NCBI GenBank assembly: GCA_020073215.1
Contig: JAIQFO010000003.1
Span: 1-64,000 of the forward strand
Direction of reading: 5' to 3'
DNA: 64,000 nucleotides
From: Terriglobia bacterium
GTDB lineage: Bacteria; Acidobacteriota; Terriglobia; Terriglobales; Acidobacteriaceae
The notes under the pieces were generated by a model. The model was given only the letters and a program-made list of their open reading frames with translations, ran no database searches and was not told where the DNA came from. Every line of letters begins with the position of its first letter. The first letter of the stretch is position 1. A program made the position numbers and the translations under genes. Shown in pieces: positions 1-64,000 of this stretch.

Positions 1-767
1 CGCGGCGTGAGCACCGGATTGCCGTCGAGGGCAATAACCTGAAACTGGTGCCCCGGCAGTGCAATCTTAAGATCATCAGTCGCGCTTGCATTGAGCAACC
101 TGAAGAGGACTCTTTCTCCAGTGCGAACTCGTATAGGCTCACCGTGGCCCAGCATCTTCCCATTGAAGCTGGCGTATTGATACGAGATTTCCAGGCCATT
201 ATTTGGCGGTCCCATGTGGATGGCCGTAGATGGCTCCCATTGGTGAATTGCCAGAAAGACTTCGCGATCATAATTGCCGGGCTCACTCTTTGGTTCTATA
301 TAAAGGAATCCGAACTGCCCACTGTACATTCCTTTTGTAAGGTCGGCGCCGGCTGCAGTATGAGTGTGATACAACCTTGTACCGGATGGTTTAGGAACAA
401 ACGTGTACCGGCGCTGGCCATGCGCTGGAACAGGCGGCGTACCCTCTTCGGCGGCTCCATCCACTTCCGAGGGCACCATCAAGCCATGCCAGTGCACCAG
501 CTCTTCTGCATCTGTGTCATTGAACACGTCAACCGTTGTCGAGACGCCCTCACGCATGCGCAGAAGCGGGCCTGGTACGGTACCGTTATAGCCGACTGTT
601 TTTACGATCTTCCTGGGCGCCAGTTCCACGAAAACGGGAGCAATATGGAGTGTGAAGTCTGCTTTTGCGGCAGATTGAGCTGCTCCGACAATGTTAGGAA
701 AGAGCGCACGGCTGCCCATTTGAAAGGCTAGAGCGCTGGTGGCGGCCAAGAACTGTCTTCGATCCAC
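1..767 (-). CDS. Multicopper oxidase, N-terminal part (runs off the window)
   Basis: The gene starts with GTG at 767, preceded by a good AGGAGG site, and reads leftward without a stop to the window edge (255 codons seen). The N-terminus is a Tat signal (DRRQFLAATSA). A cupredoxin domain follows with two copper-ligand motifs: HWHG (residues 92-95) and YHTHT (133-137). These are the first two of the four histidine motifs of CopA/laccase-type multicopper oxidases; the C-terminal copper motifs lie outside the window. It should act in the periplasm, oxidising a metal ion or phenolic substrate with O2. It lies downstream of the P460/LytTR genes in the same direction but about 410 bases away, so it probably has its own promoter. 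Confidence 0.88.
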   Translation of the reverse strand, partial: MDRRQFLAATSALAFQMGSRALFPNIVGAAQSAAKADFTLHIAPVFVELAPRKIVKTVGYNGTVPGPLLRMREGVSTTVDVFNDTDAEELVHWHGLMVPSEVDGAAEEGTPPVPAHGQRRYTFVPKPSGTRLYHTHTAAGADLTKGMYSGQFGFLYIEPKSEPGNYDREVFLAIHQWEPSTAIHMGPPNNGLEISYQYASFNGKMLGHGEPIRVRTGERVLFRLLNASATDDLKIALPGHQFQVIALDGNPVLTP

Positions 768-1177
768 ATAGCCTCCTTGGGAAAGGCTTGCAATCCGACT
801 ATTTTACATTCGCACGGCGCGTCCGGAGAGTGGTTTGCGCTTTTGGGCAGCAGCGGCTTTCTGGAGATTTCGGCAAATAAAGCAGCAGCCTCACGCGTGG
901 CGGGTGCGGACAAAGGCAGAGCGTTGAGGTGATGCATGAGGAAGGAGTTTTAGCAACTTATGAGCTTTGCTCAGAACAGGTCCGCCTGGTGTTGCAACAG
1001 GCGGTCGAGTGTTTCGATCGTTCCGAACACTCGCGCAGGCTGTGGAACAACCGCTCAGCAGCAGCCCCAGAGAGATTTGGTGCTTCCACTTCTATTCTGC
1101 GCAGTTTAGAGACTGACTTCTCTTGAGTGACGATCGGGGCTACGATGGAATAACGAGTAAATGCTCTGGCCTCCTTG
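768..1177. other. Intergenic region between lytTR gene and multicopper oxidase
   Basis: No convincing gene is visible here. The segment next to 767 carries the ribosome binding site of the oxidase and should hold its promoter. A 7-bp hairpin (CCGCCTG at 982-988 pairing with CAGGCGG at 998-1004) lacks a T-tract, so it is not a clear terminator. A 65-codon plus-strand frame (929-1126) has no recognisable domain. Confidence 0.5.
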
Positions 1178-1798
1178 CTAGCCGGGAAGGCGCGCTGAGC
1201 CTACCCACAGTTGAGCCAGATCTCTGAGGTTGTGTTTGTATGTACGCGTTACCAAGTATTCCTTCCCACCTTTTACACGCAGCCTGTACTCCCCCGTCGG
1301 TAAAGGTTGGATCTCCTCCACGGCCGAAATATTCACGACAACCGAGCGGTGGATACGAATAAAACCGTAGGGTTTGAGCTTCTCCGCCATGGACGAGAGG
1401 GACTCGTGCACCAAATAGGGCTTAGGTCGGTGTTGCAACGAAACGTAATTACCTTCGGCTTGCACTGCCAAGATGTCGGCTAAATCCAAGAGTAGGATGC
1501 TACCCTTTGCCTTGAACGCGATTCGTGGCGCCTGTCGTTTTGCTATAACCTCCAACTGGCGCAAGACTCGCATGAGGTTTACAGCATCAACTCGGATTAC
1601 CGGACGCAATAATGTATCTGCAGCTTCGCAGAACTCGTCCGCTGTCGATTCAAGAGTGTCATCCCGTCTACTCTTGGTGGAGCAAATCGTAGCTCCCCGC
1701 AGTGGGCTAGCCGAAACGTCCGCATTAGCGTGAGCAGTTTGGTGAACAAACATCTCACGCGCAATGGCCTTCTGACCCTGAATTTCGCGAGCGCTCAT
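1178..1798 (-). CDS. LytTR-family DNA-binding transcriptional regulator
   Basis: This 206-residue protein has an unconserved N-terminal ~90 residues and a LytTR DNA-binding domain from about 95 to 198. The typical features are visible: the strand containing ILAVQAEGNYVSL, the helix LSSMAEKL, FIRIHRSVVVN, and a C-terminal strand around GKEYLVTRTY. There is no receiver domain and no membrane segment, so it is an orphan LytTR protein, perhaps activated through its N-terminus or a partner. It begins 10 bases after the stop of the secreted-protein gene and is probably last in the operon that starts with cytochrome P460. No strong ribosome binding site precedes the ATG; an internal Met at residue 16 is an alternative start. 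Confidence 0.85.
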   Translation of the reverse strand: MSAREIQGQKAIAREMFVHQTAHANADVSASPLRGATICSTKSRRDDTLESTADEFCEAADTLLRPVIRVDAVNLMRVLRQLEVIAKRQAPRIAFKAKGSILLLDLADILAVQAEGNYVSLQHRPKPYLVHESLSSMAEKLKPYGFIRIHRSVVVNISAVEEIQPLPTGEYRLRVKGGKEYLVTRTYKHNLRDLAQLWVGSARLPG

Positions 1799-1807
1799 GA
1801 TGGAACC

Positions 1808-2545
1808 CTACCTGACCCTGACTGGGTCCGCCGTTCCATCCGACCACCAGCCTGCGGGAACCATGAATACGTCGATTGGTTCCGGAGCGCCACGGAACTG
1901 TGGATTGAGCATGAGGGGAGATTTGGACACATCTGCACCCCAAACTGCCCCGTCCATGAGTGGAGTGTAAAACATCAGGTGAGCCATCCAGCGGTGATCA
2001 CCACCATCGCTCAGGTACTGTTCTTTCGACATCATGTAGCTCATGGCTCCAGGCTCGAGGGGCGGCAGTTCTTTTTTCTCGTATGCGACTTTGAGAGCAT
2101 CGATGATTTGCGCTTTCGATTTCCCAGCCAGAATCATCTCCGTCCTCTTGTAGGTAAGTGGCAGGATGGATCGCGCAGCCGGCGGATTGAAGCAGACCGG
2201 GCCTCGAATTTTAGGGTTCCAAAAATTAGCGGCATCATCACCATCGAATGGGCCCATCCACCCCCGCTCCACGGCACATACGAAACCATTCTTGCCTTGG
2301 ACTGCGGTTTCGTAGCCCTGCCGTCCCAGGACGAGGACCTCGGCATCGCGCGAGATGGCCTCCGGCGCCGCACTCCGCGCCATGGCAATCTCGGCATTTC
2401 GATCGGTCATCAGGTACTGGTCAAGCGGGGCCATGCTCGGATACGGCGCTTTGGCGTCCTGTGCTTGCGCGTGCCCCGCCGTGGTCAGCGTGAGCACCAG
2501 CGCGAAGCTTCCTAGTGCGAGAGTCCTGACTATCTTTCGGTCCAT
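1808..2545 (-). CDS. Secreted protein of unknown function
   Basis: The ATG at 2545 is chosen over an upstream in-frame start at 2632 because it has a GAAGGAG site at good spacing and begins directly with a signal peptide (MDRKIVRTLALG, cleavage near AQAQDAKAP). The mature protein of about 220 residues is soluble, with no transmembrane segment and no heme motif. It has several Trp/Gly motifs (WMGPFDG, FWNPKI, WMAHLMFY) and ends in PVRVR. I do not recognise a named domain. It sits between cytochrome P460 and the LytTR regulator, so an envelope redox or stress role is possible, but this is inference from position only. Confidence 0.8.
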   Translation of the reverse strand: MDRKIVRTLALGSFALVLTLTTAGHAQAQDAKAPYPSMAPLDQYLMTDRNAEIAMARSAAPEAISRDAEVLVLGRQGYETAVQGKNGFVCAVERGWMGPFDGDDAANFWNPKIRGPVCFNPPAARSILPLTYKRTEMILAGKSKAQIIDALKVAYEKKELPPLEPGAMSYMMSKEQYLSDGGDHRWMAHLMFYTPLMDGAVWGADVSKSPLMLNPQFRGAPEPIDVFMVPAGWWSDGTADPVRVR

Positions 2546-2585
2546 GGTTTTCTCCTTCGATACGGATTTAATGGGGATGGTTACT

Positions 2586-3188
2586 TCACTTCGCGTCCTG
2601 AACTTGCTCGCGCGACTCGTTGTACACCCCAAACTTTTCCGCCACCGGCTTCAAGGTGGGATAGAACTGCACAAACGTATGTTCGACGGCGGCATGGGCA
2701 TCGTGGCACGACCAGCAGGGATTTCCTTTCGGCATGGCTTCGGAACTCTGGTTGCTATTGCCGAAGGCGAAGTATCCCCACTTGTCGGCGAAGCGGGATG
2801 AATCCTTCACTTCGACCGCCATGCCCATCAGGTCAGTTTGAAACTGGCCGTGTTTGTTGATGGATCCTTTGCTCTCGGCGCCGCGTTCTTCGACGAGCCA
2901 CATGGTCTGCTCCGGCCATTTGCCCGAGTCCAGAAATTCCTGGTAAGCCCAGCGCGGCACGAAAACGTTGGTAAACATCTCGTGGCTGTCGGGAGCGGGG
3001 CTGTAGTTCATGCCATAGCCGGAAGACAGGAACATCCATTCCCGGTAGTCGGAGGGCCGGATGAGGTTGCCCTTTTCGTCATAGTGCGGCTTGAGAACTT
3101 TTGGCTCCGGAGATGCGGCCAGTTGCAGGAAGCAGAACGCGGCCACTAGACCGATGCCAGGAAGCTTTTTGATTTGGGCTGTTTTCAT
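2586..3188 (-). CDS. Cytochrome P460-family periplasmic heme protein
   Basis: The protein has 200 residues with an N-terminal signal/anchor (hydrophobic stretch about 10-25) and a single c-type heme site CWSCH at 158-162, embedded in NPCWSCHDAHAAVEHTFVQF. That surrounding sequence is typical of the cytochrome P460 family. Characterised members carry a heme cross-linked to a Lys and oxidise hydroxylamine or detoxify NO; others are uncharacterised. The start has a GGAGA site 7 bases upstream. It is the first gene after tetR, and an inverted repeat in its promoter resembles one over the tetR start, so repression by that TetR protein is likely. The substrate cannot be told from sequence. Confidence 0.88.
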   Translation of the reverse strand: MKTAQIKKLPGIGLVAAFCFLQLAASPEPKVLKPHYDEKGNLIRPSDYREWMFLSSGYGMNYSPAPDSHEMFTNVFVPRWAYQEFLDSGKWPEQTMWLVEERGAESKGSINKHGQFQTDLMGMAVEVKDSSRFADKWGYFAFGNSNQSSEAMPKGNPCWSCHDAHAAVEHTFVQFYPTLKPVAEKFGVYNESREQVQDAK

Positions 3189-3240
3189 GCAGAGTCTCCA
3201 GTGACGCGAAAGTAAAGTGACGACGCGAACTCACTCAGAG

Positions 3241-3260
3241 CATACAAACCAGTTGGTATG
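3241..3260. promoter_or_regulatory. Candidate TetR operator in front of cytochrome P460 gene
   Basis: CATACAAACCAGTTGGTATG is an inverted repeat with 5-bp outer arms (CATAC/GTATG) and the inner element ACCAGT. It lies 53 bases upstream of the P460 start codon. The same CATAC...ACCAGTATG pattern occurs over the tetR start at 3931-3948. Shared dyads at a regulator gene and its neighbour are the usual sign of TetR control; binding itself is inferred. Confidence 0.6.
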
Positions 3261-3295
3261 TGCCGGTGTCCGACTGTCCGTTACAACGGATGCGA

Positions 3296-3934
3296 TCAAC
3301 CTCGCTTGCGGTTGCCCGGCGGGCGCAGGGACCGCAGCCAGTCCACGATGTTTCTGATCCCTGCTTTCATTACTTTCGGATCCTGAGCATTCTTTGCCAG
3401 CGAACCATAGCCTTCGACCATCGCGATCAGTAAGCCAGCAGCGTCAGCGGGCTCCAGGTCGCGGCGAACGCTTCCGTGGGTCTGGCCCTCTCGTAAAACG
3501 GAGGCAACGGCCTCGCGCCAGGCGTCGAAGATGATCGCCAGCCGTTTCCGGAATCCCGCGTCAAGAGGAGACATTTCCTGCGCCAGATTGTTCAGCTGGC
3601 AGCCACCCCGCACATCCGCGGGCCGAACGGGTATACGTTGAACCGCGCCGATCAAAGCGTCGATAGGGTCCTTAACGCTCTGTAGAGGCCGCACCCATTT
3701 GCCGTGGACGTTGGGGGCAATGACCTCTTCGACGACGGCGTATCCCAAGGCTTCCTTGCTTTTGAAGTGGTAGTACAGCGCTCCCTTGGTGACGCCAGCC
3801 GAGGCCAGAATTGTGTCCAGGCCGGCGCTCTGGAAACCCGATCTGTAGATCTCGCGGGATGCCGCCTCCAGCAAGCGCTCCCGCGTGCGCCCAGAATCAC
3901 GGACCCTTGGCTTCTTCTCGTGACCCCATAACAT
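3296..3934 (-). CDS. TetR/AcrR-family transcriptional regulator
   Basis: This 212-residue regulator has the TetR N-terminal helix-turn-helix at about residues 17-63 (TRERLLEAASREIYRSGF...TKGALYYHFKSKEALGYAVVEE). The C-terminal ligand domain contains GGCQLNNLAQEM, a pattern common in TetR proteins that sense small organic molecules. It lies directly upstream of the cytochrome P460 gene in the same direction. An 18-base inverted repeat overlaps its start codon, which suggests that it represses itself. The effector is unknown. The assigned ATG is inside that repeat and lacks a strong ribosome binding site, so translation may be weak or the start slightly different. Confidence 0.9.
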   Translation of the reverse strand: MLWGHEKKPRVRDSGRTRERLLEAASREIYRSGFQSAGLDTILASAGVTKGALYYHFKSKEALGYAVVEEVIAPNVHGKWVRPLQSVKDPIDALIGAVQRIPVRPADVRGGCQLNNLAQEMSPLDAGFRKRLAIIFDAWREAVASVLREGQTHGSVRRDLEPADAAGLLIAMVEGYGSLAKNAQDPKVMKAGIRNIVDWLRSLRPPGNRKRG

Positions 3935-3948
3935 ACCGACCAGTATGT
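3931..3948. promoter_or_regulatory. Candidate TetR autoregulatory operator
   Basis: ACATACCGACCAGTATGT is a perfect 6-bp inverted repeat (ACATAC/GTATGT) around CGACCA. It overlaps the tetR start codon and matches the repeat at 3241-3260 in front of the P460 gene. It is the likely site at which the TetR protein represses its own synthesis. Confidence 0.65.
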
Positions 3949-4322
3949 ATGTTAATTATCGGAAAGTCAATCACCATGGGGCGGCCTGACTTTTAACTGC
4001 CGAAGTTCTCGAATTTCGTAACCTCTCGCCACTGTGTATGAAAAGTTGGAGAAACAGTCGCTCGATCGGTTTTGGGATCGTCCCGGGAGGTTGTTAGTCC
4101 GCCACTCGTTTTCGAACTCTGAAGGGTTGGGCCTGTTGTCTCACGTAATCGTTGTGAAGGTGGAACGCCACCTGCTCCCTCAGTTCCCACTCAGCAGGAA
4201 TTTGTGAGGTTGTGGGCCAATTTCGCTTTCAATTGCACACTCACTGTCAGAGCGCCGAGTGGTACCTGACGAAAATCGCCAGCCACCCCGGCACCACGAC
4301 TTTACCGGAGGAAAAGAGAGAT
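3949..4322. other. Intergenic region between tetR and HAF-repeat gene
   Basis: This divergent spacer must carry the tetR promoter on the left and the HAF gene promoter on the right. A GGAGG element just before 4323 is the likely ribosome binding site of the HAF gene. A 65-codon minus-strand frame (3993-4190) has no recognisable features. Nothing else is evident. Confidence 0.45.
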
Positions 4323-5621
4323 ATGAGCACGCTTAGGCGGTTGCGGAATTTCTGGATACCGTGGGTTTCGACGATGGTTCTGGCTTGCTTCAGCGATGCG
4401 GTCGCTCAAGTGAGCTACAAGGTTACCGATTTGGGCACTAACAACAGCAAAGACAACTTTAGCATGGCCATGGGCCTCAATAATCAGGGCTGGGCGGAGA
4501 ACATGGATGGGTTCGTGAACCCTCCCGAGAATAATCTGAATACGACAGTTGCAAGGGGTCGCGCGGTGATAAACATCAACGGACGGAACATCGACCTGGG
4601 CACGCTTGGGAACCCCGACACTGGCAACAGTTGGATCGACTGGGGCGGGATCAACGACCGCGGCGAAGCCGTCGGTATGTCCGAAACAGCTGTTCCCGAT
4701 CCGAACGGCGAAGACGTTTGCGGCTTCGGCACATTCCTTACGTGCGTTCCGTTTCTTTGGCGAAACGGCCGAATGAGCGCTCTCCCGACAGTGGGCGGCA
4801 ATAACGGGCAGGCCAGCGCCATCAATAACCGCGGACAAGTCGTAGGATTTTCGGAAACGGCTAACCCTGACCCCACATGCCCGCCTGCCCCTACGATATC
4901 GCCCGTATTGTGGGAAAAAGGCCATGCCCAGCCTCTTCCCTTGATAGGTATCGATCCAGACGGTTTCGCAAACGGGATCAACGATCAAGGCCAAGCCGTA
5001 GGCTATTCGGGAAGCTGCATCGCAGCGCTTCACGCCGTAATGTGGCAAAACGGCACTGCCTTCCAGCTTCAAGACCTGGGATTTGCACGTTCCAATATCG
5101 CCAACGCCATTAACAACCTGGGCCAAAGTGTTGGGCAAGTCCGCAGAGCTGACGGCTCAGCCCGCGTCGCCGCTCTTTGGCAGCCGGACGGCACACTCAC
5201 AGTCCTCGATCAGCATTCGTGCAAGTGCATTCTGTCGGGAGATCTTGCCTCCTTCGCCACCGGCATCAACAACCTGGGCCAAGTGGTGGGAAGCACCTTT
5301 GACTCCGACAACAACTGGTCCCACGGCTTCATCTGGCAGAACGGTGTGATGACCGACCTTAACACGCTAATTCCCGGGGATTCCAACCTCTCCGTAATCT
5401 CGGCTAGCAATATCAATGAGCGCGGACAAATCTCGGGTATGGCAACGGTGGTCAACGGGCCCCATGCGGGCAATATCCACGCCTATCTTGCGACCCCTGT
5501 GGACGCAAGTATAGGCACGTCGATGGCAGACGTCGTACGTACACACCCGAAATCCAATTCGCCCGTGGATGTTCGCAAACAGCCTTTGCAGAGATCCGGA
5601 CACTGCCGATTCGAGCGATAA
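4323..5621 (+). CDS. Secreted HAF-repeat (extracellular repeat) protein
   Basis: The chosen ATG follows GGAGGAAAAGAGAG and starts a signal peptide (MSTLRRLRNFW..., cleavage near AVAQVSYKV); an upstream in-frame start at 4212 is less likely. The 432-residue protein consists of about six repeats with the core INxxGQxVG followed by an aromatic F/LW strand: GINDRGEAVG, AINNRGQVVG, GINDQGQAVG, AINNLGQSVG, GINNLGQVVG, NINERGQISG. This is the HAF-type extracellular repeat, thought to fold as a beta-propeller-like array. No enzyme motif and no PEP-CTERM or membrane anchor is seen, so it is probably released or periplasmic. Function unknown. Confidence 0.85.
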   Translation: MSTLRRLRNFWIPWVSTMVLACFSDAVAQVSYKVTDLGTNNSKDNFSMAMGLNNQGWAENMDGFVNPPENNLNTTVARGRAVININGRNIDLGTLGNPDTGNSWIDWGGINDRGEAVGMSETAVPDPNGEDVCGFGTFLTCVPFLWRNGRMSALPTVGGNNGQASAINNRGQVVGFSETANPDPTCPPAPTISPVLWEKGHAQPLPLIGIDPDGFANGINDQGQAVGYSGSCIAALHAVMWQNGTAFQLQDLGFARSNIANAINNLGQSVGQVRRADGSARVAALWQPDGTLTVLDQHSCKCILSGDLASFATGINNLGQVVGSTFDSDNNWSHGFIWQNGVMTDLNTLIPGDSNLSVISASNINERGQISGMATVVNGPHAGNIHAYLATPVDASIGTSMADVVRTHPKSNSPVDVRKQPLQRSGHCRFER

Positions 5622-5980
5622 AGGGTATTTTTCGGAGCTTCCGCACCACGCATTCCAGCCATATGCTGCGCGAAGGCGCAAGGCGGAGATTGTGCGGACA
5701 ACATGGGTCACGCGACTATCGCGTGACCCAGAATGTTTACGCAAGAGTTGGTGGGAAGAGCGAGTGGATGCTGTCACCCAAGCTGTCGAAGCCGTAACCA
5801 ATGCCGCTCAAAATGCCGAGAAAGAGAAAAAGAATCAGCCTGAATCCGTCAGCAACGAATGAGTGCCCCCTTTGGCTGCCCCAGCAGGAGGCCAGAATTA
5901 CAAGTTGTTGGTGACCGACCCGACCCATAGGTGACAGGTCGTACCGGACACGTTTCGCGGCCAGTCGCAACGCTCAATCC
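5622..5980. other. Intergenic region after HAF-repeat gene
   Basis: Overlapping frames occur on both strands (for example 5569-5862 plus and 5737-5970 minus), but neither has a ribosome binding site, a domain or convincing composition. The main structure is the perfect hairpin at 5704-5730, listed separately. Confidence 0.4.
5704..5730. repeat. Perfect 11-bp hairpin
   Basis: TGGGTCACGCG (5704-5714) pairs fully with CGCGTGACCCA (5720-5730) across a 5-base loop. It lies 80 bases past the HAF gene stop and could be a transcription end signal or a protein-binding dyad. There is no T-tract on either side, so a standard intrinsic terminator is not supported. Confidence 0.6.
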
Positions 5981-6259
5981 ATGACGATCCGTATGCGCCA
6001 TTGCGTGGAGTGCCCGAAGTGCCATACTCGATATCTGGTTGGTTTCAGCCCGTACCGTAACGGATCGCAGCTGGTGCCTCTGGGTGCAGTCCTCGAGGAA
6101 TGGATCCTGTACTGTTCCTGCGGCAGGCCGGCCACTTCGAGTCGATGGAGTTCAACCGAGTTGAAGATATACGCGGTCTCCGATCAAGCGCATGGCCGCG
6201 GTTACGGTCCTCCCAAGGAGATCGTGCGGGCAGAGTCCGGTGCGGACGGCGATGCGTGA
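5981..6259 (+). CDS. Small zinc-ribbon protein of unknown function
   Basis: This 92-residue protein starts with MTIRMRHCVECPKCHTRYL. It has a CPKC pair at about residues 11-14 and a second Cys pair in YCSCGRP near residue 50, which together can form a four-Cys zinc ribbon. The C-terminal part is basic then acidic (KEIVRAESGADGDA). An internal Met at residue 5 could be the true start. Short single-ribbon proteins of this style are frequent in Acidobacteria; none that I know of has an assigned function. It is not obviously linked to its neighbours. Confidence 0.65.
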   Translation: MTIRMRHCVECPKCHTRYLVGFSPYRNGSQLVPLGAVLEEWILYCSCGRPATSSRWSSTELKIYAVSDQAHGRGYGPPKEIVRAESGADGDA

Positions 6260-6281
6260 TGACGGATGCAGGCGGGAGGTG

Positions 6282-6392
6282 AAAAGGTCGAAGGCTGCCC
6301 TCCCCACGCGGCCGACGATTCCGCTTGTACTTCTTCCGTGATTTCGGTTGAATGTCCTTGGAGTCCGTGACGGTATCCGCCTGGTCAGTCAT
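6282..6392 (-). pseudogene. Possible N-terminal fragment of a tyrosine integrase
   Basis: From an ATG at 6392 with a GAGGG site upstream, the first ~37 codons (MTDQADTVTDSKD..., then a basic KSRKKYKRNRR stretch and RPRGEGSL) resemble the start of acidobacterial phage-type integrases. After that point the reading frame continues but the resemblance is lost. It lies beside tRNA-Sec, opposite to the C-terminal integrase remnant, which makes a broken integrase plausible. The call rests on a short basic motif and is weak. Confidence 0.35.
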
Positions 6393-6460
6393 TGTGTGCC
6401 CTCAAGACCATAAAACGCCTGAAACGGACTGAAACGGGCAAATCTTTCGTAACTTGTTGA

Positions 6461-6557
6461 GGAAGCGTATGGTTGCCGGTGTAACTCCCGGTCTTCAAAA
6501 CCGGCGGGCGGCATCTTCGATGTCGCCGGTGTGTTCGACTCACACACGCTTCCGCCA
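6461..6557 (+). tRNA. selC: tRNA-Sec (selenocysteine), anticodon TCA
   Basis: The 97-base gene folds as a bacterial tRNA-Sec. It has an 8-bp acceptor stem (GGAAGCGT with ACGCTTCC, then GCCA encoded), a 6-bp D stem with a 4-base loop, and an anticodon arm CCGGT-CTTCAAA-ACCGG giving anticodon TCA. The long variable arm has about 9 bp (GGCGGCATC/GATGTCGCC around TTC), and the T arm is GTGTG-TTCGACT-CACAC. The long acceptor and extra arm with anticodon TCA separate it from tRNA-Ser and from a suppressor. It implies that the organism makes, or recently made, selenoproteins. Integrase pieces on both sides show that it has served as an integration site. Confidence 0.95.
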
Positions 6558-6589
6558 AAACAAAGGACTTACCAGACCACACCTGCCGT

Positions 6590-6889
6590 TCACCTGCCGT
6601 TGACGGCCAGTCCTGCCACTTTCGAGGCAGCGCGGGCCATCTCATCGGTGACTACATCGCCGTAGGTGTTCATCGTTGTGCGAATGTCCGAGTGCCGCAT
6701 TAGCTTCTGCTGTACGGTTATCGGAGTTCCCACAGCGGCAAGCCATGAGCGGTACGTGTGCCTCATGCTGTGCGTGCTGACGTGCGCGATTCCAGCGGTA
6801 GATGGTGCTTTCTTACACGCATCATTGAGGCTATCGGCTGACCACGGCAGACGGCCTAGTTGATGCGGTTCAGCATTCACAGCATCCAC
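6590..6889 (-). pseudogene. Tyrosine recombinase (integrase) C-terminal remnant
   Basis: The 99-codon frame encodes only the catalytic C-terminus of a phage-type integrase: HSMRHTYRSWL (the H-x-x-R box) and LMRHSDIRTTMNTYGDV (the second H and the catalytic Tyr). Full integrases have 300-400 residues, and an in-frame TAG three codons before the GTG start cuts off anything upstream. It lies 33 bases past the 3' end of tRNA-Sec, the normal place for an integrase of an element inserted at that tRNA. It is therefore best read as the remains of an integrated island and is presumably inactive. Confidence 0.8.
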
Positions 6890-6974
6890 TCTCCTCCTCT
6901 ACCACTCGCGCTACACTGATCTGCTGGCTACCGATTGGTTGCAAGCGTTAGCGTCGCCGGTAAGGAGATGTCAC

Positions 6975-8108
6975 ATGATGCTGGCAGTAGGCTCGACGAG
7001 CCGGCAGGGGAAGCTGAACGGGCTCGTCATTGCGCTGTTAGTGCTGGGCTGGGCCGCTTCGCTTCACGCGCAACGAAGATCCGCGACTGATTGCACACCC
7101 AGCTTTCCCTTTAAAGACTCGTGGTGGGGCGCCGACGCCGCCTACTCGATTCCGACGCCGGATGGGCGTTCTATCTGGATCTTTGGGGACACTCTGTACG
7201 GAACCGGGAGGGTCGTCGAGGGAAACGAACCGCGCATGGTGCGCAACAGCATCGGCGTCTCGACCTGCGACGACCGCAGCGGTTGGAAAATTGACTACGT
7301 GATTCGGCGGGGGGACGAGGGGCAGCTGCTGGACTTTTTTCAGGCGCAGCACAAGGACACCTGGTACTGGCCGCTGGACGGATTCTTTTACAAGAACAAC
7401 TTGTGGGTGGCTTTGCTCTGCATGCGCAACTCGCCAAAAACATCGGCGGACGCATTGGGCTTTGAAACCTGCGGGACTGACCTGGCGAGGATCTCGGGGC
7501 TCGAGAATGACCCGCAGCAATGGAGCGTGAAATACTTCCCGCTCGTTCCCGACGGGGTTCGAGCGTACCCTTCCGCAACGGCGGTTGTTGAAGGCGAGTA
7601 CGCTTACATTTTTGCGCTGCTGGAAGCCGGCTCGCGGCCCATGCTGCTGACGCGCATTCCCCTGGATGGACTCGACGCACCGGCAGAACACCTTCAGTAC
7701 CTCGCCAAGAGCGGCGCGTGGAAGCCGGGGCTGACGCCCGCCGACGCCATGCACGTGATGCAACGCGGGAATACGGAAATGACGGTGCGATACCACCCCG
7801 GTTTGAAAAAGTGGATTGCCGTCCTGAACTATCCGAAACTTTTTTCGGACAAGATCATTGCCCGTACGGCGCCTCAGCTCGCGGGACCCTGGAGCAAAGG
7901 CAAGGTGATCTATCGGATTCCGGAGATGCAGAAGGGCTGGACGGGATATGACAAAGATACCATCTGCTACGCCGGCAAGGAGCACCCTGAATTTCGCCGA
8001 CCTGGCTCCATGCTGATTACCTATGCTTGCAATACGATGGCGGTGCGGAAACTCGTGGGTCACCTGGATATCTACTTTCCGAAAGTTGTGCGAGTTCCGT
8101 TTAAGTAG
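6975..8108 (+). CDS. Secreted DUF4185-like five-bladed beta-propeller protein
   Basis: The start at 6975 is chosen because of the GGAGATGTCAC leader; it gives 377 residues with a signal peptide (hydrophobic GLVIALLVLGWAASLHA). The mature protein has propeller-like features of DUF4185 and related glycoside-hydrolase-fold proteins: FPFKDSWWGADAAYSIP, a SIWIFGDTLYG strand, EMTVRYHPGLKKW, and a C-terminal LITYACNT. Such proteins are often secreted and linked to glycan use, but catalysis has not been shown for this type. It is convergent with the GH38 gene, and a REP-like hairpin sits right at its stop. Confidence 0.7.
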   Translation: MMLAVGSTSRQGKLNGLVIALLVLGWAASLHAQRRSATDCTPSFPFKDSWWGADAAYSIPTPDGRSIWIFGDTLYGTGRVVEGNEPRMVRNSIGVSTCDDRSGWKIDYVIRRGDEGQLLDFFQAQHKDTWYWPLDGFFYKNNLWVALLCMRNSPKTSADALGFETCGTDLARISGLENDPQQWSVKYFPLVPDGVRAYPSATAVVEGEYAYIFALLEAGSRPMLLTRIPLDGLDAPAEHLQYLAKSGAWKPGLTPADAMHVMQRGNTEMTVRYHPGLKKWIAVLNYPKLFSDKIIARTAPQLAGPWSKGKVIYRIPEMQKGWTGYDKDTICYAGKEHPEFRRPGSMLITYACNTMAVRKLVGHLDIYFPKVVRVPFK

Positions 8109-8131
8109 GGACGCGGCTTGCCGCGTCTCCC
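8106..8131. repeat. REP-like palindrome (copy 1)
   Basis: GACGCGGC (8110-8117) and GCCGCGTC (8120-8127) form a perfect 8-bp hairpin with a TT loop, flanked by GTAGG and TCCCGCAG. Almost the same element, including the flanks, is found at 23675-23706. Both copies lie just past a stop codon, so this is probably a dispersed intergenic palindrome. Confidence 0.65.
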
Positions 8132-8147
8132 GCAGCCTGCAAAGCGC

Positions 8148-10931
8148 TCAATCCCATTCCCACCAGTGTTCGGAGCGCTCTTTATGGGGATGGGGAATGG
8201 TAAGACGCAGCGTCATGGTCTGGTGAGGCGAGAGAGAGACGCGGAGGGGATTTGACGGAAGGGATTGCAGGACCTTGTTCTCGGTTATGTTCGTCTCTTC
8301 CGCGGCGGTGATTTTCAGCGGCGTTTTCAACTCGGCGACCGCCTGGTTGCCGGCGACTTCCTGAAGGCGGACGGTGTAATGCTCGGGGTTTCCGTCCGCG
8401 CTCGGTTTGAAGGCAAGCAGCGCGACGTCTTCTGAGCTCAGCGAAAAATAGGAACCTTGTGGTTGTGCGGGAGCCATGCCTCCCGCCAATTCCATCGCGA
8501 TCAGTGGCACGTCAAAGGAAGTGCCTTCCCGGTACGACTCCACCGGGTTCAGGTCACCGTCGGCTGAACTGAGAGCGAAGTGATACCAGGACTGCGCCGG
8601 AAGGCCCGGCTCAACCGTGGAAAAATTGACCATGCCGAGATCACGCGTCTCGCCCTGGTCTTGTTTGTGCATGACCGTGACGCGGACCGCGTTGAGGAAC
8701 GTGTTGGGCCCTTTCACGCTTGGCAATCCCGGCAAATAGTTGAAGAAGGGCTCACGTTCCGAGAGCGTCACGCGCAACGTCCGTCCGCCGGATTGACCTA
8801 CGAGCACAAGCGAATGCTGGGGAACGGCAGCATCGGTTCGCGCTCCGGGGAGGTAGTCCTGGGGAAGACGGTGGTAGCCGGTTCCGTCTTCCACCCACAC
8901 CTGGGCGGATCCCTCGAAACGAAACGGCAGGCTGAACGAGTAATATTCGCCGGGCTGGTTGCTGGCGACAAAGGGCATGCGTTCCCGATCGAGGAGGTTG
9001 GCAAATTCGATGCGCTTCACCTCGCGATAGAGCGTGATTTGGGTTTCTGGCCACAGAGTTTCCGGACGCTCGATGATGATGCGATCGAAGACGGGGCCGG
9101 TTTCGATGTGGATGGCGACTCGCGCCAAGGCGACCGGCAGGTTCGACCAGGCAGTCCAGCGCAGGAATTGATTCGCCGCTTTGTCGCCTGCGGAGTCTAC
9201 GAGTTCGCGCTGCAGTTGCTTGTCAAAGACGCTGGTGACGGCGCCGTCCGCAGAGCGCACGTGAATACGATAGTAAGAGTTCTCGATGCTGGTGGATGGG
9301 TTGACCGGGCTGACGGCCGATGCCTGCGGCTTCCGGGGAGAGGGGCTGCCGGCCGGCGCGGGCTCAATCGAATAACTTTTGTGGCCGAAGGCGGGGACAT
9401 CTGTGGCGACAAACTCGACTTCGTCCGCCGATACGCGCTGGACCGCAACGGGACGATCCGTAACCGCATCGCGCAGTACCACATCTTGCTTCGACTTTAG
9501 TCTTGCCACATCGGTGCGCTGCCAGCTCACGGGGTTGAAGACAACCAGAGTTCTCTTGCTTTTTCCTTCTGCGGCGGGCACTTGCGATAGCAACGTCTGC
9601 ACGCCGGAATTGATCAGGTTGCGAATGTCTTCCTGGGCACTGCTGGTATAGGCCACATACTCGCGATTTTGCTGGTCGACTTCAGACCGGGACATGAGCT
9701 TCGGCCAGCCGACCTGGGCTGCGCCTGAGTGCTCGTCGTACTTGAACAGGTTGATACGGGCGTCCTCCAGATTGCCGGCAGGCACGCTGGTGAAGTTACG
9801 AAACGTCAGCAAGCTCCAGAGTAACTCGGCGACCGGCGCGTGGTCCTGCACCCAGCGCGCCTGGGCGCTGATCACCGGGGAATTCAGCTTTACTTCCGAC
9901 CAGAGGCCGCTCCAATCGCCCGCGTAGGACGGGAACTTGTCATTTCCGTATTGCGCCTCCATGTGGTGGAAAAACTCGGCCGGAGTTGAGACAACGATCC
10001 GCGGTTGTTTACCGGCGGCGTTCCATTCGCGGATGGCGGGGAGAAGTTGCGTTGCCTCTTCATTGCTGGAAACGAAATCGTGCAGGTACAACAACAGAAC
10101 TGCGTCGTAGGGATAGGCGGCTTTTGTGTACTTGTCGAGCAACTTGTCGACGCCGCGCTGCATGATCTCTAGCTTCGGGAGACCCTCCCATTCTTTGGGA
10201 TAAAAGTGTTCCTTGGTGTAGGGCTCGCGGGCGACGGGATCGAGGTAATAGTCGGCGAAGGCTTCGGTGTAGCCGCCGAAGCGGCTTTGAGTTTGCCAGG
10301 TCAGAACCCGGCTGCCGTCGGGCGATTGCCAATAAAAAGGAACCTGGCCGGGACTTAGCGAGGTTCCTCCAGCGAGGAACAGGTTGGAGCCATTGACAAA
10401 ATAATGCACGCCGCTGCGGGCGAGAATCTGCGGCAGGCGGAGGGTGAAGCCGGGGACATCATCCATCATGGCGAAGTCGGTCTTGATGCCCAGGCGCTTC
10501 TCCAGGTCTTTCATGTCATAGGCGATGCGGTTTAGCTGTTCGGCGCCCATGAACTCGGTGTGCATGCTGCCGAACACGGCGGAGACCTGAATTTGTCCTT
10601 TATTGACGAGGTCGACGAAGTCTTGGATCTGCTGCGGATCGCTGGTGCGCGCCAGCCATTCGCGAATCTGCCAGACGCTTTCGATGGTCCAACGGAACTC
10701 GGGATCGCGCTTGGCGTTGGCGATCACTTCGTCGATGTGCGGCTTTAAGCGGGGCAGGACTTCTTCTGGAGGAGCAATGAAGCCGAGGTCCCAATGGCTG
10801 CTGGGCATGACGTAGATGGTCTGAATTTGGTGGCGCGCTGCGGCTTCGGCGATTCGAGCATCTCTTGTTTGCGCGAGTCCGACGGCGGCGAGGGTCAGCA
10901 ACAGGAGCGTAGAGGCGGTGAACCGGATCAA
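8148..10931 (-). CDS. GH38-type alpha-mannosidase-like glycosidase, exported
   Basis: This 927-residue protein uses a TTG start at 10931 with GGAGG seven bases upstream and has a signal peptide (LLLLTLAAVGLAQ). The N-terminal catalytic barrel has the GH38 zinc motif SSHWDLGF (H46, D48), and the region MMDDVPGF (155-161) is where the metal-binding/nucleophile Asp is expected. The C-terminal half is beta-rich, as in retaining alpha-mannosidases. It should hydrolyse alpha-glycosidic bonds in the periplasm or outside; alpha-mannose is the family norm, and the exact sugar is open. A terminator between it and the TonB-receptor gene suggests partly separate transcription. A second GH38 protein lies at 17310-20867. 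Confidence 0.85.
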   Translation of the reverse strand: MIRFTASTLLLLTLAAVGLAQTRDARIAEAAARHQIQTIYVMPSSHWDLGFIAPPEEVLPRLKPHIDEVIANAKRDPEFRWTIESVWQIREWLARTSDPQQIQDFVDLVNKGQIQVSAVFGSMHTEFMGAEQLNRIAYDMKDLEKRLGIKTDFAMMDDVPGFTLRLPQILARSGVHYFVNGSNLFLAGGTSLSPGQVPFYWQSPDGSRVLTWQTQSRFGGYTEAFADYYLDPVAREPYTKEHFYPKEWEGLPKLEIMQRGVDKLLDKYTKAAYPYDAVLLLYLHDFVSSNEEATQLLPAIREWNAAGKQPRIVVSTPAEFFHHMEAQYGNDKFPSYAGDWSGLWSEVKLNSPVISAQARWVQDHAPVAELLWSLLTFRNFTSVPAGNLEDARINLFKYDEHSGAAQVGWPKLMSRSEVDQQNREYVAYTSSAQEDIRNLINSGVQTLLSQVPAAEGKSKRTLVVFNPVSWQRTDVARLKSKQDVVLRDAVTDRPVAVQRVSADEVEFVATDVPAFGHKSYSIEPAPAGSPSPRKPQASAVSPVNPSTSIENSYYRIHVRSADGAVTSVFDKQLQRELVDSAGDKAANQFLRWTAWSNLPVALARVAIHIETGPVFDRIIIERPETLWPETQITLYREVKRIEFANLLDRERMPFVASNQPGEYYSFSLPFRFEGSAQVWVEDGTGYHRLPQDYLPGARTDAAVPQHSLVLVGQSGGRTLRVTLSEREPFFNYLPGLPSVKGPNTFLNAVRVTVMHKQDQGETRDLGMVNFSTVEPGLPAQSWYHFALSSADGDLNPVESYREGTSFDVPLIAMELAGGMAPAQPQGSYFSLSSEDVALLAFKPSADGNPEHYTVRLQEVAGNQAVAELKTPLKITAAEETNITENKVLQSLPSNPLRVSLSPHQTMTLRLTIPHPHKERSEHWWEWD

Positions 10932-10961
10932 GGCCGTTCCTCCTTAGTGCTTCATGCCAAG

Positions 10962-10992
10962 AAAAACAGGGCCTCCATCTAAGGAAGCCCTG
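10962..10992 (-). terminator. Intrinsic terminator after the TonB-receptor gene
   Basis: On the minus strand an interrupted GC-rich stem (CAGGGC-TTCC pairing with GGA-GCCCTG) is followed directly by TTTTTC. It lies 25 bases past the stop of the TonB-dependent receptor and 31 bases before the GH38 start, so it should end or attenuate the receptor transcript. Confidence 0.75.
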
Positions 10993-11016
10993 ACTGTAAT
11001 CAAGGTAGCACCCGTT

Positions 11017-14000
11017 CTAGAAAATGAACTTGACTGCCAGTTGCGCCTGGCGCGACGTGCCCACGCCGACCCGGCTTCCAATGGTACTGGTACTCTTGCC
11101 GAAGTTTGGATCGTTCAACAGGCCCGATGGGTTGCTGAAGTTAGGATGGTTAAACAGATTGAACAACTCAGCCCGGAATTGGAATCCCATCCGCTCGGTA
11201 ATCTGGGTTGTCTTGGAGACGCCGAGATCCATCTGGGTGAAGCCCGGGCCGCGGCCGTAGTTGCGTGGTGTCGTGCCGAGAGTGAACAACGGCAAGCAAT
11301 ACGGCGAAGTGTTCGTACTCGAGCACAGCCCAGAGACGGCAGCCGGGTTGAGCAGGTTGTTGGGGGCACTCGCATTCGCGGGGCGAATCGACACGCCCGG
11401 GACCAGGTTGGGGCGAACCTGGTCCGCTCCGAAGAAGGGCGCCGACAAGGCTATGTTCACGGGCAGGCCGGAACGCGCTTGCAACAGGGTGCTGACTTGC
11501 CAGCCTTTGCTGAAGCCGTAGTGCGCGTGCGGGACGTCCCAGACCGCGCCCAGGGTGAAGTTGTGACGAACGTCAATATCGCCATCGGCAAAGTCGCCTT
11601 TGGGGTTGTGCGAATTCTGGAAAGCTCCAGCCAGAATGTTGACGGCATCATCGCGTTCATGGGCCCAGGTGTAGTTGGCATCTACGTTCAGGCCCTGCCC
11701 AATGTGACGACGGAGGCTGGCTTGAAGCGCGTGATAGTTGGAATCGAGGTAGTCGCCAAGGTGGCGAACCTGACCGAAGACCTGGCTAATCTGGTTCGGC
11801 GCTCCAAGAAGAACAAAGGGAGACAGGTTTAACTCTTCTCCGGCGTAGGCTGCGCCGGCCGGAAGCTTCACGCCGCGGTTGCCAACGTAAGAAATCTCAA
11901 GAACGGTGTTGCGCACGATCTGCTGCTGCACGCCGAGGCTCCAGTGCAAGGAATAACTGTCGCGCAGGTTCGGATCGAGCGAATTCACATTGGCCGCCCC
12001 ACTGCAGACCGGTGTGGGGGAGGGGAGGGGGTAAGCGATGGTAAAGCTGGTCCCGCAAAGCGCGCCAAGATCTTGAAAAATGTTGACGTTGTAGCCTTGC
12101 ACGCCGTGGTTCCCGGCGAGGGATAAGGCTGCGCCGGTCAGTTGCGGGCTATAGAAGACCCCAAAGCCACCGCGCAGGACGGTATCGCCGGTACCTTTCA
12201 GATCCCAGGCGAAACCGAAGCGCGGCGCAAAATTGTTGCGATCCGACTTGTAGAGCCCGGCTCCGACCGGGGTGTAGGGCGCGACGGTGTTATCTGGCTC
12301 GGCGATGAGGGTCGGAATGGAGAAGTTCCCGATCTGGTCGCCGTGGAGCACCGTGTTGTACTCGTAGCGCAGGCCGAGATTGAGCGTGAGACGGGGCAAG
12401 ACGCGAAAATCGTCCTGAAAGTAAAATCCGTAGTTGACGTTCTGTAAGGTCACCTCGGAGTGGCCGCCGAGCGTGGAGAGGGTAAACCCGCAGTTCTCGA
12501 GAAGGCCACAACCTCCGCCAAGTCCTTCTCCGGCGTACCCAAGGAACGCCTGCGCATCGGAGGCATCGTGGGTAACGGCCTGGCGAATGTCTGTGCCGGC
12601 GCGGATGGCGTGCCTACCCTTGATCCAATTGAGGTTATCCAGGAACTGCAGGGAGTGCTGCGGTCGGCGATTGGAGAACAAGGCCGGCCCCGGAGCGGCA
12701 CCGAAAACGTTAGTATTGTCGCAAAAGACACACTGAAAAACGGGGAAGTTGCCGCCACCGCCCAGCGAATCAGTCTGGGGGCGGTTAAACGCGACGCCGA
12801 ACTCATTCAACAGATTCGGACGGAACGCGTGGCTCCATGTGCCCTTTAGCAAGTGGTTGCGACTTGTCGATGGGGACACCTGATCGAGGACAATGCCGTA
12901 CTGGGTGCTGGTGAATGAGTCGGCAATGTTGTAGCGGAACGAGAACGTGTCTTTGCTGGAGGCGTTGTAGTCGACCTTGATGGATCCCGTATCTTCGCGG
13001 AGGGTATTGCGCAGTCGCCCCTCGAAATATCCCAGGTCAGTGCGGGGGATCGGCGCTCCGCCCGAGGGATTTGGCAAAAATACTGGTGTCGACACGTTGG
13101 GGTCCGGTATTGCGGCAAGGACCGGAGCTATGGAAGCGACACCGGTGTTCTTCGTGTCCTGCGTCATGACTGCGACCGGACCGGTGGGGTTGTTCACAAT
13201 CTGGCGGACGCCCTCATAGTTGACAAAAAAGAACAGCTTGTCCTTTGCGATCGGACCGCTAAGGTTGCCGCCAAACTGGTTGAGACGGAGAGGGGTTTTG
13301 CCGATGGCGAAGAAGTTCTTCGCGTCCATCGCATCGTTGCGGAAGAACTCGAAGAGGTTCCCATGGAAAGTATTGCCGCCCGACTTGGTGATCACGTTCA
13401 CGATGTCTCCGGTGGAACGGCCGTATTCGGCCGAGTACGTCCCGGATAAGACCTTGAACTCTTCGATGCTGTCGACGCTGGCGCGGCTGATGCGCGACTC
13501 TTGACGTCCCAGTTGGGTGCTGACGGCATTCACATCAATGCGGGTGGCGTCCGCTCCATCGAGCAGCACGTTCACGCCGGCGAAGGTCGTCTCGTATCCG
13601 CCCAAGCTGTTTTGACCAAACCCGCCGGTGGTCACGGAGCCGGGGACCAGGGCGATGAGCGAAGTGAAGTCGCGGCCATTCAGAGGAAGGTTCGTGACCT
13701 GTTTGGAGGTGATGGAGCCGCCGGTGTCGCTGGTTTGCGTGTTCACGGCCGTCACTTCGGCGGTAACCGTCACTTGCTCCGAAGCGGAGCCCACGCTTAG
13801 CGTGACGTCAGCACTGCGGGTGTCGGTGGCGTTGAGCACGATGCCCGACACGATACCGGTCTTAAATCCAGAATGGCTGACTTCGACCTGGTAAGGGCCC
13901 TCGGGCAGGCCGGGCACTTGGTACTCGCCGGCGCTTCCCGTCTTGACCACGCTCACGCGGCCGGTCTTGGTGTTGGCGACTTTCACGTCCGCTCCGGTCA

Positions 14001-14127
14001 CCACGGCTCCGGACTTATCTCGGACTACGCCGACGATGCTTCCTGTATCCAATTGGGCCCATGCCGGCAGCGCTAACGCGCAGAGCAGAAGGGCCAGCAA
14101 TCCGATTTGCCACTTATTCCAATTCAT
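11017..14127 (-). CDS. TonB-dependent outer-membrane receptor with carboxypeptidase-regulatory-like domain
   Basis: This 1036-residue protein has a signal peptide (cleavage near LPAWAQLDTG). A carboxypeptidase-regulatory-like beta-sandwich spans about residues 25-115 (GSIVGVVRDKSGAVVTGADV...), then a plug-like domain (NLPLNGRDF, GQNSLGGYETTFAGVNVLLDGADATRID), then a beta-barrel ending in the terminal phenylalanine of KFIF. This is the Oar-like receptor type abundant in Acidobacteria. GAGGGGGAACATC precedes the ATG. It is transcribed after the FadR-type regulator gene (36-base gap), and its likely cargo is an oligosaccharide that is then cut by the two GH38 proteins. No TonB box is obvious at the N-terminus. 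Confidence 0.92.
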   Translation of the reverse strand: MNWNKWQIGLLALLLCALALPAWAQLDTGSIVGVVRDKSGAVVTGADVKVANTKTGRVSVVKTGSAGEYQVPGLPEGPYQVEVSHSGFKTGIVSGIVLNATDTRSADVTLSVGSASEQVTVTAEVTAVNTQTSDTGGSITSKQVTNLPLNGRDFTSLIALVPGSVTTGGFGQNSLGGYETTFAGVNVLLDGADATRIDVNAVSTQLGRQESRISRASVDSIEEFKVLSGTYSAEYGRSTGDIVNVITKSGGNTFHGNLFEFFRNDAMDAKNFFAIGKTPLRLNQFGGNLSGPIAKDKLFFFVNYEGVRQIVNNPTGPVAVMTQDTKNTGVASIAPVLAAIPDPNVSTPVFLPNPSGGAPIPRTDLGYFEGRLRNTLREDTGSIKVDYNASSKDTFSFRYNIADSFTSTQYGIVLDQVSPSTSRNHLLKGTWSHAFRPNLLNEFGVAFNRPQTDSLGGGGNFPVFQCVFCDNTNVFGAAPGPALFSNRRPQHSLQFLDNLNWIKGRHAIRAGTDIRQAVTHDASDAQAFLGYAGEGLGGGCGLLENCGFTLSTLGGHSEVTLQNVNYGFYFQDDFRVLPRLTLNLGLRYEYNTVLHGDQIGNFSIPTLIAEPDNTVAPYTPVGAGLYKSDRNNFAPRFGFAWDLKGTGDTVLRGGFGVFYSPQLTGAALSLAGNHGVQGYNVNIFQDLGALCGTSFTIAYPLPSPTPVCSGAANVNSLDPNLRDSYSLHWSLGVQQQIVRNTVLEISYVGNRGVKLPAGAAYAGEELNLSPFVLLGAPNQISQVFGQVRHLGDYLDSNYHALQASLRRHIGQGLNVDANYTWAHERDDAVNILAGAFQNSHNPKGDFADGDIDVRHNFTLGAVWDVPHAHYGFSKGWQVSTLLQARSGLPVNIALSAPFFGADQVRPNLVPGVSIRPANASAPNNLLNPAAVSGLCSSTNTSPYCLPLFTLGTTPRNYGRGPGFTQMDLGVSKTTQITERMGFQFRAELFNLFNHPNFSNPSGLLNDPNFGKSTSTIGSRVGVGTSRQAQLAVKFIF

Positions 14128-14163
14128 GATGTTCCCCCTCGATGTCGATTCGCGCCACGAGCT

Positions 14164-15036
14164 TCAAGGCCTGGTGGCGCGAGCCGGTCTCTTCTTCTCA
14201 GTGGTTCCACTGGGAAGCGGAGGGTCCGGCTTTTGAAGTTTGCTGCGCAGATGATCCCGAATTTCCAAGTCTTGGCGCAGCAGAGACTCGGCGTACTCCA
14301 GATCTTCCAGAACCGCTTTGCGCGCACCTTTCGCATCGCGTCGGGCAACCAGGCGGAAGATGCGCTGGTGGCGGCGAAAATTGCTGGCAAAGTTTCCGAT
14401 CAGATGCAACGTGCGCCGCCGGCCTTCGGCCAGTGCGCCGTACATCATGCGCAGCATGGCCTCCACCGCGACGTTCTTCGACGCCTGCGCCAGTTCTTCG
14501 TGCAGAGACATCTCGTAGGCCATGTACTGTTCCGGGCGGTCAAAGCTGGCCTTCATGCCGCGGATGGCGGCTTCCATGCGGGCAATGTCTTCCTTCGTCG
14601 CCCGGCGCGCCGCCAGCGCAGCCACGCTGGGCTCGAGGATCTTGCGCAACTCGTAAAGCTCCAGATACTTCACTTCCTGGAGCAGGAGCATCCACTGGAA
14701 ATGCTTGCCCACAGCGCGCCCGAGCGACGACTGGATGTAGGTTCCGTAACCGGGACGGGCCTTGATCAGACCTAAAAACATCAATCCCTTGAGCGCTTCG
14801 CGAAGCGAGCTGCGGCTGACGCCGAGCATTGCGGCCAGTTTGGGTTCGGAGGGAAGGCGGCTTCCGACATGAAGTTCGCCGCTGCGAATCAGGCCTTCCA
14901 CGCGGCGGGAAACCGTCTCCATGACGGTCTCGCGCTTTACGGGTTCGCCGGGCAAGGGATGGGCGGTCGCCACTTGGGAGTCCAATTGCCTACGAGCAGA
15001 AGTTTGTCCGACAAACTTGGTTCTTGTCAAGGACAA
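14164..15036 (-). CDS. GntR-family (FadR subfamily) transcriptional regulator
   Basis: The N-terminal winged helix is clear (VEGLIRSGELHVGSRLPSEPKLAAMLGVSRSSLREALKGLMFLGLI), followed by a GYGTYI wing and an all-helical FadR-type C-terminal domain (FCD), which usually binds an organic acid through a metal. The longest frame starts at 15036, but an operator-like dyad at 15000-15018 lies inside its first codons. The real start may therefore be further in, for example TTG at 14985 or GTG at 14973; no start has a strong ribosome binding site. It stands between the receptor/GH38 arm and the catabolic arm and probably represses both until a sugar-acid intermediate binds. Confidence 0.9.
   Translation of the reverse strand: MSLTRTKFVGQTSARRQLDSQVATAHPLPGEPVKRETVMETVSRRVEGLIRSGELHVGSRLPSEPKLAAMLGVSRSSLREALKGLMFLGLIKARPGYGTYIQSSLGRAVGKHFQWMLLLQEVKYLELYELRKILEPSVAALAARRATKEDIARMEAAIRGMKASFDRPEQYMAYEMSLHEELAQASKNVAVEAMLRMMYGALAEGRRRTLHLIGNFASNFRRHQRIFRLVARRDAKGARKAVLEDLEYAESLLRQDLEIRDHLRSKLQKPDPPLPSGTTEKKRPARATRP
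15000..15018. promoter_or_regulatory. FadR-type operator, regulator-proximal
   Basis: AAGTTTGTCCGACAAACTT is a perfect 9-bp inverted repeat around one base. Its core TTGTCCGACAA fits the FadR-subfamily consensus TNGTNNNACNA. It overlaps the N-terminus of the longest regulator frame, which suggests autorepression and a start further downstream. A weaker related dyad, TTGTC-AAG-GACAA, lies beside it at 15024-15036. Confidence 0.8.
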
Positions 15037-15187
15037 AAATTCGGACCGCGGGAACCGCCGCCTTGGTCTTCCCGGCCGATATTGACCGATTTATGCGTGT
15101 GTTTTGGCACAAATGGCCACGATAGGCTACCGTGTTAACTTGCTCATTTTTCAATTGACACTGCTTTCCAGTCGAGTACCATGTTCG

Positions 15188-15200
15188 TTTGTCGGACAAA
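15188..15200. promoter_or_regulatory. FadR-type operator, lactonase-proximal
   Basis: TTTGTCGGACAAA is a perfect inverted repeat with the same TTGTC-N-GACAA core as the site at 15000-15018. It lies 18 bases upstream of the preferred ATG of the SMP-30 gene, where a bound regulator would block transcription of the catabolic operon. Confidence 0.8.
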
Positions 15201-15218
15201 TTAACGGTGGACAAACGC

Positions 15219-16061
15219 ATGCGCCCCCTCATTCCCCTGGCACGGTTCCGAACATTCGCGGAAGGACTCGACCATCCGGAGGGGCTGGCGTTCGATGCGG
15301 ATGGGATCCTCTGGGCGGGAGGCGAACTGGGGCAGATTTACCGCATTGCGCCAAACGGACGGGTGCGGGAGATCAGTTGCACGGGCGGGTTCTGCCTGGG
15401 CCTGACTTTTTCTCGCGCGCAGGAGCTCTACGTCTGCAACTTCAAGTTGCCGGCGCTGGTCCGGTTGAATCGTAAAGGCCGCATCCTTGATTCCTGGGAT
15501 CGCTGCGGGCACCGCAAGTTCAAGACACCGAATTTCTCGGTGTTCGACTCGGAAGGCAATCTGTATTTTTCCGACTCAGGAGACTGGGAAGAGGCGAATG
15601 GTTGCGTGTACCGGCTCCGGCGGAATGGGCGCGTCGAGATGTTTGCCGGGCCTTTCGCGTTTGCCAACGGATTGGCGCTCAGCGCGGATGAGCGGTTTCT
15701 GTACGTGGTGCAGAGCACTCGCGACAATGTGCTGGAGATCGAGATTCGGGCCGATGGCAGCGCGGGAAGACGGAGAGTTTATGCTTCGGGACTGGCGCGT
15801 GTACCCGACGGCATGGCTTTCGATGCCGCCGGGAATCTGTACGTCGCTTGTTATGCTTCCGACAACGTCTACAAGGTTTCTTCGCGCGGGAAGGTGCAGT
15901 TGTTGGCTTACGATCGCGCCGGCACGATGATTGCGCGACCGACCAATGTCGCGTTTGGCGGGCCCAACTTCGATCAGATGTTTTTTGCGAACCTGGGCCG
16001 GTGGCATGTGTGCCAGGCCCCGGCGGGCGTGAAGGGGCAACGGTTAGCCAACCAGCATTAG
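15219..16061 (+). CDS. SMP-30/gluconolactonase-family lactonase
   Basis: The ATG at 15219 (280 residues) is preferred to an in-frame TTG at 15189, which lies inside the operator; GGTGG precedes it. The six-bladed propeller shows the SMP-30 metal residues in order: Glu in DHPEGLAFDADG, Asn in TPNFSVFDSEGNLYFSD, Asn in FANGLALSADE, and Asp in VPDGMAFDAAGNLYVA. Family members open sugar-acid lactones with a divalent metal. No signal peptide is seen, so it acts in the cytosol. It is the first gene of the catabolic arm and fits the lactonase step after sugar oxidation. Confidence 0.85.
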   Translation: MRPLIPLARFRTFAEGLDHPEGLAFDADGILWAGGELGQIYRIAPNGRVREISCTGGFCLGLTFSRAQELYVCNFKLPALVRLNRKGRILDSWDRCGHRKFKTPNFSVFDSEGNLYFSDSGDWEEANGCVYRLRRNGRVEMFAGPFAFANGLALSADERFLYVVQSTRDNVLEIEIRADGSAGRRRVYASGLARVPDGMAFDAAGNLYVACYASDNVYKVSSRGKVQLLAYDRAGTMIARPTNVAFGGPNFDQMFFANLGRWHVCQAPAGVKGQRLANQH

Positions 16062-16095
16062 ACGGCAGACGATCGTTGCTGGGGTAGAGGTTTCT

Positions 16096-17289
16096 ATGAA
16101 AATTACCGATGTTCGCTGGACTGCGGCATTCATTCCTATCGAAAGCCCTTTGCGCTACGCTTTCGGCGCTCACCCTGGTTTTTCACGCATCATTATCGAG
16201 GTCCAAACCGACGAAGGGCTTGTCGGCCTGGGCGAATGCTATGGCGGGGCCAGCCGTGAAGGGCAACTGGCGGAGATGCGCCCGCTGCTGATCGGCGAAG
16301 ACCCGATGCAACTGGAGCGAATCCGGTGGAAGCTGGCCGCTCCAAGTTCGCTCAAACTGTTCGGCCACGTTCTTGGGTTTGCCGGACTGGAATTTGCGTG
16401 CCTCGATCTGCAGGGCCAGATTCTGGGCCAGCCGGTTTGCGAGATTATCGGCGGCAAATTCCGCGACGAAATTGATTTTTCCGCGTATCTCTTTTACCGC
16501 TACGCCAACGACGCCGGGAAGGGCGAGATTTCGAACCAGGATCAAATGGTGGCCTTTGCGAAAGAGGTCGTCAAGAAATATGGCTTCCGGACCCTGAAGT
16601 ACAAGAATGGCGTGATGCCGCCCGATGAGGAAATTGAAACTTTCATTGCCTTGCGCGAGTCGTTTCCGGGGCTGCGAATCCGGCTTGACCCGAACGCCGC
16701 GTGGTCGGTGACGACGGCGGTGCGGGTGGCGCGGCGGCTGCATGAATACGACGTCGAGTACCTGGAGGACCCGGTGTGGGGCATGAGGGCGATGGCGCGC
16801 GTCAATGCGAAAGTTCCATGGATTACGCTGGCGTCGAACATGTCGGTGTTTGCTTTCGAGGATCTGGTGCCCAACGCGGTCATGAATATTCTCGACGTGG
16901 TGCTGCTCGACCCTCATTGGTATGGGGGCATCGCACGGGCGCGTTTAGCGGGTCAGCTCTGTGAAGCCATGGGAGTCGATGTCGGCATGCACAGTGGAGC
17001 GGAATTCGGCATTTCGCAGGCTGCGATGTTGCACCTGGCGGCGTCATTGCCGAATCTGATCACGGCGCCTGACTCGCACTACCACCACCTCACCGATGAC
17101 GTGATTGCGGGAGGAAAGCTCAAGTTTGTGGAAGGGAAGATGCAGGTGCCGAAAGGGCCGGGTCTCGGGGTGAAACTCGATCGCGACAAGCTTTCCAAAT
17201 ATCACGAGCTTTCAAAAAAGCGCGCCATGGGATCGTGGATTGAAGATCCACAGCGCCCGGGGTCCATCACATACCAACCGAAGTGGTAA
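16096..17289 (+). CDS. Enolase-superfamily sugar-acid dehydratase (mandelate racemase/glucarate dehydratase-like)
   Basis: This 397-residue protein has the enolase-superfamily N-terminal capping domain and a C-terminal barrel. Visible active-site elements are the KYK pair (LKYKNGVMPP), a metal Asp in RLDPNAAWS, a metal Glu in VEYLEDPVWG, a third-ligand position near TLASNMSV, and the catalytic His in GMHSGAEFGIS. The pattern is closest to acid-sugar dehydratases of the glucarate/mandelate-racemase group, which remove water from aldonates to give 2-keto-3-deoxy acids. GAGGTTTCT precedes the ATG. Between a lactonase and SDR dehydrogenases, an aldonate dehydratase role fits; the sugar is not fixed by sequence. 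Confidence 0.85.
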   Translation: MKITDVRWTAAFIPIESPLRYAFGAHPGFSRIIIEVQTDEGLVGLGECYGGASREGQLAEMRPLLIGEDPMQLERIRWKLAAPSSLKLFGHVLGFAGLEFACLDLQGQILGQPVCEIIGGKFRDEIDFSAYLFYRYANDAGKGEISNQDQMVAFAKEVVKKYGFRTLKYKNGVMPPDEEIETFIALRESFPGLRIRLDPNAAWSVTTAVRVARRLHEYDVEYLEDPVWGMRAMARVNAKVPWITLASNMSVFAFEDLVPNAVMNILDVVLLDPHWYGGIARARLAGQLCEAMGVDVGMHSGAEFGISQAAMLHLAASLPNLITAPDSHYHHLTDDVIAGGKLKFVEGKMQVPKGPGLGVKLDRDKLSKYHELSKKRAMGSWIEDPQRPGSITYQPKW

Positions 17290-17309
17290 CGCTGAACTGG
17301 TGAAGCTCG

Positions 17310-20300
17310 ATGAGACTCCTGGTGGTCGGCAAAGCGTGGCTGTTGCTGGTGCTCGGGCTGACGGGCATCTCGAGCTTTGCGCAGGAGCGGACGATCTGGC
17401 GGATTGGCACTTTCGATCACGCCTCGGGAGAGTTTCGGGCGAAATCCGACGACTACAGTAACCCGAAACTTGATCCGGTGTATCGGGTTGGCAAAAGTAA
17501 AGACAACGAGGACTGGCAGAGATTTCAGCCGGGCCCGGCAAACGGGATGGCGGGTGGACGAGAGCATCCGTTCACCGTTGTGTTCGACTTGCACGATCCG
17601 GCGACTGGCGTCTTTCACCTGAAAATTGCCATCTTGTATGAGACGCCGCGGCTGTCGCACCTGAGAGTTGATCTCAACGGCCATTCCGGAATTTTCTATT
17701 TTCATCCCTTACTTGATTACAGCGCGGGCGACTGGGAAGGTACGTTTGTGCCGCAAACCTCGGTGGACAGCAAGAGCATCGACCTGCCCGCGGAGTGGCT
17801 TCGCCAGAGCGGCAACCGCCTCGTGCTCACCGCACTCGATGAGCCAGCGACGGTTGAAAACTCTCTGGGATCAATCGCTCTTGGCCACAGCGGGCTGGTT
17901 TACGACGCGCTTGAACTGACTCAGGATGCCGCGGCCACCTATGAGCGTGGCAGCATCACGACACAGACACGCCCGAGTATTTTTTATCGGAATTCGTCCT
18001 CTGGGCTCACCGAAGTGGTCGAAGTGGATGCGTCGTTTGCGTCAATGCCCGCGGAGTGGGTGGCGACACTCAAGATCGGCAACCGGGAATATCAGCGGCA
18101 GGTCAAAACACCTGAGGCATTCGGCGAAAGCCGGCTTGAGTTCGAGGTTCCGGAATGGCTAGGAACGCAGGCGGGGGCGCTGGTGGTTCGGACTCCCGGC
18201 GGCGTCCGCACATTTCCGGTGGAGCTGACTCCGGCTAAGAAGTGGACGATCTTCATCGTTCCGCAGGAGCATCTCGATATCGGCTTCACCGACTACGCCG
18301 CCAAGGTTGCTGAACTGCATTCGCAGGCACTGGATGGCGTGATCGATTTGATGCACGAGGTGCCGGAGTTTCGTTGGACTCTCGACGGCTACTGGGTTCT
18401 CGACCAATACCTGCAAGGCCGCTCGGCGGAGCGGGGCAGCGAACTGCTGCGCTTGATCAAGGACGGCAAGATTACAGTCCCGCCGCAGTTTGCCAACCAG
18501 CACACCGGTGTTGCGTCGCTGGAGGGACTGGCCCGGTCGCTCTACGACTCTCACTTCTTTGCCAAACAACATGATCTTCCATTGGGAGCGGCGCACATTA
18601 CGGATGTGCCTTCCTATTCGTGGTCGTATGCCTCAATCCTGCATGACGCGGGCGTAAATTACTTCGCGGCCGGGAGCAATTCGTGGCGCGCACCCGGGGT
18701 GCTGCAGGCTCGCTGGAACGAGAAGTCTCCTTTTTATTGGGAAGGGCCCGACGGCGGGCGCGTGCTGATGTGGTACTCGCGCGCGTATCTGCAGCTTGCG
18801 ACATTGTTTGGCACGCCACCCAGACTGGCGGCAGTGCGCGACTCTTTGCCGGTCTTTCTGCAGGCGTATTCCCGGCCGCGCTACAAGGCGAACGCCGCGA
18901 TTATTTTCGGCACGCAACTTGAGAACACGGTTTTCAGTAAGGAACAGGCTTATCTTCGCGGGGAATGGCAGAAGCAATACGCCTGGCCGCGGCTGGAGTA
19001 CTCAAATTTTGCTGAGGCGATGGGGCAAATCGAAAAGCAATTTGGAGCGGACATCCCCGTCTACCGCGGCGATCTCGGGCCCTACTGGGAAGACGGGTTT
19101 GGTTCCGATAGCAAGCATACGGCTGTGCACCGGCAGAACCAGCAGCGAATCCTGTCGGCGGAAAAACTGGCGACCATCCCCGCGCTCCTGAATCCCGAAC
19201 TTCGGCCGGATCACCGTTTGCTGGCGGAAGCGTGGAACAACATTCTGTTATTTGACGAGCACACGTGGACTTACGTGGGAGCCACCACGCAACCGGAGAA
19301 TGAGCAGACCGAGAAACAGCTTGCCCTGAAGGGCGCGCGCACGACCGAAGCCGAGCGCGAGATTACCGAATCCTTGCAACGCAGCTGGGCGCAATTCGAG
19401 TCGTTCCTTGGACCGAAGGATCCGTCGATTGTAGTCTTCAATGCGCTGAACTGGCGCCGCAGCGGGCAGGTTACGTTCGACCTGCAGGACGGTCTCGGTT
19501 TGTTTGACGCAACCACCGGCAAGCATGTGGGCTACGAAACTATGAGCGTTGGTAAGAGCACTCCTCTGCCAGGCTTTGGTGGAGGATACCGGCGGGTTCG
19601 TTTTGAAGCCAAGAATGTTCCGAGACTGGGCTACAAACTTTTTGCCTTGCGGCCCGTCGCGGGTAACAGCGAACGTGCGGACTCGTCAGAAACGGCGCTC
19701 GACGGAGCTACCTTTGAAAACTCGTACTACCGCATTACGGTCGATCCTGCCTCGGGCGCGGTCAGCAAGATTTGGGACAAAGAACTTAACCGTGAACTGG
19801 TGAATGCAGCGAGCGCATTTCGTTTCGGAGCGTACCTTTATGTAACCGGCGCCGACGATATGCCGAATAACAGTTTGTATCGGTATGGCGCCACGCTAAA
19901 ACCACCGGCATTGTCGATTGCTACAGCCAGCCACGGACGCCTGTTAGAAGCGAAACGGGTGGCGTTTGGGACGATCATTACGATGGAAGCTTCGGCTCCG
20001 AATACACCGGCGATTCGGATGGAGATTACGCTCTACAACGCGAAGAAGCAGATTGACTTTGTGTATCGGCTCTCCAAGGAAGCTACCATTAAGAAGGAAG
20101 CGGTTTACATCGCGTTTCCGATCGCCGCTAACCACGCCGAATTTGGTTATGACATGCAGAACGGCTGGGTGGACCCTGCGCGGGACGAACTGCCGGGTGG
20201 AAGCCATGAGTGGTACTGCGTGCAGCATTGGGCGGCGGTCCGCGACACTGGATTCATGGCCGCCGTGATTCCCCATGATGCGCCGCTGGTAAGTTTTGGC

Positions 20301-20867
20301 GATATCGTGAGAGGCAACTGGCCTGCGGAATTTCGTCCGTCGTCGCCCACCATTTTCTCGTGGGTGATGAACAACTATTGGGGCACCAACTTCGCGCCGC
20401 AACAGGGCGGCGACTTTGTCTTCCACTACAGTCTGGTGAGCGGACGCGCGCTCGATCCCGCTGCGCTTACCCGCTTGGGAGACGAGGCGATGACTCCACT
20501 CGAAGTCGATCAGGTTGGGGCGGCGATAGTGCCTGACAAAGTGCCGGGCAAATTGCCGAACGCTGAGGCGAGCCTGATCGAAGTCAGCAACCCGTCGGTT
20601 GCGGTCGCGACCTGGAAGTTGGCGGAAGACGGCGAAGGCAGCATCCTGCGCTTGCAGGAAACATCCGGAAAGCCGCAGGCGGTGGGGATTCGCAGCGCTT
20701 ATCTTAAGCTGGACCAGGTCTGGCGATGTTCGCTGCTCGAGGACAATTTGCAGGAAGTGAAGACGGACCGCCATGGTTTCCAGATTGAAGTAAAACCGTT
20801 CGAGATCGTAACCCTGCGATTGCGGACCAGCCCGGATTTCCCTGAGGGATCATCCGACCCACAATGA
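17310..20867 (+). CDS. GH38-type glycosidase with N-terminal PL4-like carbohydrate-binding module
   Basis: This 1185-residue exported protein has a signal peptide (LLLVLGLTGISSFAQ). Residues ~28-205 (IGTFDHASGEF..., WEGTFVPQTSVDSKSIDLP..., GLVYDALEL) resemble the galactose-binding-like module found in PL4 rhamnogalacturonan lyases. An Ig-like segment follows to ~305. Then comes a GH38 barrel with the zinc motif QEHLDIGF (H321, D323) and a C-terminal beta-rich region. It is larger and differently built from the GH38 protein at 8148-10931, so the two probably cut different linkages or ends. Its place in the sugar-acid operon implies that it releases the sugar fed into that pathway. Substrate unknown; alpha-mannose or 6-deoxy-L-mannose are the natural candidates. 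Confidence 0.8.
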   Translation: MRLLVVGKAWLLLVLGLTGISSFAQERTIWRIGTFDHASGEFRAKSDDYSNPKLDPVYRVGKSKDNEDWQRFQPGPANGMAGGREHPFTVVFDLHDPATGVFHLKIAILYETPRLSHLRVDLNGHSGIFYFHPLLDYSAGDWEGTFVPQTSVDSKSIDLPAEWLRQSGNRLVLTALDEPATVENSLGSIALGHSGLVYDALELTQDAAATYERGSITTQTRPSIFYRNSSSGLTEVVEVDASFASMPAEWVATLKIGNREYQRQVKTPEAFGESRLEFEVPEWLGTQAGALVVRTPGGVRTFPVELTPAKKWTIFIVPQEHLDIGFTDYAAKVAELHSQALDGVIDLMHEVPEFRWTLDGYWVLDQYLQGRSAERGSELLRLIKDGKITVPPQFANQHTGVASLEGLARSLYDSHFFAKQHDLPLGAAHITDVPSYSWSYASILHDAGVNYFAAGSNSWRAPGVLQARWNEKSPFYWEGPDGGRVLMWYSRAYLQLATLFGTPPRLAAVRDSLPVFLQAYSRPRYKANAAIIFGTQLENTVFSKEQAYLRGEWQKQYAWPRLEYSNFAEAMGQIEKQFGADIPVYRGDLGPYWEDGFGSDSKHTAVHRQNQQRILSAEKLATIPALLNPELRPDHRLLAEAWNNILLFDEHTWTYVGATTQPENEQTEKQLALKGARTTEAEREITESLQRSWAQFESFLGPKDPSIVVFNALNWRRSGQVTFDLQDGLGLFDATTGKHVGYETMSVGKSTPLPGFGGGYRRVRFEAKNVPRLGYKLFALRPVAGNSERADSSETALDGATFENSYYRITVDPASGAVSKIWDKELNRELVNAASAFRFGAYLYVTGADDMPNNSLYRYGATLKPPALSIATASHGRLLEAKRVAFGTIITMEASAPNTPAIRMEITLYNAKKQIDFVYRLSKEATIKKEAVYIAFPIAANHAEFGYDMQNGWVDPARDELPGGSHEWYCVQHWAAVRDTGFMAAVIPHDAPLVSFGDIVRGNWPAEFRPSSPTIFSWVMNNYWGTNFAPQQGGDFVFHYSLVSGRALDPAALTRLGDEAMTPLEVDQVGAAIVPDKVPGKLPNAEASLIEVSNPSVAVATWKLAEDGEGSILRLQETSGKPQAVGIRSAYLKLDQVWRCSLLEDNLQEVKTDRHGFQIEVKPFEIVTLRLRTSPDFPEGSSDPQ

Positions 20868-20877
20868 GGCGCTTCCT

Positions 20878-21693
20878 ATGAGCATTCACTTCAGGGACAA
20901 AGTGGTTGTCGTAACCGGCGGAGCGATGGGAATCGGAGAGGCGACGGCGCGTAAGTTTGTGGAACTGGGCGCTGCGGTTGCGATCCTGGACATCAATATC
21001 GAAGCGGGGAGGAAAGCGGCGCAGGCGCTCGGTGAGCGAGGGCGAGTCGAATTCTACCCTTGTAATGTCGGGTCGCCCGCGGAAGTAGGGCAAGCCGTCG
21101 CCTCGGTAATCCGCGCCTTCGGTGGCATCGATGTGCTCGTCAGCAATGCCGGGATTCAGCGCTACGGAGACGTCGTCGGAACCACGGAAGAGTTGTGGGA
21201 CGAAGTTATGGCGGTGAATCTGAAGGGGTGCTTTCATTGCGCCAAACATGTGGTCCCGAGCATGAAGAAGCGCGGCGGGGGCGCGATCGTCGTCGTTGGT
21301 TCGGTGCAGTGCTTCACGGCGGTCGGCAATTCAGCGGCTTACGTTACCGCCAAGCATGCGCTGCTTGGACTGGTGCGGGCTATGTCTCTTGATTACGCGG
21401 GGCAGAACATTCGCGTGAACTGTGTTTGCCCGGGGGCCATCGACACTCCGATGCTGCGGTGGGCCGCGAACCTCGACGCCAACCCGGAGAAAGTCCTGGC
21501 CACCTGTGATCGCATGCACGCCCTTGGGCGGATGGGAAGACCAGAGGAAGTTGCTTCCGCCATCGCGTTTCTCGCCAGCGATTGGGCTTCGTTCATCACC
21601 GGAGCGGCTCTGATGGTCGATGGGGGGATGCTGGTGCCGACGGGTGGCATGGGGTTTCAGGAGGGCGGTACGGGGGCGGCTACCAAGAGTTAG
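20878..21693 (+). CDS. SDR-family NAD(P)-dependent dehydrogenase (first of two)
   Basis: This 271-residue classical short-chain dehydrogenase has TGGAMGIG for the nucleotide, NAG (in VSNAGIQ), the catalytic Ser in VVGSVQCF, and YVTAK as the YxxxK pair. CPGAIDTPM and the C-terminal VDGGML are also typical. It starts 10 bases after the GH38 stop with GAGGCGC upstream. In the proposed non-phosphorylative route one SDR oxidises the free sugar and another oxidises the 2-keto-3-deoxy acid; which one this is cannot be told from sequence. Confidence 0.9.
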   Translation: MSIHFRDKVVVVTGGAMGIGEATARKFVELGAAVAILDINIEAGRKAAQALGERGRVEFYPCNVGSPAEVGQAVASVIRAFGGIDVLVSNAGIQRYGDVVGTTEELWDEVMAVNLKGCFHCAKHVVPSMKKRGGGAIVVVGSVQCFTAVGNSAAYVTAKHALLGLVRAMSLDYAGQNIRVNCVCPGAIDTPMLRWAANLDANPEKVLATCDRMHALGRMGRPEEVASAIAFLASDWASFITGAALMVDGGMLVPTGGMGFQEGGTGAATKS

Positions 21694-21703
21694 GAGAGCG
21701 CGA

Positions 21704-22462
21704 GTGCAACTGCAGGATAAAGTCGCAATCATTACTGGGGCGGGGGCTGGCATTGGCCGAGCTTGCTGCCTGCTGTTCGCCGCGGAGGGAGCGAAGGTGG
21801 TCGCGGTCGATCGGGATCCGGCCGCCCTAAGGTCAGTGGCCGAGGAGGTGCGGCGCACCGGCGCCAAGATCCTGGCGATCGAGGCTGACGTCTCTCGCGC
21901 CGAGGATGTCGAGCACGTTGTCGCCGTAACCTTGGAGAATTTTCCCGCGATCCATATTCTGTTCAACAACGCGGGCATCGTACCTCACGGCAAGATTCAT
22001 GAGACGACGGAGGAAGATTGGGACCACACGATGGCCGTCAACGTCAAGAGCATGTACCTCATGTCTCATGCGGTCGTCCCGATATTTCTTAAGTGCGGTG
22101 GAGGAGTGATTCTGAATACCTCGTCCGCGACCGCGCTGCGCAGCGTGGTGGATCGAGCCGCTTATAGCGCCTCGAAGGGGGCCGTGCTGGCGCTTACGAA
22201 AAGCATGGCAATGGACTACGTTCGGGATGGAATTCGGGCGAACTGTCTTTGTCCCGGAACCATCGACACGCCTTCGCTGCAACGACGATTGGCGGCATTT
22301 GCCGATCCCGAAGAAGCGAGAAAACAGTTTGTTGCGCGGCAGCCGATGGGACGCCTTGGCACCGCCGAAGAGGTCGCAAAGGCGGCGTTGTTCCTGGTTT
22401 CGGAGGACGCGAGATTTGTGACCGGGACTGCTTTTTCCATCGATGGAGGCTTCACGGTCTAA
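21704..22462 (+). CDS. SDR-family NAD(P)-dependent dehydrogenase (second of two)
   Basis: The GTG at 21704 is chosen because TAGGAG lies just upstream and it gives a standard 252-residue SDR that begins VQLQDKVAIITGAG. The key motifs are TGAGAGIG, NNAG, Ser in LNTSSATAL, and YSASK. The C-terminal SIDGGF is typical. It follows the first SDR by 10 bases and differs from it clearly in sequence, so the pair probably catalyses two separate steps and is not a recent duplication. 2-keto-3-deoxy-L-fuconate 4-dehydrogenases belong to this family. Confidence 0.9.
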   Translation: MQLQDKVAIITGAGAGIGRACCLLFAAEGAKVVAVDRDPAALRSVAEEVRRTGAKILAIEADVSRAEDVEHVVAVTLENFPAIHILFNNAGIVPHGKIHETTEEDWDHTMAVNVKSMYLMSHAVVPIFLKCGGGVILNTSSATALRSVVDRAAYSASKGAVLALTKSMAMDYVRDGIRANCLCPGTIDTPSLQRRLAAFADPEEARKQFVARQPMGRLGTAEEVAKAALFLVSEDARFVTGTAFSIDGGFTV

Positions 22463-22465
22463 CCC

Positions 22466-23668
22466 ATGAACGCGCTCCGTCCTGCTTCGACGAAAACGAA
22501 ATGGCGCAACCGGCCGGCATTTTGCCTAAACAACGGCGTCGTCGAACTGACCACGCTGACCGGAGGGGGACACATCGCCGATTTTCGTCTTCTCGATTCA
22601 ACCGGCAGCAGCGTGAATGCATTGTGGGAAGCTCCGTGGCCAACCATGGACCCGGACAAGTTTCGGAGCAGCGATGTTCGCAAGAACGTTCGGAAATACG
22701 GCCCGACCCCAGTGGGCAAGTTTCTCGCGGCCTTTACTGGGCACGCGGTTTGCGTGGACTACTTTGGGGGCCCCTCTGACGCGGAGGCGGCGCAGGGACT
22801 CGGATTGCATGGAGAGGCCGCGAACTCCCGCTGGAAGTTGGTGGAGAGTAAGCAGACCGGCGCGGAAGTCCGGCTTTCACTGGCGGTGCGCTTGCCTGTC
22901 GCGGGACTGCGATTCCGCCGCGACCTTGGTTTGCGCAGGAATGAATCGGTTGTCTATGTCGAGGAGCGTTTGAGCAATGAACGGGCACAGGATCATTTCT
23001 TCCACTGGACCGAGCACGTCACTCTCGGCTTGCCCCTGTTACACCCAGACGAAAGCATTATTGCTTTGTTCGGCACTCGCGCTGTGACTTGGCCCCACGG
23101 TTACGAAGGCGCAAGCCTGGTGGGAGATGATCAGGAGTTCACCTGGCCCGAGGCTCGGGCGATCGACGGCGGCAAGGTGAATCTCGCGCGTCCGTTTGCA
23201 CGAGACGGCAAAGGTTTTGTCGCCGCCGTGTTGCTCGATCCACAGCGCGACGTTGGATTTGTGGCGGCGCTGAACTGGCGACTTGGACTCTTGCTTGGTT
23301 ACTGTTTTCGACGTTCGGACTTTCCCTGGGTCGCGATCTGGGAGGAGAACATGGCTCGCACGGATCCGCCTTGGGAGGGAAAGACGCGCGCCCGCGGTCT
23401 GGAGTTTGGTTCGACTCCGATGCCGGTTGGAAAAGAAGAGACGTTTGCACGCGGGCCTCTGTTCGATACACCCACGTTCCGGAGAATTCCCGCAAAGGGG
23501 GAGCTGCGAGCCCCGTATGTCGCATTTCTCTCAAAAGTTGGTTCGGGATGGCGCTCGATCGGCGACATACAGGTGAGACGAGACAGCATCCTTGTGACTG
23601 AAGAACGAGGAGAGCAATTAGAGTTACAGGCCACCGGCCTCAAGAGATTGGGCTTGGGCGGGCAATAA
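22466..23668 (+). CDS. Aldose-1-epimerase-like (galactose-mutarotase fold) protein
   Basis: This 400-residue protein starts three bases after the SDR stop. It has the look of a mutarotase-fold beta-supersandwich: GGHIADFR near the N-terminus, a LGLHGEAAN segment with the His expected of the epimerase active site, FFHWTEHVTLG, and PWVAIWEEN, where the catalytic Glu would sit. It is longer than usual and diverges from standard GalM, so the activity (anomer conversion or another sugar-binding role) is inferred. In this operon, converting the anomer released by the glycosidases would make sense. Confidence 0.65.
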   Translation: MNALRPASTKTKWRNRPAFCLNNGVVELTTLTGGGHIADFRLLDSTGSSVNALWEAPWPTMDPDKFRSSDVRKNVRKYGPTPVGKFLAAFTGHAVCVDYFGGPSDAEAAQGLGLHGEAANSRWKLVESKQTGAEVRLSLAVRLPVAGLRFRRDLGLRRNESVVYVEERLSNERAQDHFFHWTEHVTLGLPLLHPDESIIALFGTRAVTWPHGYEGASLVGDDQEFTWPEARAIDGGKVNLARPFARDGKGFVAAVLLDPQRDVGFVAALNWRLGLLLGYCFRRSDFPWVAIWEENMARTDPPWEGKTRARGLEFGSTPMPVGKEETFARGPLFDTPTFRRIPAKGELRAPYVAFLSKVGSGWRSIGDIQVRRDSILVTEERGEQLELQATGLKRLGLGGQ

Positions 23669-23674
23669 ATTCCC

Positions 23675-23735
23675 GTAGAGACGCGGCCTGCCGCGTCTCC
23701 TGCCGCAGAGGGAGACGGGACAAGCCCCGTCTCCA
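23675..23735. repeat. Double REP-like palindrome (copies 2 and 3)
   Basis: Two adjacent hairpins lie between two genes. GAGACGCGGC (23678-23687) pairs with GCCGCGTCTC (23690-23699), and GGAGACGGG (23711-23719) pairs with CCCGTCTCC (23726-23734). The first, with its GTAG and GCCGCAG flanks, nearly repeats the element at 8106-8131. The hairpins could also slow transcription or protect the mRNA between the mutarotase-like and transporter genes. Confidence 0.7.
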
Positions 23736-23759
23736 CAGATGATAAGGACTGGAGAGAAC

Positions 23760-24779
23760 ATGGACCAAGCCGGTGCGGGGTTTCTGATTTTGTTGGTGGC
23801 AGGCGTGATGAATGCGAGTTTCACCTTGCCCATGAAGTTCACCCGCAACTGGAGCTGGGAAAACACATGGTTGGTTTGGACGTTGTTCGCGCTCGTGATC
23901 TTTCCGCCGCTGGCGGCTTTCGCCACCATTCCCCATCTTGGACAACTCTATGCGGAAGTCGCCACGGGCCTGGTGGTGACGGTCGGGATTTTCGGGGCGG
24001 GATGGGGGATCGCACAGGTTCTGTTCGGTCTGGCGGTGGACTCAATCGGAATCGCCCTGACGTTTTCGGTCGTGTTGGGCATTTCCGCAGCGGTGGGCAG
24101 CGTCATCCCGTTGGTTCGCTTGCACCCGGAAAAGCTCTTCAGCACCGGCGGCCTTATCACGTTTGCGGGCGTCGCGCTGGTCATCGTCGGAGTCGCAATT
24201 TGTGCTATCGCGGGGCGGCGCCGGGAAGCGGCCATGACGGCGGGTGACGGACGTCCGAAAGTCAATATGAGCCGAGGATTGGCCTTTGCCATCCTCTGCG
24301 GTTTCGGGGCTGCGCTGGTGAACTTCGGGCTCGCCTTCGGGGGCCCGCTGCTAGAGGGAGCCAGGAAGCACGGGGCGGCTGAACTCTGGGCGGGAAATGC
24401 GGTGTGGCTGCCGCTGATGCTGGCGGGCTCGATTCCAAATTTTGTGTACTGTATTTACCTTCTTCGCAAGAATAAAACGGCGGATCGTTACCGCCGCCCC
24501 GGCACCGGTTCGTATTGGTTTCTTGCCGCCATCATGGCTTTTTTCTGGTTCGCGAGTACGGCGCTGTACGGGATCGCAACCGGCAAACTCGGCAGTTGGG
24601 GAACGATTCTGGGCTGGCCTTTGTTCATGTCGCTGATTGTCATCACCGCGAGCGTTCTGGGGATTATTACCGGGGAATGGAAAGGCAGTGGCAAACAGCC
24701 TCTGCGCATCCAGGTGGGTGGGGTGGTTGTGCTGGTACTGGCGGTGTTCGTTCTGGCGACGGCCAGCCGCTGGGTTTAG
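23760..24779 (+). CDS. RhaT-family sugar/proton symporter
   Basis: The ATG at 23760 follows GGAGAGAAC; an upstream in-frame ATG at 23739 is less likely. The 339-residue protein has about ten membrane segments and the features of the L-rhamnose-proton symporter family: an N-terminal GVMNASFTLPMKF, NWSWENTWLVW, GWGIAQVLFGLAVDSIG, and the second-half repeat around FGLAFGGPLL. Known members import L-rhamnose or similar deoxy-sugars. It is not an ABC or PTS system, so the sugar enters unphosphorylated, which suits the non-phosphorylative enzymes upstream and the kinase downstream. Confidence 0.85.
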   Translation: MDQAGAGFLILLVAGVMNASFTLPMKFTRNWSWENTWLVWTLFALVIFPPLAAFATIPHLGQLYAEVATGLVVTVGIFGAGWGIAQVLFGLAVDSIGIALTFSVVLGISAAVGSVIPLVRLHPEKLFSTGGLITFAGVALVIVGVAICAIAGRRREAAMTAGDGRPKVNMSRGLAFAILCGFGAALVNFGLAFGGPLLEGARKHGAAELWAGNAVWLPLMLAGSIPNFVYCIYLLRKNKTADRYRRPGTGSYWFLAAIMAFFWFASTALYGIATGKLGSWGTILGWPLFMSLIVITASVLGIITGEWKGSGKQPLRIQVGGVVVLVLAVFVLATASRWV

Positions 24780-24787
24780 GAGGAAGT

Positions 24788-25729
24788 ATGAAAGCACTTG
24801 CCATCGATCTCGGCGGCACCCACGCCACGTGCGCGGTGTTGGAAGACTGCGCCATTCTCGCGGCGGAAGTGGTTAGCACCGACGGTACGCAAGGTCTGAG
24901 GCCAGTCCTGCCTCGGTTCGCACAGACTTTTCGAAAACTCTTGGAGAAGACCGGAGTCGCTACAAACGAATGTGGCGGGCTCGCCTTCAGTTTTTGCGGA
25001 CTGGCGGACACACGCATCGGCCGGATCGTTTCCACTAATCAGAAGTATGACGACGCGGTCGGGATCGATTTTGTGGGATGGTCGAAGCAGGAGTTTGCCC
25101 TTCCGTTGAGAATTGAAAATGACGCGCGCATGGCGCTGCTGGGAGAACGCTATGCCGGAGCGGCTCGCGGTTTTGAAGATGTGGTCATGACCACGCTGGG
25201 GACGGGCATCGGCGGAGCCGCCATGATTGGCGGGAAACTGGTTCGCGGGAAACACGCCCAGGCGGGCTGCCTGGGAGGGCACCTTCCCGTACTCTTCAAT
25301 GGTCGAACGTGCACCTGCGGGAATATCGGATGTCCTGAGGCCGAGGCGGCGGGCTGGTCGGTTCCGCTGGTGGCGCGCGACTGGCCCGGATACGCCGCGA
25401 GCGCCCTGGGGAAAGACGAACCGGTGAACTTCGAAAAACTTTTCCGCTACGCCGAGCAGGGCGACCCGGTGGCGACCGCGTTGCGCGATCGCTGCCTGAG
25501 GATTTGGGCCGCCAGCGCGACCGGATTGATTCACGCCTATGACCCGGAAATTGTGGTCTACGGAGGAGGTGTGATGAAGAGTGCGGATATCATCCTTCCG
25601 TTCGTGCAGGCCTATGTTGAGAAACATGCATGGACTCCGTGGGGCAAAGTAAAAGTAAGAGCGGCGGAACTTGGAAATAACGCCGGGCTGCTGGGGGCGA
25701 TTCCATTACTCTCGGAAACGATCGGATGA
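24788..25729 (+). CDS. ROK-family sugar kinase
   Basis: AGGAGGAAGT precedes the ATG at 24788, giving 313 residues. The ROK ATPase fold is clear: the phosphate loop MKALAIDLGGTHATCAV, RIENDARMALLGE with the catalytic Asp, TLGTGIGGAAM, and the ROK zinc signature in GGHLPVLFNGRTCTCGNIGCPEAEA. ROK kinases phosphorylate hexoses such as glucose, mannose, fructose or N-acetyl sugars. The stop overlaps the next start (ATGA), so it is coupled to the phosphomannose-isomerase-like gene. A kinase-isomerase pair suggests a branch that sends a hexose, possibly mannose, into glycolysis. Confidence 0.9.
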   Translation: MKALAIDLGGTHATCAVLEDCAILAAEVVSTDGTQGLRPVLPRFAQTFRKLLEKTGVATNECGGLAFSFCGLADTRIGRIVSTNQKYDDAVGIDFVGWSKQEFALPLRIENDARMALLGERYAGAARGFEDVVMTTLGTGIGGAAMIGGKLVRGKHAQAGCLGGHLPVLFNGRTCTCGNIGCPEAEAAGWSVPLVARDWPGYAASALGKDEPVNFEKLFRYAEQGDPVATALRDRCLRIWAASATGLIHAYDPEIVVYGGGVMKSADIILPFVQAYVEKHAWTPWGKVKVRAAELGNNAGLLGAIPLLSETIG

Positions 25730-27507
25730 CTTTGCGCTCAAACTACGACAAATTTCCCGTGGTTGCTGTGTCGGCGACGCCGGGCCAGTGCCAGATTGGG
25801 TGGGCCGCGGTCGTTTCGGCGATAGGGCTCGCGATCGAGGAACGGCTGCGCCGTGGGAGCCAGAACGCGCGCTCCGTTTTGTGCGTCGAATGTTACCCGG
25901 GAGCTTTCGACGAACAAATCGAACGCGCGCTGGTGGCAGGCCTCGGTCCGGCATTGACGGTGAATACGAGTTCCCTTTTCAAGAGTCCACGCGAAGTCGA
26001 TGCCATGGTCGAGCGCTACCTGGGCGATGACCCCGTTTTTGGCAGGATGAATGACACTGTCGTTGACGACTTCTTCGATCCTCAGAAACTGATGGCAGCC
26101 CGGGAATCTATTGCCAAAAGCCGGGGAGCGGCGCTCGTCGTCGGGACCGGCGCCACGCTCGTCGCGGCCGATCACGACGTGCTGGTTTTCGCGGACATGG
26201 CACGCTGGGAAATCCAGATGCGATATCGGCGCAACGAGATCGGCAATCTTGGCGCCGACAACGCTTTCGCAAGCGTCACTGAGAAATACAAGCGAGCGTA
26301 CTTCGTGGACTGGCGCGCGGCAGATCGCCTCAAGCAGAAGGTTTTTTCCGAAATCGATTTTCTGCTGGATACGAATGAGCCGAAGACGCCGAAATTGATT
26401 CCAGGAGATATGTTGCGCGAGGGATTGCGCATTGCAGCCCACCGGCCTTTTCGGGTTGTTCCCTATTTCGATCCTGGACCCTGGGGCGGCCATTGGATGG
26501 AGGAGGTCTGCGGGCTCTCCACCGAGGGCGTTCCCAACCACGCCTGGTGTTTCGATTGCGTGCCGGAAGAGAACAGCCTGCTGCTGGGCTTCGACAATGC
26601 ACGGGTTGAGATCCCCGCCATTGATCTTGTGTTCCAGCATCCTCGCGAATTGCTGGGCGAGGCGGTCCATGCGCGTTTCGGAAAAGAGTTTCCCATCCGC
26701 TTCGACTTTCTCGACACCATGGGAGGCGGCAACCTATCGCTGCAGGTTCATCCGCTGACGGAATACATTCAGGACAAGTTCGGGATGAACTACACGCAAG
26801 ACGAAAGCTACTACATGCTGGACGCGGGGGAGGACGGTTGCGTCTATCTCGGACTGCGGGAGGACATCAACCGCGAGGCCATGCTGCGGGATTTGAAGGT
26901 TGCGCAAAGTGGAGGGCCCGCTTTTCCGGCGGAGAGTTATGTGAACGTGTGTCCCGCAAAGAAGCACGATCATTTCCTGATCCCGGGAGGCACCATCCAC
27001 TGCTCGGGAAAGAACAGCATGGTGCTCGAGATCAGCGCCACTCCGTATATTTTTACTTTCAAGTTGTGGGACTGGGGACGGGTTGGCCTGAACGGATTCC
27101 CGCGGCCGATTCACCTTGATCACGGGGAGGCAAACATCCAGTGGGATCGTACGACGAATTGGGTGCGCCGCAACCTGGTAAATCAGATCGCGCCGGTTGG
27201 TTCGGGCGAGGGATGGCGCGAGGAAGGGACCGGACTCCACGAGCGCGAGTTTATCGAGACTCGCCGCCATTGGTTTACCGGCGCCGTACTGCATCGTGGA
27301 ATGGGCGGCGTCAACGTCCTCAATCTGGTGGAAGGACGGGAAGCGGTGGTCGAGAGCCCAACCCGCGCGTTCGAGCCTTTTGTGGTGCACTATGCCGAGA
27401 CTTTTATTGTTCCGGCCGCGGTGGGGGACTATACCATCCGTCCGTTTGGGGAGGCGGAGGGGAAAGAATGCGGGACCATTAAGGCGTTCGTGAGGACCAG
27501 GCCCTAG
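25726..27507 (+). CDS. Two-domain class I mannose-6-phosphate isomerase-like protein
   Basis: The protein has 593 residues. The C-terminal part from about residue 235 is a type I phosphomannose-isomerase cupin: PWGGHWM, the zinc motif LSLQVHP (Q340, H342), DESYYML, and HDHFLIPGGTIHCSG. The first ~220 residues form a separate alpha/beta domain (VVAVSATPG near residues 12-20, VVGTGATLVA, FADMARWEIQMRYR) that looks like a nucleotide-kinase fold with a degenerate P-loop. Similar two-domain isomerases of about 590 residues exist in other bacteria. It overlaps the ROK gene by four bases. Likely reaction: mannose-6-phosphate to fructose-6-phosphate; the N-terminal domain is unexplained. Confidence 0.8.
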   Translation: MTLRSNYDKFPVVAVSATPGQCQIGWAAVVSAIGLAIEERLRRGSQNARSVLCVECYPGAFDEQIERALVAGLGPALTVNTSSLFKSPREVDAMVERYLGDDPVFGRMNDTVVDDFFDPQKLMAARESIAKSRGAALVVGTGATLVAADHDVLVFADMARWEIQMRYRRNEIGNLGADNAFASVTEKYKRAYFVDWRAADRLKQKVFSEIDFLLDTNEPKTPKLIPGDMLREGLRIAAHRPFRVVPYFDPGPWGGHWMEEVCGLSTEGVPNHAWCFDCVPEENSLLLGFDNARVEIPAIDLVFQHPRELLGEAVHARFGKEFPIRFDFLDTMGGGNLSLQVHPLTEYIQDKFGMNYTQDESYYMLDAGEDGCVYLGLREDINREAMLRDLKVAQSGGPAFPAESYVNVCPAKKHDHFLIPGGTIHCSGKNSMVLEISATPYIFTFKLWDWGRVGLNGFPRPIHLDHGEANIQWDRTTNWVRRNLVNQIAPVGSGEGWREEGTGLHEREFIETRRHWFTGAVLHRGMGGVNVLNLVEGREAVVESPTRAFEPFVVHYAETFIVPAAVGDYTIRPFGEAEGKECGTIKAFVRTRP

Positions 27508-27535
27508 CAGGCTTCGATTTCGGGAGATTCAGCGC

Positions 27536-28411
27536 GTGAAAAAAGTTTTTGTCCTATGTCTGTTCGTGCTCCTGGTCGCGAGTTGTGCGGCGCCCGCACG
27601 GCGCGAGACCGCTCCGCACTCCAACCAGACGCCGGAGTCCTGCGTGCAAATGCAGGATGCGGCGTTTCACAGCTCCGCCCTCGATCGAGAAATGAAGTAT
27701 CGGGTTCTGCTTCCCTGTCTCTACCAGACCGGCGGCGGGCGGTTTCCGGTGTTGTATCTTCTCCACGGACTTTACGGAGACTATTTGAACTGGACTACGC
27801 GGACAAACCTGGAACGCTATGCGCAAAAATACGAATTGATTGTGGTCATGCCGGATGCCGGGGACTCGTGGTACACGAATTCAGCGACCCAGCCTAAGGA
27901 TAAATTCGAAGACTACATTGCCAAAGATCTGGTGGCGGAAATTGACGGCAAGTTTCGTACTCTGCGCGATCGCCATTCGAGAGCGATCGCCGGACTCTCG
28001 ATGGGTGGATACGGAGCTTTGAAAATCGCGCTTCGACATCGCGGCGACTATGCCTTCGCCGGAAGTCTCAGTGGCGGACTGGACGCTCCGCAGGACCTAG
28101 GTGACAGGAGGCAGGAGTTTCGCGATCAACTTCTGAAAGTGTTCGGGCCACCGGGCAGTAGGGTACGAGCGGACAACAACGTTTTTTCGCTTCTTCGCAG
28201 CGCGGGAGCCAAGGATCTGCCTTACTTTTATCTCGCCTGTGGAAGCGGAGACGACTTTCTGCCAGTGAATCGCGATTTCGCTGCACACCTTGCGTCGCAA
28301 GGCGTTCCGTATGAGTTTCATGAGACCGCAGGCGGGCACGCGTGGGACTACTGGGACCGAGCGTTGCAGGATCTGCTGCGGGCAGCGGCAGGGGTCCTAT
28401 CGAAGCCCTAA
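27536..28411 (+). CDS. Esterase lipoprotein (esterase D/antigen 85-like)
   Basis: A GTG start with GGGAG upstream gives 291 residues with a lipoprotein signal (lipobox-like LLVASC, Cys 17). The alpha/beta-hydrolase fold has the oxyanion region YLLHGLYGDYLNW, the nucleophile elbow GLSMGGYG, an Asp in the LPYFYLACGSGDDF region, and the catalytic His in ETAGGHAWDYWD. It is typical of secreted carbohydrate esterases such as feruloyl or acetyl esterases and S-formylglutathione-hydrolase relatives. As a surface or periplasmic lipoprotein next to the glycosidase genes it could remove acyl groups from the target glycan. Confidence 0.85.
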   Translation: MKKVFVLCLFVLLVASCAAPARRETAPHSNQTPESCVQMQDAAFHSSALDREMKYRVLLPCLYQTGGGRFPVLYLLHGLYGDYLNWTTRTNLERYAQKYELIVVMPDAGDSWYTNSATQPKDKFEDYIAKDLVAEIDGKFRTLRDRHSRAIAGLSMGGYGALKIALRHRGDYAFAGSLSGGLDAPQDLGDRRQEFRDQLLKVFGPPGSRVRADNNVFSLLRSAGAKDLPYFYLACGSGDDFLPVNRDFAAHLASQGVPYEFHETAGGHAWDYWDRALQDLLRAAAGVLSKP

Positions 28412-28428
28412 CTCGAGAGAAGGTTTGG

Positions 28429-29277
28429 ATGAAGCTTGTACGCTACGGACCGCCTCACCAGGAAAAGCCAGGAATCGTCGACTCCAACGGTCAGGTTCGC
28501 GACCTTTCGGGAACCGTGCCCGACATCGCGGGCGAGTGTCTGCTGCCCGCCAGTCTTGCGTCTCTGAACCAGGTTGAGCTTGAAAGGTTGCCGGTAGTGC
28601 CCGGCAAGCCCAGGCTCGGACCGTGCGTGGGTTGGGTGGGCAAGTTTATCTGTATTGGGTTGAACTACTCCGATCATGCGGCGGAAGCCGGAATGAAAGT
28701 TCCTCGCGAACCCGTCATCTTCATGAAGGCCACATCCGCCATCTGTGGGCCGAACGACGATATCGTGATTCCGCGTGGCGGCACCAAGACTGATTGGGAA
28801 GTCGAGTTGGGCGTGGTCATTGGGACGCCGGCAAAATATGTGAGCGAGGCCGAGGCCATGTCATGCGTCGCCGGCTATTGCGTGATCAACGATCTCTCGG
28901 AACGCGTCTTCCAACTCGAAGGCACCGGGCAGTGGGTCAAAGGCAAGAGTGCGGATACCTTCGGCCCGATCGGGCCGTGGCTAGTGACCGCCGATGAAAT
29001 CCCCGACCCGCAGAATCTGAAGATGTGGCTCGAAGTGGACGGCCGGCGCTACCAAAACGGGTCGACCCGCACGATGATCTTTGGGGTTCGGCAACTGGTC
29101 AGCTACCTCAGCCGATTCATGAGCCTTCAACCCGGAGACATTATCTCCACCGGGACTCCGCCAGGAGTGGGCATGGGGCAGCGGCCTCCAATGTATCTGA
29201 GGGCCGGGAACCGGATGCGACTGGGCATCGAGGGGCTCGGCGAGCAAGACCAGCGTGTGGTTGCGGAAAGCGCCTAG
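28429..29277 (+). CDS. Fumarylacetoacetate hydrolase-family protein (2,4-diketo-3-deoxy-sugar-acid hydrolase candidate)
   Basis: The ATG at 28429 follows AGAAGG; this gives 282 residues. The FAH domain has the metal Glu pair in DWEVELGVVIG, the metal Asp in VINDLSER, KGKSADTFGPIGPW, and STGTPPGVGMG near the end. Family members cut C-C bonds of diketo acids with Mg or Mn. In non-phosphorylative L-fucose and L-rhamnose breakdown this type of enzyme splits 2,4-diketo-3-deoxy-fuconate/rhamnonate into pyruvate and lactate. The presence of lactonase, dehydratase and SDRs in the same operon makes that the best role here, though other FAA-type activities cannot be excluded. Confidence 0.85.
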   Translation: MKLVRYGPPHQEKPGIVDSNGQVRDLSGTVPDIAGECLLPASLASLNQVELERLPVVPGKPRLGPCVGWVGKFICIGLNYSDHAAEAGMKVPREPVIFMKATSAICGPNDDIVIPRGGTKTDWEVELGVVIGTPAKYVSEAEAMSCVAGYCVINDLSERVFQLEGTGQWVKGKSADTFGPIGPWLVTADEIPDPQNLKMWLEVDGRRYQNGSTRTMIFGVRQLVSYLSRFMSLQPGDIISTGTPPGVGMGQRPPMYLRAGNRMRLGIEGLGEQDQRVVAESA

Positions 29278-29404
29278 CAGACTTCGGGTTATTTTCTGGA
29301 TGCATCTTGTGCGTACCCGCTAGAGAACCTCGGGCCGCAGCATATGGCTATGCTTCGTAGCATCATGCCGGGATAGTCATCTTTTCAACCTAAGACGGCG
29401 TCGC

Positions 29405-30889
29405 TCAAATGCCTCGCATCGCGAAGATGATGGTGTGGAGAAGAATCGCCACATCCAAAAAGAAGTTGCGATGCTGAATATAGTAGAGGTCGTATTCAAT
29501 ATTCTCGTGGATCAAATAGGCGCGATCTCCGCTTAACTGCCAGAGGCCGGTGATTCCGGGCTTCACCTGAAGTCGCTGGCGGTGTTGGTCGGTATATTCT
29601 TCCACGATGAACGACATCTCGGGCCGTGGTCCGACCAAAGCCATGTCGCCGACCAGCACGTTGATAAGTTGTGGAAGCTCATCCAGGCTCGTGCGGCGGA
29701 GAAAGCGCCCTAGCGAAGTGATTCGAGGATCGTCCGGCACTCGCGGGGAATACGCGTAGGGGGCGGCATCGACATACATGGTGCGGAACTTGAACATCGG
29801 GAAACGGCGTCCCTGCAATCCGACGCGCTCTTGTCGAAACAGGGCGGGACCTTTTGAATCCAGGCGGATGAGAATGGCAAGCAAGAGGAAGATAGGCAAG
29901 CCCAGGGCGAGGAGAACAACCGCTCCGCCGAAGTCGCAAATTCGTTTTGCCCATTCGTAAGTACAGTGTTTCGGCCTTCCGCTGAAGGAAGCCAGTAGCA
30001 CGCCGTCGATATCCTGGAAATCCACCCAGGAGTCGGAATGGAGGAAGGTGCTGGGCACGAAGGAGACGCGAGCATGGGCGGCCAGGGCTTCGCGAAGTGT
30101 CTGATGAAGCTTTGGCCGCTGCAGCGAAGGAATGGCAACGATGACAAGATCGGCGTTGTACTGGGCGATTAATTCTCGTGTGATAGGCCCCAGAATCACT
30201 GGGGCGGACCGTCTGGGGTCATAGCCCATCTCCAGGATCGTAGAGCCGGCCTTCGCGGGGTTCTCGTCTACAAAAGCCAACGGCTCCAGGCCGAGCTTCG
30301 GCGATCGCCGCAGAACCGAGTACACGCGCCGCCCGGTAGATCCAGAACCGTAGATCAACACACGCTCGATGCCGTAACCCCTGGAATGCAACCCTTGCAC
30401 CAGGATGTATATGAAATGTTTCTGGACGAAAAGAAACAGCGGTAGAAGTCCGGCGGTAATCACCAGCAGCCAGCGGGAAAAAAGAAAGTTGGCGAAGAAA
30501 CTCGCGCCGAAGGCAATGGCGAGGGCCTGCGCGGAAACCCTAAGCACCTGCTCGGTCTCGCGCACCCGCAAAAGACTGGTCCCACCGGAGTAGGTGCCCA
30601 TCCGATCGAGCATGAGCACCATCACACCGGCTAAAGCCGCGGAGACTTCAAATACGAGTAAATGAGAATAATGAAGATTCTTGCCTTCTCCCATGCGGGA
30701 ATAGATGCCGTAGGCGAGCGTGGCTGCAGCGATCACCGTTACGAAGTCGGCGATCGCCTCGAGCATTACCATATAACCGCGGAAACGCGCAGCCGAGACC
30801 CTGCGACCGGTGGGCCGGTCCAGAACCAGTTCTGGAACCGAACGATGTACGATGTCGTGAGGCGGTGGCAGCCCGATTGGAGAATCCAC
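29405..30889 (-). CDS. Undecaprenyl-phosphate sugar phosphotransferase (EPS priming enzyme)
   Basis: This 494-residue protein has several N-terminal membrane helices (about 40-180), a Rossmann-like cytosolic domain (VLIYGSGSTGRRVYSVLR), and a C-terminal bacterial sugar-transferase domain with KRICDFGGAV, FRQERVGLQGRRFPMFKFRTM, RFLRRTSLDELPQL and GPRPEM. This is the WcaJ/polyisoprenyl-phosphate hexose-1-phosphate transferase architecture, which puts the first sugar on undecaprenyl phosphate. The start is GTG at 30889; an internal ATG at residue 40 is possible but would lose conserved length. It is the last gene of the minus-strand EPS cluster. Confidence 0.93.
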   Translation of the reverse strand: MDSPIGLPPPHDIVHRSVPELVLDRPTGRRVSAARFRGYMVMLEAIADFVTVIAAATLAYGIYSRMGEGKNLHYSHLLVFEVSAALAGVMVLMLDRMGTYSGGTSLLRVRETEQVLRVSAQALAIAFGASFFANFLFSRWLLVITAGLLPLFLFVQKHFIYILVQGLHSRGYGIERVLIYGSGSTGRRVYSVLRRSPKLGLEPLAFVDENPAKAGSTILEMGYDPRRSAPVILGPITRELIAQYNADLVIVAIPSLQRPKLHQTLREALAAHARVSFVPSTFLHSDSWVDFQDIDGVLLASFSGRPKHCTYEWAKRICDFGGAVVLLALGLPIFLLLAILIRLDSKGPALFRQERVGLQGRRFPMFKFRTMYVDAAPYAYSPRVPDDPRITSLGRFLRRTSLDELPQLINVLVGDMALVGPRPEMSFIVEEYTDQHRQRLQVKPGITGLWQLSGDRAYLIHENIEYDLYYIQHRNFFLDVAILLHTIIFAMRGI

Positions 30890-30983
30890 TGGAGATTACC
30901 TGCGGAGTTTTATGGTCGACTTAGGTGCGGCTCAATATCCGAGAATGTCAGTTGAAAGAAAGTGTAAGTGGAACCTACTCGCG

Positions 30984-33440
30984 TCAATGTTGCCTGTGCG
31001 GAGAGTATCCGAATTCGACGATTGCCGACACATTCCGACGCGGCGAATCAAACAGAAGCGGATAGTGGGAGATACGTTCGTATTGCAGTTCGTTGCGGAG
31101 ATACAGGCCTGACTTAAAATACTTGTCGTAGCGAAGCCGGTAGTCGTGCCACGCGCCTCCGCCCGGAATAAAGTCACCGCTCACGGTGTTGTGTTTGTAG
31201 CCGAACTGCAGAGTACTGGCGTCGGAAAACCAGTAGGTCGACCAGCATTGGATAGCACGGCCCATGCGTCCCACGGTATTCCCAATGAGGTTGCCTTCGT
31301 TGGTATAGCCGTCACGATAGGTCTGGTTCCAGTAATTCAGGTTGCCATGGTTCGTGCCGTCAAAGTTGAAAAATCCGGGGGAGGTGGTGTCGGCGGCCTC
31401 GGCATGAAAATCGAGTTTCGGAATTCCCGGAACCCGCGTTAAGTAGATTCCCGGGCGGAAGGGGTTCTTGGGAAGATTCAGGATGGGAAGAGGATCGTCA
31501 TCTGCGTACAGTTCCCCATACAAGACGAGATAGTTTCTAACCTTCGGAACATAAAAGACCCAGTCCATGCTGGTTTGCGTGTTGCCGGGTACCGACCTTC
31601 CGGGTCCCGCCGGTAGCGTGCGTCCAAAGAAGGCATCGAAGAAATTCCGAAAGGTAAGAGGGTCCCCACCCTGGCCGCCAATTTCGATGGTGCGCCCAAA
31701 TCCCAGTTCCAGAAAAGGCAAAGGACGGAAATTGATTTTCTGTCCGAAGATGTAGGGATGAGGAACAAAAGAATGGCCGCGAAGCAGGCCGAAGAACTGC
31801 TCGATGCGCGCTGGTCCCAGGATGGGCAGCTGCAGGTTGGACTTCTCCACCCTCACCATCCGTACTGGATCGATGTTGTCATTCCATACGAGCGAGCCTC
31901 CGGGACCGGGGGCCCAATCCAGGCTCTGCTTGCCCACAGAAACCTGCCATCCCGCCAGATTCAGCCCGACGTACGCGTCTAAAAGGTGGGGGCGATTTAC
32001 AGCGAGAAACGGAATCGCTGGCTGCTTCGGTACGTCATCGCGCAACGCAATTAAGTTTCGCACGGGATCGGACAATGCCGGAGCCGAAGGAGCATGCTGG
32101 AATTCGCTACGTACATATAAGGTCAAGGGGCCGAACGAAGCCCAACTGGCTGCACCGACCTGCAGGTTTGTGCCGCGACGAAACGGGCGCCCAAAGTCGT
32201 CGTCAATGGTTTGTCCAAAGTGATAGCTATCGTTCAAAGGCGGCCCGCTCACGGATACCATTCGCGAGTAGAACGATTCGATGGTCGCAGTGCGGTTGGC
32301 ATTTCCTTCCAGCAATCCGAATTCGTAGGCGAATTCCTGCTCCAGTTGAAGCTCAAGCTTGGCGGCATCCCCGCGACCTTCTTCAAGGTCGATTTTTTCC
32401 TTTGCTTCGCTGACCAGACTTGCGCTTTCCATTCGGGTCCAGGGTTTTGCCCCGAGAAACGCAGTCTTGATATATCCGAGAGCTGCCAGCCTTTCCAATG
32501 CTGGATAGATCCAGCTATCGAGCGGCACGGAAGGTGAGCCCATATGCTGCGGGTTTCTCGGTTCATCCGATTGGTCTGAATCCTCGATGACATTCCCCCA
32601 GGATGAACCGCCCAATTCCGGGTCATGGTGGGCGCGATAAATCTGTCGCCCGAAGTACCAGCCCAGTGCGCTCCCGACGACCACATCCGCGGAAAAGTGC
32701 TGCTTGCCGGTCACGCGTGTCACCGTAACCGCGGAAGCCAGACCATAGGCGGCTAGCTTGGTTAGGGGGCCCGGATATTCATGGGCCAGGACGCTGGCCA
32801 CTGACCAGGCAATCGCGGAATGTTCTGACGGAAACGATGATCCTCCCTGGAAGAAGGTCCCGTTGTGGTCTGCCTCCAGGGGTCGCGGACGTTGCGTAAT
32901 CGCCTTGAACAGAAAAGCGACCGCCGTGCTGTTCACTGCGGCCTCGCCCGCCAGGAATCCACTCTCGCGCATGTGGTCGTTGTGGGTGAGACTTCCCCAG
33001 AGATACGATCCGCCCGCAACTCCCACCAGAGAATAGACTCCGTAATCAGAAATATTCTGGCTCCTTTTGAGCTGAGAAAGGCTGCCTGGAACCTGGCGCG
33101 AAATCCAGCTGTCGCCAGCGATCAGCCCTGCAGTGAAACCGACGAAAGGCACAAGAGCTTTCATGTCTTGCCGATCCGCACGAAAGGGGGAAATCCAGAA
33201 TTGCTTTTGGTCGAGCGCAAGGTGCTTCAACAAAGGCGCGCCCAGTCGGTTCTCCGGATCCTCTCCGGGCGCCAGTCCTGCCGCCTGACCCTCCTTAGAT
33301 GGAGTGTTTTGCATCGTGCCGGAGGAACGCTCAGACGACACTTGCGGGGAAGTCGGCCCCGATGAGGATTCCGAAGCATCCTGGGCTGAAGAGCACTGGA
33401 TGAGCACAACCGTCGCGAGTCCAACAATCCAAAACTTCAC
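30984..33440 (-). CDS. PAP2 phosphatase fused to Wzi-type capsule-assembly barrel
   Basis: This 818-residue exported protein (signal MKFWIVGLATVVLIQCSSA) has two parts. Residues ~90-270 form a PAP2-type phosphatase with all three motifs: K179-x6-R186P187, PSEH (204-207), and R242-x5-H248-x3-D252. From about 310 to the end the sequence looks like the capsule-assembly Wzi beta-barrel (LYVRSEFQHAPS, SVGKQSLDWAPGPGGSLVWN, DWVFYVPKVRNYLVLYGELYADD). PAP2 enzymes remove phosphate from undecaprenyl pyrophosphate or lipids, and Wzi anchors capsule at the outer membrane. The fusion suggests carrier recycling coupled to surface attachment. It overlaps the cytochrome c gene by four bases. Confidence 0.85.
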   Translation of the reverse strand: MKFWIVGLATVVLIQCSSAQDASESSSGPTSPQVSSERSSGTMQNTPSKEGQAAGLAPGEDPENRLGAPLLKHLALDQKQFWISPFRADRQDMKALVPFVGFTAGLIAGDSWISRQVPGSLSQLKRSQNISDYGVYSLVGVAGGSYLWGSLTHNDHMRESGFLAGEAAVNSTAVAFLFKAITQRPRPLEADHNGTFFQGGSSFPSEHSAIAWSVASVLAHEYPGPLTKLAAYGLASAVTVTRVTGKQHFSADVVVGSALGWYFGRQIYRAHHDPELGGSSWGNVIEDSDQSDEPRNPQHMGSPSVPLDSWIYPALERLAALGYIKTAFLGAKPWTRMESASLVSEAKEKIDLEEGRGDAAKLELQLEQEFAYEFGLLEGNANRTATIESFYSRMVSVSGPPLNDSYHFGQTIDDDFGRPFRRGTNLQVGAASWASFGPLTLYVRSEFQHAPSAPALSDPVRNLIALRDDVPKQPAIPFLAVNRPHLLDAYVGLNLAGWQVSVGKQSLDWAPGPGGSLVWNDNIDPVRMVRVEKSNLQLPILGPARIEQFFGLLRGHSFVPHPYIFGQKINFRPLPFLELGFGRTIEIGGQGGDPLTFRNFFDAFFGRTLPAGPGRSVPGNTQTSMDWVFYVPKVRNYLVLYGELYADDDPLPILNLPKNPFRPGIYLTRVPGIPKLDFHAEAADTTSPGFFNFDGTNHGNLNYWNQTYRDGYTNEGNLIGNTVGRMGRAIQCWSTYWFSDASTLQFGYKHNTVSGDFIPGGGAWHDYRLRYDKYFKSGLYLRNELQYERISHYPLLFDSPRRNVSAIVEFGYSPHRQH

Positions 33441-33949
33441 GGCGCCTGCTCAACGTGGAGGCCTTGTGTCGGCTGTTCTGCCGCGGATGCCTTGGGCAGG
33501 GTGCGGACATAAAATGCCAGATCCCAAATATGCTCGTCGGGTTCGACTCGTCCAAAGGCGGGCATGCCACTGAAACGAATGCCGTTCTTGATGATCCAGA
33601 AAACCTCTTGATCGGAGTAGGACTGCGCATCGCTCGACGCCAGATTCGCGGCACGTGGGTACATCCAGCGGCCTGCGTCGGTCGGATTGCGGCCACTCAA
33701 CCCGTGGCAAGCCGCGCATTCCGTGCCGAAAAGCTTTTCGCCTTCCTTGGTGCCAGCCTGTCGGTCGGAGGGTGGCGGCGGAACGCCATGGCCGGTGCTT
33801 CGTTGCACCAGATAGTGCTTCGCCTTAGATACCAGGAACGTTTCCCTTTGTCCTGGTTCCGGGAGTGCACTCAGCGTAAGCCGCGATGCCACGGCGATGG
33901 CGGCGACAAGAACGAACGCACCAATCACCCCTGCAATAGCAAACCTCAT
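33437..33949 (-). CDS. Membrane-anchored cytochrome c
   Basis: The start at 33949 (MRFAIAGVIGAFVLVAAIAVAS) is preferred because it begins directly with a signal/anchor helix; a longer frame starts at 34003. The 170-residue protein has one class I heme site, CAACHG (mid-protein), followed by a distal ligand candidate in FSGMPAFG and a DLAFYVRTLP helix typical of small c-type cytochromes. It should transfer electrons in the periplasm. It is coupled by overlap to the PAP2-Wzi gene, which is unexpected in a polysaccharide cluster, and it may work with the neighbouring DUF5777 barrel. Confidence 0.88.
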   Translation of the reverse strand: MRFAIAGVIGAFVLVAAIAVASRLTLSALPEPGQRETFLVSKAKHYLVQRSTGHGVPPPPSDRQAGTKEGEKLFGTECAACHGLSGRNPTDAGRWMYPRAANLASSDAQSYSDQEVFWIIKNGIRFSGMPAFGRVEPDEHIWDLAFYVRTLPKASAAEQPTQGLHVEQAP

Positions 33950-34034
33950 CGGGGTCTTCTCGACAGAAGAGCCATGGCTTCGAGACAAGAGGGAAAGAGC
34001 CAATCGTGCAGGCCGCCCTTATCAAAATGGAATC

Positions 34035-34412
34035 TTATGAACCTGGTTCGATGTTTGTGATATGAATTTTCTCGCCGGCCTTGTCCAGGGTGCCGGTCAC
34101 CTTCACGTTCTGGCCCGTAAACTGCTTGACCTTGGTCTGGTCGTCCAGTTGATAGACTCTCTTTGAGGCAGCGTCGTACAGCACGTACTTGCCGCCCATC
34201 TTTATACAGGTTTCGGTGCACATCTTCTTGGTCTTGGGGTCGTTTGGATCCATGCCTCCTAAGCCCACCTTCTTCAGCATCCCCGCATGGGAGCCAATCA
34301 TGGCGCACTGGGGGTCCATGATTTCTCCTTTAAACGTTTCACCGTTTGATGCCGCAGAAATCAAGCAACATAGCAGAACAGAACTTACAGATAACAAAAC
34401 ATGCCATTTCAT
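34035..34412 (-). CDS. Small secreted DUF5818-like protein
   Basis: The ATG at 34412 follows GGAGGTAATCGA. The 125-residue product has a signal peptide (KWHVLLSVSSVLLCCLISAAS) and a mature part with Cys residues in MDPQCAMIG and KMCTETCIKMGGKYVLYD. After these comes an OB-like beta segment (VYQLDDQTKVKQFTGQNVKVTGTLD). This pattern resembles the DUF5818 family of small periplasmic proteins. The paired Cys could bind metal or form disulfides. It sits between a cytochrome c and a beta-barrel gene, which suggests an envelope redox group. Confidence 0.7.
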   Translation of the reverse strand: MKWHVLLSVSSVLLCCLISAASNGETFKGEIMDPQCAMIGSHAGMLKKVGLGGMDPNDPKTKKMCTETCIKMGGKYVLYDAASKRVYQLDDQTKVKQFTGQNVKVTGTLDKAGEKIHITNIEPGS

Positions 34413-34502
34413 TCGATTACCTCCGGGCGGACTATCGTGCAAACCTCTGCTCCCTTACTCATCATTGCCCCTTCTGGATCGTGTGTTGACAGGCTCGTAG
34501 TT

Positions 34503-35780
34503 CTAGTAGACCTGCCGAGTGAGATCGAATCCAATAAACACGGCAGATGGCTTGTCGGCGCCCGGTTGTCGGAGAAACGTGGCGTTGGTTCCGGCGCGAT
34601 TGGAAACGATTGTGCCTGGACTGTTGGTGAATCCTAACGTGAATGCGTGTCTCCACAACTTCTTCTGGATGCCAAAGGAGAAGGGGGAACGATGTATCCC
34701 CAGCTCGGGACCATTTACTAAAGTTGGAATAGCCTCCGCCACAAGGGCAACGGTTGGACGAACATCTACCGCGACGGCGACGCCGAGAGAAACGGTATTG
34801 GCGCAAGGATGAACCTTAAACACGGGGTCGATGCCGACTGCGAAGGGAAGGTTACAGTTCTGCTCCGGCATCGGATCCTGCAAAACCGCGCCGGTATTTT
34901 CCAGCAAGGGACGGTTATGAATGGAAAAGGTCGGGACGGCATACAGCTGAGCACGATGACCGAGGCTGCGGGAAAGCGTCAGTTCGAAGTTCTCAGTAAA
35001 GTTGGTGGCAAAATTGTTTTGCCCGTCGACCGAAAATCTCACGGCGGCGTTGAAAGGCTGGTGATCTCTTTCGTCCAGCAAGTTATACGCCACCATAAGT
35101 TCGATTGGCCGCCCGACGAGGCTGGGTGAGCGGTACGCCATGACCGACAACCTCGACGTTACGCCGTACCGAAAACCGAACGAGGACAATGCGAAGTCGT
35201 CCAGACCCAGCAGAGTGTCGCCGCGGCCTGTGCCCTTAAATGCGGGTTCGAATGGGAAACGATGGGTAAAATTGATGTAAAAACCATGGCGGTCAAGGCG
35301 CCGTCCGGTGGGGACGTTGAAGACGAGATCATCTCCCGGCGTATAGATCCGAGCATTCTTCTTTTCACCAAAGGCCGGTGACGGCTGCGCGGTTTGACCT
35401 CCGCCGGCACCGCCCTGAGGAGCAGTCGCTGCGTCCACAGACGAACTCCACCCCGGCCCGGGCGACGGCGTGTTACTCGCCAGGGTCGTATCTGGTACCG
35501 GAGACTGCGACGCTACCACCTCTCGGATCGTATGCGTCGCCACATCCACAATGTATTGGCGGCCGTTACGCTGGATGAGCACTTGGGAGGCCGATCCATC
35601 CACAAATGAAATCCCCAAATCGCCGGCTGCTGTGACCGTCGCAGGCACGTCACCCGCGCCAGAGGGAGATTTACTGGCGCCTTCGCTGGGTCCTTGAGCA
35701 AGCATGAGTTCAGGCAAAGCCAAGCCTGCGATCAGAACAATCAATTTCGACCAGTTACTCAGAAGGTGTTTCCAGCACAT
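34503..35780 (-). CDS. DUF5777-like outer-membrane beta-barrel protein
   Basis: AAGGAGCAAGTCC precedes the ATG. The 425-residue protein has a signal peptide (LIVLIAGLALPELMLAQG), a Gly/Pro-rich linker to about residue 140, and then a beta-barrel rich in aromatic-ending strands: GFYINFTHRFPFEPAF, LGLDDFALSSFGFRYGVTSRLSVM, ending in FIGFDLTRQVY. This matches the DUF5777 family of predicted outer-membrane barrels, which often occur near c-type cytochromes in Acidobacteria and Bacteroidota. Function unknown; an outer-membrane pore or electron-transfer conduit is possible. Confidence 0.72.
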   Translation of the reverse strand: MCWKHLLSNWSKLIVLIAGLALPELMLAQGPSEGASKSPSGAGDVPATVTAAGDLGISFVDGSASQVLIQRNGRQYIVDVATHTIREVVASQSPVPDTTLASNTPSPGPGWSSSVDAATAPQGGAGGGQTAQPSPAFGEKKNARIYTPGDDLVFNVPTGRRLDRHGFYINFTHRFPFEPAFKGTGRGDTLLGLDDFALSSFGFRYGVTSRLSVMAYRSPSLVGRPIELMVAYNLLDERDHQPFNAAVRFSVDGQNNFATNFTENFELTLSRSLGHRAQLYAVPTFSIHNRPLLENTGAVLQDPMPEQNCNLPFAVGIDPVFKVHPCANTVSLGVAVAVDVRPTVALVAEAIPTLVNGPELGIHRSPFSFGIQKKLWRHAFTLGFTNSPGTIVSNRAGTNATFLRQPGADKPSAVFIGFDLTRQVY

Positions 35781-35833
35781 GGACTTGCTCCTTTACTCTT
35801 TGAACGTTGAACTCCCTCGGACTCGCGAACTGT

Positions 35834-36919
35834 TCAAGGTCGAACGTCGCAGTCGCGATTTTCATCACTCGGGTTTCTGCTCCCGTTTTGGGGCGTGTAC
35901 AAAGAACACACGCATCGGCGACAAATCGGATTCGAGTCAATATCGAGATCTTGGCGAAACTGCATTGCCGGGGGGGCATTCAGGATCTCAGTGAGGGTGT
36001 GGTTGTGAATATTCCCCATGGCGGGATGAAAGAAGCACGGGCGAACGTCGCCACTCGCTTCGATCACAGCGGAAGCCCAGGGCGCGTTGCATCGAGGAGC
36101 AACATGCACTGCCAGCCCGAGATGAGCCCGGAAATGCTGCACGATCCGGCGTAGTTTGTCGGGTGCTTCAACAATGAATCCGGAATCGAAGTCATCCCGG
36201 CATTCGACAATCAGCTGCTCCAGTTCGGTGTGCAATGCTTCGACCTCCAGCAAAGTCAACGCAACTTTGTCCTGACGCTCTGCGCTCCACCCCGCAGGGC
36301 GATTGAAAGCGGTGGACGTAACATCCGCTGCCAGGAAGGAAATCGAATTCAGCTCAGCTTCCTTCGCGGCCACTACGGTTGCACGGAGAGTAGTATGGTT
36401 TTCCTTCTGAACAGTGCAACGAGCGCGAACGATCATATGCTGCCGTAACTGTCTTAACGCTTTCACTCCCGCCGCCATTTGTTCGAACGCGTTTGGCACG
36501 CGCCGAATCGCATTGTGCACAGCCGGTGGTCCATCCAAAGAAACGATGATGTCATCCATATTTTCCGTAACGCGCTCGGCTTCTCGTTCCAACAAAAGCC
36601 CAGCGGTCAGCAGGGTCACGCGGATTCCCGCGTCGCGCAGCATGCGCGCCAGTAAATACCACTGGCGATTCATCTGGGGCTCGCCTCCGGAAAAGACCAC
36701 CCATTGAACTCCTAGGTCGCGCAGCGAGCGAAGTTGATAGACCAGATCTTGAGGTGTGATTTCCTGGGCCTCACGAATTCTCCAAATGTCACACATCGCA
36801 CATCGGCAGTTGCACTGGTTATGCGGGAAGATCACCAGCACTGGCAGCAAGTGGATTTGATGATCGACCACCGCCCCATCACGGACCGCCGAGTTCAGGT
36901 TTGAAGGAAGTCCACTCAC
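35834..36919 (-). CDS. Radical SAM/SPASM domain protein
   Basis: This 361-residue protein has the radical SAM CX3CX2C cluster motif (C36, C40, C43 in QCNCRCAMCDIW), the GGEPQMN motif after strand 2, and a Cys-rich SPASM-type C-terminus (CNAPWASAVIEASGDVRPCFF and CRRCVC). SPASM proteins modify peptides or act as sulfatase-maturating enzymes and carry extra FeS clusters. The GTG start overlaps the methyltransferase stop (GTGA). No small precursor-peptide gene is visible nearby, so the substrate may be a sugar, a lipid or a protein of the EPS machinery. Confidence 0.88.
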   Translation of the reverse strand: MSGLPSNLNSAVRDGAVVDHQIHLLPVLVIFPHNQCNCRCAMCDIWRIREAQEITPQDLVYQLRSLRDLGVQWVVFSGGEPQMNRQWYLLARMLRDAGIRVTLLTAGLLLEREAERVTENMDDIIVSLDGPPAVHNAIRRVPNAFEQMAAGVKALRQLRQHMIVRARCTVQKENHTTLRATVVAAKEAELNSISFLAADVTSTAFNRPAGWSAERQDKVALTLLEVEALHTELEQLIVECRDDFDSGFIVEAPDKLRRIVQHFRAHLGLAVHVAPRCNAPWASAVIEASGDVRPCFFHPAMGNIHNHTLTEILNAPPAMQFRQDLDIDSNPICRRCVCSLYTPQNGSRNPSDENRDCDVRP

Positions 36920-37746
36920 TGGATATCACCAGCTTCCATCGTTCGCTCGAAGATCAGCAGGACGTGATCGGCCAAACCGCGAGCGATCGGAACGTTTTCT
37001 AAAAGCGCATCTGCGCCCATCATCCACCGAACACACCAGGGATGCCGATTCACAATGCTTTCGAGGTAACTCGGCGGGATGGTGATACCAATTCCCTTCC
37101 AAGTTTCTAAGTGGAACTCGGGTGAAAACTGGCGGATTACTGAATTCACCGAAGGATAGTGAACGCGCACCGTCGCTTCGGGCGCTAATCGAGCAATAAT
37201 CTTTCCACGACCGATCCGACGAAAGGCCTTCTGTGGATCTCCATGTGCCAGATACCAAGCCAACTCCCAAGCGCAGTGGCGGCCCATCAAACAAAGCATG
37301 GCCGGCGCACCTGGCCTCAGTAAGCGGGCGAGATTGATCGCCACGCCTCTCAGATCCTCAACGCAGTTAAGCGCGCCGAAGTTCGAGAAAGCCCCGTCAA
37401 AACCCGGCTCGCCTCCTAAACCAGCCAAGTCTTCGGCCGCCAGTGTTCGCAAATGCACAAAGCTGCTCTGATTCGCCTGCGTAATTCTCCGATTCGCAAC
37501 CTCGATCATGGCGCGCGAGTTATCACATGCAAGGACTCTGATGCCGCGGTTGGCTAGGAAACACGCATCTACCCCTGTGCCACAGCCGATTTCGAGGATC
37601 CGGTCTCCCAATCGAAATGTCTTTGCCAGTTCTTTCCAAACGGATGCGCGCTGCGCCCGGCCAATTTGTGACTCGGTAAATTTGCGGTCGTACTCTTCCG
37701 CAACTGTGTCGAACGGAGCTGAATAGGTTTGCGATGCGGTCGCCAT
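36916..37746 (-). CDS. SAM-dependent class I methyltransferase
   Basis: This 276-residue enzyme has a clear SAM-binding site (DRILEIGCGTGVDACFLANRG, then VLACDNSRAMIEVA and the acidic AAEDLAGLG). The mid-part LLRPGAPAMLCLMG is typical of UbiE-like methyltransferases. It is flanked by overlapping radical SAM genes on both sides (TGATG with the upstream gene, GTGA with the downstream one), so the three are almost certainly made together. It may O- or C-methylate the product of those radical SAM enzymes. Confidence 0.9.
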   Translation of the reverse strand: MATASQTYSAPFDTVAEEYDRKFTESQIGRAQRASVWKELAKTFRLGDRILEIGCGTGVDACFLANRGIRVLACDNSRAMIEVANRRITQANQSSFVHLRTLAAEDLAGLGGEPGFDGAFSNFGALNCVEDLRGVAINLARLLRPGAPAMLCLMGRHCAWELAWYLAHGDPQKAFRRIGRGKIIARLAPEATVRVHYPSVNSVIRQFSPEFHLETWKGIGITIPPSYLESIVNRHPWCVRWMMGADALLENVPIARGLADHVLLIFERTMEAGDIQ

Positions 37747-39140
37747 CAGGCTTCAACCTCGGTGGCGCTGGCGATCAAGCTGGCGCGGAAATCCGTAACT
37801 TTGCCTTGCAGCTCCGCGACAGTCAAAAGGTCCGTGTCGGGTTTGCTGCGTACTTTCTCAAGTTCTACTTCGGTCCGCAGCAACTTATCCGCAAACCCGT
37901 AGAAGCGCCGCGAGTGCCGGCCACGAATCCGGATCTCTCTGTCCGAACCCACGCTCCACACTTTCAGGGGTTCAACTCGACCATCTACTTCGCTAAAATA
38001 TGGAGTTCCTTTAATTGGGTAAGCGACGGTTGTGAAGAAGATATCGGGATCGGTTTTCTTCACATGCTGGATGGTTGCCTCAATGTCCTGGAGTTCTTCT
38101 CCCTCATAGCCCCACATAAGAAACATCCCGGATTGAATTCCACGCGCTCTGCACAGGGCGACTGCCGTCTGAACCTGTTCGACGGTCACGCCGCGCTCCA
38201 TCGCGTCCAAAATGCGTTGCGAGCCACTCTCAGAACCAATCCACAGGCGAAAGCATCCGATGTCGGAGAGCGTATCGATAACCGCAGGGGTGAGCCGATC
38301 AGCCCGCGAGATGCACTCAAAAGGCAACTTCAACCCGCGACGCTTTAGTTCGCCGGCGTATTGGAACAACCATCCGGGGTGGATCGTGAAAACATCATCG
38401 GCCATCCACGCCATGTCAGGGTGGTAGCGGTTGATCAGCCACTCCAGTTCATCGGCGACTAGAGCCGGTTTGCGGCGACGATGGGTCTTGCCAAATACCT
38501 CGTGGCTGCACCACCGGCAATGGTACGGACATCCGCGAGCGGTGATGAGGGACACCGATCCCATACCGTGGTGCTTGCGCCACACGGAAACATACTCGTC
38601 CACGTCGATAAGGTCGCGCGCCGGCCATGGTTGTGCGTCGATGTCGCGGATTTGCCCTCGCGGCTTGGTCCGGATGACAGTCCCGTTTGCGTCGCGAAAG
38701 GCAATCCCGTCCACGTTATGGAGGGCAGGCGCTGCCCGTGATTGGAGAATGGGAACCAACTCCTCGAGTGTGAGTTCGCCCTCGCCAGTCACGACGACAT
38801 CAGCACCGGCTTCCAGGTACTCATTCACATATGCACCGGGCTCAGGCCCGCCAACCACCGTTTGCCATCCCGCGTCCTTCGCGACACGAAGAATCTCGAC
38901 GACGTTGGGCCTGGTCATCAAATTGGCGTAAATACCAACGATCGAGGGACGACTTCCTTGCAAGATGCTGAACAGTTTTTCTCGAGAGCTAAATGTGGAA
39001 TCGAACACTTCCGCGTCGATGCCCTTGTTGCGAAGGTGGGCACAGATGTAAAGGATCCCCAAAGGAGGATAGGGCTTCATAATCTGAAGCTCTTTCGGAT
39101 CCTCGTAGAGGAAATATCCGTGAGTGAGAAGTATGTCCAT
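37746..39140 (-). CDS. B12-binding-type radical SAM protein (first of a tandem trio)
   Basis: The ATG at 39140 is preferred over an upstream TTG; it gives 464 residues. The N-terminal ~140 residues form a B12-binding-type alpha/beta domain (VLLTHGYF-like start, YPPLGILYICAHLRNKGIDAEVFD, GADVVVTGEGELTLEELV). The radical SAM barrel follows with CX3CX2C (C204, C208, C211 in ARGCPYHCRWC). The Asp-x-His-x-x-Gly cobalamin ligand motif is not evident. Its stop overlaps the methyltransferase start. Proteins of this class methylate unreactive carbons or remodel lipids and sugars; the substrate is unknown here. Confidence 0.9.
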   Translation of the reverse strand: MDILLTHGYFLYEDPKELQIMKPYPPLGILYICAHLRNKGIDAEVFDSTFSSREKLFSILQGSRPSIVGIYANLMTRPNVVEILRVAKDAGWQTVVGGPEPGAYVNEYLEAGADVVVTGEGELTLEELVPILQSRAAPALHNVDGIAFRDANGTVIRTKPRGQIRDIDAQPWPARDLIDVDEYVSVWRKHHGMGSVSLITARGCPYHCRWCSHEVFGKTHRRRKPALVADELEWLINRYHPDMAWMADDVFTIHPGWLFQYAGELKRRGLKLPFECISRADRLTPAVIDTLSDIGCFRLWIGSESGSQRILDAMERGVTVEQVQTAVALCRARGIQSGMFLMWGYEGEELQDIEATIQHVKKTDPDIFFTTVAYPIKGTPYFSEVDGRVEPLKVWSVGSDREIRIRGRHSRRFYGFADKLLRTEVELEKVRSKPDTDLLTVAELQGKVTDFRASLIASATEVEA

Positions 39141-39208
39141 GCGAGAAGATAAGATCAGCAAAAGTTGAATCGGCAATCCACGAAGCGACGCTGCGATTCG
39201 CCATCACT

Positions 39209-40678
39209 TCATGTCGACACCTCTAGTTGGACCAGGCGCGGCTCGGCAAGGTCAGGCAGCACGGTGGGGTGAGGGTTGCGACATGTTTTCTCAAGTTCTT
39301 CCACCCTGCGCCACAATGCTTCTGCCATTCCGATACCGCCGTTTGACGACTTCCAGCATTCAACCTGGGCATGCAAGGCATCGTGCAAGGCACGATAGAA
39401 CTCGTCGTTGTAAGCTCCCTGAAACATCATTGCGAGATCCTCACTATCGGACCAGTTCGTCTTCTCGCCCAGTTGGGCCTGCACCCGCTCATAAAACTTT
39501 GTTCCGGGCAGCGGATACGAAACCGACACTCCTATGTCATCAGGGCGTGTGGCGCGAATTACGGCAGCGGTTTTCTGAATGTCTTCCCAAGTTTCCCCCG
39601 GGTATCCGAACTGCAGGAAGTAGCAGGCGCGAATGCCCTGCTCACGAAGGTTGTGCCGTGCTTTGGCAATCTGCTCGACGCGGGTTCCCTTATCCATGGC
39701 GTCGAGAATTTTCTGAGAGCCCGACTCCACACCCATCCATACTTCGGCGCAGCCAGCGCGTCGCAAAGCAGATACGGTATCGGCCGTCATGAGGTCGATT
39801 CGACTTTGCATTTTGAAAGGGAGTGCGGCATCGAGCCTCTCGACGTGGGCCGCGAGTTCGGCAACCCATTTGGCTTTAAGCCCAAAAATGTCATCCGCAA
39901 ACCAGAGATGCTCAGCGTCAAACTCGCACTTGAGTTGCCGCATCTCTTCCGCCACGCGCAGCGGCGAGCGCAGGGCAAACGCACTCCCATAGATCGGTTT
40001 CGCGCACCAGTTGCAGCTGTAAGGACAACCCCGGCTCGAGACAATGTTCAAAGAAAAGAACCCGTGGGCGTCTCTCCACGCGGCGCGGTACCGGCTAATA
40101 TCGACGAGATCTCGTGCCGGGAAGGGCAGAAGGTCCAGATTGCGCATTAAAGGCCGGGCCGGCGTGCGCACAACTTCTCCGGTTTGCGGGTGGAGATATG
40201 CGACGCCAGAAATGCGGCTTGGGTCGAACTCCCTGGTATTCCATAGTTGCTGGACGGCTTCCAGCAACGTCCATTCCGCTTCGCCGAGCAGAACGCAGCT
40301 GAAACCTTCCCGCAGATAATTTCGCGCATGATCGCAAGCGTCCGAGCCGTTGATCAGAACCGTGGCGCCGGCCCGTTGCGAGGCGTGCCCGATCCCATAG
40401 GCCAGCTCTCGCATCCGCGTGAGGCACATCTTCGACAGGAAGTTGAAATTGTCCTCATACACCACAACAACGCGCGGCCGATGCCGTTCGAGGGCGCACT
40501 CAAACTCTGCCTCGGGGTTGCTCAGCATCGTGTCGAAGACCTCAACCGACAAGCCTGCGTCGCGCAGGAGAGCAGCGGCGTACAACGTGCCGAGTGGAGG
40601 ATAAGGCTGCATTTTCCGCGTCTGCTTGCGATCGTAGTACAAGTGATATGAGTGTGTCAGAAGAACATCCGCCACCAA
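39209..40678 (-). CDS. B12-binding-type radical SAM protein (second of trio)
   Basis: This 489-residue protein has the same architecture as its neighbour at 37746-39140: a B12-binding-type N-terminal domain (YPPLGTLYAAALLRDAGLSVEVFD) and a radical SAM barrel with C218, C222, C225 in SRGCPYSCNWC. It also shares the SGSQKILDAM and FGYPGETWEDI motifs of the group. The two are clearly paralogous but diverged, consistent with different substrates or successive steps. It lies 28 bases after the third member of the trio. Confidence 0.9.
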   Translation of the reverse strand: MVADVLLTHSYHLYYDRKQTRKMQPYPPLGTLYAAALLRDAGLSVEVFDTMLSNPEAEFECALERHRPRVVVVYEDNFNFLSKMCLTRMRELAYGIGHASQRAGATVLINGSDACDHARNYLREGFSCVLLGEAEWTLLEAVQQLWNTREFDPSRISGVAYLHPQTGEVVRTPARPLMRNLDLLPFPARDLVDISRYRAAWRDAHGFFSLNIVSSRGCPYSCNWCAKPIYGSAFALRSPLRVAEEMRQLKCEFDAEHLWFADDIFGLKAKWVAELAAHVERLDAALPFKMQSRIDLMTADTVSALRRAGCAEVWMGVESGSQKILDAMDKGTRVEQIAKARHNLREQGIRACYFLQFGYPGETWEDIQKTAAVIRATRPDDIGVSVSYPLPGTKFYERVQAQLGEKTNWSDSEDLAMMFQGAYNDEFYRALHDALHAQVECWKSSNGGIGMAEALWRRVEELEKTCRNPHPTVLPDLAEPRLVQLEVST

Positions 40679-40706
40679 ATGCCTCCTCTCCGACGAAAGT
40701 GAACGA

Positions 40707-42203
40707 TCAGCAGGCTTGCTGCATGCCTTCCTTTAACTTCTGACCGGTCAGCAGAGACCGGCGCGTAACTACTTTTTCCACGGCACGCGATGCCCAAAGT
40801 TCCCAGGGGAATGAATAGTGATTCTTGCGGATGCGCCAACGTATAGGAACGCCCAGGGCTCGCCGCACCCCTCGGCGCAGCCACGGTACTTGTTTGCTAG
40901 CCTTTCGGATTTGGTTATTGAGCAGAAAGTATTCGAGGCTGCGGCGCAGCCGTCGCAGTTCCTCTCCCTGCAACCAAGGGAGCACATTGCGTCCCAGGCC
41001 AAGGCTTTCCCACTCTGCCAGGGACTGCGGTTCCCGCACGCCCAGCTTCCTAAGCTCGGGCCAAATTGGGATCCCGGGGTACGGAGTGAAGATATTCGGA
41101 GAAAAAGTCACGTTCCAATACTGTCTGGCGATATCGCTCATAAATCGAAACGTCTGTTGGCGATCGGCTTCCGTCTCTCCCGGGTAGCCAAGAATTATGT
41201 TGAAGACAATATGAATGCCCGCCAAATCCGCTTTGCGCGCGGTTTCCACCATTTGCTCCACATGTTGGAAACGTTTGTTCATTAAGTACAACACTTGCTG
41301 CGACGCCGACTCGGTGCCAAAGCCGATGTGGTGGACACCACTCTCAGCCAGCAAGCACACTTCTTCGTCCGTCATCGTGGCCAGAAAGTCTGTGGAGGTC
41401 TGGAAGTCCCAACGAAACTTCACCCCGCTGGCGATGATGCCGCGAGCAATTGCGACGGCACGCTTTCTGTCCACCAGGAAATTGGAATCGAAGAGGGGAA
41501 CATGTTCTATGTTGTAGCGAGGCACAAGATCGGTGAGGTCCGCCACCACACGTTCCGGGCGATAAGCATTGAAGCGCCTCTTGTAAAACACCTGGTCGGT
41601 ACAGTAGTTACACTGGTAAGGACAACCCACGCTGGTGGTGTATGCCAGTTGCCTGAGGCCAGATTCTTTCGCGTACATACCCGGATCGCCAAGGTGATAG
41701 GCAGGCGGAGGCAGGTCGTTGATATTGGCCACGGGTCGCTCTGGCTCGTGGTGAATTCTGCCATCCTCCTTGAAAGACACTCCCCGCACACCGTGCCAGT
41801 CCTGTTGTTGCGCTATTCGCTGAACCAGTTCGAGGAAAGTGATTTCGCCCTGGCCCCTTACGATTGCGTCCACGAAGGCCTCGCGGAGCGTCTGCTCGGT
41901 CGCGAGGGTCGGATGCCAGCCACCGAGTACGATCGGCACATCCGGGCGACACTTTTTGACGGCTGAGGCGACACGGATCGCAGCTCCGATATGCGGCCCC
42001 GTAAGCACGGAAATCCCCAGACAAATCGCATCTTCGACTTCCTGTAGGATTGCAGTCTGGTAATCGGGCGCAATGAGATTGTCGACCAGCTTGACTTGAA
42101 ATCCTGCCTCGAGCAGAGGACCTGCCAACGCAAGCAGCGAAAGCGGCGCCCCTAATGGGGGCCCCTCATACGGGGGATAGAAGAGCACCACTTTGTCTTT
42201 CAT
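40707..42203 (-). CDS. B12-binding-type radical SAM protein (third of trio)
   Basis: This 498-residue protein starts MKDKVVLFYPPYEGPPLGAP, a typical opening of B12-binding radical SAM enzymes. It has GGWHPTL and VRGQGEITFLELV in the first domain and C194, C198, C201 in SVGCPYQCNYC. ILGYPGETEADRQ and the C-terminal helical extension with several Arg-rich segments resemble class B radical SAM methyltransferases. It is the first gene of the run that continues through the other two radical SAM genes, the methyltransferase and the SPASM protein. It resembles the fourth copy (60728-62191) in its FYxP opening. Confidence 0.9.
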   Translation of the reverse strand: MKDKVVLFYPPYEGPPLGAPLSLLALAGPLLEAGFQVKLVDNLIAPDYQTAILQEVEDAICLGISVLTGPHIGAAIRVASAVKKCRPDVPIVLGGWHPTLATEQTLREAFVDAIVRGQGEITFLELVQRIAQQQDWHGVRGVSFKEDGRIHHEPERPVANINDLPPPAYHLGDPGMYAKESGLRQLAYTTSVGCPYQCNYCTDQVFYKRRFNAYRPERVVADLTDLVPRYNIEHVPLFDSNFLVDRKRAVAIARGIIASGVKFRWDFQTSTDFLATMTDEEVCLLAESGVHHIGFGTESASQQVLYLMNKRFQHVEQMVETARKADLAGIHIVFNIILGYPGETEADRQQTFRFMSDIARQYWNVTFSPNIFTPYPGIPIWPELRKLGVREPQSLAEWESLGLGRNVLPWLQGEELRRLRRSLEYFLLNNQIRKASKQVPWLRRGVRRALGVPIRWRIRKNHYSFPWELWASRAVEKVVTRRSLLTGQKLKEGMQQAC

Positions 42204-42390
42204 GGCAACGAATCATCCTCTGCAATGGCTAGCGCACAAACGGCCGGTCTCAGCCGTCGCACCACCGCAGGCAGAACACACTAAAGGACAAACTTAAGAT
42301 AGGTACCAGACGCAGTTGTCAGGAGATTGTCAATTGTATGTAACTTCCGCGGGCACAGTTCACGAATTGATCGATCGCTCTCCGGCTGTG

Positions 42391-44544
42391 TTACTGGGGC
42401 AGAGACACATTCGCAATGGCGCTAAGCCCCACTCCGCGGCCGCAATCCGTCGCGTACAACAAACTCTGCGCACTCTGCCAGGAGGGAGAGATCGCATTGC
42501 AGGACCCATGCGTGATTTGCCGCTCCACTCCATTCGTGAGTTCACGCACGGCCAAATGCCACGATCCATGGTCACGCCGGCTGAACGCTATCCGCTTGCC
42601 GTCCGGCGATATCGAGGGATACCTCGCGGGTTCGGGAAACCCCGGTAGCAGCGTCACTTGTTGTGTCAGTCGCCGCACTAGAACCAGATGGGGATCACTC
42701 ACCTCACCAACGGAAGCGATCACGTCGCCTTCAGATGTAACGCTCACATCGATTGGATGGTAAGCGGCTGGTAATAGCATTTGCGGAGTCGTTGCCGTAG
42801 AGTCAGTGGGCAACAGCCAGGCCGCGCTGCCTTCTCCCGTTTCCTGTATAAACACGAGCCATTTCCCATTCGGTGACAGTGCAGGCTCCTGGCCTTCGCT
42901 CACAAGTTTTGGAGCGGAATCCAATCGGTCTGTTGGGACTCGCACGATGAATGACTGGGTACCAGTCAGCTCCGCGTAGAGTGCGGTGCTGACCGGAGAT
43001 CCAGCGACCGCGAGCACATCGCCCGGCATCCCTAACTCTCTGAACTCTCCATCTCTCAGCAGTACAGCGCTATAGCCATGTCGTTGCATCTCGGTAAAAG
43101 CGATGCCGCCCGCAACTGGAACGGGGTTGCCAGCCCGGTACCCGTTCCGGGGGCCCGGCAACCGGCTGGCGAAATCCTCGCTTCGGTTCTGCACGGCGTA
43201 GAGATTAAGCGCCGTGAGTAAGCCGAAACAAACCACCGAAGCGGCTAACCAACGTTGTTTAAATTGCAATCTGCGCCCGGATCGCGCGACCGTAAACAAA
43301 AGAATGCAGAGGCAGGTCATAGCCAGTAGCCGAACCGGAATCCTCTGCGAGATCCTATCCGGTATGGGCGCGCAACTAGCCACATAGAGCGCCAGAAAGG
43401 TAAGTGCCTTGTGCCTCTCACCCATCGTCAGCAGCGCATCGACGCCAACGATCGCCGCAAGGATCAGTACGCACGGATGATCAATGCCCGTGGTCGTGGA
43501 AAAGAGGAGCAGCAACGGAATCAGAGCTGCCCACTGCAGAGCGGTGGATTGCCGCGTATCATTCCGGTCGAGGGACATCAAGAATCCAAACAACAACCCA
43601 GTGGTTGTAATTGCCTCCATCAGTGCAAAGAGCAGGGGCGAATCGAGCAAGGGCGAAGGATTCAATTCCGGTTCGATGAGGAACAAATGACTCCAGAGAG
43701 TGATGTAGGTATTTCGTGGAAGATAATAGGGTCCAAGCCAATCGCCGCGAGAGACCTGGCTGAGAACTTCGACAACAAATAGCCGGTGAACTTCTACGCC
43801 AAACACAAGGAGCGAAATGCCAACAAAGACTGCCGCGCCCATAAGAAAACCCACGAGGGCCCGCCAGTTTCTCTTCCAAACGATCAGAATCACAAACAAA
43901 GCGGGAAACAGCTTGAGCATAGCCGCTGCCGACAGCAACAGCCCAGAGCTCCATTCGGCGCCATGATAAGAGGCATAGTAGGCCGCGGTGAGTAGCAACA
44001 AGATGAGCACATAATATCTGCCGTACATGAATGTGAAATGGAGTGGCAGAACGCACAACAGCGATATCAGAAGAAGGCGACGCCAGCCCAGCGATGTCAC
44101 ACGGCTTAACAACCAGAGCGATGCCCCCAGACAGACCAAATTCATGGCCAGCCATACACGTTTGGCAGTAAGCGGAGATAGCGCCGTCAATGGCACCAGC
44201 GGCAGGACCGACGAAGGGGGATTCGGCGCAAAACTCACGAGGCCATCGCTCACACCTAAATGGTCATTCTGCCGTTGGAACCACGGCCATTCATAGACAC
44301 GTTCAACCGGAATGCCGTGACGAGGAAGCGCGGCCGCAAGATAGTAATCTGGGAACTCGCCCCGCAAACTCGACCAACCTTGCAGATAGCTATTCTTCAA
44401 CAGTGAGATCAACAGGAACGCGATCAGTATCCACTCGAAAGGGCGCAAAAGCCTGGACCATGTACTTCCCGACAGTACTCGAATGGAACGCAAATCTTCG
44501 CTCGGGGCGGCGTCGGCTCCGGTATCTATGTCAACTATAGCCAT
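42391..44544 (-). CDS. GT87-like membrane glycosyltransferase fused to a TolB-like propeller
   Basis: This 717-residue protein has a multi-span membrane part to about residue 440 (WILIAFLLISLLKNSYLQGW..., VLPLHFTFMYGRYYVLILLLL). It resembles GT87/DUF2029-type mannosyltransferases that use polyprenyl-phosphate sugars. A soluble C-terminal region (about 460-717) has WD40/TolB-like repeats such as EPALSPNGKWLVFIQETGEGSAAWL and YPSISPDGKRIAFSRRDHGSWHLAVREL. The fusion is unusual. The membrane half may add a sugar outside the cytoplasm and the propeller may hold the polymer or a partner. Both assignments are by general resemblance. Confidence 0.72.
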   Translation of the reverse strand: MAIVDIDTGADAAPSEDLRSIRVLSGSTWSRLLRPFEWILIAFLLISLLKNSYLQGWSSLRGEFPDYYLAAALPRHGIPVERVYEWPWFQRQNDHLGVSDGLVSFAPNPPSSVLPLVPLTALSPLTAKRVWLAMNLVCLGASLWLLSRVTSLGWRRLLLISLLCVLPLHFTFMYGRYYVLILLLLTAAYYASYHGAEWSSGLLLSAAAMLKLFPALFVILIVWKRNWRALVGFLMGAAVFVGISLLVFGVEVHRLFVVEVLSQVSRGDWLGPYYLPRNTYITLWSHLFLIEPELNPSPLLDSPLLFALMEAITTTGLLFGFLMSLDRNDTRQSTALQWAALIPLLLLFSTTTGIDHPCVLILAAIVGVDALLTMGERHKALTFLALYVASCAPIPDRISQRIPVRLLAMTCLCILLFTVARSGRRLQFKQRWLAASVVCFGLLTALNLYAVQNRSEDFASRLPGPRNGYRAGNPVPVAGGIAFTEMQRHGYSAVLLRDGEFRELGMPGDVLAVAGSPVSTALYAELTGTQSFIVRVPTDRLDSAPKLVSEGQEPALSPNGKWLVFIQETGEGSAAWLLPTDSTATTPQMLLPAAYHPIDVSVTSEGDVIASVGEVSDPHLVLVRRLTQQVTLLPGFPEPARYPSISPDGKRIAFSRRDHGSWHLAVRELTNGVERQITHGSCNAISPSWQSAQSLLYATDCGRGVGLSAIANVSLPQ

Positions 44545-44589
44545 CTATGAGAGACCCTCCTCCTCACTTGTCTAGGCCGACCTAGCCAT

Positions 44590-45264
44590 TCAATAGATTC
44601 CAGGAAGAATTCTTGCTGTCTTGTGTGAGTACGCCTCATATGTAGTTCCAAAGACTGACTGTAGGTGCGCTTCCTCGATTGCGATTTTTCGCATCAGGAG
44701 GTATGCCCACGCTGCCGCCAACGCCCAACCCACGATGCTGGCAAACACCAGCGCCACGGCCACCTTCGAGACTATCGCAGCCGCGTATCGGGGATGCCGC
44801 ACGTACCGAAACGGACCGTGCTCCATTGGGACGGGCTCGGTATGGTTTTGACCGAAATATGTCGCCAAGCAAGTGTCGGTCCAGATTTGCCAGGTTGTAC
44901 TGACTATATAAAGCGCCAACCCCAGTCTCTGAAGTAATGGCTGCTCTAACCCACTCACCAAATGCCAGTGCGCATAATCAAGGAAGACGGCTAGATCAGC
45001 CGCCATAAGAAACATCACCTGAACGGGCCCAGAGGGATCCGAATCAAGTGCCCACCACTGCCGCATGGCACGCTTCGAGCGAAATACTGCCCGACTCGAA
45101 ATTAGTGAATGAAGTGAACCCAGCAGCCTTATGCATAAGTAGGTAACCGAGTAACGGTCCAGGCGCGCCAGAGGAGTTGAACTTCCCCACCCCACCAGAC
45201 AGAACAGAGACAGCGCCAAGTAGCCTAGCGAAAACGTCAGGGTCGTCCAAAACGCTTTATTCAT
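44590..45264 (-). CDS. Isoprenylcysteine/phospholipid-methyltransferase-like (ICMT) membrane protein
   Basis: The ATG at 45264 overlaps the HprK-like gene by eight bases; an upstream in-frame start lies far inside that gene. The 224-residue protein has about five membrane helices and an ICMT-type C-terminal motif: GPFRYVRHPRYAAAIVSKVAVAL, then a Glu pair in IAIEEAHLQSVFGTTYEAY. Such integral methyltransferases use SAM on lipid-like or thiol substrates. Its coupling to the HprK-like kinase hints that both act on the same lipid-linked or protein substrate. Confidence 0.78.
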   Translation of the reverse strand: MNKAFWTTLTFSLGYLALSLFCLVGWGSSTPLARLDRYSVTYLCIRLLGSLHSLISSRAVFRSKRAMRQWWALDSDPSGPVQVMFLMAADLAVFLDYAHWHLVSGLEQPLLQRLGLALYIVSTTWQIWTDTCLATYFGQNHTEPVPMEHGPFRYVRHPRYAAAIVSKVAVALVFASIVGWALAAAWAYLLMRKIAIEEAHLQSVFGTTYEAYSHKTARILPGIY

Positions 45265-46264
45265 GGTCCGCGAGTAACTTTCGCATGAACCGTGCAACCA
45301 CAGAAGGGTCCCCGTCACACAGGAGTTGGTAAGCTGGCAGGCTCTCGAGAAGGCGGAAAGCCGTAGCTCGCTCCTTGACAAAGCGATCGTCGTCCTTAAA
45401 CAGCACATTTTCTGCGATTCGTCCAGGCAACTCGGCCCGCGGGATCTGCGACAGGGTCAGCCGCGCGCCAGCGCGCCTCTCGAGAAACACGCAGCCAACC
45501 GGGATCACGGAGCGCACTTGCGTCGCTTGAAAGTGATGCTTTTCCAAATGGTGAAAAGTGAAGTGGCAATAAGAGAACGGGCGCGCCGATTTCCGGAGCT
45601 CCGGAAAGAATTGCAGTGCGTCAGGACGGAAAGCGGCCGGCCAAAAACCACCCCAGACCCGCACGGCGTCCCCTTCGATTTCCCCAAACACTCCCTCGTC
45701 GGCGTAGAATCCGAGGCCAAGTTTTGTCGTTAGGTAGCTGGCCGTTGTCTTGCCACTGTTATGTGGGCCAAACACGAGAAGGCCATTATCCCCCAGCGAA
45801 ACACAGTTTGCCCGCAACGAAATCAGTCCCAGACTGCCTGCCGTCATGCAAAACAGGTTGTCGAGAAATGGGCTGGTGAATCCAAGCTCGTCCTCAGCCA
45901 GGCCCTCGGCGATGAACGCAATTGCTTCACGCGCCTCCAGGTCGACCGCCAGAAAATTCCGCTGTCCGAACTCGGCATAACGAAGTCCGTGGTCTGAAAA
46001 CGCCGACCTCCTGGGCCAAGGCGGGCGCATTGCGACATCGGATTGGCTTACGATCCTCCAGAGGAATTGCGGCTGTCCGTATGGCGAGCCCGGATAACGT
46101 GCGAACAGTTCCTCAGCATGCGCAAGAATTTTCTGGCTGTTGCTCTCCAGCCGCACCGTGCGCCCCATTACAGGCAAAGCAGTGGCATACGGAGTGGGCG
46201 TAAAGCGGCGCAGATGATCTTGGCGTTCTATCTCCGGGTAGGCAGATCTGAAAGCGTACGACAT
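45257..46264 (-). CDS. HPr-kinase-like P-loop protein (first of two)
   Basis: This 335-residue protein has a central HprK-like core with a Walker A loop FGPHNSGKTT (about 165-174). The neighbouring strand FYADEGVFG stands where HPr kinases have a D-D pair. The rest lacks the HPr-binding C-terminus, so it is unlikely to phosphorylate HPr. Related HprK-like proteins are found in polysaccharide and peptide-modification clusters of several phyla and have no settled role. It is coupled to the ICMT-like gene. The loop differs from its neighbour (HNSGKTT against SGSGKST). Confidence 0.78.
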   Translation of the reverse strand: MSYAFRSAYPEIERQDHLRRFTPTPYATALPVMGRTVRLESNSQKILAHAEELFARYPGSPYGQPQFLWRIVSQSDVAMRPPWPRRSAFSDHGLRYAEFGQRNFLAVDLEAREAIAFIAEGLAEDELGFTSPFLDNLFCMTAGSLGLISLRANCVSLGDNGLLVFGPHNSGKTTASYLTTKLGLGFYADEGVFGEIEGDAVRVWGGFWPAAFRPDALQFFPELRKSARPFSYCHFTFHHLEKHHFQATQVRSVIPVGCVFLERRAGARLTLSQIPRAELPGRIAENVLFKDDDRFVKERATAFRLLESLPAYQLLCDGDPSVVARFMRKLLADHE

Positions 46265-46351
46265 TTCAATTCCAACCTTGTTTCACTAATGCCTGGTTGA
46301 TCTTTGCGGCCGTTGTCCGGTGGCAGTACTCAGCGTCTCTCAAACTCGGGC

Positions 46352-47347
46352 CTACGACGTCAACTGCTCAAAGTGACGCGCAAGTCGCTCAGCTACTACC
46401 GGAGGTCGTCCACCATACGCGAGCCGGTAGCAAGCGAGTTGCGATAAACGGTTGATGGTTTGCGCTTGTCTTTCAAGCGCCTCCGGAGATTCCGCCATTA
46501 ATTCGTTTTCAATCCGATGCGCGGCTTCATCCGCCGATATTGGCTTCATGCAGAAGATCGAGTCTTGCTGCCGCTCGAGGAATACGATCAGCCGCGGCTC
46601 ACACTGCCGGACACTCGGCAAGCCTAACCGCTCTGGCCGGAACCGAAACACCAGTTCCTCATTCTGAAGCTCGGCGGCCTGTTGCTCCCGAAGTCCCTTC
46701 AACCACTCTTCTGCGTCCCGCCGAAGTTTGACCAGCGTGGGCATACCCCACGCAAACAATTTGCTATTTTGCAGCGCACAAACCGCCCGGTCATCCGACA
46801 GAAATCCGAATCCTGTCTGCGCCAAAGCCACAGATAGGGTTGACTTTCCGGAGCCTGAGGGTCCCGCCAGGAGCAGCCCATCCCCACCACTCGCCACACA
46901 AGCACTATGGATCTCCGCTAGACCGATCGAGCCACCTGCGATAGAGAGAAAAATGGGGAAGATCACCGTCTTCCAATAATCGCAATCCGCACCCATTTGT
47001 GGCGAGAATCGGCCCGCGATACGGTGTGTGCGAAGGTCGAGCAAAGCTGAACTGCCGGAATCAAAACCGGCGAACACCAAATGGTCCAGCCCCCTGACGT
47101 AAGGCTTAGGCCACGGAGGTCCTGCGGCGTGCTCGGAGTCCACCCACAGACGCACCGCGAATTCCACGCTCGCTCGTGGCTTGTCAATCGGAATGAATGT
47201 TTCGCGGGCCGCTTCAAGAATGGATTCACTGTTGGTCCAGATTTCCCAAGGGGAACCACATACGAGAAAATACTCGTGCAGCGGCGTCTGCGCTTCTTTC
47301 CTAAGAAAGTCGCTGCATTCCGCTGCTGTCCTGGCAGAACTATTCAT
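46352..47347 (-). CDS. HPr-kinase-like P-loop protein (second of two)
   Basis: This 331-residue paralogue of the neighbouring protein has a canonical Walker A loop AGPSGSGKST (161-170) and FLSDDRAV, which keeps the D-D pair that binds Mg or acts in phosphate transfer in HprK. The N-terminal ~130 residues differ from the first copy, so the pair may act as a heteromer or on different substrates. The gap to the first is 87 bases, with no gene in it. Function is inferred only from the P-loop core. Confidence 0.78.
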   Translation of the reverse strand: MNSSARTAAECSDFLRKEAQTPLHEYFLVCGSPWEIWTNSESILEAARETFIPIDKPRASVEFAVRLWVDSEHAAGPPWPKPYVRGLDHLVFAGFDSGSSALLDLRTHRIAGRFSPQMGADCDYWKTVIFPIFLSIAGGSIGLAEIHSACVASGGDGLLLAGPSGSGKSTLSVALAQTGFGFLSDDRAVCALQNSKLFAWGMPTLVKLRRDAEEWLKGLREQQAAELQNEELVFRFRPERLGLPSVRQCEPRLIVFLERQQDSIFCMKPISADEAAHRIENELMAESPEALERQAQTINRLSQLACYRLAYGGRPPVVAERLARHFEQLTS

Positions 47348-47518
47348 GAGATTAGAGTGTTATTGAGAAAGTCTTACAGCGATGAGACAGCTGCCGATCA
47401 CGATGGCGGATGACCGCATAACCGAATTATTTATTAAGGAACATATTTTCGTTGGCTTGTGTTTTTATGGATCATTTGCGATCACTTTTGCCTGAGTTAG
47501 CTTCTGACAACGGCCACT

Positions 47519-48319
47519 CTACCCATACAGAAGATCTCGGCGCGGCTTCCGGCCCGAGCTATCGAACCGCAGACCTGCCAGTTGCATGAGAAGGGATCCG
47601 AGAAACAGAGGATTTAGCAAGATATAACGCTTCCATAACCTGGTAGGCTCCGAGGCCAGACGAAAGAGCCATTCGAATCCCCGTGCCTGCATCCATTCGG
47701 GAGCCTGCGGACTTGTACCGGCCAGGAAGGAAAACGCAGCGCCCACCGCGACGAGTGGGATGGATAATTGTTCCCGAAACTCGTAGGCCCACACCTCCTG
47801 ACGGGGGCACCCCATCCCAACCAAAACAACCCGTGCGCCGGAGTTCCGGATTTTGCGCACCAACTGATCCTTTTCCACCGCGGAGAGGCATCGGAATTTC
47901 GAACTCTGAGCGCCCACGATGGAGAGTGCCGGAAAACTCCGTCGAAGGCGTGCGCACAGCCTCGCCAGAATCTCATCGGTGCTGCCGTACAGAAATACAG
48001 GGAGACCGAGCCGCGCGGCGTCGCCACAGATTGCCACCATGAGGCGAGGACCGTACACTCGATCAGGGAGCTGAATCTGGTGTAACCACTTGAGTGCCCA
48101 CCGCACGGGTTGTCCATCCGGTACAACCATGTCGAGGCCATTCAGACGGTACCTTTGCTGCGCATCCAAAAGCCCCGTCATGATGCCATGAACCGCCACC
48201 GCCGATACCGCGAGTCCCTGCCGGCTAAGCGCCGCCGTGACAATGCACCTCACCGCAGCCTCGTAATCGACCGCATTCACGAGAACACCCAGAACATTGT
48301 GCCTGCCCAGTTCGATCAC
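47519..48319 (-). CDS. WecG/TagA/CpsF-family glycosyltransferase
   Basis: This 266-residue protein has the full pattern of the family: [98 protein letters not shown]. These enzymes transfer N-acetyl-mannosamine(uronic acid) or related sugars to a lipid-linked acceptor at the inner face of the membrane. The GTG start overlaps the epimerase stop by GTGA, so it is coupled to it. The sugar donor here is unknown. Confidence 0.93.
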
Positions 48320-49401
48320 GCGACATCCACTGCCTGGTCCCGCCAGCGCTCAATATTCTGCTCAAAGATTTCGCGTAGAATGTCACTTACACTGTATGTG
48401 ACCCGCCATCTTGGATAGTGAGACCTGAACTTTGATAAGTTGCTGATATACCAGATATGATCCCCTTTCCGATTCTCCGGCACATATTCCCAATCCAATT
48501 TGTGACTGGTAATCAGTTCGCAGAGTTCGATCGCTTCGAGAACCGAACAATGACTGAAACATCCACCGCCCATGTTGTACACCTCACCAGAACGCGGTGC
48601 CTCGAAGAACTCGTCAAATGCTCGGATTAGATCTGAACTATGAAGGTTGTCTCGCACCTGCTTGCCTTTGTAACCTAGGACGGTGTACTTGATTCCACTG
48701 GCCGCGCAACGCATGAGATAGGCGAGGAACCCATGTAACTGCGTACCTGAGTGGCGCGGTCCCGTTAAACACCCGCAACGGAAGCACACCGTTTTCATTC
48801 CGAAATACTTTCCGTACTCCTGGACGAGAAGGTCAGCCGCGACCTTCGACACGCCGAATAGGCTGTGCAAACTGTGGTCAATAGAGAACCGCTCGTGGAT
48901 GCCGTCTCGGCAGGGATGTGCAGGGTCAATTTCCCAGCGCTTCTCGCGTTCAACCAGCGGAAGGATATTGGGGCCATCACCATAGACTTTGTTAGTCGAC
49001 GTGAGAATGAATGCTGCCTCGGGTGCGAAGCGCCGAGTGGCTTCCAGCAGCACTAGTGTGCCGTTCGCGTTTACCGTAAAGTCGGTTGTAGGCTGCGTGG
49101 CTGCCCAGTCATGCGAAGGTTGAGCCGCAGTATGAATTACCAAAGAAATATCGCGCTGATACCGTCCGAAGATCTTGCGGATCGAAGCTTCATCGCGCAC
49201 ATCCGTATTTTCGTGTCGATAACCACTGACTTCTCGTCTGAGCTGGTCACTTTGCCAGGCGGTAGAGGCATCCGCGCCAAAGAAAAGTGAACGCATGTCG
49301 TTGTCGATGCCAACAACCGTCATACCGCGTGATGCGAAATAGCGGGTTGCCTCGGCCCCAACCAGTCCGGCTGATCCTGTGATAATCGCGACGCTCAACA
49401 T
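48316..49401 (-). CDS. NAD-dependent nucleotide-sugar epimerase (CDP-paratose 2-epimerase-like)
   Basis: The start near 49401 (ATG two bases after GGAGG; the next codon, TTG, has better spacing) gives 361 residues. The extended-SDR Rossmann motif is [27 protein letters not shown] and [22 protein letters not shown] hold the active-site region; the usual Tyr of YxxxK appears as Phe in LFGVSK, as in a branch of CDP-paratose/tyvelose-epimerase-like proteins. [18 protein letters not shown] is typical of that branch. It probably makes a special nucleotide sugar for the polymer. The long upstream extension in the same frame is not translated in this view. Confidence 0.85.
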
Positions 49402-49453
49402 TTCCTCCGTAGCTGCAGCCGTAACCTCTATTGATCCAATGCGTATTTCACAT

Positions 49454-50491
49454 TCACTCCGGCAGAACGAGAATTCCTGCGCCGCTGCCGCCAGTGGGTT
49501 CAAGGACAGCCGGTATCGAATCGCCTTCACCCGGAATGCGCGTGTGTCTGGCAACAAACTGCACCAAACTGTTCCATACGGTGTCTTCGTCGACCCCAAG
49601 CAAACAATGCGGGGCAGAAAAACGGCACGAGTCATAGCAAGGCTTGTATGGACACGGCCCCCCTTCAACCCATTCTGCCTCCCGGTGGATAGGAGCAAAT
49701 AGCTCGGGCAGCTGCGGACCGAAAATCGTAAATGTAGGAACTCCGCTGATGGCCGCCAAGTGCCCAGGACCGGAATCGTTCCCGATGAAAATCGCCGCCT
49801 TCCCGACCAGGCAAACCAGTTCGTCCAGCGTGTCAGGCACTCTGGCTCTCTCCCCTCGTTCCTGCCAGAATCCCAACTGATGTCGATCGCAAAGCACTTC
49901 TACCCTGTGTTGGTCTGCGCGTAATCGGCGAACCAGTCCGGCGTAGCGCTCCAGCGGCCAAACCCGGGTCATCCGGGCCGCTCCGGTATGAATAACGATG
50001 ACTTCACGTTCCTTGTGCTGCTTCGGAATTGGCTCTAGCAGATCGATCTCCAAGGCCTTCGCCAGTGTCTGCCAATAGGAGAAACGATGCTTCGTCATCT
50101 TGTCGCATTCGATAGCCTGCGTGAGAAGCGCTTGGCTACCCCATCGTGGGAATCCGATGCGGCGTTTTGCCCCGCTCAGAGCGATCAAGAGATGGTCCCG
50201 CGGATCCCGCCGCGCCGAAACAGCAATGTCAAATTGCCGTGAGCGAAGTACTCGCAGGAGCTCCAGGATGGTCTTCCAAGGCCATCGCCATAAATCGTAC
50301 TTTCTGTCGAATACCGTCCAGGGCGCAAGAAACGGCAACACTTCCACTCGCGGCCAAAAGTGTCGACGCAAGTCTTCGGCTATCGGCTTGGCGACGAGGG
50401 TGACTTCGTATCTCTGGCTAGCGGCGTGAAGAAAGGGAGATGCCAAAGCCAGGTCACCTAAGGCCCAATGTTCCAGGACGAGAAGCTTCAC
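49454..50491 (-). CDS. Glycosyltransferase family 9 (heptosyltransferase-like)
   Basis: The GTG at 50491 overlaps the upstream GT4 stop (GTGA) and gives 345 residues starting [21 protein letters not shown]. The typical GT9 features are [16 protein letters not shown], [27 protein letters not shown], and the acceptor/donor signature [24 protein letters not shown] Cys-rich [11 protein letters not shown] segment near the end is common in this family. It transfers a heptose or other sugar from an ADP- or GDP-donor during polymer synthesis. Confidence 0.9.
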
Positions 50492-51903
50492 AGAATACGG
50501 CTCTCCATCACGTCGCTCCGGTTCAGCAGGTGATTCTCCACGCTTGCATCTGCCCCGGAAGGATGAAATCTCATGACAGTATCTAAAACGAACTCCAGCT
50601 TTCTTCCTACCGCACGAAGGTCGAAGTGAGTACGAGCGACTTCCCTTCCCCCACACCCGATGCGATCCCTTAGTTGTGGCGACACCAAGGCCTGATCGAT
50701 GGCGGCAGCAATCTGTGGCACAGTGGTGCTCGGGGGAACAAGAATTGCGCTCTTGCCGTGCTCCACATACCGCACAACGTCTCCCAGAGCAGTGGTGACG
50801 ACCACCCGGCCTGAGGCAAGATACTCACTGAGTTTGGTGGAGAGGCCCGAACGGCTCCAGAGCCCATCGCGCCGGATATTCAGCATAACGTTGGCGTTCG
50901 CGATATGCGATTTCACCTGGTCAAGCGGTACAAAGCCCTTCATCTCGATGACGGTATTTAGGCCGCGCACCCGGATGTCTGACGCCACTCTCGCAACGCG
51001 GTCCGCGTCGCGATTGGCTCCTAGAAAAACAGCACGAAACCCGCGGCCCTGATCCCGCAGCATGGCTAAGGCGCCTAGCAGATTTTCCATCTCATCTTGT
51101 TCGCCGAAGCAACCGGCATAAAGCAGCGTGGGCAGGTCCGTGACCGGTTCTGGTCCGACCGCCCAATAGTTGCAATCGACGATCGTGGGTATGAGGTGAA
51201 CTGGGGTCTTCCCAGCAGCTCGACTAAGATATTTCTCTTTTAAATAGTGAGAAATAACTACGATTGCATCTGCTCGATGAGGACATGAGCGATCGGCAAG
51301 TCGGCCGTTTAGAGCGAGCAGCCCACCCGAGAGCGACTGCTGAGGCGCGATCAATTCCAGGCGTTCGTCTTCGTAGGACTGCACCGTACGTATACCCAGA
51401 CGCTGGGCGAGCTTTGTGAGCGGCCACATGTCATAGAAAGACAAGTTGTTGAGCCACAAAACGTCGATTCGTTTCCGGGAATGACGACGCGCGATTGCTT
51501 GTAACAGCGCCAACACGGCTCGCAGCTTCGTGGTTATGGACCTCAGCCCGAACTGGCGCTCGATCGAACCCAAAACGTAACGATACTCGACGGAGCCGAT
51601 CTGCCCGGTTGCCTTCAGCAGTTCGCGAGGCGTGATTCCAAGGCTGTGCTCATTCAAGAGATACACTTGATGCCCGCGCCCGGCAACCGCATTGGCCAGC
51701 ATCTTAACGCGCGTAGTGTTGCCACCTCCTTCCGGCAGGTCTGCTATCGTAACGAAGACGACCTGCAGAGGGCGCGACTTAGGGCCTCCTATCCCTGCGA
51801 TCGACCCAGGTACACGATGCGGGAATAACTCGATATCTGATCCGCCACTAATAAGCGTCTCGTCCATTCGGTGTAACTGCCGCGGTTCGTAAAGGAACTT
51901 CAC
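50488..51903 (-). CDS. Glycosyltransferase family 4 (GT-B) protein
   Basis: This 471-residue protein starts with GTG overlapping the upstream polymerase stop. The N-terminal Rossmann domain has a glycine-rich LPEGGGNTTRVKMLANAVAGRGHQVYLL loop. The C-terminal GT4 domain has TLLYAGCFGEQDEMENLLGALAML and LSTKLSEYLASGRVVVTTALGDVVRYVEHGKSAILV, with the E-x7-E-like region ending in that segment. Retaining GT4 enzymes extend many bacterial polysaccharides. It is coupled to the GT9 gene. Confidence 0.93.
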   Translation of the reverse strand: MKFLYEPRQLHRMDETLISGGSDIELFPHRVPGSIAGIGGPKSRPLQVVFVTIADLPEGGGNTTRVKMLANAVAGRGHQVYLLNEHSLGITPRELLKATGQIGSVEYRYVLGSIERQFGLRSITTKLRAVLALLQAIARRHSRKRIDVLWLNNLSFYDMWPLTKLAQRLGIRTVQSYEDERLELIAPQQSLSGGLLALNGRLADRSCPHRADAIVVISHYLKEKYLSRAAGKTPVHLIPTIVDCNYWAVGPEPVTDLPTLLYAGCFGEQDEMENLLGALAMLRDQGRGFRAVFLGANRDADRVARVASDIRVRGLNTVIEMKGFVPLDQVKSHIANANVMLNIRRDGLWSRSGLSTKLSEYLASGRVVVTTALGDVVRYVEHGKSAILVPPSTTVPQIAAAIDQALVSPQLRDRIGCGGREVARTHFDLRAVGRKLEFVLDTVMRFHPSGADASVENHLLNRSDVMESRIL

Positions 51904-53141
51904 GAGGTTGCCGCCGCAGGCGCCAGAACATGCAGACTTCGTGATATTGGCCCTGACTGTTCACACCATACGGCGCAAATCACCATCAGACGAGCAGGTA
52001 GGGCTAGATCGACATGGCTCGCCTCGGTCAGTCCGTGTATAAGCCCGAACATCAAAAGCGCATATGTGAGGCTGAGCTGAAGAGAGGGTCTACAACCGCG
52101 CAAATGGCGGAAGAATGAAACATAAATTGTCGCCGCCAGCAACACGCCGACTATTCCGTAGGAGAAGAATTGCTGTAGCAAATCGTTGTGAGCCTGCCAG
52201 GCCTCGAACTCGCCGAAGAAGGGGACAACCGATCGGTAGGAATAGAAACCGTGTCCGATCCACGGTGTCTCCCTCGCGATTTCCCAGCTGAGAGCCCAGA
52301 TTGTGGTTCGTCCCGTCAGCGTTTCGAGCGCCGCACTCTCCGTGTATATCTGTAAATAACCGGCCACAAAAATCCAAGATGTCAGAAGTAAAATGACCGC
52401 CAGTCCGGCGATCTTTAGTTTTGTACGCAGGCGGAGCGCAGATTGGAACAGAATGTAAACACCGGCCGAACAAAAGAACGAAATAATGGATGATTTGCTC
52501 AAGGTTCGGATCAGAGAAGACGTTAAGGCGGCAGAAATCCACCGCCAGTGATTAGTCGTGCGATGACGCAAAGCAAGATAGATTCCGAACAATGCAGCTA
52601 GCGCGAACTGAAACCCGAGCGCATTGGGATGGAGAAACTCTTCCTGTCCCATGCGCAGATCCGGCGTGCCAGGAGCCGCCCAGGCGATAGCGGCAACAAC
52701 CAGAGTCCCAGCAACGAAACCTTTGATAGCGGCAAGGGCTACCCGATCCACATCGTCGCAACTCAAAAGGATGATGACAGCAAGCAGGTCTGCAAAGAAT
52801 GCAATCCAGTAACCCGCCGCGCTGAAGAGCGATGACGCTTGCGTCCACGAGAGCGATAATCCCGATAACGCACAGTAAACGAAAATCCATTTGGCGGGGT
52901 TCGGCCATCCTGAGTTCCTTCGAAAGCCGACTATCAGCATTGCCAACGTGACGAGCACCAACATTACGCAACTACTCAGTATCGAAACCGCCGTGCCATT
53001 CTTTGGTTCATCTTGAAACCAAAGGTACGTGGTGGCGGTGTTCAAGGCGGCGAGGAACCAGACGGCAAACGATAGTGAAGAAATCAGCTGCGAGCTCAGA
53101 ATCATCGTCCCGGGCGTGCTCTCCGGCCGCAATTCTTCCAT
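51900..53141 (-). CDS. O-antigen ligase/polymerase-like membrane protein
   Basis: This 413-residue protein is nearly all hydrophobic, with about ten to twelve helices. A large periplasmic loop late in the sequence contains the Wzy/ligase-type signature GRTTIWALSWEIARETPWIGHGFYSYRSVVP, then FEAWQAHNDLLQQFFSYGIVG. The R/H-rich loop is where these proteins bind lipid-linked glycan. It should polymerise repeat units (Wzy role) or ligate glycan. It lies next to the flippase and Wzz genes, so the Wzy role is favoured. Confidence 0.88.
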   Translation of the reverse strand: MEELRPESTPGTMILSSQLISSLSFAVWFLAALNTATTYLWFQDEPKNGTAVSILSSCVMLVLVTLAMLIVGFRRNSGWPNPAKWIFVYCALSGLSLSWTQASSLFSAAGYWIAFFADLLAVIILLSCDDVDRVALAAIKGFVAGTLVVAAIAWAAPGTPDLRMGQEEFLHPNALGFQFALAALFGIYLALRHRTTNHWRWISAALTSSLIRTLSKSSIISFFCSAGVYILFQSALRLRTKLKIAGLAVILLLTSWIFVAGYLQIYTESAALETLTGRTTIWALSWEIARETPWIGHGFYSYRSVVPFFGEFEAWQAHNDLLQQFFSYGIVGVLLAATIYVSFFRHLRGCRPSLQLSLTYALLMFGLIHGLTEASHVDLALPARLMVICAVWCEQSGPISRSLHVLAPAAATS

Positions 53142-53160
53142 GATGTCCGCCTGCCCTCGC

Positions 53161-54537
53161 TTAACTCGAGAGTGGTACTACTCCCTCACAAATCGCGATC
53201 GGACGTGATAGAGCTCTCGTGACCCTGAGCATCAGGAAAGCCGTGACCGATCCATAGAGGAGCCGGGCCAGGGCAGCTCCGATCAATCCCAGCCGAGGGA
53301 TGAGCACGACGGCAGCACATAGGGAAAGCGTTCCGCCCAAAAGGTTCAGCCCCGAAACGTACCTCACATCTCCCATGGCAAGAAGAGAATAGTGGGGCAC
53401 AACATTGAGGGCCAAAAGCGCGTACGCCATGGCCAGAATGCCAAGGATGGCCCGTCCTTGGACGGCGAACTGTGGACCGATCCACAGGGCTAGAATGCTC
53501 CGCCCCCATAAGATGAGCGGCAGGGCAAGAGCCGTCGCCGTTATAAGGTTTGCCCACGCGGCGACGCTAAACACCCTCCGAGAACCCTGGAGCTCCCCCA
53601 TTTCGCGCCGAGAGCTCATATGCGGCAGGAGAAAATTGAAGATGGCTGCGCATACGCCGTGAATGGGTTGTGCCGCCTGGACACACAAGACGTAAATCGC
53701 AACTGGGGCTGTGCCCAGCAACATTCCCACCAGGAAGCGGTCTGCATAACTGAACCCAACACCGGCCAAGCCCTGCAGCCAACTGAAACACCCGAACGCA
53801 AGTACCTCCCTTAGCGCAGCCCATTCCAAAGTCGGGAAAAGTTTGAAACAACCCGCGGTTCTGCGAGCTGCAATGGCCTGAAGGATGACCACCACACCAG
53901 AGCAAAGCAAGGTGGCAAGCATAATCGTATCCACTCCATGTCCCTTCGCACTCACGATCAAGGCGGACACGATTATGCTGATACGCAGCAAGATGTTCAG
54001 CTTAACCGCAGGACCATAATGTTCGAATGCACGCAGGGTACTTATGAATACACTCTCGATCGCGCGTAAGGGTAAGATGGCAGCGCTTATTTGAACCGCG
54101 CGCATTGCCGGAGCCTGAAATTCCACCTCGATTCTAAAGACATGCGTGATCGCCGATGCCAGAGTCCATACCAATCCACCCACTAATAACCCAAGGACCA
54201 GGTTAATGGTCAGAGTCGCTCGGATCGTGCGCTGTATCCCGGCGGAATCGTTCCGAGCACGATACGCGGAGACATACTTCACGGTGGCGTCCCCAAAACC
54301 GGCGCTAAGTATGCCGACTCCGCTCAGCATCGCACTTACCAGCATCCAAACCCCGTACTGTTGCAAGCCGAGATGGTGGACTAGAAACGGCGCGGCAGCC
54401 AGCATAGCGGCAGGCTGCGCGACATAATCGGCAAGGCTGTAAGCGGCATTCTCTGCGCTTCTGCGAAAAGGCAGCGAATTGCGCAGTGCCAGCACGCGTT
54501 GAGATGAAGGGGACGAAACCCAGGTCAAGAGCGCCAT
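53161..54537 (-). CDS. Polysaccharide flippase (Wzx/MATE-like)
   Basis: The ATG at 54537 lies inside the end of the Wzz gene (13-base overlap) and gives 458 residues with about twelve to fourteen helices. It has the N-terminal AENAAYSLADYVAQPAAMLAAAPFLVHHLGLQQYGVWML pattern of polysaccharide-transporter/oligosaccharide flippases, and the second half repeats similar helices. It should move undecaprenyl-linked repeat units to the periplasmic face for the polymerase encoded next to it. Confidence 0.92.
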   Translation of the reverse strand: MALLTWVSSPSSQRVLALRNSLPFRRSAENAAYSLADYVAQPAAMLAAAPFLVHHLGLQQYGVWMLVSAMLSGVGILSAGFGDATVKYVSAYRARNDSAGIQRTIRATLTINLVLGLLVGGLVWTLASAITHVFRIEVEFQAPAMRAVQISAAILPLRAIESVFISTLRAFEHYGPAVKLNILLRISIIVSALIVSAKGHGVDTIMLATLLCSGVVVILQAIAARRTAGCFKLFPTLEWAALREVLAFGCFSWLQGLAGVGFSYADRFLVGMLLGTAPVAIYVLCVQAAQPIHGVCAAIFNFLLPHMSSRREMGELQGSRRVFSVAAWANLITATALALPLILWGRSILALWIGPQFAVQGRAILGILAMAYALLALNVVPHYSLLAMGDVRYVSGLNLLGGTLSLCAAVVLIPRLGLIGAALARLLYGSVTAFLMLRVTRALSRPIAICEGVVPLSS

Positions 54538-55889
54538 GAACGCGGGCCCCTCATGATGCTTCCCATCCAGGCCAACGCAGGCTGCTGCGCACAACGCTGC
54601 TGAAATTGGTTTAGTTTCGTCATCGTGCCCAGGAAAATGATTCTCCTGGGATCATCGCTGTTAAGTTTTTGCACACGCGCGGATCCGACGATCCAGGTCA
54701 TCGCCCCTGCTATCGAAAGAAACGTGACACCCAGAACGATCAATACCCTATGCGGACCTGATTTTTTTTCTGGGGTATTGGCGGAATCGATCACGTTGAT
54801 ACTTGGGATCTCTTTGGCCTCCTGCAAGCGGACCAACTCGTACTTCTGGGTGAGCAATTCGAAGACTGTCTCTTGCACCTTCACGCGCCGGTAAAGGTCC
54901 ATCCACTCGACGCCCAGGAGCGGCAGCTTGCGAATCGAGGGGTAGAGTTCGTCAGACTGGCTGCTGGATGGCGACGACGCTGCATCGGTTCCGTCCACTT
55001 TTTGCAGTTGTCGCCTGAGTTCTTCAATACGCGCCTTGACGGTGCGGACGCGGATGTTCGCCGGCGTATAGATCTGTTCCAACGCCTGCAATTCCGACTG
55101 GGCCGCAATCATCTGGCCCTGGAGCAGGGCTGCGGATTCAACCATGGCTTTGGCTTGTTCCTTAATGTCGAGGGTGGCGTTCTTGCTGGCGTAGACGCTG
55201 AACTGTTTTTCCGCGTCTTCCAGGTCCGCCTTCACCGATGCCAGCCGCTGCTCGAGGAAGATGCGTTCTCGCCGCGCCGAGGAGGTGCTTACTTCAGCCT
55301 GTAGATGGTTTACCTCCTCCACGTAGGCCTGCGCCATGTCATGGGCCCGCCCAGGGCTGTGGTCCATCACCGTGAGAGAAATGACCCCGCTCTTGCGGTC
55401 TTCTTTGACTTCAGTGCGTCGGTTCAAAGTCTTGCGGGCGCTCTCTTTGTAACGCGCCAAGTAAAGCTTTTGCAGATTGAACCTGTCCACAATTCGATTC
55501 TGTACTGTGCGGCTCTGCAGCAAATCGACGAGCACCGCTCCCGATGTTTTGACGCCGAAAATACCTCCAGCCAGCGCAGCCAGTTCGGGCGATGCTTTTC
55601 CCATCACCGCTGCCATCATCGTCCCCATATCACTGGAGGAATCGGGCGGCATGATGCTCACGGTCGACTCGTACTCTAGCGGGAGGAGGAGAACGATAAT
55701 TGAGCTTAGGATCAAAGCCCGCACCGCGACCTTGTAAATGAGGCTGCGCTGCTCCCATACAAGCCGCAGATTGTCGCTCGTGTCTCTCTCTGAAGCGTCG
55801 AATACACGCGCTGGACCTCGATGCGCTGCCTGGAGGTGATCTTCAGGAACATCTTGGACCCGATCAACCAGCGGATTTCTTATTCCCAC
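54525..55889 (-). CDS. Wzz/GumC-type polysaccharide co-polymerase
   Basis: This 454-residue protein has an N-terminal Wzz-type first membrane helix (about 56-72), a beta-strand region (YESTVSIMPPDSS), and a long coiled-coil part (about 185-330). A second membrane helix lies near 388-408 (VLIVLGVTFLSIAGAMTWIVG). There is no C-terminal kinase, so it is a chain-length-type co-polymerase without tyrosine kinase. The Pro-rich element before the last helix (NTPEKKSGP) is usual. It sets chain length and links polymerase and export. Confidence 0.92.
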   Translation of the reverse strand: MGIRNPLVDRVQDVPEDHLQAAHRGPARVFDASERDTSDNLRLVWEQRSLIYKVAVRALILSSIIVLLLPLEYESTVSIMPPDSSSDMGTMMAAVMGKASPELAALAGGIFGVKTSGAVLVDLLQSRTVQNRIVDRFNLQKLYLARYKESARKTLNRRTEVKEDRKSGVISLTVMDHSPGRAHDMAQAYVEEVNHLQAEVSTSSARRERIFLEQRLASVKADLEDAEKQFSVYASKNATLDIKEQAKAMVESAALLQGQMIAAQSELQALEQIYTPANIRVRTVKARIEELRRQLQKVDGTDAASSPSSSQSDELYPSIRKLPLLGVEWMDLYRRVKVQETVFELLTQKYELVRLQEAKEIPSINVIDSANTPEKKSGPHRVLIVLGVTFLSIAGAMTWIVGSARVQKLNSDDPRRIIFLGTMTKLNQFQQRCAQQPALAWMGSIMRGPRSWRS

Positions 55890-55894
55890 GCTCG

Positions 55895-58800
55895 TCAGAA
55901 GCCTCTTGCCACTTGCACTGCTATGCCGACTGCCGATACCAGCTGTGCAACTTGCAGCGTGGTTCGCCAGGAAAAGCCGCCGCCTACCGCTTTGTCCGGA
56001 ACGACTAACATATCTCCCGGCTGCAGCGCGGCGCTGAGGACGCTGCCACGAAACATCCCACTTCCCCCCACCACGGCCCCATCCGCACGCACAACGAATA
56101 TTGCTTTTTTATTTGCCATATTCGTGGGCCCTCCCGCCTGCCGCAGGTACCACCCAGCGTCTTTGCCCGGTTTGAATGTGACCGCGGTAGAGTTATAAAC
56201 CGCGCCATCCACCATAACGACGTTCGGCCGCTTGGGAACAAAGATCGCATCTCCCTTCCTGACCTGAATGTCGCCAGCGGTATTAGCCCATCGCTTCAAG
56301 CTGGCAGAAATATGAATCACCACGCGCCCGGTCGGCGGCGTGTTTTGCAGTTTCTCGAGCGTGTTTTTCCACTGGAACTGTGCCAGATCTTTGGAGGTGG
56401 AGTCCAAATCCAAAATGGACTTCGCCCCCGGCCCTTCCGCCTGCACCCGCCGAATCAGCTCTGTGCGGTCCTTTTCCTCCAGCTCTTTGACCTGCGCTCG
56501 TTCGAAAATAGCCCCATAGGGGTAGGCGTCCGCACGGAAACCGCCTGCGCGCTCCAGGATTGAGCTCAGCCGCTCTCCCTCCTCGATGCCATAGGTGCCG
56601 GGATGCACGACCTCTCCTTGCACGGTAATCGTGGCGCCGACATCGTTCCAGCCCGATAACTGACGGATGGTTAAAACATCGCCATCGTGCAAGCGCACAT
56701 CGGTGTCCGGTTCGTTTGCCAACGCCCTCGCGATCGGCACGGTCGTGTGTTCGCTCACGACTCGACTACCTTGCTCAACCATGTAGGTCGTCAGGTCGGC
56801 TTCTTGTGTAAACGCACCGCGCTTCAGGCCGCCAGCAATTCGGACCAAGTCCGCTGCGCTCATGTCTTCGCCAAGAGGATATTTGCCAGGATGAAGAACC
56901 TCGCCCTCGATGCTTACTGCGGGCGGATCCACCTTCGCCACGTTCTTATGAACAAACACCCGATCCTTGGGCTCCAGCAAAATGTTCGCAACAGCTTCCC
57001 CTGCCAGCGCTTTGCGCAGGTCTACGCTAATAATTTTCAGCTTCCCATCGCTGGTCCTGCGGAACACTTGGGCATCATCCAATTGCGCTTCCGGAGTCGC
57101 ATTGCCTGCCAGGTAAATGGCGTCACGGAGATAGGTTGCTCCGTTCGTAACGTGATCGCCCGGATCTTTTACCTCACCCGTCACCGTGATAACCGGCTGG
57201 GGTTCAAAATCGAAGCGACCGAATACTCGCACGGTATCGAACGGCTTGAGAAATAGATTTTGCTCTTTGCCGGCAAGAGCATCCTCGAGATTGAAAGATA
57301 AGACAACCGGCCTGTAGTCCGGCGGATTAAGGCGAATGATCTCCGCGTGCCGGCCGTAGGGCTCGGGGAGAAGGTCATTGTAGGACCTGATCAAATCCGC
57401 GACCTTCATCCCATCTCGATACGCGTACTTCCCGGGCCGGAATACGTGGCCATCGAGGTAAACCGTCTTTTCGGAAAACGCCACAATGGGCGAGATCCTC
57501 ACGCGGTCCCCATCTTGAATTTGAAAATCTTCGAGGGCCTTGGTGGCCGAAGCATCGTTGTTGTTCTCGGGGACATCCACCTGCAGCATCGTCCGGCTTT
57601 CGTGTGCCAGGATGCGTTCGACATCCACATGGCGCACCGTTCCCGTCGGTAATACTCCTCCGGCCAATTGCAATGCCTCTGCCAGATTTGTCTCCCCGTT
57701 CAGTTCGTAAATGGCGGGACGCCGCACCATGCCCTCGATCGTGATCTCGGGTCCCACGGGTGCAACCAGCACGGTGTCACCCGACTGCAGGCGCTCCATG
57801 TTCGAACGCACTCTATGGAGCAACAGTTCATAGATATCGACATCCTGGATCAATTGCTGACCACGGTAATGCTTCAGGAGCCGCAGCGACCCCCGCGATG
57901 TCGGGCCACCCGCTTCGTAGAGCGCGTTCAAGGGTGTGGATAGCGAGCTGATATCGTAAGCGCCGGGGCGCTCGACATCGCCAACAACGTAAACCCGAAT
58001 CGCGCGATACTGGGAAAGCGAGACATCAGCCTGGATGTCGCGCAGTTGTGTACGTAACGCGGCTTGAACTAAGTGCTGCACATCTCCGAGAGTTCGCCCA
58101 GAAACCTGTAGGGGCCCTACTTCGGGCAGAATCAATCGGCCGTCGCGGTCGACAACCCGCGTCAGCCGCTGCGAAATCCCTCCCCAAAGATCGATGCCCA
58201 GTCCATCGCCGGGCCCGACGACATAGTCGGGTCCAGCCGGCAAATCCATTGGTAATTGGTTTGAGTTTCCTGTCCCGTTGCGAAAAACATCGGCGCCGAA
58301 GCGCTCCGGGGCAAGAGAAGGTCCCGGGTATTGGAAGTAAAGATCGTAAAGGGACGGTACATCCGCATAGGGATTTGTGCGACGCGACAACACCGCGCGC
58401 TCTTCGTGAAGTCCGCGTTTGGGCGTAGACGGGGAATTCGCGATGGCTTGGGTGGAACGCACACTGGGCGTGACCACAGGTTGCGGTTGATCCGTCATGC
58501 TGAGTGCCGAACTTCCAAGCCCTGCGATGGCGCCGGAGAGCTTGTCTGACGACATGCCGCCACTCGCCAAAGAAACCAATCCTGGGCTTGCGTTGCCGAG
58601 GTGCGAACTAAGCAGCGCCCCTAGCTGATCTGGGCTAATGCCCTGTATTCCCAAAACATTTAGCGGTAAGCCGCCCAGTGTGTCTGTCAGTCCTTGTGCT
58701 TGCTCAAGCAGTCGACGGGGATCGGTGTTTTGCGGCAACGCCGGTTGCGGGGGTGGCGGCGCTGGAGCCGGGGCTGCAGGACCGGACGAAGGCCGCGTGC

Positions 58801-59308
58801 CCTTTTGTGTATCAAGATCGTTACCGGATCTAGATCCGTCGTTCTGGGCTGCCGCCGGATAGTTGGCGACGCCGGCCTGGAACGCACGCTGCGCACGCTC
58901 CATCTCCTGACGATTGGGCTTTACCTGAACGTAACCCCGTTCCACTATCTCCTGCGTTATGAGCACCCGAATGGTTTCGTCTTTCCCAATCAGCTGAAAC
59001 AGGGCCTCATCGGTAAGGTCCTTCGGATCGAGCACACGCCCTTGCTCATATGCCTTCCTGACCAGCATCTTTTTCACTTGTAAGAGCAAGCCTGGTTCCT
59101 GCTCAAGAATCGCAATGATCTTGTTGCCCGACAGAGAGACCATTTGATTAGCCTCTTGTTCGGCCCTCGAGTCGGATATGTCGACCGCCCGTGTGCGGTC
59201 AGAATAGGATGACTCCTGCGCCGCTGAAACGATGGGAGAGGCGGAGATACAAACAATGACAAGGAAAGCAAGACCTGGCCACCGAGACAAATGAACATAC
59301 TTTCTCAT
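55895..59308 (-). CDS. Large Wza-type polysaccharide export protein with multiple SLBB domains
   Basis: The ATG at 59308 starts a signal peptide (WPGLAFLVIVCISASPIVSA); an in-frame GTG at 59323 is possible. The 1137-residue protein has a low-complexity Ala/Pro segment (about 180-200). The polysaccharide-export domain follows (DYVVGPGDGLGIDLWGG, then SQYRAIRVYVVGDVERPGAYDI), and then at least five SLBB units (for example VYLDGHVFRPGKYAYRDG, ITVTGEVKDPGDHVTNG, VSIEGEVLHPGKYPLGED, ITVQGEVVHPGTYGIEEG). A C-terminal hydrophobic segment (VAQLVSAVGIAVQVARGF) may anchor it. It forms the outer-membrane and periplasmic channel. Standard Wza has about 380 residues, so this is a much enlarged form. Confidence 0.92.
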   Translation of the reverse strand: MRKYVHLSRWPGLAFLVIVCISASPIVSAAQESSYSDRTRAVDISDSRAEQEANQMVSLSGNKIIAILEQEPGLLLQVKKMLVRKAYEQGRVLDPKDLTDEALFQLIGKDETIRVLITQEIVERGYVQVKPNRQEMERAQRAFQAGVANYPAAAQNDGSRSGNDLDTQKGTRPSSGPAAPAPAPPPPQPALPQNTDPRRLLEQAQGLTDTLGGLPLNVLGIQGISPDQLGALLSSHLGNASPGLVSLASGGMSSDKLSGAIAGLGSSALSMTDQPQPVVTPSVRSTQAIANSPSTPKRGLHEERAVLSRRTNPYADVPSLYDLYFQYPGPSLAPERFGADVFRNGTGNSNQLPMDLPAGPDYVVGPGDGLGIDLWGGISQRLTRVVDRDGRLILPEVGPLQVSGRTLGDVQHLVQAALRTQLRDIQADVSLSQYRAIRVYVVGDVERPGAYDISSLSTPLNALYEAGGPTSRGSLRLLKHYRGQQLIQDVDIYELLLHRVRSNMERLQSGDTVLVAPVGPEITIEGMVRRPAIYELNGETNLAEALQLAGGVLPTGTVRHVDVERILAHESRTMLQVDVPENNNDASATKALEDFQIQDGDRVRISPIVAFSEKTVYLDGHVFRPGKYAYRDGMKVADLIRSYNDLLPEPYGRHAEIIRLNPPDYRPVVLSFNLEDALAGKEQNLFLKPFDTVRVFGRFDFEPQPVITVTGEVKDPGDHVTNGATYLRDAIYLAGNATPEAQLDDAQVFRRTSDGKLKIISVDLRKALAGEAVANILLEPKDRVFVHKNVAKVDPPAVSIEGEVLHPGKYPLGEDMSAADLVRIAGGLKRGAFTQEADLTTYMVEQGSRVVSEHTTVPIARALANEPDTDVRLHDGDVLTIRQLSGWNDVGATITVQGEVVHPGTYGIEEGERLSSILERAGGFRADAYPYGAIFERAQVKELEEKDRTELIRRVQAEGPGAKSILDLDSTSKDLAQFQWKNTLEKLQNTPPTGRVVIHISASLKRWANTAGDIQVRKGDAIFVPKRPNVVMVDGAVYNSTAVTFKPGKDAGWYLRQAGGPTNMANKKAIFVVRADGAVVGGSGMFRGSVLSAALQPGDMLVVPDKAVGGGFSWRTTLQVAQLVSAVGIAVQVARGF

Positions 59309-59391
59309 AAAAGCTGCACCCACATTGGAAGCTACAACGAATTCGCCGAACCGACAATCAACGCGAGGAGTAACAAGGGTGAGGCGCGCCC

Positions 59392-59958
59392 CTATCGCTG
59401 GATAGGTTCAATCGCGTCCTCGTCAACCTCTACTGCGATGGATCGGTGAATCAACTCAATCGAGACAACCACCCGCAATTTATCCTTCTTGCGTATCAAA
59501 ATACCTTCCAACCCGGCAACGGGCCCACTGTGAACCCTCACACGACGTCCTAACCGGAGATAGGAATATGGCTGCGCGCATGCGTAATGCAATCCGTTCC
59601 GCAATGCCTCGATCTCAGACTCAGGAAGTGCGGCAGGCCGCGCGCCACAACTCACAAATTCGATAACGCCTGGCAGCTGCAAAATGCGGAGTCGATCTTT
59701 GAGCGCAAGGTGGACAAAAACGTAGCCGGGAAAAAGTGGTAATTCCAGTTCTTTGCGACGATCCTTCCAGCGCCGGACGCTCTTGTAAACAGGCAGGAAA
59801 CACTCAACGCCACGGTGATACATCTGCCGCTCAACCCGTTTTTCGTGACGCGGGTTCGTGTAAACCGCATACCAGCGTGCATCCAAGTATTCGGCGGGAA
59901 GCTCCGGTAGCACTGGAACCGAGTGGGTTGTTTCCGATCCTATCTGCTCTGAGAACAT
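59392..59958 (-). CDS. NusG/RfaH-like (UpxY-type) antiterminator of the EPS cluster
   Basis: This 188-residue protein has an NGN domain (about 28-115: RWYAVYTNPRHEKRVERQMYHRGVECFLPVYKSVRRWKDRRKELELPLFPGYVFV...VIEFVSCGARPAALPESEI). A KOW domain follows (RVRVHSGPVAGLEGILIRKKDKLRVVVSIELI). Specialised NusG paralogues of this type stand first in long polysaccharide operons and let RNA polymerase read through them. Its position just before the >25 kb run of co-directional genes fits exactly. Confidence 0.93.
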   Translation of the reverse strand: MFSEQIGSETTHSVPVLPELPAEYLDARWYAVYTNPRHEKRVERQMYHRGVECFLPVYKSVRRWKDRRKELELPLFPGYVFVHLALKDRLRILQLPGVIEFVSCGARPAALPESEIEALRNGLHYACAQPYSYLRLGRRVRVHSGPVAGLEGILIRKKDKLRVVVSIELIHRSIAVEVDEDAIEPIQR

Positions 59959-60048
59959 GGACTTAGTTACAGCTTCGCCCTCTCGCTTACATAAGCGCTG
60001 TGATGTAACTCGCCTTCCACCAATGACTTATGACTTCTTCCAGCGGGT

Positions 60049-60459
60049 TCACTGCACGTTGGTTGGAACCCGTTTCACCGTTTCAAAACCAGCCCGTAGC
60101 GCGTCGAGAATTCCTTGTTCCGAAGTCTCGACTGTCTTGGATCGAATATCTACAACCGCCCAGTAGAACGTGCTGCTACCGCGTTCCGTCGCCACGGCCA
60201 GAACTTTCATATCCGGATACCGGCCCAGCAAAAATCCACCGAGGCTGAGGCGTTGTTGTCGGTCTTCCATCGCGAGAATCAGGACGTTGGGCCGGGTACG
60301 ATCCACCAACTCTGTGATTCGTGACTCATCCTCAACTTCACCGACAATCTCAACATCCGATTGCTCCGAAAGGACGGCGACGACCAACTCCCGCATCAGG
60401 CGTGGCCGATTTGCTACCAACACTCTGATCTTTGCCAAGGCCTTTTCTCCATGCCTCAC
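60049..60459 (-). CDS. Receiver-like protein lacking the phosphorylation site
   Basis: This 136-residue protein has the alpha/beta pattern of a response-regulator receiver domain (IRVLVANRPRLMRELVVAVLSEQSDVEIVGEV, then TRPNVLILAME, MKVLAVATERG). The acidic pair at the start is Ala-Asn and the phosphoacceptor Asp is missing (LILAMED in place of a D-containing loop). No output domain follows. It should be a phosphorylation-independent pseudo-receiver. It stands between the NusG-like gene and the divergent fourth radical SAM gene, so a regulatory or scaffold role in EPS expression is likely. Confidence 0.7.
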   Translation of the reverse strand: MRHGEKALAKIRVLVANRPRLMRELVVAVLSEQSDVEIVGEVEDESRITELVDRTRPNVLILAMEDRQQRLSLGGFLLGRYPDMKVLAVATERGSSTFYWAVVDIRSKTVETSEQGILDALRAGFETVKRVPTNVQ

Positions 60460-60520
60460 TCTGCCGTGCGATTGAATAAAAGAAAAGGCTCAAATCGGAG
60501 CCATCCTGCACAAGCACCGC

Positions 60521-60548
60521 GGTACTACGGGGTACTACGCCGAGTACC
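60521..60548. promoter_or_regulatory. Repeated dyad in the divergent EPS promoter region
   Basis: GGTACTACGG and GGTACTACGC lie side by side (60521-60540). The second copy pairs with AGTACC at 60543-60548 to make the dyad GGTACTACGCCGAGTACC. It is in the 268-base spacer between the pseudo-receiver gene and the divergent radical SAM gene, so it may be an operator for a local regulator such as the NarL-type protein at 63220-63888. Binding is inferred. Confidence 0.45.
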
Positions 60549-60727
60549 AATTCAAGAGTTTCTGTGCTGCTCGTTCGACGCTTGTCGCGGATATGTCGGC
60601 CGCATCTTAGTAAGTTGCGGTCGCATATTTTGCAAACTTTTGACAAATCCGATACAAATGGTGTTGCGGCAGTTGCTACCCTCTCCGCAGCCAGAACACT
60701 TGCGTCATTCCGAGCCGAGCGTCAAAC

Positions 60728-62191
60728 GTGATCCTTTTCTACAATCCAAAGGCGGCCAGGTTTCGCAACCGCCGGCTTCCGCTGTCGATCTTGTCGATCG
60801 CAGCCGTAATAGAGGGCAAAGAAGACTACGCCATCGTCGATGGCAATCTTGATCCCCATCCCACGGAGACCTTGCTTTCACACTTGACGGATCATTCGGT
60901 GGAGCTCGTGGCGGTCACGGTTATGCCGGGCCCGCAGACGGTCGGCGCCGTGGCGAGCTGCCGTGAAATTCGCGCGCGGTTTCCTCATGTGCCTATTGTC
61001 TGGGGTGGATATTTCGCGTCGAACTACACGCCCGCGGTTTTGAATGCACCCTACGTTGACTTTGCGGTACGTGGCCAGGGAGAGTCGACTTTTCTGGAAT
61101 TGCTCGACGCCATCCGAGGACGGCGCGATTTCAAAAGCATTCAGGGTCTTTCTTACAAAGGGGTTGACGGCAAGGCCTATCACAATCCCGAGCGGCCCAT
61201 GCGTGGTCTGGACGAGTTTCCCTGGTACCCATATCAACGCATCCCCACGGAAAAGTATCTACTCCCCACATTTCTCGGACGACGCACGGCGGTGCACCAA
61301 GCCAGCATCGGATGCCCGTATCGCTGCAATTTTTGCGGGGTGGTCACGTTCTCGGGCAGTCGCGAAAAGATGGAATCTCCGGCTCGGACCGAGAAGATTT
61401 TGCGCCACTTGGCCGAGAGCTATGGCGTCGATGCGGTCCAGTTTTACGACAACAATTTCTTCTTGCGCGAGGACCATACGCGCGAATTAGCCGATCGCCT
61501 GGCTGGGCTCAAATTGCGTTGGTGGTGCGAAGGCCGCACCGACATCATGATGCGCTACTCGGATGCGACTCTTGAGTCGCTCCGCCGCGCCGGGTGCACC
61601 ATGATCTTTTTCGGCGCTGAATCGGGCTCGAACCAGAATCTGAAAGAGATGAACAAAGACCTCTGTGCCGAAGATACCTTGGCTTTAGCTTCTCGGATCA
61701 GGCGCTTCGACATCATTCCGGAATTCTCGATTATTTTCGGTAATCCGAAAGACCCAGAAGGTGACACGCGCGATTGCATCCGATTTATTCGACAACTGAA
61801 GCGGCTGAACCCGAAGTCCGAGATCATTGTTGAGCACTACACTCCGGTTCCGCAGCGGGCACGCATGTACGGCGGCGTCGAGGACAAAATCCAATTCCCG
61901 ACGACTCCCGATGAGTGGGCCACCGATCGTTGGCAGCGATTTGCCACTCAGAAGGATCCGCAAACACCCTGGCTGAGGCCCCGCACGAAGAGACTGATTG
62001 ATGACTTCGAGTTGGTGGTCTCTTCCCGCTGGCCGACCGTGCAAGACATTCGACTACCCTCTTGGGGCCGCTTAACTCTAAAAGCCCTGAGCAGCTGGCG
62101 CTATCGACTTGGCATCTACTCGGCTCCGATCGAATTGAAGTGGGTACAGCAATTCATCAACCTTCGCAGGCCAAAAGCAGAGAGCTTGTGA
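60728..62191 (+). CDS. B12-binding-type radical SAM protein (fourth copy)
   Basis: A GTG start gives 487 residues beginning MILFYNPKAARFRNRRLP. The first domain is of B12-binding type (VPIVWGGYFASNYTP, FAVRGQGESTFLELLDAI). The radical SAM motif is C196, C200, C203 in SIGCPYRCNFC. FFGAESGSNQNLKEM and FSIIFGNPKDPEGDTRDCIRF continue the group pattern. It is divergent from the main EPS cluster and coupled to a methyltransferase by GTGA. It resembles the third member of the trio in its opening, but it is clearly a separate paralogue. Confidence 0.9.
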   Translation: MILFYNPKAARFRNRRLPLSILSIAAVIEGKEDYAIVDGNLDPHPTETLLSHLTDHSVELVAVTVMPGPQTVGAVASCREIRARFPHVPIVWGGYFASNYTPAVLNAPYVDFAVRGQGESTFLELLDAIRGRRDFKSIQGLSYKGVDGKAYHNPERPMRGLDEFPWYPYQRIPTEKYLLPTFLGRRTAVHQASIGCPYRCNFCGVVTFSGSREKMESPARTEKILRHLAESYGVDAVQFYDNNFFLREDHTRELADRLAGLKLRWWCEGRTDIMMRYSDATLESLRRAGCTMIFFGAESGSNQNLKEMNKDLCAEDTLALASRIRRFDIIPEFSIIFGNPKDPEGDTRDCIRFIRQLKRLNPKSEIIVEHYTPVPQRARMYGGVEDKIQFPTTPDEWATDRWQRFATQKDPQTPWLRPRTKRLIDDFELVVSSRWPTVQDIRLPSWGRLTLKALSSWRYRLGIYSAPIELKWVQQFINLRRPKAESL

Positions 62192-62979
62192 GCGAGAGAT
62201 TCAAAGCGACCCGCAGCGCAATCCTTGACTGCAGCGAACGCCTCAGTTCGCCGGGCAGCCCCGTCTCTGTGTCGGCGGACGAAGGCTACCAACGCTGGGC
62301 GCCCACATACGATCTGACCCTCAATCCCCTGCTCTCTTTGGAAGAGCGTTATGTCACGCCGCTGCTTCCAAGCATGATGGGGAAAGCGGTTCTGGATGTC
62401 GCATGTGGCACAGGACGCTGGCTGGAAAAGCTGGTTGCGTTGGGCGCAAAACCAGGCGTCGGGATTGACTTATCCACAGCAATGCTGCGCATCGCTGCGA
62501 CGAAAATCCCCATTGCCGGCCGACTCGTGCGGGCGAACTGCGTGCAATTCCCCTTCGCTGCCGCAAGTTTCGATTTTGCCATCTGCTCGCTCGCATTGAG
62601 TCATGTTCGGGATTTGACGGCAGTATCCCGTGAACTAGCCATGACCTTGAAACCGGGCGCTGACTTGTTCGTCAGCGATCTTCATCCCGAGGCTGATGCC
62701 CAAGGATGGCGAACTGGCTTCCGGGACGGAACCACAGCGGTCCGGATTAAAACGGTTCCCCACTCGGTTGCCGAGATTCTCGAATCCTTTTGCCCGGCCG
62801 GTTTCGATTGCTGTGATCTGATTGCGGCGCGCCTCGGCGAGCCTGAAGAACCGATCTTTATCCATGCGCACAAAGGACACCTCTTCCAATCTGCCCGCGA
62901 GGTACCCGCGGTGCTCATCTGCCGATTTCGGCGAAACCGTTCGCATGGGGATGTCGAACACGTCGAAGGTCCGAGATGA
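62188..62979 (+). CDS. SAM-dependent class I methyltransferase
   Basis: The GTG at 62188 overlaps the radical SAM stop (GTGA) and gives 263 residues. The SAM site is VLDVACGTGRWLEKLVALG, followed by GVGIDLSTAMLRIA and the acidic and hydrophobic motifs FDFAICSLALSHV and LKPGADLFVSDLHP. It is of the UbiE/Methyltransf_11 type. As in the minus-strand cluster, a B12-type radical SAM gene is followed directly by a methyltransferase gene, which suggests that the pairing is functional. Confidence 0.9.
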   Translation: MSERFKATRSAILDCSERLSSPGSPVSVSADEGYQRWAPTYDLTLNPLLSLEERYVTPLLPSMMGKAVLDVACGTGRWLEKLVALGAKPGVGIDLSTAMLRIAATKIPIAGRLVRANCVQFPFAAASFDFAICSLALSHVRDLTAVSRELAMTLKPGADLFVSDLHPEADAQGWRTGFRDGTTAVRIKTVPHSVAEILESFCPAGFDCCDLIAARLGEPEEPIFIHAHKGHLFQSAREVPAVLICRFRRNRSHGDVEHVEGPR

Positions 62980-63219
62980 AAGCAGCGGAGTTGTGGGTAT
63001 TGATGCCGGCGCGAACCGACGATCCTGACCACTTGGGGACAAACCTGCTTGAGCAAAAAAAGAGACGAAGTTTTGACAATTTCGTGACGAACCCCAAAAA
63101 GAGTTCCTGTAGCCTCCGTGGGTATACGGCACGCGCGTCAGCCCAGTGCAGGAGTTCCTGCCAAAATCGGCGCAGCACTCTATCTGTTTCGTCGAAGAAG
63201 GGGAGCGCCACGGTCGGCG

Positions 63220-63888
63220 ATGAAAACCGTGAGTCAGGTAATTGACGTCTTTCTCCTCGCGGAGAGCCGGCTTCTCCGAGAGGCGCTGACCGGTGTGCTC
63301 AATCGAAAGAGCGATATTCGTGTGGTTGCCGCGTTTGCATTTGATCCCGAGATTATCAAAAAGATCGACGAAATTAAGCCGCACGTTCTCGTCTTAGATT
63401 CCGCCGTTTGTGCCGTGGCGGGTTTGCAAGTCGTGGTGTCGGTCCGCGAAGGTCTCCCAGGGATAAAGGTGGTCATGATCGGCATGGAGGCGGACAAAGA
63501 TACATTCGTGCGTTGCGTGCGGGCGGGCGTGGCTGGGTATCTCTTGAAGGACGCATCGGCGTTCGAGATCGCCGCGGCCGTCAAGGCCGTGGCCTATGAA
63601 GAAGCCGCGTGTCCGCCCAGGCTGTGTCTGGCATTGTTCGACTACCTCGCGCGCCAAACCCATTACGTACCCCGGGCGTTCGGGAGGCTAGGACACGGTC
63701 TCAGCCGCCGCGAACAGCAACTGGCGCAGTTGCTGAGCAGTGGATTGAGCAATAAAGAAATTGCCTCCCAATTGAACTTGTCGGAGCAGACAGTCAAGAA
63801 CCATGTCCGTCATATTTTTCGGAAAATCGGCGTCAGCGACCGGCTTACCGCAGCTGAGTACTGTCGCGAACAGGGCCTTGCTGTGTGA
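63220..63888 (+). CDS. NarL/LuxR-family response regulator
   Basis: The ATG at 63220 gives 222 residues. The receiver keeps the phosphoacceptor Asp (HVLVLDSAV) and the conserved Lys (YLLKDAS), but one of the two usual acidic residues at the start is changed (FLLAESRLL). The C-terminal LuxR HTH is complete: LSRREQQLAQLLSSGLSNKEIASQLNLSEQTVKNHVRHIFRKIGVSDRLTAAEY. No sensor kinase is encoded in the window. It probably controls the EPS genes around it, and the dyad at 60521-60548 is a possible target. An earlier in-frame start at 63118 is possible, and the ribosome binding site is weak. Confidence 0.9.
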   Translation: MKTVSQVIDVFLLAESRLLREALTGVLNRKSDIRVVAAFAFDPEIIKKIDEIKPHVLVLDSAVCAVAGLQVVVSVREGLPGIKVVMIGMEADKDTFVRCVRAGVAGYLLKDASAFEIAAAVKAVAYEEAACPPRLCLALFDYLARQTHYVPRAFGRLGHGLSRREQQLAQLLSSGLSNKEIASQLNLSEQTVKNHVRHIFRKIGVSDRLTAAEYCREQGLAV

Positions 63889-63938
63889 GGGCGAACGCTC
63901 GAACTATCAACACGTCGCTGCGTGACGTAGGAGTCAAT

Positions 63939-64000
63939 GTGACAAGCCATGCTTATGTTGCTGCGGTTGTCGTCCTGAATCGTCCGCCAGGGTGCAATCC
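63939..64000 (+). CDS. Start of a gene, possibly a family 2 glycosyltransferase (runs off the window)
   Basis: A GTG at 63939 has GGAG six bases upstream and opens a frame without stops to the edge. The first residues, VTSHAYVAAVVVLNRPPG, resemble the first beta-strand of family 2 glycosyltransferases. Only about 20 codons are visible, so the family is a guess. An ATG two bases earlier is followed at once by TGA and is not used. Confidence 0.4.
   Translation, partial: MTSHAYVAAVVVLNRPPGCN

Follow-up and report, generated by a model that had tools for sequence, protein, structure and literature searches.

We find good support for the conclusion that five adjacent genes in the window (the whole 64,000-nucleotide stretch of Terriglobia bacterium DNA analyzed here) belong to a conserved, patchily spread biosynthetic pathway, rather than being five isolated tailoring genes. 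The recurrent core of this pathway consists of the B12-type radical SAM protein R2 and a class I methyltransferase (MT), often together with an HprK-like kinase and an NTP_transf_5 protein. This core is extended by R1, R3, R4, a SPASM radical SAM protein, an amidohydrolase, and extra methyltransferases. The pathway probably builds and exports a heavily modified molecule that is secreted or stays at the cell surface. The multi-enzyme system occurs in six phyla and has cultured soil bacteria among its carriers (Terriglobus albidus, Nitrospirillum, and Sphingomonas), and a pathway with genes in several phyla has apparently gone without an earlier description in the literature searched. Since our search returned no description of such a pathway (zero results for a Pfam accession suggest that its sensitivity is limited) and the system is present in cultured soil bacteria, the product is open to direct search.

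The five genes are intact and belong to a larger set

The sequence-only reading had described three adjacent B12-type proteins with an intact CX3CX2C motif, followed by a methyltransferase and a SPASM protein, all co-directional and in part overlapping. Coordinates and Pfam matches show that these genes are real and intact. All lie on the reverse strand: R1 (498 aa, 40707-42203; B12-binding, 63.1 bits; Radical_SAM, 64.6 bits), R2 (489 aa, 39209-40678), R3 (476 aa, 37746-39176, with a later start likely), MT (276 aa, 36916-37746), and SPASM (361 aa, 35834-36919; Radical_SAM and SPASM domains). R2 and R3 likewise match both B12-binding and Radical_SAM, the B12-binding domain of R2 being just above the Pfam cut-off (32.6 versus 32.1 bits). 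From the coordinates, the R3 stop and MT start share 1 base, and the MT stop and SPASM start share 4 bases.

The CX3CX2C motif is present in all 117 aligned B12-type relatives (R1, 22/22; R2, 44/44; R3, 26/26; R4, 25/25) and in 18 of 19 SPASM relatives, as counted with a regular expression confined to the first 80 residues. None of the 117 carries DxHxxG in its first 170 residues. We assign R1 to R4 and a further protein, R1p, to the cobalamin-dependent radical SAM type, as putative cobalamin binders, by their Pfam B12-binding domain and, for R1 to R4, also by CX3CX2C.

The five genes stand as parts of one system, but the boundaries drawn around them do not, since R4, a second methyltransferase (MT2), R1p, NTP_transf_5, and the amidohydrolase also belong to the set. 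R4 (487 aa, 60728-62191, forward strand; Pfam) lies at the far end of the exopolysaccharide (EPS) cluster and is directly joined to R1-R2-R3-MT in Terriglobus-type loci. MT2, a class I methyltransferase (263 aa from the called start, 62188-62979, forward), is fused to the amidohydrolase in loci L010, L011, and L018. Beyond base 64000 lie R1p, the fifth B12-type radical SAM protein, and an NTP_transf_5 protein (PF14907; G000:C5:65711-66502), which scores 128 bits against a gathering cut-off of 31.2, or 92.8 bits from the shorter called start. Relatives of R4, MT2, R1p, and NTP_transf_5 occur together in one syntenic set elsewhere. The same genome has a second HprK-PqqD-SPASM-NTP_transf_5 locus. 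The candidate nucleotidyltransferases U309/U320, which have a GS...DxD-like motif only and no Pfam or NCBIfam match, found no support as NTP_transf_5 relatives in a profile comparison (3.7% probability).

Upstream of R1, also on the reverse strand, are a GT87 membrane glycosyltransferase with a C-terminal PD40 repeat (42391-44544), which recurs in L004, L005, L007, L008, and L018, and a PEMT/ICMT-type membrane methyltransferase (44590-45408) with a homologue in L005; the start of its open reading frame (ORF) overlaps HprKb, and the true start is probably later. HprKb (45257-46264; GPHNSGKT) and HprKa (46352-47347; GPSGSGKS) form a conserved pair, both with the Walker A motif of HprK-like P-loop kinases; HprKa reaches 56.4 bits with HprK_rel_A (TIGR04352), below the cut-off of 200, and HprKb has no Pfam or NCBIfam match.

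On the other side, starting 53 bases past SPASM and running in the same direction (33437-35780), are a DUF5777 barrel-type protein (34503-35780; PF19089, 51.1 bits, cut-off 23.1), a DUF5818-like protein (34035-34442; PF19135, 25.2 bits, under the cut-off of 27), and a cytochrome c with one CxxCH (33437-34003; PF13442, 48.0 bits), relatives of which adjoin HprK/NTP_transf_5 in L068, L073, and L083. A PAP2 phosphatase fused to a Wzi capsule-assembly barrel (30984-33440) and a bacterial sugar transferase, probably the initiating one (29405-30889; PF02397, 210.9 bits), follow on the same strand. By Pfam, the set is placed within an SLBB/GNVR/Wzx/Wzy/GT cluster, with an SLBB/Poly_export outer-membrane export protein (55895-59323, reverse) and a GNVR chain-length protein, Wzx-type flippase, and Wzy-type polymerase (51900-55889, reverse).

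The set recurs across phyla

With R2 as the query, we retrieved 44 loci from Acidobacteriota, Actinomycetota, Chloroflexota, Bacteroidota, Pseudomonadota, and Bacillota, with homology-guided gene calls. Using window-derived queries, MT was found at 36 of these loci, R4 at 25, R3 at 24, SPASM at 19, and MT2 at 16, and none of the five in 36 control 20-kb windows from nine R2-carrying genomes. The set is thus conserved elsewhere, contrary to what would have undermined the original proposal. Recurrent extras are the HprK-like kinase, NTP_transf_5, and a deaminase-like amidohydrolase, with EPS genes in some loci. Locus counts for HprK, the nucleotidyltransferase, the amidohydrolase, and MT5/6 depend on queries drawn from those same loci, and the MT5/6 queries also matched 1 of the 36 control windows. 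Genes for HprK and NTP_transf_5 sit close to R2 in Acidobacteriota, Actinomycetota, Sphingomonas, Xanthomonas, and a gammaproteobacterium.

In the phylogeny, each of R2, R3, and R4 is separated from the rest of the tree by a single branch (support 98-99). Specifically, the R2 clade (44 rows) has an SH-aLRT of 99, its sister R3 clade (26 rows) 98, and the R4 clade a support of 99; R1 has close relatives in Acidobacteriota. R2 and its partners show correlated pairwise identities (Spearman 0.73 for R3, 0.72 for R4, 0.38 for MT, and 0.37 for SPASM, with 0/999 permutations as high for each), in a sample where genomes of the same family are not independent. The distribution is patchy: R2 has no match at 1e-40 in 23 same-genus genomes, so some of the adjacency might stem from a shared island insertion. 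A search for plasmid copies gave one record (28.3% identity).

EPS genes were matched in 10 of the 44 loci, with queries from the window plus one Bacteroidota EPS protein. They occur in 6/6 Nitrospirillum-type and 3/6 Bacteroidota loci and beside NTP_transf_5 in several Acidobacteriota; with these queries, no EPS assembly gene was matched in 16 loci of Actinomycetota, Sphingomonadaceae, and Chloroflexota. The EPS/NTP_transf_5 block and R2 lie on separate contigs in Terriglobus albidus (G066) and 267 kb apart in G318.

Electron-carrier genes accompany the set in two phyla

Cytochromes c, cupredoxins, or outer-membrane barrels recur at loci of Acidobacteriota and Pseudomonadota only. Redox genes are present in 14 of 29 Acidobacteriota rows and in none of 17 loci of Actinomycetota, Chloroflexota, Bacteroidota, and Bacillota, which places them outside the pathway core; as the barrel and cupredoxin HMMs were built from the same loci, these counts are descriptive.

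Three comparisons are less biased. Sequence around R2 (405 kb) contains 11 secreted ORFs with CxxCH or a Cu site and control sequence (720 kb) contains none, the Cu-site expression having been composed after examples had been seen. Of 10 genomes with 0-8 Pfam cupredoxins each, 5 have one no farther than 25 kb from R2. In the window's family, a cupredoxin query taken from R2 loci matched every one of the 17 other sampled R2 carriers, 14 of them no more than 27 kb from R2, against 11 of the 26 non-carriers in the sample (Fisher p 0.0004); the window's own genome gave no cupredoxin match. In addition, a prediction for G318 held: its cupredoxin, 267 kb from R2, has NTP_transf_5, SLBB, GNVR, Wzx, and Wzy as neighbors and HprKb no more than 8 kb away. 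Given 6-39 PF13442 cytochrome matches per genome, a single nearby cytochrome is weak evidence.

Candidate conduits also occur. The MtrB/PioB porin (PF11854) meets its cut-off in L035 (269.9 bits) and L026 (366.7 bits) and is absent from the window. Acidobacteriota, Xanthomonas, and a gammaproteobacterium also have single-heme proteins with a similar N-terminus, whose motif makes them candidate Cyc2-like cytochrome-porins. They are 447-454 aa long with one CxxCH, and the two scanned gave no Pfam match.

What the pathway may make

The explanation that we tentatively favor, at somewhat less than an even chance, is a patchily spread pathway whose SAM-tailored, phosphorylated, and glycosylated product is exported and acts together with electron carriers of the envelope; its substrate and redox role are the inferred parts. 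The HprK-like kinase would phosphorylate a hydroxyl of a sugar- or nucleoside-like acceptor, and that phosphate would receive a hexosyl or nucleotidyl group from the NTP_transf_5 protein, on the model of PsmK and PsmN of pseudomycoidin; PsmK is presumably HprK-like and PsmN presumably a PF14907 member. The radical SAM enzymes and methyltransferases would introduce C-, O-, or N-modifications, the amidohydrolase might deaminate an intermediate or spent SAM products, and GT4/GT87 enzymes may glycosylate the product. The EPS machinery would export the product, or in Sphingomonas perhaps an ABC transporter. In the Acidobacteriota and Pseudomonadota, the product probably works with a neighboring outer-membrane barrel, cytochrome c, or cupredoxin.

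The placement of the set within an EPS assembly cluster, and solved relatives that include AprD4 (ranked first for R2 and R4 and second for R3) and, for SPASM, cytosylglucuronate decarboxylase, are also what ordinary tailoring of an unusual NDP- or lipid-linked EPS sugar (C-methyl, deoxy, epimerized, or decarboxylated) would give, with the redox neighbors incidental. We regard this as rather unlikely, though of appreciable weight: the 16 loci with no EPS match argue against it, a single sugar should need fewer enzymes than six radical SAM proteins, three methyltransferases, a kinase pair, and, at other loci, a deaminase, and the redox link is seen repeatedly and stood up to a test by prediction. 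It is unlikely that the product is instead a free, exported, non-polymeric natural product (nucleoside-, pteridine-, or pyrimidine-like) with EPS genes as mere neighbors. A GTP cyclohydrolase II gene between MT and R2 in the minimal clusters of G129, G209, and G435, additional to copies elsewhere in these genomes, an amidohydrolase resembling guanine, 8-oxoguanine, and SAH deaminases, a GT1-type glycosyltransferase, and the Sphingomonas ABC transporter gene all point that way. However, the cyclohydrolase was seen in these three genomes of one family only, and one copy has an internal stop; the EPS matches in Nitrospirillum-type, Bacteroidota, and Acidobacteriota loci also count against it. A more specific proposal, which we consider quite unlikely, casts the product as a new redox mediator. 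Its redox-active group, derived from GTP (flavin- or pteridine-like) or of another kind, would be modified by the B12 radical SAM enzymes and methyltransferases as well as phosphorylated and glycosylated, and would be bound to EPS or released through it. The mediator would shuttle electrons between the cell exterior and cytochrome c of the periplasm, a CuA-type cupredoxin, or MtrAB/Cyc2-like outer-membrane conduits.

Modification of a membrane lipid or lipid carrier (hopanoid, ether lipid, or polyprenyl phosphate) is very unlikely. In its favor are a weak resemblance to radical SAM models for HpnJ, HpnR, and ladderane lipids and the nearby ICMT/PEMT-type methyltransferase and GT87; against it, the scores are far under the curated cut-offs (101-132 bits versus 577.6 for HpnJ), and no hopanoid-synthesis family is found among the window proteins scanned with Pfam. 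For a ribosomal peptide, the kinase and NTP_transf_5 would act on Ser as in lasso peptides, on which a kinase/nucleotidyltransferase pair acts according to PMC9266682, and the second, PqqD-containing locus would fit. We compared intergenic ORFs of 22-150 aa within seven clades, the window's HprK region being without counterpart in the compared loci. Short ORFs common to at least three loci lie in two gaps, one before R4 in the AcidoA group and the other between HprK and R2, upstream of the latter, in Sphingomonas, but insertions and deletions in the aligned gaps break their frames, and the AcidoA conservation centers on a TTTGACA promoter-like stretch; we rejected both. Other shared short ORFs were discarded as lying outside the sets or on the opposite strand, overlapping, or coming from near-identical genomes. 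No convincing precursor peptide was found among the loci compared, in line with the earlier view that a peptide product is less likely, and the Pfam-scanned window proteins include no PqqD, lasso peptidase, or cyclase family. We regard a peptide product as very improbable.

If the redox link of our favored explanation is true, it would tie radical-SAM biosynthesis and EPS export to electron transfer across the envelope and would account in chemical terms for some of the extracellular electron transfer of Acidobacteriota and Alphaproteobacteria.

Comparison with known enzymes and systems

No radical SAM protein of the set exceeds an NCBIfam cut-off (best 25 models each for R1 to R3, SPASM, and HprKa/b), and we rejected their assignment to well-known families. 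The scores of R1, R2, R3, R4, and R1p are 105.0, 131.7, 109.2, 100.9, and 102.6 bits for HpnJ (TIGR03471, cut-off 577.6); 92.6, 71.8, 90.7, 72.4, and 77.6 for HpnR (TIGR04367, 650); 138.6, 106.2, 156.0, 115.3, and 119.1 for BchE (TIGR02026, 481.35); and 104.1, 75.5, 69.4, 90.5, and 65.6 for the RiPP radical SAM C-methyltransferase (TIGR03975, 281.85). The models listed (for R1 to R3, the best 25 each) include none named for HpnP, Tes, or GenK. As had been proposed, this is a multi-step system that matches no named one in the searches made and is tied to EPS genes and the HprK-like pair.

The AF2 model of R2 (pLDDT 86.8) has MgmA, TsrM, and AprD4 as its nearest folds. MgmA (9ccb), the Mcr glutamine C-methyltransferase, comes first (TM 0.62/0.71, 20% identity), but its substrate is a protein, and R2 scores 89.9 bits against a TIGR04014 cut-off of 360. 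AprD4, the apramycin radical SAM diol dehydratase, resembles R2 in modeled fold and is by sequence the top solved relative of R2 and R4 and the second for R3; it differs in gene context and in NCBIfam scores (R1, 70.0; R2, 83.1; R3, 61.8; R4, 54.2 bits; cut-off 500). HpnJ is the best NCBIfam model for R2 among the matches listed, yet far under its cut-off and without hopanoid-synthesis company among the Pfam-scanned window proteins. The best solved relative of SPASM is the cytosylglucuronate decarboxylase BlsE (2.2e-17), with the match confined to residues 34-179 and a score of 75.4 bits against 400 (TIGR04466).

PsmK and PsmN likewise combine a kinase with a nucleotidyltransferase homologue: according to PMC9266682, the pseudomycoidin kinase modifies a hydroxyl of a lasso peptide and the nucleotidyltransferase homologue then acts on the phosphate. 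Here, in contrast, the pair is accompanied by B12-type radical SAM proteins and EPS or redox genes, and no peptide is seen. Our literature search returned no electron conduit described with such a pathway, and we know of no MtrAB/PioAB or Cyc2-like conduit alongside one. In two alphaproteobacterial genomes, an MtrB/PioB porin and a decaheme cytochrome, as in MtrAB/PioAB conduits, adjoin the set.

A conserved set wider than five genes

The sequence-only reading had described three B12-type radical SAM proteins (R1, R2 and R3), a methyltransferase (MT) and a SPASM radical SAM protein at 35834-42203. All five genes lie on the minus strand, and their positions, overlaps and intact motifs are as described, but the real set is wider. 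At the opposite end of the EPS cluster from this block lie a fourth B12-type protein, R4 (60728-62191, plus strand), and a second methyltransferase, MT2 (62188-62979, plus strand). Beyond base 64000, the contig (C5 of the window's genome, G000) continues with another such radical SAM protein, R1p (64034-65545), and an NTP_transf_5 (PF14907) match at 65711-66502, in a reading frame extending to about 66898. Against NCBIfam, R1, R2, R3, SPASM, R4 and R1p gave many weak radical SAM matches, and among the matches listed none approaches its cut-off.

Several other genes of this region were recorded. R4-MT2 is flanked by two regulator-like genes (60049-60459 and 63220-63888), with similar genes in L089 and L109; one encodes a LuxR-type response regulator and the other a 136-aa ORF that is receiver-domain-like by eye and has no Pfam match. 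A NusG-family protein (59392-59958), perhaps a specialised antiterminator, adjoins the SLBB export gene, and a similar gene recurs in L068. A single 818-aa ORF (30984-33440) fuses a PAP2 phosphatase to a Wzi capsule-assembly barrel.

With R2 as the query, 44 loci were fetched and compared by homology maps, and 36 windows of 20 kb drawn from nine R2-carrying genomes served as controls. MT was found at 36 of the 44 R2 loci, R4 at 25, R3 at 24, SPASM at 19, R1 at 17, MT2 at 16, EPS genes at 10 and the membrane glycosyltransferase GT87 at 5, each compared with 0/36 controls; the methyltransferase MT5/6 occurred at 6/44 loci and in 1/36 controls. The amidohydrolase (16/44), HprK (13/44), GT4 (13/44) and NTase-like proteins (25/44) were also found in 0/36 controls, some queries for these four having come from the loci themselves and the last count including U309 and U320, putative NTases of Chloroflexota and Bacteroidota. 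Without these two phyla, NTase-like matches occur in 3/5 loci of the AcidoA group, 1/2 other Acidobacteriota, 7/7 Actinomycetota, 3/6 Sphingomonadaceae and 2/3 Gammaproteobacteria; among the 44, the Terriglobus-like loci have none, nor do those of Nitrospirillum type or of Bacillota. Since several R2 loci are short contigs, part of the missing genes is due to truncation.

Gene order varies among lineages. Terriglobus-type Acidobacteriota have R1-like, R1, R2, R3, MT, R4, MT2 fused to the amidohydrolase, and SPASM; the fusion is a single ORF of 629-650 aa in five Acidobacteriota loci (L010, L011, L018, L067 and L073). The Nitrospirillum order is R2, R3, MT, R4, SPASM and a further methyltransferase, with the amidohydrolase on the opposite strand. 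In Sphingomonas loci L037-L039, one block comprises R2, MT, a further methyltransferase, R4, MT2 and the amidohydrolase, and the block back to back with it encodes two GT4 enzymes and an HprK-like kinase. Actinomycetota have HprK, GT4, NTP_transf_5, GT4, R2 and MT (MT in 5/7).

R2 matches at 1e-80 or better occur in 41 of 396 sampled genomes of the phylum; by identity, 36 of these are classed as R2 carriers and 5 as having R3 only. An R3-type match lies on the R2 contig, within about 4 kb, in 28 of the 36 carriers, and 23 same-genus genomes gave no R2 match at 1e-40. In the gene tree, R2, R3 and R4 each form a single clade (support 98-99), and the R1 grouping carries one stray long branch. Given this distribution and the tree, the set is patchy and has likely spread horizontally.

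Predicted chemistry

The R2 model (pLDDT 86.8) has an alpha/beta N-terminal domain followed by a radical SAM barrel, and its fold matches MgmA, TsrM, AprD4, CysS, OxsB and TokK. R2 may work as a methylase or as an enzyme of the dehydratase type, and the modelled fold is compatible with either. The amidohydrolase keeps its NxHxH and CPxSN motifs in 16/16 aligned rows (one locus entered twice). Because its relatives are SAH/MTA, 8-oxoguanine and 5'-deoxyadenosine deaminases, it may act on the pathway product or remove SAM by-products.

Minimal clusters in three genomes (G129, G209 and G435) comprise NTP_transf_5, MT, GTP cyclohydrolase II, R2, a methyltransferase, the amidohydrolase, GT1, GT87 and HprK. 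Outside the cluster, GTP cyclohydrolase II has three matches in G129 and two each in G209 and G435. Of the three cluster copies, that of G209 (L084, 9837-10436) has one internal TAG stop, and the other two are uninterrupted. Genomes with larger clusters (G446, G374, G428 and G318) have two matches each, and the window's genome has four, none inside the R1-R4/MT cluster. A scaffold derived from GTP is hinted at, for the minimal-cluster variant alone.

Electron-carrier genes near the set

In the window, DUF5777, DUF5818 and cytochrome c genes come straight after SPASM. SPASM is adjoined by a diheme cytochrome in L004-L007 and by a single-heme protein of 447-449 aa in L004-L008 (the L006 copy is cut by the contig end). 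MtrB/PioB and a decaheme cytochrome occur together in Nitrospirillum L028 and alphaproteobacterium L036; L032, L033, L035 and L026 have the porin, and no decaheme gene was found in the sequence examined there. Single-heme proteins lie about 17-26 kb from R2 in Xanthomonas L030 and gammaproteobacterium L047, and 5/6 Sphingomonadaceae loci have a cupredoxin. Overall, with 6-66 kb of DNA searched per row, redox genes were found in 13/15 rows of Pseudomonadota and 14/29 of Acidobacteriota (one genome giving two rows), and in 0/17 rows of the other four phyla.

Secreted CxxCH or Cu-site ORFs numbered 11 in 405 kb around R2, compared with 0 in 720 kb of control DNA, a control value below expectation; they lie near R2 in 7/9 test genomes, with none in G318 and G428. 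Since the test genomes have many c-type cytochromes (6-39 PF13442 matches each), a single cytochrome near R2 is weak evidence. Cupredoxins, of which a genome has only 0-8, are less common than these cytochromes; one lies within 25 kb of R2 in 5/10 genomes, with G401, G061 and G071 as exceptions to the proximity pattern. Within the window's family, a cupredoxin is present in 17/18 sampled R2 carriers compared with 11/26 non-carriers (p 0.0004, kinship ignored), the window's genome being the only one of the 18 without a match. Outside this family, many genomes lacking R2 match the cupredoxin query, and 20/48 matching genomes belong to other families.

In two Acidobacteriota genomes whose radical SAM block lies elsewhere (G066 and G318), the cupredoxin has NTP_transf_5, SLBB, GNVR, Wzx and a barrel-type protein as neighbours, and HprKb, one of the window's HprK-like pair, is found within 8 kb; the G318 neighbourhood was predicted before its genes were read. 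Because of this arrangement, the kinase, NTP_transf_5, EPS and cupredoxin genes look like one unit in these Acidobacteriota, with the radical SAM block as its partner.

Interpretation and comparison with known systems

Altogether, the set is a conserved multi-enzyme one, often with a kinase and transferase, and is accompanied by EPS and electron-carrier genes in part of its range. Plain tailoring of an EPS sugar is the most economical rival explanation. Our candidate reading, which names no substrate, is that the product would be exported, SAM-tailored and phospho-glycosylated, and would be a partner of envelope electron carriers.

NTP_transf_5 is present in 17/22 carrier genomes searched; in L004, L007, Xanthomonas L030, Sphingomonas L037, L047, L013 and L017 its distance from R2 is no more than about 7 kb. 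HprKa-type matches occur in 15/22, some distant from R2, and HprKa and HprKb matches adjoin one another in the genomes of L004, L005, L007 and L008. Elsewhere in the window's genome, L054 (2321-8479; C81, about 57.3-63.5 kb) encodes a SPASM radical SAM protein, PqqD, an HprK-like protein, a 60-aa ORF, an ABC-type ATPase and NTP_transf_5, and looks like an HprK/PqqD RiPP-type cluster separate from the window set; L055 (5323-9962; C60, about 10.3-15.0 kb) has a 67-aa ORF, NTP_transf_5 matches and, by eye, HprK-like and PqqD-like proteins.

The precedent for a phospho-glycosyl step is pseudomycoidin, in which a kinase phosphorylates the C-terminal Ser and a nucleotidyltransferase homologue adds one or two hexoses to the phosphorylated Ser, a host glycosyltransferase not being excluded (PMC9266682). 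By analogy with this kinase and nucleotidyltransferase pair, we propose that the HprK-like kinase and the NTP_transf_5 protein would carry out such a step.
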